From Ectocarpus siliculosus (lineage: Eukaryota > Sar > Phaeophyceae > Ectocarpales > Ectocarpaceae), in NCBI GenBank assembly GCA_000310025.1, contig FN648707.1, forward strand, positions 1,544,706-1,591,957: a stretch of 47,252 nucleotides of DNA, given 5' to 3'. A program made the position numbers and the translations under genes. How positions within the stretch are numbered: position 1 is the stretch's first letter; the number at the start of each line of letters is the position of its first letter. Below are positions 1-47,252 of the stretch, one piece after another. Under the pieces are notes generated by a model, which was not told the DNA's origin, searched no databases, and was given only the letters and a program-made list of their open reading frames with translations.

Positions 1-1399
1 CAGAAATTGGACGGTGGTTGCTGGGATAATGGAAGGAAATCGCATACCCGCGCATACAAGTAGATTTTATCAATGATGATTGTCTATCTAGTCTATTCTC
101 GAACTAGCTGTGGGCTGCTGATGAGTTTGGTGCTGGCGGGAGCGGGGGGCAGCGCGTACGGGCCCGCAGGGTATCGTCTACACTCTCACTGACGGTACGC
201 CCCCGCCCGTGAATGAAAGTGTCCGTCAGATTGTACAAGACCTAGCGTGTAGTCACTGCTGTTTTCGGAAGGGGGGGTGTTGATGTGTCAAACGCTTTGT
301 CGTGGTCTAAACGGATGGCGTTCAGCCCCTTCAGGACTTCAGAAAAGAATACTATTTTCACCATGCCAACATGACGCAGAGTTTTTCGTCGAGGTCGTTC
401 CAGCCAACAACGGCGAAACACGTCGGCTCTACTGCTGGCGAATCGATTTGGACGCAAGGCGAACGGCCGACGAAGGAAACATCGAGTACTACTCCCAGCT
501 CTGTGCAGTCTATACCTGCCCAAGCCTGGCTTGTAAAAAACAGCGCATGGTTCGTCATGGCCGTGCAAGAAAGGCAGGGGCATAAGAAAAATACCCTCAC
601 GCCGTCTGAAGCTGGCGTCCATCGACACGTTCAGCAATAGCTTGCAGTAAATCCAGCAGGCTTTTCGCCGGTAGCGAACGGTCCGGCCTGCGACACCTAC
701 ATGTCCGAACGCAGACTGGGACGCGCGCCATCACCACACCACAAACAAGGATTGTTTTCGCCTTCGTCATCCGCCACCAGCGCATGGTGCAGCACTGGCC
801 TGGATCAGTACGATCGGCCGCGTCCCACGACGGGATATATGCGGACGGTGGTGGTTGGAGGGAGTCAATGTTAGAACCAAGGGGCTCTGATGCCCACGTG
901 CTGTGGCACAACGGGTTTGTTCGGGGGTGGGCGTGTTTCTCCGGTCAGCTTCTCCATTGTTCCCCCCCACGAAAAGCGCGCCGTTGTCATAGTTGAGTTG
1001 CACCTACCTATCTTCAGCTTCTTACCTCGTTTGTGATGAAGCGTTCTCCACCCATTCGTACCGCCGGGGTGCGTATGCATACGGGGGCGCCAACTGGGCG
1101 GTAGCCCTCGGGCTTGCTTGCGGTGACGTGTTCTGGCCGAACACTCGGAGTAGCTGAGCCGAGTTAGATACATGAAATGGCAATATATTTTTGCGTACGG
1201 CAATTCGTCGGCCCAGGCTGCGTTTCACAAGCATGAACCAGGATACTCATGTTCTGCATGCCTTAGTGTGTAAGACCATTGTCCAGGGGGGGCGTACCAT
1301 TATGTTTTACATGCGCTACCGGTTAGACCATTGACCACACGTCCTCGAGAGGACGGAGCATTGTTCCAACAGGACCGATAACCAATGGCCAATCGTTCC
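1..1399. other. No recognisable gene
   Basis: Short open frames exist on both strands but none resembles a known family, none has a convincing splice context, and overlapping frames are equally open. The only structure I see is near 1285-1375, where a stretch resembles the dispersed repeat found at 24889 and 26502 (shared 'gttagaccattgacc' and 'gacggagca'). Confidence 0.5.
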
Positions 1400-3140
1400 T
1401 TCCTATTTTGCCATAGGTGGTCTTCCCAAATCTATCTATCCTATCGATATCACTTCCCGCCTTTGCAACCCACTTCCTATGCCCCAGTACAGCTACCGTC
1501 TTCTCCCTGTACTTTTTGTTCTCCTTTTCCCAGCTCAGTCATGTACACTTCCCTCTCCTTCTTGTACAACCGACATTCCGCAACTACATGAACACTGTCT
1601 TCGCACTCGGAGCCGCAATCACGTTGGAACTTGGCGTTTTCATCGTCTACCTTCCTAAATCTTCGTCTACGTTCTCGAAGGCCGATGTCCCGGTCCTGAA
1701 TTTGACCTTCAGCTTTGTCCTTTCATCCATTGGTCCATGTAGGTACTCCTTGAACCCATTCCTTCTTTCAACATTCCGTCTAGACCCTCCTTATCCTTGG
1801 TTTCTATTCTTAGATTACAGATGGCGCCCGCACTTAAGAACATCTTAATTTGCGTGAGGCTGAGGTTCTTAGTTGCCTGTTGAGGCTGCGAATGGCCATT
1901 ATATAGGTTTTAGTGTGAGGTTCTTAACGGGGACCACTAAAATACGCTCATGTTCATGAGTTTTGGATTTTTTGAGCCTCATGTTCTTAACAGGTAGGTT
2001 CTTAAGTGCGGGCGCCATCTGTATGTTCTCCTCTCTCGGCAAAAGCAGCAGATATCTTCTCCCTCAACCCTTCTAGGCCTTTCGTTTCCAGCGTATCACC
2101 TTCGTCGATTTCGAACCCCTTTTCATACGTCGTCTGCAACCTTGACCCACTCCGTGGGTTATCTACTTGTCTCCTTCTTTGCCCGCTTCGCCTCCCAAGC
2201 TATTCTCGGCAACCTCTCCTCTCCCGTATCGCACATGCGAAACTGCCATGTCAGCGTCCTTGCGTCTCTTCCCCATCGTAGGGATTGGATCCCCAGTTCT
2301 GCCCTGGCGACAGCAATACTTGGGGCGCTTGGAGCATCCTAGGGTGACTTTCGCCCCTTTCATCTGCGCCGCCTCGACCTCTTTGACTACCTTCTTATTT
2401 CCTTCCCATGCCTCTCCGGCATACTCTACCGGCGGTACGATTACGCTCTTCAAAACTCTCAGTTTGATGCGCGCATCGAGGTGCCGGTTTGTGAGTATTG
2501 GGTGCATCTTCCCTGCTCGTGTTTTGCCCTTTCCGCTACCTTAGACATTTGTCCATTCCACGAGCAGTCTTTTACGATCTCTACTCCGACATGTGTGTAC
2601 TGATCCACTACTGCAAGCTCCTCGACCCCCTACTTCCATCAATACTTTACTGGTTTCTCCCTGTTTTCGTTGCATGCCACGGCGACGGCACTATTCGTAA
2701 CGTTGGCAGACTCCACTTAGACTATCAGTAAAATCCTTCGCTGCGTCAATATGCAGTTGAAGTCCCTCAGGGGTGTCAGACATCCGAGCACAATCATCCG
2801 CAAACAGCATTCCCGACGCCCAAGTTTCCGCTACCTTTACCCCCTTCCCAACTGCCTTTACGACTTTCAACAGATTGTTGATAAACACCTGGAACAATGT
2901 TGGGAACAACGTGCAACCTTGTGACCCCCTGCTCAATGTTGAAGAATTTAGACAGCCTCCGTGCAGAATGACAGCGCTTTCGTCATCTTCTTCAGCACTC
3001 TCCACATTTTCCCTTTTATCCCATGCTTGGGCAATTATTTCCACAGACCATTTCTCCATACCGTACCCTATGCGTTTTGCGCGTTCAAGAAGGAGCAGTA
3101 CGTCGGCTTCCCCGCATTCTCTCTACCTTGGATGATTCTC
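1400..3140 (-). pseudogene. Decayed non-LTR retrotransposon (reverse transcriptase and C-terminal zinc knuckle)
   Basis: Three separate minus-strand pieces follow the order of a LINE ORF2. Codons at 3059-2691 hold RT palm motifs: GSQGCTLFPTLFQVFINNL, then GMLFADDCA with the catalytic FADD at about 2793-2804. Codons at 2507-2163 match the region after the RT (RIKLRVLKSVIVPPVEYAGE followed by a conserved LGC). Codons at about 1660-1540 give a Cys/His knuckle of the form C-x3-C-x5-H-x4-C (CGSEC, EDSVHVVAEC) followed by RLYKKER, as in many LINE C-termini. The pieces are separated by stops and frame changes, no endonuclease domain is recognisable, and a MITE interrupts the 3' part. It is a dead copy. 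The clade cannot be set from these fragments. The 5' limit is uncertain and may lie beyond 3140. Confidence 0.75.
1818..2021. mobile_element. 204-bp MITE with 24-bp perfect terminal inverted repeats and TA target duplication
   Basis: Bases 1818-1841 (starting CAGATGGCGCCC) are the exact reverse complement of 1998-2021. Both ends are flanked by TA (1816-1817 and 2022-2023). A TA duplication with terminal inverted repeats is the signature of Tc1/mariner-type elements. The interior is AT-rich, non-coding, and repeats the motif 'aggttctta' three times in addition to the terminal copies. The element lies inside the decayed retrotransposon, so it inserted later. It has no transposase and would have been moved by one encoded elsewhere. 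Confidence 0.85.
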
Positions 3141-4800
3141 CCTACCGAAAATGCGTGGTCAAAATGCCCACAGACTTCACCTTTTGGGACCCTGCATCAT
3201 GTGCGTGGTGACTCGGGCAACCGACGTTGCGCAAAAGGGGGGAGTACCGTCCACCCGTGACCCGACCACGAAAGTATCTCCGCAAGTGCGGCCCAGTTGA
3301 AACCGCACGGGCTGATGCACCCCAACAGGTGTCATGATACGGCACCTGTTGCCTGGTGTGGTGCTATGATAACCCTCAACCGCAGGTTGTTGTTGTTGAT
3401 GCTTTCCCGCAAAATCTCATGCCTGAACGTGCGACGTCCCTCTCGATCTCTCACCGAGACACCTCCATTGATCCCCTCTTGTTCTCACGCCGCCTGCTCT
3501 TGGCGCTTCACCTGTTCCCCGAACCATTCCCTCCCGCCCCCCCCCCCAACCTCCGCTCAAATGATGGTTGGTTGCCCACTTCGTTTGTTCAACTTTGTTC
3601 TGCAGCGTCTCCGCCTCGGTATATGGCGAAAGTGAAGGGCATGTTCTGGTCGGCGGCGCTACGCAGTTGGGCGCAAGAACACCTAAATGAGCGGCCCGGA
3701 CCCCATGCCCCCGGCCAGAAACCTCTACGTGCTCGGCCGGGCCGTCTAAGGACACGCCGGTCTCACGCATCCGCGCCGGTAGGCTCAGGATCCTGTCGCC
3801 GTCGTAGAGCATCTGTGTAAAGCTTTCCCTTCTTCTTCCGCTCTGCCAGTACTTGACCTCCGAGCCTAGTGCGGGTTATTCAATCAAGACATTTCTCTCC
3901 ATCTTCCATGTGCCTACCTGGAGCTGAAATTCACGTGGGATATGGCCGGTATGAGTTTCAGGCTGTGTCCAAGATGAAAGTAAGAGAGTAGCGGCGATCC
4001 CCGTCCACGTGACTAGCCAAAAGTTCGGTAAAGGTGCAACGGGACGGAGGTGCTGCCCAATCCGCAAATGATGGACGACACAAACCACTATCGCACCGGC
4101 TAATTGAAGTATGTGGACTAGAATACGAATGAAGATACCTTGGTCTACGCTCCTAAGACAGCAGAAGCGCAGAAGCGGCGTCGGAATGACCGACGGTCAG
4201 AGCGACGGCGAGGCCTTTTTACAAATAAAACACAACGGTTGAAAGCAATCAGCCAAGAGTACCTATATCTACAGAAAACAAGTGACCGAGGAGAAGGCAA
4301 CGTGGGCATGCTACAGCCGGGGAACCACAAAGGCACGTAAAAAGCCACTAGCAGAAAACTAAGGAACTCTTTTTGAAAGTATTCGAACGCTAAGAGAAAG
4401 AAAGCTGAAAAACCAATGCAGCAAGGCGACGGAAAGAACTTGCGGAACTCTTTTCTAAAGTGTCCAAGGGCCGGCGACTGCGGTGAACCGCGGAAAGAAA
4501 ATGGAAAAAAAATTACGGAAGTGTTCGAACATCGACGGCTGCAGAGACTTGGGAGATTCTTGCCACAATTTTCGAAGGCGAAAACAAGGCCAGAAACCGG
4601 CAGATCGCTAGGTTTGCGAGAAAGGTAGAACTACCCGGCATATCGCGGGGTTTGCGAGGAAGGTACGACATAACTAACAAACCGGAGGATCGCGGGGTTT
4701 GCGAAGAAGATTTACAGCACAAATATACCGACAGATCGCGGGTCGAGCCAAATGTGAAGGAGACTATGCTAGAGGATGGGTCGGCACAATGCAGGGGGGA
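3141..4800. other. No recognisable gene; short degenerate repeats
   Basis: I recognise no coding region. The minus strand near 3200-3810 may hold further 5' debris of the retrotransposon at 1400-3140, but I see no motif that proves it. At 4600-4745 the phrase 'atcgcggggtttgcgagraag' recurs about every 48 bases in three to four diverged copies, forming a small minisatellite. Confidence 0.4.
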
Positions 4801-4804
4801 CCGA

Positions 4805-5437
4805 CACTATAATACCAGAATATGGAAGCCTCCATGGAAGGTATGGAGGTTTCCATGGAAGATTTCATGGAAGGCGTGGAAGGTGTGGAAGCTGCCATGG
4901 AAGCTGCCATGGAAGCTACCATACCTTACACGCCTTCCACGGCCCGAAATCTTCCATGGAAACTGTGGAAGCTTCTACGACCTTCCATGGCTTCCATGAA
5001 AGCTTCCATGGATTGTGCCACCGAAGTACCCATGGGAGAGTCTTCCATGGAAACTTCCGTTTCCGTGGAAGCTTCATAGGTCTCGTGGAGGATGCTTCCG
5101 TTCCATATTTTCCCGACCCACAACCCAACCCACCCAACCCTAATCCTAACTTTAACACTCACGAACGACAGACCATGTCGTTGGCCAAGGTTAGGTCATA
5201 GGTCGTTGGTTAGGGCTAGGTCCTAGCGTTGGTTAGGGCTAGGCTCGGCTGCGCGTCGGCATGCGGAGCACCACCGAAGTTACCTCTACAACCTACAGAT
5301 GTTTCAGCCTAACTTCTACCAGACCTTCCATGGAAATTAAGCCTCGGGGAAACAATTACCGACGGGCTTTCCATGGAGGCTTCCATGGAGGCTCCCATAC
5401 CCTCCATGGAAGCTTCCACACTTTGGTATAATAGTGT
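4805..5437. mobile_element. Foldback/MITE-like element rich in CCATGGAAGC motifs
   Basis: The ends are imperfect inverted repeats. The left end reads CACTATAATACCAG then TATGGAAGCCTCCATGG; the right end, reverse-complemented, reads CACTATTATACCAA then TGTGGAAGCTTCCATGG. Both arms (about 4822-5080 and 5325-5415) are built of short repeats around the palindrome TCCATGGA. The centre (5110-5245) instead holds AACCC/TTAGGG-like blocks. The arms could pair into a long stem. No transposase frame is present; open frames across the arms are rich in Met-Glu-Ala or Pro-Trp-Lys only because the repeat period suits them. Exact target duplications are not clear, and the superfamily is unassigned. Confidence 0.6.
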
Positions 5438-5818
5438 GGCAGACCGAATGCAGGTGTCACTCAACTCGATCACACGTTGTATTGAAACTCTGATGCTCTT
5501 CTTGAATAATTTCCGTGGGCACGTAGGAGTGGAGCTACATACCTGAGAAGGCCCCGTAACTCGCGACGACATTGTTTCTCGACAAGGGGTAGGAGCGGGC
5601 AGTGACCCTCACCCGATACCCAAAAAAAGTATGCAAACATTCCCTGGTTACTTGGCTAAAGCACACCACTCCACAGCACTACATACATTGTGACGCTAGC
5701 TTGCCAAGTTTGACTCTAAGTGAAAATTTCCGTAGTTAATACTGCTGCCCGTTCCCGTTGGGTGCGACATCCCTCCGCCGAAGCCCCTTGGCGCCACCCG
5801 CTGTGTCGGCACGGGCTC
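5438..5818. other. Downstream flank of the receptor gene
   Basis: No gene seen. This is the 3' flank of the minus-strand gene ending at 5819 and probably includes its 3' untranslated region. I could not identify a firm polyadenylation signal. Confidence 0.4.
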
Positions 5819-8800
5819 TCAAGCCTCTCGAATCTCCTGGACAACATCAGAGCACATCCACAAGGCTTCTACTGCTACAATAAGGGCCAGTACCACGTTG
5901 GCCGCTACTAGGGCTCCTGCGAACACGTCCTGGCTAAAGCCGTCGTCCGCCGTGACGTCAACCTTGACTGCCATCGCAACAAACAAGCTCATCATGACGA
6001 TCGCGTGGCCGATTCTGGCCAGCCACGTGTCCCGCCTGTGTGCGTACGGGTCGAGGACCGTGAACAAAGCAAAGAACGCCACTGACAGCAAGAACCCCGT
6101 CATCACCTGCCCGGCGGTGTTAGGCAGGATGAAAATCACCAGACCGGACAGGGTCACCCTGCGAAAGCATTCCACGACCTCGTAGTAATACACGCTCTGT
6201 CGATACGGCTGCCACAATGGCCTGAGCACGGCGATGTCCGTGCGCATCGCCTCCTCTTCGGACTTGAAGCCCTTGCGAGCCTTATACAGAAAGAACAAAT
6301 AGGCAACTGGGATACCAATCGGATAGACCAGGCACATGAAGCCCGCGTACACCATGTACCCGCGGTGCTCGGCTGTGGAGCACTGGATGCGGTAGTCAAC
6401 TCGTAGGAAGGACTCCCCGGTATCGATATCATCGCATGGAAAAGTCTGAAATACTGTAGAGGATACGGAGGAATACACGAGGAAGGAGATCAGGTATATG
6501 AACTTGGCGTGCCTCTGGTTGATCCGGGAAAATCTGTCCGGGTCATCTGCCGGACAATGGCGCGTCCTTATCCACCACGACCCAAGCACGAGCACGGACA
6601 CAACCACGGGCCCGATCGTCATTGTCAGCAAGGTGACATAGAAGTTGGTGCCGACCCAACAGTCCACCGAGAGCGTCCAGGCCACGTCTAGATCGAGGAA
6701 GTCGATGAAGCCAACGAAGGTCGCGTATAGGTCCGGGTAGGTTACGCTCGCCACCGAAGCAAACTAGGAAGGGAAAGTGTTTATTTCGCAGCGGCCGCGA
6801 GAGTTAGGATGCTGGCTCTGTGGGGTTCGCTGGGTTCCTTAAACACGGGAGAGGTTATGTTGAGGAGGAGATTGTTGTCAGTTGGTCGTCTTCCGGTGGT
6901 TTGTGGCAGTCTGTTTGCCAGGGTCTTTAGGCTCCCACTATAGAGCTTAACAGGGAGACAGCCACCACAATGTTTCGCAGGACCCTTCGCAACGCGGCCA
7001 GTGTATCCATGATACAACGGTACGGTTGGGCGGTGATGGACCTAACACTCAGTCTCAGCGCTACACAACGTCAGCATCCCAGTGCATTATCACTAGCCGC
7101 CGGATGGCAGCAGAGGCCAGCGTGTTACTTGAAATAATCGAACAATTTCACAATCACATTCCTATGGGAGAGACGATGTAGACTCGGAATCTCTCGGGCG
7201 TACGTATTAAGGAATTTGGTTTGCCCAAGTTTGGACCGTGTCGCGTCATTTCCGTTTGATGTGACAACAGAAACGTTTCGTCTCAATAGAAAACCTTTGC
7301 GCACGCGTCCAGCAGGAAACGCCACGAGCGTAAAGCACACAGTGGAGCCTAGTAGGACTTCCAGGAGACGTGGGAAGTGAGCCTCAACATATGCAAACTT
7401 TTGAGCAAGCCAACCGAATAAGTATTCCACAGCTTCATTTCGGAATTTTGGATCGTGCGTTGAGATGCGTCGGCTGCGGGTACTGCAACCACTTGCCTGG
7501 GAAACAATTTGCCACGAAACGATGATAATCTTGAATCCTTGCGAAACCCATGAGCGCCCGAATCGTTCTCGGACGAGCGACGGAATCCGTGCGGCCGCTG
7601 ACTCTTCGGTAGGCGCGCCCAGATACCCCACGCTCACCGTCACCGCAACAGCAGCCGCAACAAGAAGAATCACCGCCGCCGCGGTTGTCCACTTTCGTCG
7701 GTCTTCGTCGCACTCGGAGCAGGTGTACCCCGGCCCGAGGGAGTAGTCCTCTGCGCACTCCGCGCACACTATCGACAATGAAGGGGAACAGGGAGGCAGC
7801 AGCAAGCTTGAGTCACAAGAGAACATGGGAACGAGTGAGGAAAGCTTGCCACCCAGGAGCAAACTCCACGCCAGGGAAACGGCCCCTCAGGCACCTACCG
7901 GAGTCCAGCTGGGGGACTGGTTGGTCTGTACCACGGAGACACCTGGTGCCCGCTTTTGAGGAAGACCGACGTCATTTGCGACGTGACCGTCACAGCACAG
8001 CAACCAACGCCGCCCCGGCATCCTATATGTCGCTGCACTCACATGTCCCGTCGTATCCGACCGCGCAACTCCCTTCGGTCCCTCCGGGGCACGATGTTGC
8101 ACGAGGGCACGCTCGAATATCTCTGCTCTTGTTGGAACTCCGCCAGTACCCGGGCGCCAGGTTCAGCGACTCGAGCGTACCGTCTGCCGTGAGGCTGTCG
8201 GTGTTGGGGAAGGCGTCTTCGCAAAGCAGAGCCTTGTCCGGGTTCATTATGGTGCAGCCTTCGCACTCGAGGTCGCATTGATCGCACGCGATGTCGTAGG
8301 CAGACACCTGTAGGATATTTGTTCGTATCGCGCGGTAGTTCACGAAAAACCACGCAACTGCTACATCCATCCATTGGTCGGCGCGTTTACCGGTTTTTGT
8401 TGTTTTTTGGCGCGACCGATATGACAGTGTAGTTAAGATCGCGAGAAATCTTCTGGAGCAACCGCCCTGGTATTTTCTTGTCCATTTATATACTGCAGTC
8501 CGACACTGTTGTACTCACCTACAGTACATATGTACATTCGAAGGAGGCACAACGCGTGTACCTTTCCCAAATACTAACGTACACAGCAGATCGGGGGGGG
8601 TCCTGTTTTTCATCTCATCATGTGCACGCCTACCTCCCTCGCGACGTTTCAACACCGCCTTCCAAGCTTACGTTTGTCCAATCAAGGAAGAACCGATCGT
8701 CATCGCACAGAAGCGCATTGTCTCTGAAGTCACTGTCTTGGAGGACGAACGAGACCACGCTCGACACGGCAGAGCCCAGTGCTGCACGATTCTTGCTCAA

Positions 8801-10599
8801 TACGCAGTCGTCTAGCTTCGCTGTGCCCGCCGCGTACAGTGCACCCCCAGCGCCTGGTCTCAGAGTTTGTTGGACACGACAGGGCAGGCCATCGTTGAGC
8901 ATAGTCTAACACTGCGCCAAAACTTAGTTGTTCTCTCTGCAGACTACCTTCTCCTTTCCACGTTTGCACGCTCAGAGGCTGCTCGGCTCGAAGCTCGGAT
9001 ACTGCAAAACATGATGCTGAAGGAATCGTCCAAGGGATGGATGTTGGGAAAGAAGGGTTGATTGGAAAAAGTTTACCAGGGCCTGTGTTCAGCGCGACCC
9101 AGGAGATGAGTACTGGCGTCTGGCAGTGCGGAATTACATTATACCTAGCGTTTTCGTGTGTAGCGCGCTGGCCACCGTCTTGGCCTACCTGCAGTGTTGC
9201 CCTCGAAGTCCGATCTGTTGAATTCGACGAATCCACCGGCGATGTATACAGCCCCGCCGGTATTACCAGCTTCGTTTTCGCCAAACGAACTGTTTCGTAT
9301 TTGTGCATATTCACCGTTCGCCTCGGCAGTCCCCACCGACACCAGAGCCATAGCGCCCCCGTTGGCCTGCGCCGAATTGAACGAAAACGTTGCGTTCTCG
9401 ACTCTAAAATCATTCACCGCCACCACGTACATGCCGCCTCCCTCACCCCCCGCGCTGTTGTTTGTGAATACCGTCGGTCCTTCGAGGCTTACGGTGGAAT
9501 CGGTCGTCACGTATACACCCGCTCCGGCACCTTCGACACGGTTCCCGGAGAACAACGCACCACCATCGTGGACCGGGAATGCCAGGTGAGACCCACTCTG
9601 CAGGAACACTCCCCCGCCGCTCGTACCGGCGATGTTGTCTTCAAATACGCTGTTTCCCGAAACGTTCACTTCTGATCTGGAGCCGAAAACAGCCCCACCG
9701 ATGTCGGCACTGTTGTGCGACAAGTTGCAACCAGCGAGTGTCAACACCGAGGTGTCGACGTGCACGGAGCCGCCGTAGTCGGGAGCGATATTGTGCGTGA
9801 ATATGGACCCAGAGGCGTGAATAATAGAGGTGTTGTATGCCCACATTGCCCCGCCGTTGTCGGCAGAATTGTAGGAAAAACTGCAGTTGTCTGCATTCAT
9901 CTCGGAACTTCCCGACTGAACGCCGCCGCCATTTCTGGAGGCATTGTTTTTCGAGAACACGGATTCCGAAGCATGGAAAAAGCTGCCGGTGTATAAGTCG
10001 ATCGCCCCGCCGAAGTTGGCGGAATTGTCGGAAAACTCGCACTTGTCTGATTGCAACAGGGAGTTCCACCCGAAGTATGCTCCCCCGCTGCCGTCGGCGA
10101 CGTTCCTCGTCAATACACAGTCCGTAGCATTGACGACAGAGTCTAACGCATATATGGCACCACCTTGGGTGGCGGCGTTCCCCGTAAATACACATTCCGA
10201 AACGCTTACGACCGAGTCGGACGCAAATATGGAACCGCCTACAGCGGAGGTGCCGTTCACCAACGACAGGCCAGAGAGCTGCAAGGCGCCACGATTCACT
10301 TCGAATAAGCCCACCTCGCCGGCGCCATCCACGGTGGAGGATCCATCGGGCAAACCTACGATGGAAAGAAATGTACCATCGGGCACCCGAATGGTCTGTT
10401 CCACGGCCACGTTGCCCACCCAGCTCACTTCGAATGTTCCGTCCGAGCAGTCAACGGCCTCAGCCAGCCCCAGGGCACCCGCAGTGTCTTCCACCACGGA
10501 TGGCGCCACGAGTGTAGACGACGCGCACGGTACGGCGGCCGACCGCCGGCCGGCCAACAGAAAGAAGGGCCCGACGGCTGCTACTGGTGAGATCTTCAT
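5819..10599 (-). CDS. Pmp-repeat beta-helix receptor-like protein with TRP-like multi-pass membrane domain (5 exons, 1024 aa)
   Basis: My exon model (minus strand) is 10599-9189, 8853-8672, 8307-8043, 7768-7497 and 6763-5819. It sums to 3075 nt, 1024 residues plus stop, with all phases agreeing. The ATG follows an in-frame TAA directly. Residues 1-25 look like a signal peptide. Residues about 121-515 contain some 14 polymorphic-outer-membrane-protein repeats (GGAI/GGAV with F-x-x-N, for example CVFTGNAATQGGAIYA), which predict a beta-helix. One repeat is rebuilt across the first splice junction (GNTA joined to GAGGALYA). Residues 532-645 are Cys-rich, with APGYWRSS and, across exons 3-4, GYDGTLCAEC. 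Membrane segments fall near 646-670, 751-774, 797-816, 848-870, 914-946 (probably two), 962-978 and 990-1013. Introns 1-3 have GT-AG ends; intron 4 has a GC donor. Families with this layout occur in stramenopiles, and the N-terminus should be extracellular. Ligand and signalling role are unknown. Confidence 0.87.
6764..7496 (-). other. Intron 4 of the receptor gene, GC-AG type
   Basis: The donor reads CAG then GCAAGT and the acceptor reads CCTTCCTAG then TTTGCT. Joining them gives WQIVSQ-FASVASVTYPDL in phase 0, which restores the usual continuity between the first membrane segment and the TRP-like block. At 733 bases it is the longest intron of this gene. No coding or mobile content was recognised inside it. 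Confidence 0.7.
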
Positions 10600-10679
10600 T
10601 TATGTGCAGACTTGTATCTGCGTCGAACAGCACACAGGCACAACGTTGCGGGTGGTGGTGCTGTCTTAAGTCTCATGGC

Positions 10680-13090
10680 GCTGATCCGTAAACAAATTTG
10701 GAAAATTCGAAACATCAGCCCAAATTACAGTAGTCCTAACAGAGGCCCCCCGCGCCCCCACTGCGCGGTGGGGCCAGACGATTACAGACGTGACAATTAG
10801 TGGACATGGTGTGGAATGGGGCTAAGGTACAGTGGTCTGTCGTGTTGAAGTGTAGGCCCTACGTCCTTGCCACCTTCAACTGCATGGACCAAACCCTCCC
10901 CCCTCGGCACTCCCGCCAACGATAGTCTTAGCATTCGAGGTCCCGCTGTTGATTCATCAAGGAACAAAATAGGAACAAATCTTCCTGTTATACTTTTGTC
11001 CCTTACCCAAATCATTCAATGGATGTACTGTACTGTGTTCTGGACGGCCGCGTGCACCGGTTCAAAGTAGTGCGATGATGAACACTTGTGACGCAAGCCA
11101 CAAGTGTCCGGAGTACTCGTCCCTGTGATGGGCACTGGGATTACCCATAAGTGCTCGTAGGGGGTTTCCCGAGAAGATGTAATCGTCTCTTGGGCTAATG
11201 ATGGAAACCAACTGAAGAATTCCGATTGGTTACCATTCCCCGCGCGATGATGAAACGGTTCCTCCGCATGACAGCTTGCAGCGATCTTGCCCCCCAAGCT
11301 GTCGGTGACCTTTGAGGCCGGAAACTGAGCCCAAACCCTTTTGTGAACGAACCCGACCTTAGCGTAGGTGAACCGCTATCGCAACTGTGAGTGATGACCC
11401 CGCCTGCCTGACTGGATCATGAAGTGTCGTCTGCCTGCTTGGAGTACTACTGCTTGCTCGCTTGTGTTGCACGGAACGCTTGGTTGTTTACCACCAGCCG
11501 AGTTCGCAGAGAATAGCTATGATCTGCGCAGGTGAGAGTGTCTTTGCCTGGAATATCGTAGAATAGCCTTGTCTCTGTAAGAATTGAATGTGGTTGGGTG
11601 AGGCCTCCTGCACCGACTGGGGGGCCTCGCCGTGAAGTAACTCTTGGGCTGGGCATATCGCTACCTGTATATGCCCCGACCTAAAGCGAGTGTGCCTCCG
11701 ATTTCGATATGCTTGCGGGTGTATTTGCCTACTTGCCATGCAATTGAAGCCCCTCCGTCCGATTACATTCATATATCATTTCCATCCTCGAGGCCAGGAC
11801 AAGCCTGCCAAGGAGAGTTTCGGGGCCATCCTCTGCCACGTGCTCCGTGACAGATAACCGCCGTGTTTGAACGGAAACATCATTTGTTCTTGGTACGAGG
11901 GGTCTGGCGACTTTCGCCACCCCCGCTCAATAGATCGGTTCCAAGACACGCGATCAACTCAACATACATTCATTCGTGGCAGGTGACTAACATGTAGTTT
12001 TCGGAGCGAAAGAAGGGAGCGACCTCTTCCACCGCATTTCGCACGCACAACAACCATTGACCACTTGATCATTGATACCTCTCTCATTTCCTCGTCAGAA
12101 CACATCCATCCATTGTACAAAAAGTCCGATCTTGACCCATTAGCGCGTGCGTTCAACGAGATATTCCGTGTTTGCAACGCCCGGTGTAACGAGAACCCAC
12201 CAAAAACAAAACTGTATGTATATGACCAGCACGGTTGCCCAAGCTAAGCTGTGATCTGTACCAATACACAACAAATGGCAAAATAGGTTCTTGGGGCAGT
12301 GCTTTGCTATGTTGCTGTGTGGCTGGTTTAGAACAACCTCTCGGCCATCAATTCAGCGCCCTCGTTTCGCGCAGAGGGAGACCGAGGCAAGCAAGGTGCT
12401 GCGCGCCGCGTCTCGCGCCCAGAGCGGCCGTGGTTGTGGCGCATGAGTGTATGTACAGCAGCAGTCAGGGCGTGAGTTGCCACATAAAGCAAGTGAGGGG
12501 CCACACTCCACGCTATCGAAAAATATTATCCGCGTAGACTATGGATATGCCCAGCAGTTGGCAAAGAAAGGTGCCACGAAGCAGCGTGCCCTGTACCTCT
12601 GCCTGTGTGTTCTGAAGTTGTACCCTAAATATCGCTGTATCGGGAACAAGGAAGACGACCCGTCCGTCTGGCGTCGCAAATCTTCGTCCCGCCGCTGCCG
12701 TGGCGTGCCCATTCTGCGGCGAGCGACGTGCCATTCGGGATATTTTGTTCCACGGGGTCGAAGGTACGCCTCTTCGTAGGCTCTCTAGCCATCCGCACGC
12801 CGTTGCCGAGGCGGGACCTTCCTAAACGCTGGACGAGATCGCTGTGTGGGCGCGTCTCGCAACGGGCTTCCCTGTGCTTGCAGCCCTCCAATCGGGTGTT
12901 GATCGGGTGCCATTCCTTCCTCTCGCCCGCGGGCGGTGCTGGGTGACAATCGTCTCACGCTACCGGGGGTGCGCCGTCGTATTCTCTCGGGAGCGGCACA
13001 ACGAGCGCGAGAAAGGACGAATATACACTTGCGTCGTTCGGTTGGGTTCACGGGTTTTGGAGGCTGCTTTTCTTTGTTGGTGCTCTGGTT
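10680..13090. other. No recognisable gene
   Basis: About 2.4 kb lies upstream of the receptor gene. The first part must include its promoter and 5' leader, but I cannot place a TATA box or initiator with confidence. Open frames are short and unlike any family I know. The only repeat noted is a minus-oriented stretch at about 11975-12125 related to copies at 14570 and 14936. Confidence 0.4.
11975..12125 (-). repeat. Diverged dispersed repeat, inverted copy
   Basis: Read on the minus strand it contains 'atggatggatgtgttctgacgaggaaatgag', split here as ATGGATGGATGTG and TCTGACGAGGA, followed by a run ending in GCGGTGGAAGAGG. The plus-strand copies at 14570 and 14936 share 'gatgtgytccgacgag' and the following order of blocks. 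The short translation GWMCSDEE is shared with the 14936 copy, but stops prevent calling a gene. Confidence 0.45.
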
Positions 13091-14390
13091 AACTAGTACG
13101 GTTTGTCTTTACCCGACGGTGTCGGGATGGATTGAGTTGGGCTGGGTTTGGGTTAGGCTCGGGTCTTGCGTTGAGGTTGAGCGAGATGGGTTGCTGCTGT
13201 GGTTAGGGTTGAGTTGCATTGCTGGGGTGGTTGGGTTGGGTTGAATTGCGGGGTGGGGGGTGAGGTTGGTGCGCTGGGTTGGGTTGAATGAGTGGGGTTG
13301 GGGTAGGATTGGGTTGGGTAGTGTTGGGTTGGGTTGGGTTGGGTCTGTCGGTCGGTCGGGTTGGGGTTGGGGTTGGGTTGTGGTTTGGCTAGGTTAGGTA
13401 GGGTAGGGTAGGGTAGGGTATGGTCGGCCGGTCGATCGGTCGGGTTGGGGGTTCGGTTGGGTAGGGTATGGTTTGGTTTGGGTTGGTCGGTCGGTTGGTC
13501 GGTCGGTCGGTCGGTCGATTTGTCGGGTTGTGTTTTGCGGTCGGGTTGGGTTTGGTTTTGGGTAGGGCAGGGCAGGGCAGGGCAGGGCAGGGCAGGGCAG
13601 GGCAGGGCAGGGCAGGGCAGGGCAGGGCAGGGCAGGGCAGGGCAGGGCAGGGTAGGGTAGGGCGGGTTTGGTCGATGTGGTCTGTCAGTTGGTCGTGCTG
13701 TGCTATTGGGGTCGGGTTGGGTTGGGTAGCTTGGGTTCGGTCAGTCGGTCGGTCGGTCGGTTGGTCGGTCGATCGGGCGGCCGTGGGTCACGCCATCGTT
13801 GATCACGCCGCCGTTGGGGTTGGATTGGGTTGGGTTGGGTTGGGTTGGATTCGGGTTGGATTGGGTCGGTCTTCTTTCGGTCAGTCGATCGATGAGGTGG
13901 GCTGTTCGCACGCACTTCTCCGCGTGGTCGCTCCGCTCCTGCGCGTCACTTCTATCTACCTGTTTGTGGCAGTGTGTTTGGGGTCGTGGTTCTTCCAATT
14001 GGGGGTGATTTTGATTGGGCCGTGTTGGTTACAAATCCTGTGTATGTTGCAGTCGGTTTGCTTGGGAGCAGATGGTTTTAGTTTTTTCTTTCTTGCTCTG
14101 TGGTTTTGGGTTCGTCTTCACCCGACCATGTCGGGTTGGGTTGGGTTGGGTTAGGGTTGGGGTTGGGTTAGGGTTGGGTCGCCGCCGTCGATCGCGCCGC
14201 CGTCGCTTCGTCGTTCGTCACCGTTGGGGTGGGTTGGGCAGGGCTGGGTAGGGCTGGGTAGGGCTGGGTAGGGTTGGGTAGGGTTGGGTAGGGTTGGGTA
14301 GGGTTGGTAGAGTTGGGTTGGGTTGGGTCGGTCGGTCGGTCGGTCGGTCGGTCGGTCGGTCGGTCGGTCGCCGATTGGGCGGCCTTGGGC
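13091..14390. repeat. G-biased low-complexity tract (GGGTT, GGGTA, GGGCA and GGTC repeats)
   Basis: The plus strand is almost free of C-runs and consists of degenerate GGGTT, GGGTTA and GGTTGGG units with embedded pure blocks. About 17 copies of GGGCA lie at 13565-13650, about 11 copies of GGTC at 14326-14370, and GGGTA/GGGCT alternations at 14230-14310. Long open frames of Gly/Arg/Val/Trp on one strand and Pro/Thr/Asp on the other are by-products of the repeats. Runs of GGG every two to three bases predict G-quadruplexes. Unique sequence of about 180 bp (13900-14100) interrupts the tract. Confidence 0.85.
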
Positions 14391-14569
14391 CGCCTTCGTC
14401 GATCGCCGCCGCCGTCAACCGCCCTTGTAGACATGTCGCTATTAGTCGCGTGGGCCTGAGTTGGAAAGCAATCTCTGATTTGAAACGAATCAAGATTTCG
14501 GAAAAAAAATGGGAAGAGCCAAATACCCCATGAATCATGTTGAAAAATGACTCTAACTTGTTCAGTCCC

Positions 14570-15235
14570 GTGCAGTGGATTGATGTGTTCCGACGAGATG
14601 TCAACAACAACCATCCGGGCGCGTACAACAATAGCAGCAGTAGTACAGGGCATCGATAATTTCCCGTCATTCATCATATAGATTGTCAAGATATTGCAAT
14701 GGAGCCGACAGAGAACATATATGCGCGCGTCGAAACAGAAAAAAGTGCAACCCCCAACACGCGGAGGGAAAAACAGCTTCCACCGGGCAGGTAACAGGTG
14801 TGCCCCGAACCTGTCGTTGGAAAGCTAATCCTGGCCTCTATGTGGGCCATCCCGTTGTTAATTGGAGAGCATATTTGCTTGCGCAAATTGATCGAAATCG
14901 GAGTTAAATTAGTCAATTTACCAATGGATGCATGAATGGATGGATGTGCTCCGACGAGGAGAAGAAAGAGTGAGTCATACTGTAAGAGTCATCATCAATC
15001 ATCAAGCTAAAGTTGTTCGATGTGCGTACGAAACGCGGCGGAACTACTTCCACGTCGGGCAGTTGTAGCGGTGTCGCCCAAACCCTTCGTTTGCAGACAA
15101 GAGTGGTAGACATTCAGCCATTCCAGCTTCGGAAGGGTTGTCGACCCAGCTGAAGGTTGGACGGGGATTCAATTTGGTGGAGGACAGGCAACGTTTAGGC
15201 ACGAATTCATCGAAATCAGATGAACTTGGTCCCGG
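14570..15235 (+). repeat. Two diverged direct copies of a dispersed repeat
   Basis: Copy one (about 14570-14910) and copy two (about 14936-15235) share blocks in the same order: 'gatgtgytccgacgag', a 'ctaccaccggg/cttccacgtcggg' block followed by 'caggtaacaggtgt/cagttgtagcggtgt', then 'cccaaacc/cccgaacc', and finally 'gcaaattgatcgaaatcgga/cgaattcatcgaaatcaga'. A third copy is inverted at 11975. No intact frame survives. This may be an old gene fragment or a transposable element of unknown type. Confidence 0.5.
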
Positions 15236-15239
15236 AAGC

Positions 15240-17455
15240 CTCGTGTTTCGTGTTTGAGAAGGTCGGTCACCGACACAGCCAATCATTTTCGCAAAAGGCA
15301 CCAATCAAGCTGAAACTTTCTGAAGGCGTCTATTGTACTGTAGCGTAGGACGGCCGATGGTCCCGTTCCTCGCGCCTGGGGCGTTTGGCTGACAACCTGC
15401 GTGGTTCGGAGCTTCGGACTGAGCGATCATTCATTCATTCACTCATTCGCTGTTCCTTTCATTCAAATGATTCATTCATTCATTCTTCACTCATATAGTA
15501 TTTTCCCCGTAAACCATGAGACCTCAATATAGTGTAACGGTCTTGTGTAGGACCCCCAGCTGATTGCGCCACCACCTCCACAGGCTCACGACGCCATGGT
15601 CACGACCGCGCTGGACGCGAGACGCGACGCAGAGGACCTTATTGTGCCTCGTTTTCCCTCTACGGAAAACGAAAACACGTAACCGTGAGGTCGTTCGAAA
15701 ACAGACCACACACCCCAAACCGGTTTGACTTTTTGGGACCATCGCCTCACAACATCCATCCGCAAAACGTTTGCCCTACGCAACACAGGAATGAATGTCA
15801 CAGGGGAGCGACTCGGCCTCCCTCTTCGTGGAGCCCGCTCCAGGCGTCGAGCGTCGAGCGCCGGACGAGCTGCCCGCGCCGGCGAAACGCTCTAAACCAC
15901 GTTTTCCACCTTGATTGACACCTCGGACCTGTTCAAAAGCGAGACTGTCAATAAAACGCCGCTTTTTTTTGTGAGGCGGAACTTTCTACTCTATCGGTGA
16001 ATGTTGAGGTGTTATCGACTTGGTCGAACGCCATCGTTGACGGGAATTTTCCGGAGTAAACTCTCTCTATTACCCACAGTTGCCTCGACGGGGAGGAGGG
16101 ATGTACCCCGATGGATAAAGCCGTTCCTATGGAGCCACTGGTTGTTGTTTCGAACCCAGCCCACGGTACGTGTTTTGCACCGCTCCAAAGCTAAATATGT
16201 ACCACTGTAGTTTATGGGAGCAACTTTAAGGCTCCCCCTCCCACTGGAGCCCGAATGACATGCAAGGCGAGAAGCACACAAACGGCGACTTGATGATGCA
16301 GGGCTGGATAAAGTTGACTGTATCCTATGTATGGCTATGAGTGGGGCGAAAGGCTGCATGATTTAACGTTCATGAAAGTGGGACCGCCCACACGGAGGCA
16401 ACGAAAAGGCGCATGTATGCGCCTTGGCGTTCCCACAACAACTTATATATATTTTCTTAGTTAAAGTATTCATGTCTTCAGACTAACTTTAAATGGCCAT
16501 GAGGAAAGGGATCCAACTTCACGTCGAAACAAGTATGCATCCGGACCGTATGTATGCCGTTGGACATCATCATACCAGCAACAGCCTTTTCGGAAACTGG
16601 GTTCTCTTGACACTTTAAAGAACGCCCTGGTGAGAGGCGATGAAAGTAATGGTGATACGCGGCAACTACAGGTCTCTGACTGTCTAGAGTCTGAATTGAA
16701 GAATGCGTGGCTAACCCTAGCAACGAGGTACGGGGTATTTCCTATCGTTCGTACGGCGGTTAGACAAGGTACAACACACCACAACACCATTATTGCGTTT
16801 CCGTTGGTTCCGTGTGAAGAAAATTCGAAAAAATCTGCGCGGGTACGCTGAGCAAGCGGCTTGCGTACATGGCGTTCGTCGAAGCAAGTTGATCAAGGCA
16901 AAATGTAGCTATTGTACTGTAGGCATTTCGTGTTAGAACGCAAAGGCGAGGCACGGTGTATTGCGTGATGACCGCGGTCGGTGTCGTGCTGATGTTAACA
17001 CGTAGCAGGGGCAAGTTCTCTCCGCTACAGCAGCAATGCTGCTAACGACGTGTTGTAATAACACATGCGGGACGTGCTTGAATTACAGTGAGGCCCACCC
17101 TGATCTACCGTGCACACACGCCACAAAACATGTGTGTGTGTGGTTGCCGCTCTGTGTACTGTAGTACGTAATCGTGCGCTGCTCAAGATACCGAATGTCT
17201 AAAATTCCTCATCACGCTCATCCGATCACGATCTATCCTCAAAGTGTGAGGGTATATATACGTTCCGTTGGTTTAACATTCTGGCGGTAGGGGGCAGCCA
17301 AAGGCTGATGTCGCATATTCAGTCTCACACAAAGGTGTGCAGAGTGCGCAAGAAGAAAAAAAAACGAAAAAAAATCGCCACCTGTTGCCACCTGCTCTAT
17401 TTTCAAGAAGTGCGACGGAATGAAACCTTGCGTATTACTGAGGTACAACTTAGGG
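15240..17455. other. No recognisable gene; ATTC microsatellite and a small hairpin
   Basis: An imperfect (ATTC)n tract lies at 15427-15493. A perfect 9-bp-stem hairpin (AAGGCGCAT-GT-ATGCGCCTT) lies at 16406-16425 in an otherwise unrecognised stretch. Open frames are short and overlap on both strands without family resemblance. Confidence 0.4.
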
Positions 17456-17459
17456 CGAT

Positions 17460-17645
17460 AGCGCTATCCCTTTCGTAACCCCAACCCAGCCAACCCGACC
17501 AAAACCTATGACACTGGCCATAGGTCACTGTACTACGCAAGCCTAGGCCGCGGCAAGCCGCGGCGTTGGGTTGCTGTGCACCGTTAGCGGTAGGGCAGTG
17601 AAAAGCTAGGTTGATGTGCAGGGCTGTGCATCTCCCCAAGGAGTG
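17460..17645 (-). repeat. Repeat matching 20995-21660 in inverted orientation
   Basis: Reverse-complemented, 17645-17570 matches 20995-21060 (shared TCCTTGGG-AGATGCA, CAGCCCTGCAC, ACAACCTAGC and TTTCACTG). Bases 17570-17460 match the reverse complement of 21584-21660 (CCGCGGCTTGCC, CGGGTTGG, GGGGTTACGAAAGGG). The two halves are contiguous here, so this is the version without the SINE insertion and without the minisatellite expansion seen at 21.0 kb. Confidence 0.65.
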
Positions 17646-17689
17646 TTCCGAGAAAAGGTATTCCAGCAGCGCGGACGACCCTAGGGGAG

Positions 17690-20058
17690 GAACCGCGGAG
17701 ACGCCGCACGCAGGGGTGGTGTGAGACCCCAGAGACGAGAGCAGTGCTGGAGGAGGCCCTTACCACACGGCGGGAAGCGCGCCGGGCGATGAGGGGCAAC
17801 TGGAACTCAGCAACGTGGAGAACTCTCAAAGCAGCGTGTAAGGGAGTGGCTACAGCAGTCGAAACGGGCATTTATGCCCACCTGGACGGATATGTGACTG
17901 AACTGGAAGCAATCTACAAAGATCGCGACATGAGAGGACTGTACCAACACCTCAAGAGATCAGTGGGCCTCAGCGGGGACAAGCGGGGGGACAGCAGTTC
18001 GTCGCGGATGAGAACGGCGTGTTGCTCCGGAACAGGGACGACATCCTCCAACGGTGGGCGAGATTCTTCAGCACCATACTCAACACCAAATCCCCCACCC
18101 TGAACCCAGACATCATCGAACGAGTGACGCAGCGGCCAGCGACACGTGACAGTCAACGGTTGGGAGGGGTGCCAGACCTCGAGGAGGTGGCACGGGCAGC
18201 GAAAGGCCTCAAGAACTGGAAGGCACCCGGCCATGACTCCCTCCCTGCCGAATTGCTCAAGATCGATGACGACGAACCCGTTGTCCTGAGACACCTCCAT
18301 ACCATCCTCGTCAAGGTGTGGAACGGAGGAGATATCTCCCAAGAGTGGAAGGACGCAACCATCAAGGTGCTGTACAAGAAGGGTGACCGGTCCAACTGTA
18401 ACAACTACAGGGGAATTTCGCTACTATCTCACGTAGGCAAGGTTCCCATCAAGATCATCACCAACCGTCTAAGCGCCTTCTGCGAAGCCAACAACATCCT
18501 CCCGGAGGAACAGTGCGGATTTCGACCCGGGCGATCCACCGTCGACATGCTGTTTGTCGTGCGTCGCCTCCAGGAGCTGGGGCGGAGAAAGAAAATACCG
18601 CTCTACATGTGCTTCGTCGACTTGAAGAAGGCGTATGAGTCGGTGGACCGAGAGATGCTATGGAAGGTGCTGGCCAGGGCCGGGATTCCCGCGAAGATAA
18701 TCAAAGTCATCCGCCAATTCCACGATGGAATGCGGGCCCGGGTGCGCATGGACGACGGAGAACTATCGGACTGGTTCTTCGTCACACAGGGCGTGCGACA
18801 AGGATGTGTGCTATCCCCACTGCTGTTCAACATCTTCTTCGCAGAGGTCCTCGAGGTCGTCGTTATCCGATTCAGCGAGGATGATGTTGTTCTGCGGAAT
18901 CTGGTGTGCTTGGAGGAGGGGAAGACGGAAGCGGGGGGGGGGGAGGAGACACCCCTTGACCGAGTACGGAGGGCAGTATGGGGGATGCTGTATGCCGATG
19001 ATGCCGGCGTCGTATCGAGGTCTGCAGAAGGACTGGCGAGAATGATGACCATCATCGTTGAGGTGTTCGGAGAGTTCGGGCTATCGGTGTCGGAGAAGAA
19101 GACGGAGACGCTCCTGATGCGCGCGAAGGACAAGCCGACTGCAACATCACAGCCCCCCCCGCCTCCTCCACCACTGACTATCGAAGCCGCGGGACAGAAA
19201 TACGCCCAGACGACCGAGTTCCGGTACCTCGGTGGCCTCCTCAACGAACTTGGCGACCTCACCCGGGAGATCAGCTACAGGAGCAGAGGAGCGTGGGCGT
19301 GCCTCAGGCGATATGGCCACGAGCTCTTCGACAGACCGAAAGCGCCATTCCGACTCAAGATCCGCCTCCTCCAGGCGAAGGCGATGGAGGCACTGCTGTA
19401 CGGCTGCATGACATGGTCACCACTCAGCGGCCACTATCAGACGCTGCGGTCGACACACCACCGACTGCTCCTTCGAGTTATCGGGTACAAGCGCAAGAAA
19501 GCCACCTACCGGCAGCTCTCGTACGCCCAGACGCTGAAGAGGGTCGAATGCCAGAGCGTTGAAGCCACGATCCGACAACGAAGCCTACTGTTCGCGGGAG
19601 CACTGGTAAGGCAGCCGGACGGGCGACTCCCTAAACGACTGATGCTCGGCGAGCTGGCGGGGGGGGAGAAGCCACGTAGGGGGGGACAGGAACAGAACTG
19701 GCCGAAGTGTGTGCTCGACGACCTGAAGGCATTCGGGGCCGACCACGGATCTACGAAAACCGACCCAAGTTGTCTCGGAATTCCCGTACCGAAAGACACG
19801 GCACCGAAGTTAAGGTGGACGGAAGCCGCGAAGGTGGAGGGGGGAGTACCCTGGCATGCGGCGGTGCTGCAGGGATCTGAGAGGTTCATGACCTCCTGGC
19901 ACGAGAAGGAAGAAGAGGCCAGCCGACAACGAGCACTCAAACGAAACCACAAGCCAATAGCCAATGGGGCGGGAGGGGGGCAGGAGACGGACGAGACGGC
20001 GAGGGAAGAAAGCAAACGAGAAGAGACGGACCGAGTGGCACGACACGTGCCGGATTGA
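17690..20058 (+). CDS. Non-LTR retrotransposon ORF2 fragment, reverse transcriptase (frameshifted, 5'-truncated)
   Basis: The plus-strand frame from about 18000 to the TGA at 20056-20058 encodes about 680 residues with LINE reverse transcriptase motifs in order: [82 protein letters not shown] and [11 protein letters not shown] (catalytic YADD at 18991-19002). The C-terminal region ([30 protein letters not shown]) is typical of such ORFs. The preceding frame (about 17690-17990, [20 protein letters not shown]) clearly belongs to the same protein but lies one frame away; the shift falls at the G6 run 17985-17990. Beyond it the expected sequence resumes as [14 protein letters not shown]. No apurinic endonuclease is visible upstream, so the copy is truncated and probably immobile. 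The clade is not assigned. There is no clear poly(A) tail; a T-rich stretch (20265-20345) follows. Confidence 0.9.
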
Positions 20059-20555
20059 ATTTTCTTTTCGCCAATTCCCCCCCCCCAACGCTGCACCATT
20101 GCACCAACCCCCCAGTAGTAGTGATTTCGTACCATTACAATGTGTCGCTGGTTGGTGGCCATGTTTGCGTGTTTGCTTGTTCGTTAGTGGTCTCTCCACC
20201 GTGTGCCTTGTTCTGCCTCAAACTTCTTGTTATTTTCGGCCTGGTCCCTCTTTGTCCTCGCCCCTTTTCATTTTATTTTCATTTATTTTCTCTTCTCCTT
20301 GCGGTTTCCATTTTTATTTTTTCTCCTTTTTTTTCTCTCTTTTTCTGTGCCAGATGGCCTTGTCTCTGCTTGCGTTGTGTGAAGTACCAAGATTGAACCA
20401 AGGGGGTGTACCTCTTTCTCTCCGGCCCATGATAGATAGTGACTGCTAGTCTCAGTTGATACCTCGCATAGCGCGAAGAGGGAGTGGAGGATTCCAGAAT
20501 ATCTGTCGTTGATTTCTATTGACTTGCGGACCCCTCGGGGCTAGTTTATTTGAGT
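20059..20555. other. 3' tail of the retrotransposon and T-rich flank
   Basis: This part is non-coding. It opens with a C-run and an ordinary stretch, then a strongly T-rich block (20265-20345). The element may end near 20435-20450, where 'gatagatagtgactg' occurs, but I found no target-site duplication to prove the boundary. Confidence 0.4.
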
Positions 20556-20558
20556 GTA

Positions 20559-20674
20559 CCTTTTTAGGGTAAGGTAACCTGTGACCACGGGAATCGACCG
20601 CGTCGAGTGTTGGATCAGTACGGACATACGAAGGTACTGGGTAGAGAGAGATCGGAACGGTTTTTAATGTGAAG

Positions 20675-20705
<31 letters not shown>

Positions 20706-20902
20706 AAACAACAACAACAACAACAACAATTCCGACATAGAGACCATCTTATTCGACCAAGTCGATATGTATTGTTGTTGTCTTCACATATTACAAACCG
20801 TTCCGATCTCTCTCCACCCAGTACCTTCGTATATCCGTACTGATCCAAAACACTCGACGCGGTCGATTCCCGTGGTCACAGGTTAACTTACCCTAAAGGG
20901 CG
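20559..20902. mobile_element. Foldback element with about 130-bp arms and a CAA-rich loop
   Basis: The left arm 20559-20690 and the reverse complement of 20771-20902 are about 95% identical by eye across CCTTTTTAGGGTAAGG, ACCTGTGACCACGGGAATCG, ACCGCGTCGAGTGTTGGATC, GTACGGACATACGAAGGTAC and the end TGTGAAGACAACAACAA. The loop of about 80 bases carries (CAA)n at 20678-20728 and its TTG complement on the other side. The flanks 'gtgtac' and 'gtatac' are similar but not identical, so a target duplication is unproven. The element is non-coding and young, judging by arm identity. Confidence 0.85.
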
Positions 20903-20994
20903 TATACATACCACCCGATGCATACTAAACCAGTAGTGCTGACGACTTGGTCGAAAGCGATGGTCTCCATGTCGGGATACCATTTCTTGGACCA

Positions 20995-21250
20995 GTCCTT
21001 GGGTAGATGCAGCCCTGCACGACAACCTAGCCTTTCACTGTACAGCAACCTAGAGTTCACGGTGCACAACAACCTAGCCCTGACACCGTACAGCAACCTA
21101 GCGTTAACGGTGCACAACAACCTAGCCCTGACGATGCACAGCAACCTAGCCCTCACCCCCTCCTGCGCCGTGGCTTAGCCAAAACGGGACAGCTGCAACC
21201 TAGAACGCCAACGGTGCAGCAACCTAGTTCATATTCACCGTGCAGCAACC
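20995..21250 (+). repeat. Minisatellite with CAACCTAGC core
   Basis: Units of about 24 and 48 bases recur: 'gtacagcaacctagcgttaa' alternates with 'cggtgcacaacaacctagccctgac'. Roughly nine CAACCTAG cores occur between 21025 and 21220. It is an expanded form of the sequence that is single-copy at 17570-17645 on the other strand. It contains no coding sequence. Confidence 0.75.
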
Positions 21251-21256
21251 TTGTAA

Positions 21257-21585
21257 CCGGTCGCCCCGGTGGTCCAGTTGGTATCCTCGAAACCTGAAAC
21301 CTTCTATTCTAGAGGTCAGTCAGGGGTTCGAATCGCGGTATATAAGCGAGCTTTTCTTGCAAAGTGAGTTTTGCTCTCGCTTCCGCTCCTGGCCAAGTGG
21401 ACAGCGCTAGTTCGTGTGTACACAGAGGGAAGAGAGTGCTGAACTCTTCTCGCATTAAAAGTCGAAGGCAAAGTACCGCAGGAGGGGGGGGTAGAGAGGC
21501 TATTCTGTGTGACCACGGGTTGGAGTAAACGGCACTACAGTAGTGCTGTGAGCGCTGATTTGAAGTGAAGACAAAAAAAAAAAAA
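21257..21585 (+). mobile_element. tRNA-derived SINE, copy 1
   Basis: The head carries Pol III promoter boxes: A box TGGTCCAGTTGG at about 21270 and B box GGGTTCGAATC at about 21330. A second A-box-like sequence (TGGCCAAGTGGACAGCGC, about 21391-21408) suggests a dimeric, two-tRNA head. A body of about 150 bases follows, ending GAAGTGAAGAC plus an A12-13 tail. It is about 90% similar by eye to the copy at 23331 but has a short insertion between the boxes. It is inserted within the repeat that is uninterrupted at 17460-17645, which fixes its insertion as a derived event. It would rely on a LINE for movement. Confidence 0.85.
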
Positions 21586-21725
21586 GAATTGGGTTGCCGC
21601 GGCTTGCCATAGGTATGGGTCGGGTCGGGTCGGTTGGGTTGATGGGGTTAGGTTTCGAAAGGAAACGATTCATCCATCGGGGTGTGGTTAGGGTTAGAGT
21701 TAGGGTTGGGGTCAGGGTCCTCCCT
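21586..21725. repeat. TTAGGG/GGGTT-like interstitial repeat
   Basis: Short blocks such as 'gggtcgggtcgggtcggttggg' (broken here into GGGTCGGGTCGG and GTTGGG) and 'ggttagggttagagttaggg' follow the SINE. The first half continues the repeat shared with 17460-17570. It resembles degenerate telomeric sequence but lies far inside a chromosome arm or at an unknown distance from an end. Confidence 0.55.
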
Positions 21726-23330
21726 CACCCTCCCAACCGTATATTTTTGGGCTACATATAACTTCAAGCTCTGGTGGTGTCACCAAGGAAGTTTCCTATG
21801 GAAAATTCCCGTCAACCATTGCTTTCTACCAAGTCGTCAGAACCTGCAGCACCCCTAAAAAAAGTTGGCTCTCAGAGCACACAAGTACGGAAAAAGTTAA
21901 ACCTGCACCTCCGTCTCATGTTCTGTTGCTGGATCTGACTCTCTCTCTGCTGTGGGAACGGATGACGGTGTGTGTGTGGGTGCAAAACATACTACTGCTG
22001 CTGCTGCTGCTGCTGTGGTCTCATGGTTATAGCTATGGCGCTACACTCACACACAAACACATGTCGGTGTGCCAAGCTGAACGCAAGCTTTCTCTCCCAA
22101 CTTCGAAGCTGCTCTGCATGTGTGTTTATCGTTCTTTTCTGTGCGGCACACCCGCCAACGAACCACCGTCGCACGCGGTATGCGTTTGAGGCCTGCAGAC
22201 TGCAGACGCTACCTCATACTCACCATTTCGTCACATCCATTCTCAAATGGAGGACGCGGGGGGGGCGACAGCCCCCCGCATACGGTATAGAACGACGAGC
22301 CTCACGTCTGTGAAAACATTAGGTAGGGTAGCATCGTGGCGTGCCCAATTGCAGCGCTTTTGGCTGGGTAGCACCGCGGGCACACAAGTATTGCGAGGTA
22401 TTGAGTGGTACATACAGTAGACGCGGGCTCCTGGAGCTCGGACGGTGAAAGTCAGCCGTTTGTTGTCTCTCCAAAATACTCCGATAATATAATAGCGAGG
22501 GAGACATGTGAACACCCCCACCTACACGAGCATGGTCGCTAGTGGTAAATTGGAGAACTCACATGTGTATGTAGTATTGTGCTGGCTTTTCCTCCGCGAT
22601 ACGACGTGACACGACACGATTCAAGCCGCTGAAGCAGAGGACATATGCGATGCGAGAAGTGTTTGAATCAAAGGGGAGACGAAGTGTGGAGATTGACAGA
22701 GCGGGGCCATGTTGTTCGCGGTTGTGTACGTCACGTTGAGGGAAGCAATCAACATGGATTGTGACCTAAAGTTCGGACCGCTGATGAAGAGCATTGCCGA
22801 GATGTGTGATGACGGTCGCCAAATCGACAACTGCTGAGGTGCACCTCCACATGAAACTGAACACCTCCCGACGGCTACTGTATAAAACCGAGAACGATGA
22901 AGCACCGCGGGAAAAGACATTGTGAGTGTTTCGCACAGCAGCCTAAATCAACGATGAAGCACCGTGGGAAAAGACATTTTGTGAGTGTTTCGCACAGCAG
23001 TCTAATCTCCTGTCCATCAGCCACAAGAGATTATCACCAGTCATCAGTGGCAACGCTCTTCTTCCTGAAGTCAGCTGCGGACCAACCTCTATTCCATGGA
23101 CTCCGCACCTCCTTCAACGCCACACCACAATCGGAAACATCGTGACCCTCTCTCTCAAACGCCACACCACTCCATCTCTCTCCTGACACGAACACCTCGA
23201 ATCGCCATCCGACGTCTTCTGCTTCGGCGGCTTGAATCGTGTGGTGTCGCGTCGTATCAGGAAAAAGAGCCAGACGTGAGTTCCCCTGTGAGTCCCCTCC
23301 TCCCCCCTCTTCCCGAGCTGTTACAGTAAG
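21726..23330. other. No recognisable gene; CTG tract and a 57-bp tandem duplication
   Basis: A (CTG)7-8 tract lies at 21993-22015. At 22894-23007 a 57-bp sequence starting ACGATGAAGCACCG is repeated twice in tandem with one inserted T and a few substitutions. It sits just behind a TATAAAA at 22881, so a tiny transcript is conceivable. The other frames look like shadows. Confidence 0.4.
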
Positions 23331-23660
23331 CCGGTCGCCCCGGTGGTCTAGTTGGTATCCTCGAAACCTTCTAGAGGCCAGGTCAGGGGTTCGAGTCCCG
23401 GCGTAAGCGAGCTTTTCTTGCAAAGTGAGTTTTTCTCTCGCTTCCGCTTCTGGCCTAGTGGATAGCGCTATTATAGTTCGTGTGTACACAGAGGGAAGAG
23501 AGTGCTGAACTCTTCTCGCATTAAAAATCGAAGGCAAAGTACCGCAAGAGGGGAGGGTAGAGAGGGGCTCTTCTGTGTGACCACGGCTTGGAGTAAACAG
23601 CACTAGTCTAGTGCTGTGAGCGCTGATTTGAAGTGAAGACAAAAAAAAACAAAAAAAAAC
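23331..23660 (+). mobile_element. tRNA-derived SINE, copy 2
   Basis: This is the better-preserved copy. It has A box TGGTCTAGTTGG (23345 region), B box GGTTCGAGTCCC (about 23383), a second A-box-like TGGCCTAGTGGATAGCGC (about 23452-23469), the same body, and the tail GAAGTGAAGAC followed by A-rich sequence. The flanks share ACAGTA (just before the head and just after the tail), a plausible short target-site duplication. Two closely similar copies 2 kb apart suggest recent activity. Confidence 0.88.
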
Positions 23661-23774
23661 AGTATCACATTTTGCAGTTTTGTGGAAGTTTCATGTAATG
23701 TATGCACTACAGTAATTCACAGGATGTCACCGCGAGACAGACTTCGTTTTTATTTTCAGTTGAATGCACCAAAG

Positions 23775-24560
23775 TTGGGGCCGCGGTTATTTTTTGCGGA
23801 ATGCCTACATATCGTTGTGGCAACCACATGTCTCCCGAACTTTGGTGCAGCAACGGCGACATGTACCGGACCTTTACGTGCTACTGTGACACCTTGCCAT
23901 GAGTGCATTTGTCGACAGTAGGTCGCGTTAGCTTGCTTTGGTGTTGTTTTGACGGGTGTGGCGACCAGGCGCTCATGCTGCTGTACGTCACATGGGGGTG
24001 TCCTTTTTTGTATCGGGCCACGGAGTATAATCTATGCGTTATGAGAAGCACGATGACCACTACACCAATAGTCAGCGCTGACTATTGGTGTAGACTAGTG
24101 GTCATCGTGCTTCTCAACAAATGTTAATGCCCGTGTCCGATCTGGCTTTGCAGCCACGAACACGTCCCCCCAGGGTTGCCATCCCTGTGATCAGCGCTGT
24201 CTTGCCCGGAAATGGCTATCGGTACAAGAGGTTCATCGGCGTGTTTTGCGAAGCCTATTTTCCCAGACTTTTTTCTTCCTCATACAATTCGGGCGCAAAG
24301 AAATTTATGTAGATTCGAACCCCGGACGTTAGCTGACTAGTGGTGTAGTGGTCGTCGTGCTTCTCAACACGTTGCAACAAGTGCGACGGAATGCCTACAT
24401 AGCGTTGTGGCCACCACATATCAAACGAACTTCCGTGCAGCAACGACGGCGTGTACTGAGTCATTGCGTGGTATTGTCACACCTGCACTTGACGACGGTT
24501 CACGTCTGGTTTCGGTGTTGCTTACGTTGTGGCGACCACGTGCCGCGTGCAGCAGCTATC
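23775..24560 (+). repeat. Direct repeat pair (23795 and 24385) of an unknown family
   Basis: Bases from about 23795 ('gcggaatgcctacatatcg') and from about 24386 ('cggaatgcctacatagcg') run parallel for some 150-190 bases, sharing 'ttgtggc', 'ccgaactt'/'acgaactt', 'gtgcagcaacg' and 'ggcgaccac'. Substitutions and small indels are frequent. No frame is shared in full. This is likely an old transposable element. Confidence 0.55.
24042..24116. repeat. 75-bp palindrome with tRNA-like sequence
   Basis: The left arm 24042-24076 (TGAGAAGCACGATGACCAC...) is repeated exactly as the reverse complement in 24077-24116 apart from a five-base insertion. The two arms meet with no loop at the centre (GTCAGC|GCTGAC). 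A related single-armed copy lies at 24330-24370 next to a minus-strand GGTTCGAA box, so the arm may come from a tRNA-like sequence, but no functional tRNA folds from it. Confidence 0.7.
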
Positions 24561-24888
24561 ACGAAATATTTTCTGCAGTTCGTGTAGTCTATGTACGTAC
24601 AGTACATACAGCAGTACGGACGTGTCGCGCTGCAACCCTGACTCCACTCCTTTTGAACAACTGCCAATTGCGTAGTGTACAACAGCGCGCAGTTTCGAAC
24701 AGGCGTAGAGATGTTGCCTGCAGCGTGTCCTTGCTGAAAACCCGCATGGAGTCCACGAGTCCACCCCCATTTATTTACAGTCAACCTCGAACATCACGCC
24801 GCCCACCTCTGCTGCGGCAATCACGCCAATTTCCTCCTCAAAGAACCACGGGTGAAGCATCGCCCCCCCTACCCCCGGTGGGGGGGGG

Positions 24889-25196
24889 TGTACTCATCGT
24901 CGTGCATGCCTTAGTCGTTAGACCGCTAACCTCGCATCCCTACACAGCCGGGACGGAGCACGCCGGGTTCTCACCGAACCAGGCTCTCACATCACCCAGC
25001 GCGAAGCTCCGTGAGGTACTCGGCGAGTCGCTTGAATGGTGCGCTGCATCCTGCTGAGGGTGTTCGGCATCTTGTGCTCACTTCCTTGGGTACGGATGGC
25101 AGCTGCATATGGCGTGAGATATTTCCTGGTGCTTCACTTCTAGAGACAGTTATAGCGCTGTGTTGCTGCCTCGAGGGTGCTTGACCAATTTAACCC
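24889..25196 (+). repeat. Dispersed repeat, copy A
   Basis: It aligns with 26502-26795 over about 300 bases, sharing for example 'agccgggacggagcacgccg', 'ggttctcacc' and 'gtgaggtactcggcgagtcg'. A shorter diverged match lies near 1285-1375. It has no coding capacity and no terminal inverted repeats. The start 'ttagaccgctaacctcgca' is vaguely tRNA-like, but I cannot assign boxes confidently. Confidence 0.65.
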
Positions 25197-25199
25197 TTT

Positions 25200-26500
25200 T
25201 GAGTCTTCAGGCGTTCTCACTGATCATTGATTGATCATTTGCAAATGCTGGTGTTGTAGTGGCAAGTCGTGGAGTTGCCGCCCTGCAGCCCTTCGCGCCG
25301 TGTAGTGGCAAGTCCATAGGTGTGTCTAGATTATTAGCACCCGCGCTAACCGGCTGACCAATGAAGAGACGTCAGTGACAGCGGGAAATATCAAGGTCTC
25401 GGGAATGGGAATGGGGCCAATCAATGCCAAATCATGAATCTCTCAACGTATGTATGCACATGAACTCGTGTGTGCATACATACAAACATATATACGTGTT
25501 CTTTCGCAGCACCACACATACACTCGCCCGAACGTATAGGAAACCACTGCTGCAAAGAGCAGAGGGCAGCAAAAGGGAGGGGTATCGCAATCCCTGCCGA
25601 AGCCCAGATATCGAGGATATTGTGGTTGGTTCCCAACAATTTGAAAATCGTTCCCAAGATCCAGCAGTCATTGTGTCAGCAGCTATAATACAACGAACGC
25701 TACAACGACACTACTACTATTGCTGTAGACGAGTAAAACATATCAGCAGCACATCCACACTCGTACCGCCACACATACCACCCTCGCCCGAACCTAGGAA
25801 ACCACGAGGTACAGATGTGTGCTGGTGGATGTGCTTGTTGTTTGAAAAACACAGGAGCTCTAGAGAGCTGGCAGGGCACATTTCGGGGGGGGGACAGAGA
25901 ACAGAGAAGTACAGAAGTACAAATACCACCTATGGGTCTTCACTGATCATTTTGCCCTCTCTGGACTGATCATTTACAATATACCGAAAATAGACTAGTT
26001 GAGGCAGCTAGACGACTGATCATTTCAAAGTCTACACAGCTAACCTGCCCTACTGACCGCAGCGCGACCACCCATCAACCTTTCTACGACCCTGTCTGTG
26101 GCCACCACCCTGTCGCCGGCTTCTCTCATGGCCTACAGGTGGAGATAGCTGTTGCGTGTGCAGAAGTACACTGGTGTCTTTCTCTGAACTTCTCTCTCTC
26201 CCGCTCGCTCTCGCTCTCATTTTTGTTTTTGGCGCAAAAAAAAAAATCTGACAGTCCAGCCTAGACCCAGCGAACGCGGTGCGATTATCCCCTTTGCGCG
26301 GAGTGAGGGTTCTCGGCCCGCACAACATAATCGTCTCGACCACCATTCATGGCTACCGAAAAAAAAAAAGGAACAAACAAAAGCGGTAGCCTGGTTGACG
26401 AGCTCACCAAGTGATCGGCTTGTTTTACAACGTCGTTGCCAGCGACGAACACCCAACCCCGATGGCAATTCCGGACGGACGGGCGGGGCGGGGTGTACTC
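25200..26500. other. No recognisable gene; small local duplications
   Basis: A block near 25505-25550 ('caccacacatac', 'ctcgcccgaac', 'aggaaaccac') recurs at 25765-25810. The word 'ctgatcatt' recurs at 25220, 25940, 25965 and 26015. A 72-bp segment at about 26278-26350 (starting 'gcgattatcccctttgcg') is repeated at about 26810-26880. I see no supported gene. Confidence 0.4.
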
Positions 26501-26501
26501 A

Positions 26502-26795
26502 TAGTGGTACATGCTGTCGTTAGACCATTGACCTCGCACCCCTACAAAGCCGGGACGGAGCACGCCGGGTTCTCACCGGACCAGGCTCTCACACAACCAA
26601 GCGCGAAGCTCTGTGAGGTACTCGGCGAGTCGCTTGAAGGATGCGCTCCACCCTGCTATGGGTGTTCAGCATCTTGTGCTTACTTCCTTGCGTACGGATG
26701 GCAGCTGCGTATGACCTGATGTATTTTCTGGTGCTTTCACTTCCAGAGACAATTGTAAGCCCTGTGAAACTGCCTCGAGGGTGCTTGGCTAATTT
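26502..26795 (+). repeat. Dispersed repeat, copy B
   Basis: Second copy of the family at 24889. It is followed directly by the 72-bp block that is also present upstream at 26278, so the two repeats may belong to one composite element of about 380 bases. Confidence 0.6.
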
Positions 26796-26879
26796 AACAC
26801 AACGCAGTGCGATGATCCCCTTTGCGCGGAGTGGGGGTTCTCGACCCCGCACAACATAATCTACTCGACCACCATTCAT

Positions 26880-27700
26880 GAAGACAGAAGGGATAAAACT
26901 TGGCTGTCTACATGGACACGAAAATACCCTGACAGTGGGTCGGGTGTAGATCGAACCCGGGTGTAGATCGAACCCAAACGACGCAATCAACGAGTGCAAC
27001 CTGAGTTCTTGACGCATGTATCACTCCCATCAAGGGCTCCGAGCAACCCTACGCTGAAGGGTATGCTATTCTGCACGCTGGTTGTTGATGGCCACTCGGC
27101 ACGCATGCGAAAGTCGTTTCGCATCGCACCAAACATGAAGACGCCGCAACAGGCCAAAACGCCATTAGACTACAGTTACAGCAAACAGAGCCGATTTTTG
27201 TCAGAGACTGGAGGACACCGCAACTTGTTTCTCGATCCCCAAGCCACTGATGGAAGCCAGGCAGGCCAGGATGTGCTCTCGGTTCCTTGCTCTCTGTCGG
27301 AGTAGATTTGGTCAGCAGCGAATCATTCGATTGAATCGTCGTCTGCGTGATGTGCACAAGCTGTGTGCTGAAAATTATTTTCAGGGCTTCACACATTAGT
27401 CTATTCTCAAGCGAAGCAGAACAGAAAACAATCACTTTTCGAAAAAGGAACGGACACCTCGCGCATGCTAAACCGTGAGAGCATCCCGCGTACTAATGTT
27501 TCCCTGTGCACTCCAGGAGTTGTCGTACGTCGGAAGCAGCGAGAGACCGGAACAGGCGCCTAAGTAGCACTCTCTGTGAACAAACAGAAGGTTCTTTGAG
27601 ATATTGCACGGCATCCCCTTTACGACATAATCTTCATGGCACGATCCCGGCATGATCCGGGCTAGCGCCTACACCGCTGTTTCGGCTTTCTCTTGCGCCC
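26880..27700. other. No recognisable gene
   Basis: This is the upstream flank of the exon arrays. A small tandem duplication 'cgggtgtagatcgaaccc' occurs at about 26940-26975. A promoter for the array gene could lie here, but I see no distinctive signal. Confidence 0.35.
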
Positions 27701-27707
27701 TCTCTGC

Positions 27708-27758
27708 ATGAAACACGGCACCACCAAACGAAGCTACACCTTCAATTTCATCTATCCG
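27708..27758 (+). CDS. Possible first exon of the Pro/Thr-rich gene
   Basis: An ATG at 27708 opens 17 codons (MKHGTTKRSYTFNFIYP) that end exactly at a donor CCG|GTGAGC, in phase 0 with the next acceptor at 27831-27834. It does not look like a classical signal peptide, so the true first exon may lie further upstream. This is a model built only from splice consensus and phase. Confidence 0.3.
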
Positions 27759-27834
27759 GTGAGCTAAAGAAGCCTAAAAGGCTGTAAAGGCAGTTCCTTC
27801 GTCGTATGTATGTTTTGATTGCTGCTTTTATCAG

Positions 27835-30800
27835 GGCGCAAACGGCCTGGCCCAGGCCTTGGAACCCATGCTGGAGCAGACCCCGGCCCCGACGCCGCCG
27901 AATTCGGCGCGTTTAACATCTTCTACCTCACCGGCAACAGAGGCGCCAAGCCCATCGCCAACCCTGGCGACGCCACGAATCCCGACTCCTACTCCAGTGG
28001 ACCCACAGGTAAGAGGAGATCCCTCCTGAGCGAGGGAGAATTTGTCCCGCACGCAGACCATTTGTGTACCCACCTTTCGAGGCCCCACTCTCCTCTGGGC
28101 ACGTGGTCGTGTGAATGAATGACCTCTCAATCCGTGATTGGGAAGAAACTCTTGTCAACTGTCATGAGTGTTGCCGCAGAAAACGTGATTACGTGTTACA
28201 TCGGAGTCATGTCGACGAATTGAACGCGGGCGCGATCCCGCACACCCGTTCCCTATTTGGTAGATGTGCTGATTTGAGCAGAGAACGACCTTGTTTCGGT
28301 GCGCTGCCTGTTGGTTTGTCCTCGCCATCAGACACCGGGGCCGACTACTGTTCTCCAGGAATCGCCGGCACCAACTCCCACGCGTCCTCCAGTGGAACCG
28401 CACGTAAGAGGTCACTCGTAGACGTAGGATTTCTTCGTCCTGCACGCCGACCGAGTGTGGACGCGACTTCCGAGGCTGGGAGAAGGTTCGGGGGTGGCGT
28501 GCATGAACGACCTGTTGATCACCGTTTGTTTAGAAACTCTAAACGTGTATTCTGACGTCTCCGCAGCAAATACAGTACGTATCACATCGGAGTCATATCG
28601 ACGAGTTGAGGGCGGCTACGATCCCACGCGCCCTTCCCATATTTGAAAGACGTGCTGATTTGAGCAGAGAACGACCTTGCTTCGGTGCGCTGCCTCTTGG
28701 TTTGTTCTCTCCATCAGACACATGGGCCGACCCCCACTCTCCCGGTATCACCACTGCCAACTGTCACGGGTCCTCCAGTGCACGCACAGGTATGACGTCA
28801 CTCGTAGACGTAAGAACTCTTTGTCTTGCACGCCGACCGAGTTTGGACGCGGCTTGTGAGTCCGGGCAAAAGATCGCGGTCGTCTGCATGAATAACCTGT
28901 TGATCACCGTTTGGTGAGAAAACTCTTGTCAACGGTCATGTTCTGTTGCCGCAGAAAATGTGATACTCATCACGTAGCAAGTCTTAATCGTGCACGCCGA
29001 CCAAGTGTGGGTGCGACTCCCGAGGCCGGGCAAAGCTTCGGGGTCGTATGAATGAATGACATTTGATCTGCGTTTGGGGAGAACCTCCAACCGATTGCCC
29101 TGATGTCGCCGCGGCAAATGTCCTGTGTATCACATCGGAGTCCTGTCGACGAGTCGAAGGCGGGCACGATCCCGTGCACCCTTCCCATCTTTGAGGAACA
29201 TGCTGAATTGTGCAAATGACGACCTTGCTTCGGCGCGCTGCCTCTTGGTTTGTTCTCGCCATCAGACACCCGGGCCGACAACGGCTCTCACCGTAACGCC
29301 GCAACCAGCTCCCACGCGCCCTCCAGTGGACCCCGAGGTAAGGGGCCACTCGTAGACGTAGGCAGTCCGTGTCGTGCACGCCGACCGAGTGTGGGTGCGA
29401 CTCCCGAGGCCGGGCAAAGCTTCGGGGTCGTATGAATGAATGACATTTGATCTGCGTTTGGGGAGAACCTCCAAACGATTGCCCTGATGTCGCCGCAGCA
29501 AATGTCCTGTGTATCACATCGGAGTCCTGTCGACGAGTCGAAGGCGGGCACGATCCCGTGCACCCTTCCCATCTTCGAGGAACATGCTGATTTGTGCAAA
29601 TGACGACCTTGCTTCGGCGCGTTGCTTCTTGGTTTGTTCTCGCCATCAGACACCCGGGCCGACAACCGCTCTCACGGTAACGCCGCAACCAGCTCCCACG
29701 CGCCCTCAAGCGGACCCCGAGGTAAGGGGCCACTCGTAGACGTAGGCAGTCGGTGTCGTGCACGCAGACCAAGTGTGGGTGTGACTCCCGAGGCCGGGCA
29801 AAGCTTCGGGGTCGTATGAATGAATAGCATTTGATCTGCGTTTGGGGAGAACCTCCAAAAGACTGCCCTGATGTCGCCGCAGCAAATGTCCTGTGCATCA
29901 TATCGGAGTCATGTCGACGAGTCGAAGGCGGGCACGATCGCGGCCACCCATCTTTGGAAGACCTGCTGATTTGAGCAGAGAACAACCTTGCGTCGGTGCG
30001 TTGCTTCTTGGTGTTCTCTCGCCATCAGACGCCCGGGCCGACAACCGCTCAGCCGACAACCGGCCCCCCAATAGAGCCGACCCCCTCTCTCCCGGTATCG
30101 CCGCCACCAACGCCCACGCGTCCACACGTGGACCCACAGGTACGAAGTCACTCGTAGACGCGCGACGTCTTAGTCGTGAAGGCCGACCGAGTGTGGACGC
30201 GACTCCCGAGGCCGGGCAAAGCTTCGTGGTCGTATGAATGAATGACCTCTCCATCCGTGTATAATGAGAAGCTCTTGGCAACGGTCATGGTTGTTACCCC
30301 AGCAATTGTACTCCGTGTCACATCGGAGTCCTGTCGACGAGTTGAAGGCGAGGTCGATCCCGTGCGCGCTTCCATGTTTGGTAGACCTGCCAATTTGAGC
30401 AGAGAATGACCTTGTTTCGGTGCGCTGCCTCTTGGTATGTTCTCGCCATCAGACACTCGCGCCGACCCCCGCTGCTCACGGTAACGCCGCTACCACCAAC
30501 GCCCACGCGTCCTCCAGTGGACCCCGAGGTAAGAGGTCACTCGTAGACGTAGGCAGTCTGTGTCTTGCACGCAGACCGAGTGTGGGTGCGACTCCCGAGG
30601 CCGGACAAAGCTTCGGGGTCGTATGAATGAATGACATTTGATCTGCGTTTGGGGAGAACCTCCAAACGACTGCCCTGATGTCGCCGCAGCAAATGTCCTG
30701 TGTATCACATCGGAGTCATGTCGACGAGTCGAAGGCGGGCACGATCCCGTGCACCCTTCCCATCTTTGAGGAACATGCTGATTTGTGCAAATGACGACCT

Positions 30801-33800
30801 TGCTTCGGCGCGCTGCCTCTTGGTTTGTTCCCGCCATCAGACACCCGGGCCGAAAACCGCTTTCATGGTAACGCCGCAACCAGCTCCCACGCGCCCTCCA
30901 GCGGACCCACAGGTAAGGGGCCACTCGTAGACATAGGAAGTCCGTGTCTTGCACGCCGACCGAGTGTGGGTGCGACTCCCGAGGCCGGGCAAAGCTTCGG
31001 GGTCGTATGAATGAATGACATTTGATCTGCGTTTGGGGAGAACCTCCAAACGATTGCCCTGATGTCGCCGCAGCAAATGTCCTGTGTATCACATCGGAGT
31101 CTTGTCGACGAGTCGAAGGCGGGCACGATCCCATGCACCCTTCCCATCTTTGAGGAACATGCTGATTTGTGCAAATGACGACCTTGATTCGGCGCGCTGC
31201 CTCTTGGTGTTCGCTGGCCATCAGACGCCCGGGCCGACAGACGCTCTCACGGTAACGCTGCCACCATCCTTTCGCCCGCAAACGCCGCCACCAACGCCCA
31301 CGCGTCCTCCAGTGAATCCACAGGTAAGAAGTCACTCGTAGACGCGCGACGTCTTAGTCGTGAAGGCCGACCGAGTGTGGACGCGACTCCCGAGGCCGGG
31401 CAAAGCTTCGTGGTCGTATGAATGAATGACCTCTCCATCCGTGTATAATGAGAAGCTCTTGGCAACGGTCATGGTTGTTACCCCAGCAATTGTACTCCGT
31501 GTCACATCGGAGTCCTGTCGACGAGTTGAAGGCGAGGTCGATCCCGTGCGCGCTTCCATGTTTGGTAGACCTGCCAATTTGAGCAGAGAATGACCTTGTT
31601 TCGGTGCGCTGCCTCTTGGTATGTTCTCGCCATCAGACACTCGCGCCGACCCCCGCTCTCACGGTAACGCCGCTACCACCAACGCCCACGCGTCCTCCAG
31701 TGGACCCCGAGGTAAGAGGTCACTCGTAGACATAGGCAGTCCGTGTCTTGCACGCAGACCGAGTGTGGGTGCGACTCCCGAGGCCGGGCAAAGCTTCGGG
31801 GTCGTATGAATGAATGACATTTGATCTGCGTTTGGGGAGAACCTCCAAACGATTGCCCTGATGTCGCCGCAGCAAATGTCCTGTGTATCACATCGGAGTC
31901 CTGTCGACGAGTCGAAGGCGGGCACGATCCCGTGCACCCTTCCCATCTTTGAGGAACATGCTGATTTGTGCAAATGACGACCTTGCTTCGGCGCGCTGCC
32001 GCTTGGTTTGTTCTCGCCATCAGACACCCGGGCCGACAACCGCTTTCATGGTAACGCCGCAACCAGCTCCCACGCGCCCTCCAGTGGACCCACAGGTAAG
32101 GGGCCACTCGTAGACGTAGGCAGTCGGTGTCGTGCACGCAGACCAAGTGTGGGTGTGACTCCCGAGGCCGGGCAAAGCTTCGGGGTCGTATGAATGAATG
32201 GCATTTGATCTGCGTTTGGGGAGAACCTCCAAACGACTGCCCTGATGTCGCCGCAGCAACTGTACTACGTATCACATCGGAGTCATGTCGACGAGTCGAA
32301 GGCGGGCACGATCGCGGCCACCCATCTTTGGAAGACCTGCTGATTTGAGCAGAGAACAACCTTGCGTCGGTGCGTTGCTTCTTGGTGTTCTCTCGCCATC
32401 AGACGCCCGGGCCGACAACCGCTCAGCCGACAACGGGCCCCCCAATAGAGCCGACCCCCGCTCTCCCGGTATCGCGGCCACCAACGCCCACGCGTCCACC
32501 CGTGGACCCACAGGTGCGAGGTCACTCGTAGACGCGCGACGTCTTAGTCGTGAAGGCCGACCGAGTGTGGACGCGACTCCCGAGGCCGGGCAAAGCTTCG
32601 TGGTCGTATGAATGAATGACCTCTCCATCCGTGTATAATGAGAAACTCTTGGCAACGGTCATGGTTGTTACCCCAGCAATTGTACTCCGTGTCACATCGG
32701 AGTCAAAGTCGACGAGTTGAAGGCGAGCACGATCCCGTGCGCGCTTCCATGTTTGGTAGACCTGCCAATTTGAGCAGAGAATGACCTTGTTTCGGTGCGC
32801 TGCCTCTTGGTATGTTCTCGCCATCAGACACTCGCGCCGACCCCCGCTCTCACGGTAACGCCGCTACCACCAACGCCCACGCGTCCTCCAGTGGACCCCG
32901 AGGTAAGAGGTCACTCGTAGACATAGGCAGTCTGTGTCTTGCACGCCGACCGAGTGTGGGTGCGACTCCCGAGGCCGGGCAAAGCTTCGGGGTCGTATGA
33001 ATGAATGACATTTGATCTGCGTTTGGGGAGAACCTCCAAACGATTGCCCTGATGTCGCCGCAGCAAATGCCCTGTGTATCACATCGGAGTCCTGTCGACG
33101 AGTCGAAGGCGGGCACGATCCCGTGCACCCTTCCCAGCTTTGAAGAACACGCTGATTTGTGCAAATGACGACCTTGCTTCGGCGCGTTGCTTCTTGGTTT
33201 GTTCTCGCCATCAGACACCCGGGCCGACAACCGCTTTCATGGTAACGCCGCAACCAGCTCCCACGCGCCCTCCAGCGGACTCACAGGTAAGGGGCCACTC
33301 GTAGACGTAGGCAGTCGGTGTCGTGCACGCAGACCGAGTGTGGGTGCGACTCCCGAGGCCGGACAAAGCTTCGGGGTCGTATGAATGAATGACGTTTGAT
33401 CTGCGTTTGGGGAGAACCTCCAAACGACTGCCCTGATGTCGCCGCAGCAAATGTCCTGTGTATCACATCGGAGTCATGTCGACGAGTCGAAGGCGGGCAC
33501 GATCCCGTGCACCCTTCCCATCTTTGAGGAACATGCTGATTTGTGCAAATGACGACCTTGCTTCGGCGCGCTGCCTCTTGGTTTGTTCCCGCCATCAGAC
33601 ACCCGGGCCGAAAACCGCTTTCATGGTAACGCCGCAACCAGCTCCCACGCGCCCTCCAGCGGACCCACAGGTAAGGGGCCACTCGTAGACGTAGGCAGTC
33701 GGTGTCGTGCACGCAGACCAAGTGTGGGTGTGACTCCCGAGGCCGGGCAAAGCTTCGGGGTCGTATGAATGAATGACCTCTCCATCCGTGTTTAATGAGA

Positions 33801-36800
33801 AACTCTTGGCAACGGTCATGGTTGTTACCCCAGCAATTGTACTCCGTGTCACATCGCAGTCAAGTCGACGAGTTGAAGGCGAGGTCGATCCCGTGCGCGC
33901 TTCCATGTTTGGTAGACCTGCCAATTTGAGCAGAGAATGACCTTGTTTCGGTGCGCTGCCTCTTGGTATGTTCTCGCCATCAGACACTCGCGCCGACCCC
34001 CGCTCTCACGGTAACGCCGCTACCACCAACGCCCACGCGTCCTCCAGTGGACCCCGAGGTAAGAGGTCACTCGTAGACATAGGAATTCTGTGTCTTGCAC
34101 GCCGACCGAGTATGGGTGCGACTCCCGAGGCCGGGCAAAGCTTCGGGGTCGTATGAATGAATGACATTTGATCTGCGTTTGGGGAGAACCTCCAAACGAT
34201 TGCCCTGATGTCGCCGCAGCAAATGTCCTGTGTATCACATCGGAGTCCTGTCGACGAGTCGAAGGCGGGCACGATCCCGTGCACCCTTCCCAGCTTTGAA
34301 GAACACGCTGATTTGTGCAAATGACGACCTTGCTTCGGCGCGTTGCTTCTTGGTTTGTTCTCGCCATCAGACACCCGGGCCGACAACCGCTTTCATGGTA
34401 ACGCCGCAACCAGCTCCCACGCGCCCTCCAGCGGACTCACAGGTAAGGGGCCACTCGTAGACGTAGGCAGTCGGTGTCGTGCACGCAGACCGAGTGTGGG
34501 TGCGACTCCCGAGGCCGGACAAAGCTTCGGGGTCGTATGAATGAATGACGTTTGATCTGCGTTTGGGGAGAACCTCCAAACGACTGCCCTGATGTCGCCG
34601 CAGCAAATGTCCTGTGTATCACATCGGAGTCATGTCGACGAGTCGAAGGCGGGCACGATCCCGTGCACCCTTCCCATCTTTGAGGAACATGCTGATTTGT
34701 GCAAATGACGACCTTGCTTCGGCGCGCTGCCTCTTGGTTTGTTCCCGCCATCAGACACCCGGGCCGAAAACCGCTTTCATGGTAACGCCGCAACCAGCTC
34801 CCACGCGCCCTCCAGCGGACCCACAGGTAAGGGGCCACTCGTAGACATAGGAAGTCCGTGTCTTGCACGCCGACCGAGTGTGGGTGCGACTCCCGAGGCC
34901 GGGCAAAGCTTCGGGGTCGTATGAATGAATGACATTTGATCTGCGTTTGGGGAGAACCTCCAAACGATTGCCCTGATGTCGCCGCAGCAAATGTCCTGTG
35001 TATCACATCGGAGTCTTGTCGACGAGTCGAAGGCGGGCACGATCCCATGCACCCTTCCCATCTTTGAGGAACATGCTGATTTGTGCAAATGACGACCTTG
35101 ATTCGGCGCGCTGCCTCTTGGTGTTCGCTGGCCATCAGACGCCCGGGCCGACAGACGCTCTCACGGTAACGCTGCCACCATCCTTTCGCCCGCAAACGCC
35201 GCCACCAACGCCCACGCGTCCTCCAGTGAATCCACAGGTAAGGGGCCACTCGTAGACGCGCGACGTCTTAGTCGTGCACGCCGACCGAGTGTGGATGCGA
35301 CTCCCAAAGTAGGGCAAAGCTTCGTGGTCGTGTGAATGAATGACCTCTTAATCCGTGTTTGGGAAGCAACTCTTGTCAACCGTCCTGATGTCGCCGCAGC
35401 AACTGTACTACGTATCACATCGGAGTCATGTCGACGAGTCGAAGGCGAGCACGATCCCGTGCACCCTTTCCACCTTTGAGAAACACGGTGATTTGAGCAG
35501 AGAACGACCTTGCGTCGGTGCGTTGCTTCTTGGTGTTCTCTCGCCATCAGACACCCGGGTCGACAACCGCTCAGCCGACAACCGCTCTCCCAATAGAGCC
35601 GACCCCCGCTATCCCTGTATCACCTCCACCAACTCCCACGCGTCCACACGTGGACCCACAGGTACGAAGTCACTCGTAGACGTAGGAAGTCCGTGTCGTG
35701 CACGCCGACCAAGTGTGGACGCGACTCCCGAGGCCGGGCAAAGCTTCGTGGTCGTATGAATGAATGACCTCTCCATCCGTGTTTAATGAGAAACTCTTGG
35801 CAACGGTCATGGTTACCCCAGCAATTGTACTCCGTGTCACATCGCAGTCAAGTCGACGAGTTGAAGGCGAGGTCGATCCCGTGCGCGCTTCCATGTTTGG
35901 TAGACCTGCCAATTTGAGCAGAGAATGACCTTGTTTCGGTGCGCTGCCTCTTGGTATGTTCTCGCCATCAGACACTCGCGCCGACCCCCACTCTCCTGGT
36001 ATCGCTACCACCAACGCCCACGCGTCCTCCAGTGGACCCCGAGGTAAGAGGTCACTCGTAGACGTAGGAAGTCCGTGTCGTGCACGCCGACCGAGTATGG
36101 GTGCGACTCCCGAGGCCGGGCAAAACTTCGTGGTCGTATGAATGAATGACCTCTCCATCCGTGTTTAATGAGAAACTCTTGGCAACGGTCATGGTTACCC
36201 CAGCAATTGTACTCCGTGTCACATCGGAGTCCTGTCGACGAGTTGAAGACCGGCACGATCCCGTGTGTTCCATGTTTGGTAGAACTGCCGATTTGAGCAG
36301 AGAACGATCTTGCGTTGGTGCGCTGCCTCTTGGTATGTTCTCGCCATCAGACACCCAGGCCGACAACCACTCTCACGGTAACGTCGCCACCAGCTCCCAC
36401 GCGCCCTCCAGTGGACCCAGAGGTAAGAGGTTACTCGTAGACGAAGGAAGTCTTCGTCGTGCACGCCGACCGAGTGTGGACGCGACTTCCGAGGCGGGCA
36501 AAGCTTCGAGGTCTGTGAATTATTGCCTTGGATCCGTGTTTGTTGAGAAATTATTGGCAACGGCCATGGCCATGTATTGCCGCAGCAAATATGATGCGCA
36601 TTATATCGGAGTCATGTCGACGAGTTAAAGGCGGCGACGATCCCACGCACCTATCTTGGAAGACGTGCTGGTTCGAGTAAAGAATGGCCTTGCTTCGGTG
36701 CACTGCCTCTTGGTATGTTCTCGCCATCAGACACCCGGGCCGACCCCCACTCTCCTGGCATCGCCACCACAAACTCTCATGCTTCCTCCAGTGGATCAAA

Positions 36801-36802
36801 AG
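27835..36802 (+). CDS. Tandem mini-exon array 1: Thr/Pro-rich repeat protein (split gene, partial)
   Basis: A leader exon 27835-28008 (58 codons, ending IPTPTPVDPQ) lies between TTTTATCAG and GTAAGA. It is followed by 22 mini-exons, each bounded by a pyrimidine tract plus ATCAG and mostly by GTAAG, GTACG or GTATG: 28332-28403, 28718-28789, 29266-29337, 29650-29721, 30029-30139, 30453-30528, 30841-30912, 31225-31323, 31637-31711, 32024-32095, 32403-32513, 32828-32902, 33215-33286, 33599-33670, 33984-34058, 34371-34442, 34755-34826, 35139-35237, 35551-35661, 35972-36043, 36351-36422, 36731-36802. Lengths are 72, 75, 99 or 111 nt (one is 76), all phase 0. Each repeat begins TPGPTTA or similar and ends APTRPPVDPQ/E. 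With one faulty copy skipped, they give about 560 residues without a stop. AP, TP and PTP spacing recalls arabinogalactan- or mucin-like O-glycosylated wall proteins. That function is inference; no folded domain is visible. Confidence 0.6.
30453..30528 (+). pseudogene. Frameshifted mini-exon of array 1
   Basis: Sister exons at 31637, 32828 and 33984 are 75 nt and in frame. This one has one extra base (GCTGCTCACG instead of GCTCTCACG), giving 76 nt. Its splice sites are intact. Inclusion would shift the downstream frame; skipping would not, because all neighbours are phase 0. Confidence 0.7.
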
Positions 36803-37124
36803 GTCCGAGGTCACTCGTAGACGTAGGAAGTCTTTGCCGTCACGCCGACCGAGTGTAGACGCGCCTTTTGAGCCCCCCGTCTCCTCTTGGCAAAGGTTCG
36901 TGGTGGGGTGAATGAATGACCTCTTTATCCGCGTTTGGGGAGAATTTCTTGTTAGCTGTCATGGTCGTTGCCTCAGCAAACGTGCTGCGTCGGCCGTCGA
37001 TGTCATGTCGACGACTTGAAGGCGGGCACGATCTCGCTCGCCGTTTTTCAGTTTGGTACACAATGTGATTTGAGCAGAGAACATTGCGTTTTTGCGCTGC
37101 CTTTTGGTTTGCCCTCGCCATTAG

Positions 37125-37155
37125 ACATCCGCTCCCGCGTTACAGCTGCCGCCAG
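37125..37155 (+). pseudogene. Degenerate last mini-exon of array 1
   Basis: An acceptor (CATTAG) and a donor (CCAG|GTAGG) enclose only 31 nt, which is not a multiple of three; most of the repeat codons are deleted. The exon before it (36731-36802) has a weak donor, GTCCGA. A further trace near 37490 has lost the acceptor AG (ATCAC). The right edge of array 1 is therefore decayed, as is typical for array margins. Confidence 0.6.
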
Positions 37156-37736
37156 GTAGGAGGGGTCTCTCGCACACGTAGGAGGTCTTTTGTCGTGCAT
37201 GCCGACCGAGGTTAGACCCGCCTTTCGAGGCCCGCCAGTTCTCTGGGCAGATTGATGGGCGTGTGAACGACTGCCCTGCATGATCCGCGTTTGGGGAGAA
37301 ACTCTTGTCAGCTGTCATGATTGTTGCCTCCGCAAACGTACGACATGCTTACTTCGTGTAGTACGTCCGAGTCATATCGACGCGTGGACGGCGGGTACGA
37401 TCCCACGCACCCTTCCCATGTTTGGTAGACGTGCTGGGTTGTGAAAAGGACGACCACTTTTCGGAGCGCTACCTCTGTGTTTGATCTTGCCATCACACCA
37501 GCGCCGACACCCGCCGTTTGCGTGTTGTTTCGGAGCGTGCGTGTTTCTTTGCGCTCAGTGGTGTTCTCTCTGTCGACCACGCCAAGGAAACACCGATGGT
37601 TCAATAAACCACCATCACATCATCTCGTACATGGGTTCCGTCGAAGGAGCCTGCTGTTGCTCTCCCGAACATACCCCCGTTCTCCCTCACTCCACCCCCG
37701 GTGTTCGTCCTTCCTTGTGCCCTCACGGCATCGCAG
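37156..37736. other. Junction between array 1 and array 2
   Basis: Degenerate intron-like sequence of array 1 runs to about 37500. From about 37510 the sequence takes on array 2 character ('gcgtgtttctttgcgctc', which recurs at 38205). No intact exon is present. Confidence 0.5.
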
Positions 37737-37809
37737 CCACCTGTGGCACCCGAGACACCCGTAGCTCCAGTTCTGCCGGCAACTGATCCACTCATAAGTT
37801 TTCGGTATT
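37737..37809 (+). pseudogene. Degenerate first copy of the array 2 exon, running into a stop
   Basis: It follows an intact acceptor (GCATCGCAG) and reads PPVAPETPVAPVLPATDPL. The donor that should follow is ATAAGT rather than GTGGGT, and unspliced reading ends at TGA (37807-37809). It is either a dead copy or the terminal exon of the gene containing array 1. Confidence 0.5.
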
Positions 37810-38073
37810 GAGCGGGTGGGACGGGCTCAATAGAGTTCTAACGCGCGGGCGCGCTTGTATCGCGTGCGAGGGTGCGATATTCTTTGCGCTCGAGTATTGA
37901 TGTTGCCGAAACCGCGACGAGGAAAATCCGATGGCACGTATCACCAACACATCAAATCATGTCGGACACAGGTTCAAGCTAGAGCGCCCATTCTCGCCCT
38001 CTTAGAATACCCCCACTCTCCCAAACTGCAACCCTCGACGTTCCACCCTCTCCATCCCTCCCCGGCATCGCAG

Positions 38074-41000
38074 CAACCTGTGGCATCCGGGGCACCCGCT
38101 GCTCCGGTTCTACCGCCAACCCTTCCGGTGGTGGGGTTTTGGCGTTAAGTGTGTGGGATGGGGGACCGTGTCGTGTGGAGCGTCCGGAACCGTGTACGTG
38201 CCGTGTGTTTCTTTGCGCTCTGAGGTGTTTTTGTAGTCACAAGCAAGGCAAAGAATCAACAGTGGAAAGTTCATAACAAAATCAAATCATATCGGACACG
38301 GGTTCATACCCGAAAACCCATCGTCGTTCTCCCGGACACACGCCCGCTATTCTTACCGTCACCTCCGGTGTTCGCTCATCATCCGCACGGCAGCGCAGAA
38401 ACCTGTGGCACCGCTGATACCCGCTGCTCCGGTTCTGGCGCCAAGTGCTCCGGTGGTGGGTATTCGGCATTATGTCTGCTAGAAAAGGGGGCGTGGTAGA
38501 AGAACCAAATCCAAACGTATCGGACACGGGTTCGGGCTACAGTACCCGTCGTCTCTATCCCGAAACCACCTCAGCTCTCCCCAACGCCACCCCCCGTCCT
38601 TCGTCCCTCTTGATCCCTTCACGGCATTGCAGCAACCTGTGGCACCCGGGACACCCACTTCTCCGGTTCTGGCGCCAAACGCTCCGGTGGTGGGTTTTCA
38701 GTGTTATGTGGGCTAGACAGGATGGCTGGTAGAAGTACCAAATCCTAACGCATCGAACATGAGTTCGTGCTGCGGTGCCCATCGTCTCTCTACTGAAAAT
38801 ATGACCCCCCACTTCCATCCCCCGTCTTTCGCTCCTCTTGATCCCTTCACGGCATCCCAGCCACCAGTCGCACCCGGGACACCCACTGCTCCGGTCCTGG
38901 CGCCAACGGTTATGGTGGTGGGTATTCGATGTTATGTGGGCTAGACAGGAGGGCACCAACAAATCCTAACGTATCGGACTCGGGTTCAGGATACAGTACC
39001 TGTCGTCTCTATCCCGAAACCGCCCCAGCTCTGCCCAACTCGATCCACCGGCGTTCGTCTCTCTTGATCACTCCACGACATCGCAGCAACCAGTGGCACC
39101 CGGGACACCCACTGCTCCAGTTCTGGCGCCAACCGCTCCGGAGGTGGGTATTCGGTGATATTTGGGCTGCTGTAGCGAACGGGACGTCGTACAAGTAGTA
39201 TATCGAAGCCTCTCGGGTATTGGTTCAGGCTACGGTGTCCCTATTCTCATATAAGAAGCATGTCCAAGCCCTCACCAACTCGATCCCTCTGTGTTCGTCC
39301 CTCTTGGCCCCTCCACCGCATCGCAGCAACCAGTGGCACCCGGGAAAGCCGCTGCTCCGGTTCTGGCGCCAACCGCTCCGGAGGTGGGTAGTTGTGTTGA
39401 ATGTGTGCTTCACGGGAGGATGTGGTAGAAGAACCAAATCCAACCATATCGGGCATTGATTCAGGCTACGGAGTCCCTATTCTCATATGAAAACATGTCC
39501 AAGCCTTCACCAACTCGATCCCTCTGTGTTCGTCCCTCTTGATCCATCCACGGCATCGCAGCAACCAGTGGCACCCCGGATACCCGCTGCTCCGGTTCTG
39601 GCGCCAACCGCTCCGGAGGTGGGTAATTGTGTTGAATATGTCATTCACGGGCGGACGTGGTAGTAGTACCATATCAACCATCTCCGGTATTGATTCAGGC
39701 TACGGTGTACATGTTTTTATATGAAAACATGTCCAAGAAATCACCAACTCGATCCTCCGGCATTTGTCTCTCTTGGTCCATCCACGGCATCGCAGCAACC
39801 AGTGGCACCCGGGATACCCGCTGCTCCATTTCTGCCGCCCACTGCTCCGGAGGTGTGTAGCTGCAATGAAAGATAGTGTGCTTGACGGGGGTCGTGGTAG
39901 GGGTACCAAATCAAACATATCGGGCGTTGATTCAGGCTACGGTGTCCCTATTCTCACATCAAAACATGCCCAAGCCATCACCAACTTTTTCCTCCGGCAT
40001 TCGTCACTCTTGATCACTCCACGGCATCGCAGCAACCAGTGGCACCCGGGACACCCGCTGCTCCGGGTCTGGCCCCAACCTCTTCGGAGGTTGGTGTTCG
40101 GTGATATTTTGGCTGCTGTGGCGAAGCGACGTCGTACAAGTAGTGTATCGAACCCTTTCGGGTGTCGATTCCGAATATTCTCATATGAAAAGATGTCCAA
40201 GCCCTCTCCAACTTGATCCCTCTGTGTTCGTCCCTCTTGATCCCTCCACGGCATCGCAGCAACCAGTGGCACCCGGGATACCCGCCGCTCCGGTTCTGGC
40301 GCCAGCCGCTCTGGAGGTGGGAAATTGTGTTGAATGTGTCCCTCACGCGCGCACGTGGTGGAAGTACACAATCAACCATATCGCGCATTGATTCAGGCTA
40401 CGGTGTCCCTATTCTCATATCAAAACATGCCCAAGCCATCACCAACTTTTTCCTCCGGCATTCGTCACTCTTGATCACTCCACGGCATCGCAGCAACCAG
40501 TGGCACCCGGGACACCCGCTGCTCCGGTTCTGGCGCCAACCGCTCCGGAGGTGGGTATTCGGAAATATTTGGGCTGCTGTAGCGAACGGGACATCGTACA
40601 AGTAGTATATCGAAGCCTCTCGGTATTGGTTCAGGCTACGGTCCCCCTATTCTCATCTCAAAACATGTCCAAGCCCTCTCCAACTCCATCCCTCTGTGTT
40701 CGTCCCTCTTGGCCCCTCCACGGCATTGCAGCAACCAGTGGCACCCGGGATACCCGCTGCTCCAGTTCTGGCGCCAACCGCTCCGGAGGTGGGTAGTTGT
40801 GTTGAATGTGTGCTTTAACGGCAGGATGTGGTAGAAGTTCCAAATCAACCATATCGGGCATTGATTCAGGCTACGGTGTCCCTATTCTCACATGAACACA
40901 TGTCCAAGCCCTCACCAACTCGATCCCTCTATGTTCGTCCCTCTTGGTCCCTCAACGGCATCGCAGCAACCAGTGGCACCCGGGATACCCGCTGCTCCGG

Positions 41001-44000
41001 TTCTGGCGCCAACCTCTTCGGAGGTGGGTAGTTGTTATATGTGTGTGCTGGACGGGCGGACGTGGTAGAAGTTCCAAATCCAACCATATCGGGCATTGGT
41101 TCAGGCTACGGTGTCCCAATTCTCACATGAAAGCATGTCCAAGCCTTCACCAACTACATGCTCCGGCATTTGTCCCTCTTGATCACTCCACGGCATCGCA
41201 GCAACCAGTGGCACCCGGGATACCCGCGGCTCCGGTTCTGGCGCCAACCTCTTCGGAGGTGGGTATTCGGTGGATTTTGGGCGGCTGTAGCGAAAGGGAC
41301 GTCGTACAAGTAGTATATCGAAGCCTCTCGGGTATTGATTCAGGCTACGGTGTCCCTATTCTCACATGAAAACATGTCCAAGCCCTCTCCAACTCGATCC
41401 CTCTGTGTACGTCCCTCTTGGCCCCTCCACGGCATTGCAGCAACCTGTGGCACCCGGGATACCCGCTGCTCCGGGTCTAGCGCCAACCTCTTCGGAGGTG
41501 GGTATTTGGAAGTATGTGTGCCAGGCAGGCAGACACGGTAGAGGTACCAAGCCATCCGTCTCGGGCATTGATTCAGGCTGCGGTATTGCTGTTGGCATAT
41601 GTAAGCATGTCCAAGCCCTCTCCAACTCCATCTTCCGGTAATCGTCTCTCTTGATCACTCCACGGCATCGCAGCAACCAGTGGCACCCGGGATACCGGCT
41701 GCTCCGGTTCTGGCGCCAAGCACTTCGGAGGTGGGTATTTATTTTATTGGGGGCTAGACAGCGGGACGTGGTAGAAGTATTAAATCAACCATACCGGGAA
41801 TAGGGTCAGGGTGCGGTGCCCCTGTTCTCATATAAAAACATGTCCAGGCCCTCTCCGACTCGATCCCTCTATGTTCGTCCCTCTTGGTCCCTCCACGGCA
41901 TCCCAGCAACCAGTGGCACCCGGGATACCCGCTGCTCCGGTTCTGGCGCCAACCGCTTCGGAGGTGGGTATTTGGAAGTATGTTTGCCAGGCAGGCAGAC
42001 ACGGTAGAGGTACCAAGCCATCCGTCTCGGGCATTGATTCAGGCTGCGGTATTGCTGTTGGCATATGAAAGCATGTCCAAGCCCTCTCCAACTCCATCCT
42101 CCGGTATTCGTCTCTCTTGATCACTCCACGGCATCGCAGCAACCAGTGGCACCCGGGATACCCGCTGCTCCGGTTCTGGCGCCAAGCACTTCGGAGGTGG
42201 GTATTTATTTTATTGGGGGCTAGACAGCGGGACGTGGTAGAAGTACCAAATCAACCATACCGGGAATAGGGTCAGGGTGCGGTGCCCCTGTTCTCACATG
42301 AAAACATTTCCAGGCCCTCTCCAACTCGATCCCTCTAAGTTCGTCCCTCTTGGTCCCTCCACGGCATCGCAGCAACCAGTGGCACCCGGGACACCCGCTG
42401 CTCCGGTTCTGGCGCCAACCGCTTTGGTGGTGGGTATTTGGAAGTATGTGTGCCAGGCAGGCAGACACGGTAGAGGTACCAAGCCATCCGTCTCGGGCAT
42501 TGATTCAGGCTGCGGTATTGCTGTTGGCATATGAAAGCATGTCCAAGCCCTCTCCAACTCCATCTTCCGGTATTCGTCTCTCTTGATCACTCCACGGCAT
42601 CGCAGCAACCTGTATCATCCGGTACACCCACTCCTCCGGTTCTGTCGCCAACCACTTCGGAAGTGGGTATTTGGAATTATGTGGCCTAGACAGGGGGGCG
42701 TGGTAGAAGTACTATATCAACCATATCGGGCATTGGTTCAGGTTACGGTGTCCCAATTCTCACATGAACACATGTCCAAGCCCTTTCCAACTCGATCGCC
42801 CTTTGTTCGTCCCTCTTGATTCGTCCACGGCATCCCAGCAACCAGTGGCACCCGGGACACCCGCTGCTCCGGTTCTGGCGCCAACCGCTTTGGTGGTGGG
42901 TATTCGGTGATTTTAGGGCTACTGTAGAGAGTGGGACGTGGTGGAAGTACGAAATCGAAACATATCGGGCATTGGTTCAGGCTACGGTGTCCCTATTCTC
43001 ATCTCAAAACATGCAGAAGCCCTCTCCAACTCCATCCCCGGGTGTTCGTCCCCCTTGATCCCTCCACGGCATTGCAGCAACCAGTGGCATCCAGGACACC
43101 CGCGGCTCCGGTTCTGGCGCCAACCGCTCCGGAGGTGTGTGTTTGTTGTTATGCGGGCTAGACAGGAGGGCGTGGTAGAAGTACCAAATCAACCATATCG
43201 GGCATTGATTCAGGCTACGGTGTCCCTATTCTCACATGAAAACGTGTCCAAGCCCTCACCAACTCGATCCCTCTATGTTCGTCCCTCTTGGTCCCTCAAC
43301 GGCATCGCAGCAACCAGTGGCACCCGGGATACCCGCTGCTCCGGTTCTGGCGCCAACCTCTTCGGAGGTGGGTAGTTCTTATATGTGTGTGCTAGACGGG
43401 CGGACGTGGTAGAAGTTCCAAATCCAAACATATCGGGCATTGGTTCAGGCTACGGTGTCCCAATTCTCACATGAATGCATGTCCAAGCCTTCACCAACTA
43501 CATGCTCCGGCATTTGTCCCTCTTGATCACTCCACGGCATCGCAGCAACCAGTGGCACCCGGGATACCCGCGGCTCCGGTTCTGGCGCCAAGCACTTCGG
43601 AGGTGGGTATTTATTTTATTGGGGGCTAGACGGCGGGACGTGGTAGAAGTATTAAATCAACCATACCGGGAATAGGGTCAGGGTGCGGTGCCCCTGTTCT
43701 CATATCAAAACATGTCCAGGCCCTCTCCAACTCGATCGCCCTTTGTTCGTCCCTCTTGATTCGTCCACGGCATCCCAGCAACCAGTAGCACCCGGGACAC
43801 CCGCTGCTCCGGTTCTGGCGCCAACCGCTTTGGTGGTGGGTATTCGGTGATTTTAGGGCTACTGTAGAGAGTGGGACGTGGTGGAAGTACGAAATCGAAA
43901 CATATCGGGCATTGGTTCAGGCTACGGTGTCCCTATTCTCATCTCAAAACATGCAGAAGCCCTCTCCAACTCCATCCCCGGGCGTTCGTCCCTCTTGATC

Positions 44001-47000
44001 CCTCCACGGCATTGCAGCAACCAGTGGCATCCAGGACACCCGCGGCTCCGGTTCTGGCGCCAACCGCTCCGGAGGTGTGTGTTTGTTGTTATGCGGGCTA
44101 GACAGGGGGGCGTGGTAGAAGTACCAAATCAACCATATCGGGCATTGATTCAGGCTACGGTGTCCCAATTCTCACATGAAAACATGTCCAAGCCCTCACC
44201 AACTCGATCCCTCTGTGTACGTCCCTCTTGGTCCCTCAACGGCATCGCAGCAACCAGTGGCACCCGGGATACCCGCTGCTCCGGTTCTGGAGCCAACCGC
44301 TTCGGAGGTGGGTATTTGGAAGTATGTGTGCCAGGCAGGCAGACACGGTAGAGGTACCAAGCCATCCGTCTCGGGCATTGATTCAGGCTGCGGTATTGCT
44401 GTTGGCATATGAAAGCATGTCCAAGCCCTCTCCAACTCCATCCTCCGGTGTTCGTCTCTCTTGATCACTCCACGGCATCGCAGCAACCAGTGGCACCCGG
44501 GATACCCGCTGCCCCGGTTCTGGCGCCAAGCACTTCGGAGGTGGGTATTTGTTTTATTGGGGGCTAGACAGCGGGACGTGGTAGAAGTATTAAATCAACC
44601 ATACCGGGAATAGGGTCAGGGTGCGGTGCCCCTGTTCTCATATAAAAACATGTCCAGGCCCTCTCCAACTCGATCCCTCTATGTTCGTCCCTCTTGGTCC
44701 CTCAACGGCATCGCAGCAACCAGTGGCACCCGGGACACCCGCTGCTCCGGTTCTGGCACCAACCGCTTTGGTGGTGGGTATTCGGTGATTTTAGGGCTAC
44801 TGTAGAGAGTGGGACGTGGTGGAAGTACGAAATCGAAACATATCGGGCATTGGTTCAGGCTACGGTGTCCCTATTCTCATCTCAAAACATGCAGAAGCCC
44901 TCTCCAACTCCATCCCCGGGCGTTCGTCCCTCTTGATCCCTCCACGGCATTGCAGCAACCAGTGGCATCCAGGACACCCGCGGCTCCGGTTCTGGCGCCA
45001 ACCGCTCCGGAGGTGTGTGTTTGGTGTTATGCGGGCTAGACAGGGGGGCGTGGTAGAAGTACCAAATCAACCATATCGGGCATTGATTCAGGCTACGGTG
45101 TCCCAATTCTCACATGAAAACATGTCCAAGCCCTCTCCACCTCTATCTCTCTGTGTACGTCCCTTTCGATCCTTCCACGGCATTGCAGCAACCAGTGGCA
45201 CCCGGGATACCCGCTGCCCCGGTTCTGGCGCCAAGCACTTCGGAGGTGGGTATTTGTTTTATTGGGGGCTAGACAGCGGGACGTGGTAGAAGCATTAAAT
45301 CAACCATACCGGGAATAGGGTCAGGGTGCGGTGCCCCTGTTCTCATATAAAAACATGTCCAGGCCCTCTCCAACTCGATCCCTCTATGTTCGTCCCTCTT
45401 GGTCCCTCAACGGCATCGCAGCAACCAGTGGCACCCGGGACACCCGCTGCTCCGGTTCTGGCGCCAACCGCTTTGGTGGTGAGTATTCGGTGATTTTAGG
45501 GCTACTGTAGAGAGTGGGACGTGGTGGAAGTACGAAATCGAAACATATCGGGCATTGGTTCAGGCTACGGTGTCCCTATTCTCATCTCAAAACATGCAGA
45601 AGCCCTCTCCAACTCCATCCCCGGGCGTTCGTCCCTCTTGATCCCTCCACGGCATTGCAGCAACCAGTGGCATCCAGGACACCCGCTGCTCCGGTTCTGG
45701 CGCCAACCGCTCCGGAGGTGTGTGTTTGTTGTTATGCGGGCTAGACAGGGGGGCGTGGTAGAAGTACCAAATCAACCATATCGGGCATTGATTCAGGCTA
45801 CGGTGTCCCAATTCTCACATGAAAACATGTCCAAGCCCTCTCCAACTCCATCCTCCGGTATTCGTCTCTCTTGATCACTCCACGGCATCGCAGCAACCAG
45901 TGGCACCCGGGATACCCGCTGCCCCGGTTCTGGCGCCAAGCACTTCGGAGGTGGGTATTTGTTTTATTGGGGGCTAGACAGCGGGACGTGGTAGAAGCAT
46001 TAAATCAACCATACCGGGAATAGGGTCAGGGTGCGGTGCCCCTGTTCTCATATAAAAACATGTCCAGGCCCTCTCCAACTCGATCCCTCTATGTTCGTCC
46101 CTCTTGGTCCCTCAACGGCATCGCAGCAACCAGTGGCACCCGGGACACCCGCTGCTCCGGTTCTGGCGCCAACCGCTTTGGTGGTGGGTATTCGGTGATT
46201 TTAGGGCTACTGTAGAGAGTGGGACGTGGTGGAAGTACGAAATCGAAACATATCGGGCATTGATTCAGGCTACGGTGTCCCAATTCTCACATGAAAACAT
46301 GTCCAAGCCCTCTCCACCTCTATCTCTCTGTGTACGTCCCTCTTGATCCTTCCACGGCATCGCAGCAACCAGTGGCACCCGGGATACCCGCTGCCCCGGT
46401 TCTGGCGCCAAGCACTTCGGAGGTGGGTATTTGTTTTATTGGGGGCTAGACAGCGGGACGTGGTAGAAGCATTAAATCAACCGTACCGGGAATAGCGTCA
46501 GGGTGCGGTGCCCCTGTTCTCATATAAACACATGTCCAGGCCCTCTCCAACTCGATCGCCCTTTGTTCGTCCCTCTTGATTCATCCACGGCATCCCAGCA
46601 ACCAGTGGCACCCGGGACACCCGCTGCTCCGGTTCTGGCGCCAACCGCTTTGGTGGTGGGTATTCGGTGATTTTAGGGCTACTGTAGAGAGTGGGACGTG
46701 GTGGAAGTACGAAATCGAAACATATCGGGCATTGGTTCAGGCTACGGTGTCCCTATTCTCATCTCAAAACATGCAGAAGCCCTCTCCAACTCCATCCCCG
46801 GGCGTTCGTCCCTCTTGATCCCTCCACGGCATTGCAGCAACCAGTGGCATCCAGGACACCCGCGGCTCCGGTTCTGGCGCCAACCGCTCCGGAGGTGTGT
46901 GTTTGTTGTTATGCGGGCTAGACAGGGGGGCGTGGTAGAAGTACCAAATCAACCATATCGGGCATTGATTCAGGCTACGGTGTCCCAATTCTCACATGAA

Positions 47001-47127
47001 AACATGTCCAAGCCCTCACCAACTCGATCCCTCTGTGTACGTCCCTCTTGGTCCCTCAACGGCATCGCAGCAACCAGTGGCACCCGGGATACCCGCTGCT
47101 CCGGTTCTGGAGCCAACCGCTTCGGAG
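38074..47127 (+). CDS. Tandem mini-exon array 2: 39 phase-0 exons of 57 nt, Pro/Ala-rich repeat (runs off the window)
   Basis: Thirty-nine exons of exactly 57 nt lie between TTCGTCCCTCTTG...GGCATCGCAG and GTGGGTA (variants GTGTGTG, GTTGGTG, GTGGGAA, GTGAGTA). Starts: 38074, 38399, 38633, 38861, 39087, 39327, 39562, 39796, 40033, 40260, 40494, 40732, 40967, 41202, 41441, 41674, 41907, 42140, 42373, 42606, 42839, 43078, 43311, 43546, 43779, 44018, 44251, 44484, 44717, 44956, 45189, 45422, 45661, 45894, 46127, 46366, 46599, 46838, 47071. Each encodes QPVAPGTPAAPVLAPTAPE or a close variant with no stop, so splicing would give at least 741 residues. Unit periods vary from 227 to 240 (up to 325 at the left edge), all of the variation being in the introns. 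Function is unknown; an extended, possibly O-glycosylated extracellular chain is inferred. It may belong to the same gene as array 1. The 3' end lies beyond the window. Confidence 0.62.
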
Positions 47128-47252
47128 GTGGGTATTTGGAAGTATGTGTGCCAGGCAGGCAGACACGGTAGAGGTACCAAGCCATCCGTCTCGGGCATTG
47201 ATTCAGGCTGCGGTATTGCTGTTGGCATATGAAAGCATGTCCAAGCCCTCTC

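Follow-up and report, generated by a model that had tools for sequence, protein, structure and literature searches.

Two adjoining arrays of phase-0 mini-exons in a putative proline-rich protein gene of the brown alga Ectocarpus siliculosus

In the spider flagelliform and MaSp2 silk genes, introns are iterated and homogenised, and unequal crossing over has been proposed; for Argiope MaSp2 genes, the accounts cited give an average pairwise intron similarity of 97.6% (PMC9779670, PMC3522626). Brown algae themselves possess ROCO (LRR-ROC-COR) genes with one LRR per exon, each exon being 72 nt long and in phase 2, as described in the cited source (PMC11378527). In Drosophila dumpy, the PIGSFEAST part of a giant matrix protein consists of tandem, concertedly evolving repeats; according to the source cited, these lie inside one large exon (PMC2930355), so that the likeness to the present locus is that of a matrix-protein region of such repeats, and dumpy was rejected as an exon-per-repeat parallel. 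Finally, arabinogalactan proteins are reported from plants and brown algae (PMC8307928, PMC8658186), a content of more than 50% P+A+S+T ('PAST') being given as a criterion for their backbone (PMC8658186).

The window, that is, the whole stretch of 47,252 nucleotides that was analysed, is best explained by one protein-coding brown-algal gene on the plus strand, running from about 27.8 kb to past the contig end and comprising two arrays of mini-exons, A and B. We put the probability of this reading at slightly over one half (roughly 0.55). Its type of architecture is already known from spider silk and brown-algal ROCO genes, and the novelty appears to lie in a proline-rich version in a brown alga: among the papers listed from the open literature (subscription journals being mostly outside it), none had a title or start of abstract describing a brown-algal mini-exon array of this proline-rich kind. 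A preliminary description had read array A as one exon per repeat. This is still the best explanation and is strengthened by array B, but it has to accommodate a frameshift in one exon and neutral-like dN/dS values.

Array A consists of 22 copies of a 384-bp unit. An acceptor-motif scan yielded 22 exon-like segments, flanked by AG and GT, within 28332-36802 (+); as had been described, a pyrimidine-rich tract with ATCAG at its end stands before each. Thirteen of them are 72 nt long: exons 1 (28332-28403), 2 (28718-28789), 3 (29266-29337), 4 (29650-29721), 7 (30841-30912), 10 (32024-32095), 13 (33215-33286), 14 (33599-33670), 16 (34371-34442), 17 (34755-34826), 20 (35972-36043), 21 (36351-36422) and 22 (36731-36802). 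Three are of 75 nt (exons 9, 31637-31711; 12, 32828-32902; and 15, 33984-34058), two of 99 nt (exons 8, 31225-31323; and 18, 35139-35237) and three of 111 nt (exons 5, 30029-30139; 11, 32403-32513; and 19, 35551-35661). The announced size classes, all multiples of three, thus cover 21 of the 22 exons. The exception, exon 6 (30453-30528), measures 76 nt and carries a one-base insertion relative to exons 9, 12 and 15; it is frameshifted, and therefore 21 exons, rather than all 22 as proposed, are in frame. Frame 0 contains no stop in 589 codons. The introns between exons are GT...AG in all 21 cases and GT follows every exon; the GTRAG-type donor that had been attributed to every unit does not extend to the last one (36803), which reads GTCCGA. 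A period of 384 bp throughout was not found either, exon spacing being 379 to 548 bp. The widest gap, an intron of 476 nt, contains a part-unit without exon (28966-29114, +; HMM match to model positions 234-384 only). As stated previously, intron indels are of other sizes, with a multiple of three in only 1 of 14 gap classes.

Array B (38074-47252, +) comprises 39 units, each made of AG, a 57-nt exon (QPVAPGIPAAPVLAPTAPE-like, phase 0) and GT. The unit is 233 bp long and is present in 39 or more copies at a spacing of 226 to 325 bp; the contig stops within the array, placing the 3' end of the gene beyond it. All 39 consecutive exons are exactly 57 nt long, with strand and phase 0 as in array A. 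The first 20 start at 38074, 38399, 38633, 38861, 39087, 39327, 39562, 39796, 40033, 40260, 40494, 40732, 40967, 41202, 41441, 41674, 41907, 42140, 42373 and 42606, and the remaining 19 at 42839, 43078, 43311, 43546, 43779, 44018, 44251, 44484, 44717, 44956, 45189, 45422, 45661, 45894, 46127, 46366, 46599, 46838 and 47071. GT...AG introns separate them in 38 of 38 cases. Over both arrays, exon length is a multiple of three in 60 of 61 exons, exon 6 of array A being the odd one.

The two arrays, both on the plus strand, lie about 1.3 kb apart. Two decayed array-A units occupy 36979-37514 (+; HMM matches 36979-37330 and 37356-37514). In one of them, 31 nt, not a multiple of three, separate a TAG acceptor (37125) from a GTAGGA donor; in the other, the acceptor AG is replaced by AC (37497). 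They are followed by a decayed array-B edge unit (37663-37824, +; HMM match), outside the 39 counted, with 57 open nt from 37737 and ATAAGT in place of a GT donor. Upstream of array A, exon 0 (27835-28008, +; 174 nt, phase 0) was identified from its translation of 58 P/T/S/A-rich residues. Homology to the array-A repeat covers its last 42 nt or so and the next intron (HMM match 27967-28179, E 3e-28). With exon 0, array B and the decayed units between the arrays, the repeats extend past the bounds given in the preliminary description. No convincing start exon was found upstream of exon 0, where two weak candidates were noted: 27708-27758 (+), which runs over 51 nt from ATG to a GTGAGC donor in phase 0 and is not signal-peptide-like, and 26641-26754 (+), which has a signal-peptide-like start and a GTAAGC donor, also in phase 0, and lies within a high-copy repeat. 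None of the six ATGs of 27470-27834 appeared to start a signal peptide in the frame of exon 0. Repeated elements are present close upstream of the arrays.

An open frame alone is weak evidence here, since few stops are expected anyway (1.3 to 1.7 by chance in array A, 1.1 to 1.2 in array B). Frame offset 2 of array A is nearly as open, its single stop falling in exon 6, and absence of stops was thus rejected as proof of coding. Gaps, on the other hand, were distributed differently in exons and introns. In array A, 3 of 4 exon gap events are multiples of three. For introns the proportion is 3 of 31 when both arrays are pooled (Fisher P = 0.011) and 1 of 14 when those of array A are taken alone (P = 0.019). 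The 39 exons of array B are free of gaps, compared to 17 intron gap classes, 15 of which are not multiples of three. Invariant columns are rare in array-B introns (19 of 176) and include the splice columns; those of array A are invariant at 154 of 308 columns, so that conservation of splice columns says little there. A search of array B for AG..GT pairs that are separated by 40 to 140 nt and conserved without change in every unit (37 of 38 units taken in, the longest being omitted) returned a single pair on the plus strand, which is the proposed exon, and also one on the minus strand (46 nt). For array A, 12 such pairs were counted on the plus strand and 8 on the minus strand.

A comparison of synonymous and non-synonymous changes, as had been suggested, was carried out. 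Along a minimum spanning tree, dN/dS was 0.87 for array A and 0.89 for array B, which is indistinguishable from neutral; selection on amino acids was not detected by this measure in either array. Pooled pN/pS in array B was 1.11 in the proposed frame; frame offset 1, which is interrupted by stops in 3 of the 39 units, gave a lower value of 0.50. Purifying selection of any strength on residues was therefore rejected only in its strong form. (Seven LRR stretches, one of them doubtful, served as a dN/dS control; they were saturated and are left out of the argument.) The preliminary description had held that exons as divergent as introns, together with frequent stops, would speak against its reading. 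Half of this was observed: array-A exons vary no less than introns do (divergence 0.179 vs 0.157; 1.4 to 1.8 vs 0.9 changes per site by parsimony), but frequent stops are absent. In array B, exons diverge less than introns (0.110 vs 0.237; parsimony permutation P = 0.0002), a low variation that shows no codon-position bias and is matched by 26 of 255 circular shifts.

The predicted peptide is rich in AP, SP, TP and VP dipeptides, and its part in the window contains neither Cys nor Tyr. PAST amounts to 63.8% in exon 0, 64.9% in array A and 64.0% in array B, all above the threshold used for arabinogalactan proteins; among the window's 272 ORFs no shorter than 80 codons, 6 reach at least 50%. Arabinogalactan-protein glycomodules are characterized by non-contiguous Pro following A, S, T or V. 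Such a residue precedes Pro in 139 of 205 cases in array B, which has 4 PP, and in 68 of 190 in array A, which has 33 PP. Brown-algal arabinogalactan proteins were reportedly studied by Herve in 2016, and we know of no described member with such exon arrays. At E <= 1e-3, no protein relatives were obtained with exon 0 plus A exons 1-12 minus exon 6 (7999 candidates scored) or with 15 B exons (8000 scored), which is weak evidence of absence because these queries are biased in composition. Neither exon 0 plus A exons 1-5 nor 8 B exons matched Pfam, and an LRR or other Pfam domain in these parts was rejected. Rfam gave no match in the window at gathering score. In the 189-Mb genome, neither array was found elsewhere among the best-scored candidates reported: the 13 matches reported for the A exon peptide, 23 for an A intron, 26 for a B intron and 35 for the B exon peptide all lie in this contig, and dispersed satellite DNA was rejected on that ground, which falls short of proof of absence. 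For the exon 0 portion, no second genome match was reported, scoring having covered the best 40 of 52 candidates. When the unit models of A and B were run over the window, neither matched inside the other array, and a common origin of the two units was rejected.

How does the locus compare with the known systems, as these are presented in the sources cited above? Like the spider silk genes, it combines a coding repeat per exon, a low-complexity peptide, similar introns and multi-unit repeats, and its introns are homologous and alignable (21 in array A, 38 in array B). Lineage and peptide differ, the exons are very short (57 to 111 nt), and the introns, with a mean pairwise difference of 0.16 (A) and 0.24 (B), are less alike than those of the Argiope MaSp2 genes. 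A likeness to LRR exon shuffling in brown algae had been pointed out. It is apt, since the same genome holds 72-nt phase-2 LRR exons adjoining a ROC-domain match. The arrays have in common with ROCO genes a short exon per protein repeat, 72 nt also being the commonest size in array A; unlike them, they are in phase 0 and lack an LRR, whereas ROCO exons are in phase 2 and their LRRs stand beside a ROC domain. Phase, the missing LRR motif and the lack of a Pfam match in the tested parts place the arrays outside the ROCO exon family. The resemblance to arabinogalactan proteins lies in PAST above 50% and the many AP, SP, TP and VP dipeptides. For their N-terminal signal peptide, one signal-like frame was noted, within the high-copy repeat at 26641-26754; the C-terminus, where a GPI-anchor signal would lie, falls beyond the contig end.

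Could the arrays descend from an exon-repeat gene that once coded for protein and has since become a decaying pseudogene or a neutral tandem array? We consider this unlikely, even though unequal crossing over homogenises copies and open frames would therefore persist without selection. The neutral-like dN/dS, the frameshift in exon 6, the A exons that vary no less than introns, the decayed edge units (three without frame or a splice end), the repeated elements close upstream and the lack of a clear start exon all point that way. Set against them are GT and AG intact at the ends of 59 of 59 introns within the arrays, the 39 B exons without indel next to 17 intron gap classes, and the bias to multiples of three in A exon gaps. 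Disordered glycoprotein backbones can, moreover, evolve near-neutrally in sequence, which also counts against decay.

An improbable division of the locus would have array A end near 37.6 kb and array B belong to a second, neighbouring proline-rich gene. Unit lengths and peptides differ, the unit models do not cross-match and decayed units lie in between; the sole AATAAA of 36803-38073 is at 37603, with none within either array, and one of the 17 inter-array ATGs (36916), located in A-type repeat sequence, begins a frame of 50 codons whose peptide has a hydrophobic, signal-like stretch. That both arrays are on one strand, 1.3 kb apart, in phase 0 and with PAST of 64 to 65% argues nevertheless for one gene. 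Tandem arrays homogenise unaided, C-rich stretches are naturally open in several frames, and further AG..GT pairs exist in the A unit and on the opposite strand of both arrays, all of which would suit non-coding satellite DNA with a coincidentally exon-like layout. This is very improbable: two unlike adjoining units with one layout, phase and composition would take two coincidences, no genome match elsewhere is among those reported, and the 58-codon upstream exon has the repeat in common.

Under the one-gene reading, a short phase-0 exon and its intron would have been duplicated repeatedly, forming two separate arrays. Once transcribed, the introns would be removed by splicing and the mini-exons joined into a long chain, rich in Pro, Thr and Ala, presumably disordered and no shorter than 1,360 residues. 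This chain may be secreted and carry O-glycans in the wall or matrix, as a backbone resembling arabinogalactan proteins or mucins. Iterated introns would supply homology for unequal crossing over and, as nearly all units start and end in phase 0, units could be gained, lost or skipped with no effect except on length. Selection would maintain splice sites, multiple-of-three exon length and composition, and hardly any particular residue. More tentatively, with the odds somewhat against it, we envisage a single transcription unit of at least 61 exons in two consecutive arrays, its product constrained in composition and phase and essentially free in sequence, its length set by intron-to-intron crossing over and possibly exon skipping; it would provide matrix glycan backbones and represent an independent stramenopile invention of the spider-silk architecture.

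If the locus is transcribed, brown algae evolved the repeat-exon and repeat-intron architecture of spider silk genes on their own, and a candidate core protein becomes available for arabinogalactan-type glycoproteins, which have been reported from brown-algal walls. A testable question also follows, namely whether constraint on a gene can be limited to phase, splice sites and composition, with its sequence left to neutral drift. Such genes could easily be overlooked by repeat-masked annotation and homology searches. Recent duplications of several units at once are apparent: a gapless lag scan revealed one of 961 bp with 4 mismatches at a lag of 1156 and another of 723 bp with 2 mismatches at a lag of 2820.

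The tandem array of 384-bp-type units (array A) was recovered by Tandem Repeats Finder as overlapping rows of about 384 bp at 28190-36856, and a scan for the ATCAG acceptor delimited, between 28332 and 36802, 22 stretches that each run up to a GT donor. The preliminary description had read these as 22 in-frame exons on a 384-bp unit. Twenty-one of them can be kept in frame: 13 are 72 nt long, 3 are 75 nt, 2 are 99 nt and 3 are 111 nt. The remaining one, exon 6 (30453-30528), is not in frame; at 76 nt it has one base more than exons 9, 12 and 15, with which it otherwise agrees there. The repeat of about 384 bp also holds, but the spacing of the units ranges from 379 to 548 bp. The longest gap contains an exonless part-unit (28966-29114), detected with an HMM of the array A unit. 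A further hit of this HMM, at 27967-28179, covers the 3' portion of an upstream stretch, exon 0, together with its intron. Exon 0 (27835-28008) is 174 nt long, is open in phase 0 for 58 residues (GANGLAQ...PTPTPVDPQ) and is followed by GTAAGA.

A second array, of 233-bp-type units (array B; Tandem Repeats Finder reports 233/472 bp at 38386-47252), consists of 39 consecutive units from 38074 to the contig end, each with AG, exactly 57 nt and GT, and an exon peptide close to QPVAPGIPAAPVLAPTAPE. Because the contig ends inside this array at 47252, the 3' part of the gene is missing. Three decayed units lie between the arrays, outside the unit counts (22 for A, 39 for B): one has 31 nt from acceptor to donor, another has AC in place of the acceptor AG, and the third, of type B, has ATAAGT at the donor position.

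Several observations argue for coding. All introns are GT...AG (21/21 in A, 38/38 in B); since half of the array A intron columns are invariant (154 of 308) but few of the well-covered array B ones (19 of 176), this conservation is telling in B only. The 39 array B exons contain no gap, and 15 of the 17 gap classes of their introns are not multiples of three, nor are 13 of 14 in array A introns. Gap events that are multiples of three make up 3/4 in A exons versus 3/31 in all introns (P = 0.011). In array B, exons vary less than introns (0.110 against 0.237, 38 units), and first and second exon positions also change less than introns in a permutation test (P = 0.0002). When 37 B units were scanned for AG..GT pairs that are invariant and lie 40-140 nt from each other, the plus strand gave a single pair, the 57-nt exon. 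Exon 0 and both arrays are all in phase 0, each with 64-65% P+A+S+T.

Other tests were neutral or unfavourable. One invariant pair, 46 nt long, turns up on the minus strand of B as well, and the 20 units of array A examined give 8 on the minus strand and 12 on the plus strand; the exon acceptor is shared by 4 of these 12 and has the highest pyrimidine share among them. No frame-0 stop occurs in 589 codons of A or 741 of B, where just 1.3-1.7 and 1.1-1.2 were expected; frame offset 2 has one in A and none in B, and offset 1 has stops in 3 of 39 B units. The comparison of exon with intron divergence came out as a coding reading predicts for array B only: array A exons are not below introns (mean pairwise difference 0.179 versus 0.157, 20 units), and the changes per site counted by parsimony on an intron tree come to 1.83, 1.42 and 1.75 for positions 1 to 3, against 0.91 for introns. 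In a circular-shift control, 26 of 255 shifts were equally low in B, and 369 of 433 were at or below the exon value in A. Third-position excess is absent from array B exons. Pooled pN/pS for the proposed frame and offsets 1 and 2 is 1.11, 0.50 and 1.08 in B, and 0.86, 0.95 and 1.03 in A. On a minimum spanning tree, dN/dS is 0.87 for A (15 distinct exons) and 0.89 for B (27), neither different from 1 (binomial test), and nonsynonymous changes are no more conservative than expected; selection on the residues of A and B exons is thus not detectable. Phase, length and splice ends look to be under selection, with moderate statistical weight.

The arrays are real, and that they form a gene, the two-gene variant included, we consider quite probable. 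Our preferred reading, to which we give a probability of roughly 55%, is one proline-rich, arabinogalactan-protein-like gene spanning both arrays. Two neighbouring genes, one per array, seem unlikely, although the only AATAAA between the arrays lies at 37603 and neither array contains one. One of the 17 ATGs between the arrays, at 36916, opens a hydrophobic, signal-like frame of 50 codons, but it sits in decayed A-type repeat sequence; it is possibly the start of a second gene, or possibly chance. The locus extends further than had been claimed, yet is less proven than was claimed.

Within the window the predicted chain would reach 1,363 residues or more (58 + 564 + 741, exon 6 left out), and this part has no Cys, Tyr or N-glycosylation sequon. 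Prolines preceded by A, S, T or V number 139 of 205 in array B, which has just 4 PP pairs, and 68 of 190 in array A, which has 33. Given this proline context and these PP counts, the chain would suit an arabinogalactan-protein-like backbone, B better than A. Such epitopes and predicted backbones are reported for brown algae in a text citing a primary study (PMC8307928). No signal-peptide-like start in the frame of exon 0 was seen among six ATGs in 27470-27834: the most hydrophobic frame (27806) is in another frame and runs into a stop, and that at 27708, a 51-nt candidate exon joining exon 0 in phase 0, is not hydrophobic. Further upstream, 26641-26754 is a signal-like frame with a phase-0 end at a GTAAGC donor, inside a very abundant genomic repeat with copies at 26560-26790 and about 24940-25180 (1408 first-look candidates in the genome, of which the 40 scored all match). 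Seven other genomic copies were aligned; neither the ATG nor the signal-like frame is seen in the three like-oriented copies compared, namely two of these (L036 and L038) and the other copy in the window. A second dispersed repeat occupies 26959-27469, and adjacent copies of it in opposite orientation occur at several genomic places.

Unit identity in A peaks at lags 3 and 6, and its intron types recur in three-unit order; those of B (38074-47252) recur in two- and three-unit orders. Near-identical blocks include, as examples from a larger set, 32730-33690 and 33886-34846 (961 bp, 4 mismatches), 30566-31328 and 34480-35242 (763 bp, 1 mismatch), and 43710-44432 and 46530-47252 (723 bp, 2 mismatches). 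We read these patterns as traces of recent unequal crossing over or multi-unit duplication. Given such blocks, array copy number in the assembly should be taken with care. A search of the genome (189 Mb, 492 contigs) listed 13 matches for the A exon peptide, 23 for an A intron, 26 for a B intron and 35 for the B exon peptide (to E 10); among these best-scored candidates, none lies outside the contig.

As a gene, the arrays would work like the spider flagelliform and MaSp2 silk genes, in which, by one account, iterated introns undergo homogenisation and are proposed to favour unequal crossing over (PMC9779670); the order of B intron types is reminiscent of the alternating introns reported there for MaSp2. 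With brown-algal ROCO LRR exons, the arrays share one exon per repeat but differ in phase and peptide. They belong to neither family. A ROC-domain search of the genome gave 54 matches, and LRR exons were surveyed in 10 ten-kb stretches beside such matches, 7 of which had no LRR motif. In one of them (L047, C483:59000-68999), all 6 plus-strand motifs lie in 72-nt AG..GT exons at a common offset equivalent to phase 2, and 1 of 2 minus-strand motifs lies in such a 72-nt candidate; another (L048) has 3/3 minus-strand motifs within such candidates, and the last (L054) has one motif outside any. The L047 row is the 72-nt phase-2 layout that a source reports for brown-algal ROCO genes (PMC11378527), in the same genome as the arrays, and on this ground the source is taken to be a brown alga.

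Elsewhere in the window, 5819-10599 (minus strand) is probably one multi-exon gene, in which Chlamydia-PMP-type repeats (PF02415) lead into a membrane part with weak, below-cut-off similarity to TRP channels, an arrangement also seen in a EukProt protein (P0006). The PMP part has its closest relative in P0001 (source label lgn), with 80% identity over the whole query. A neighbouring gene has a EukProt relative with 81% identity over 24% of the query. A 718-codon open frame at 17902-20058 (plus strand), with a reverse transcriptase domain (PF00078), is probably a LINE-type element. G-rich short tandem repeats (GGGCA, GGTC, GTTGGGTAGG and others; Tandem Repeats Finder) cluster at 13191-14370.
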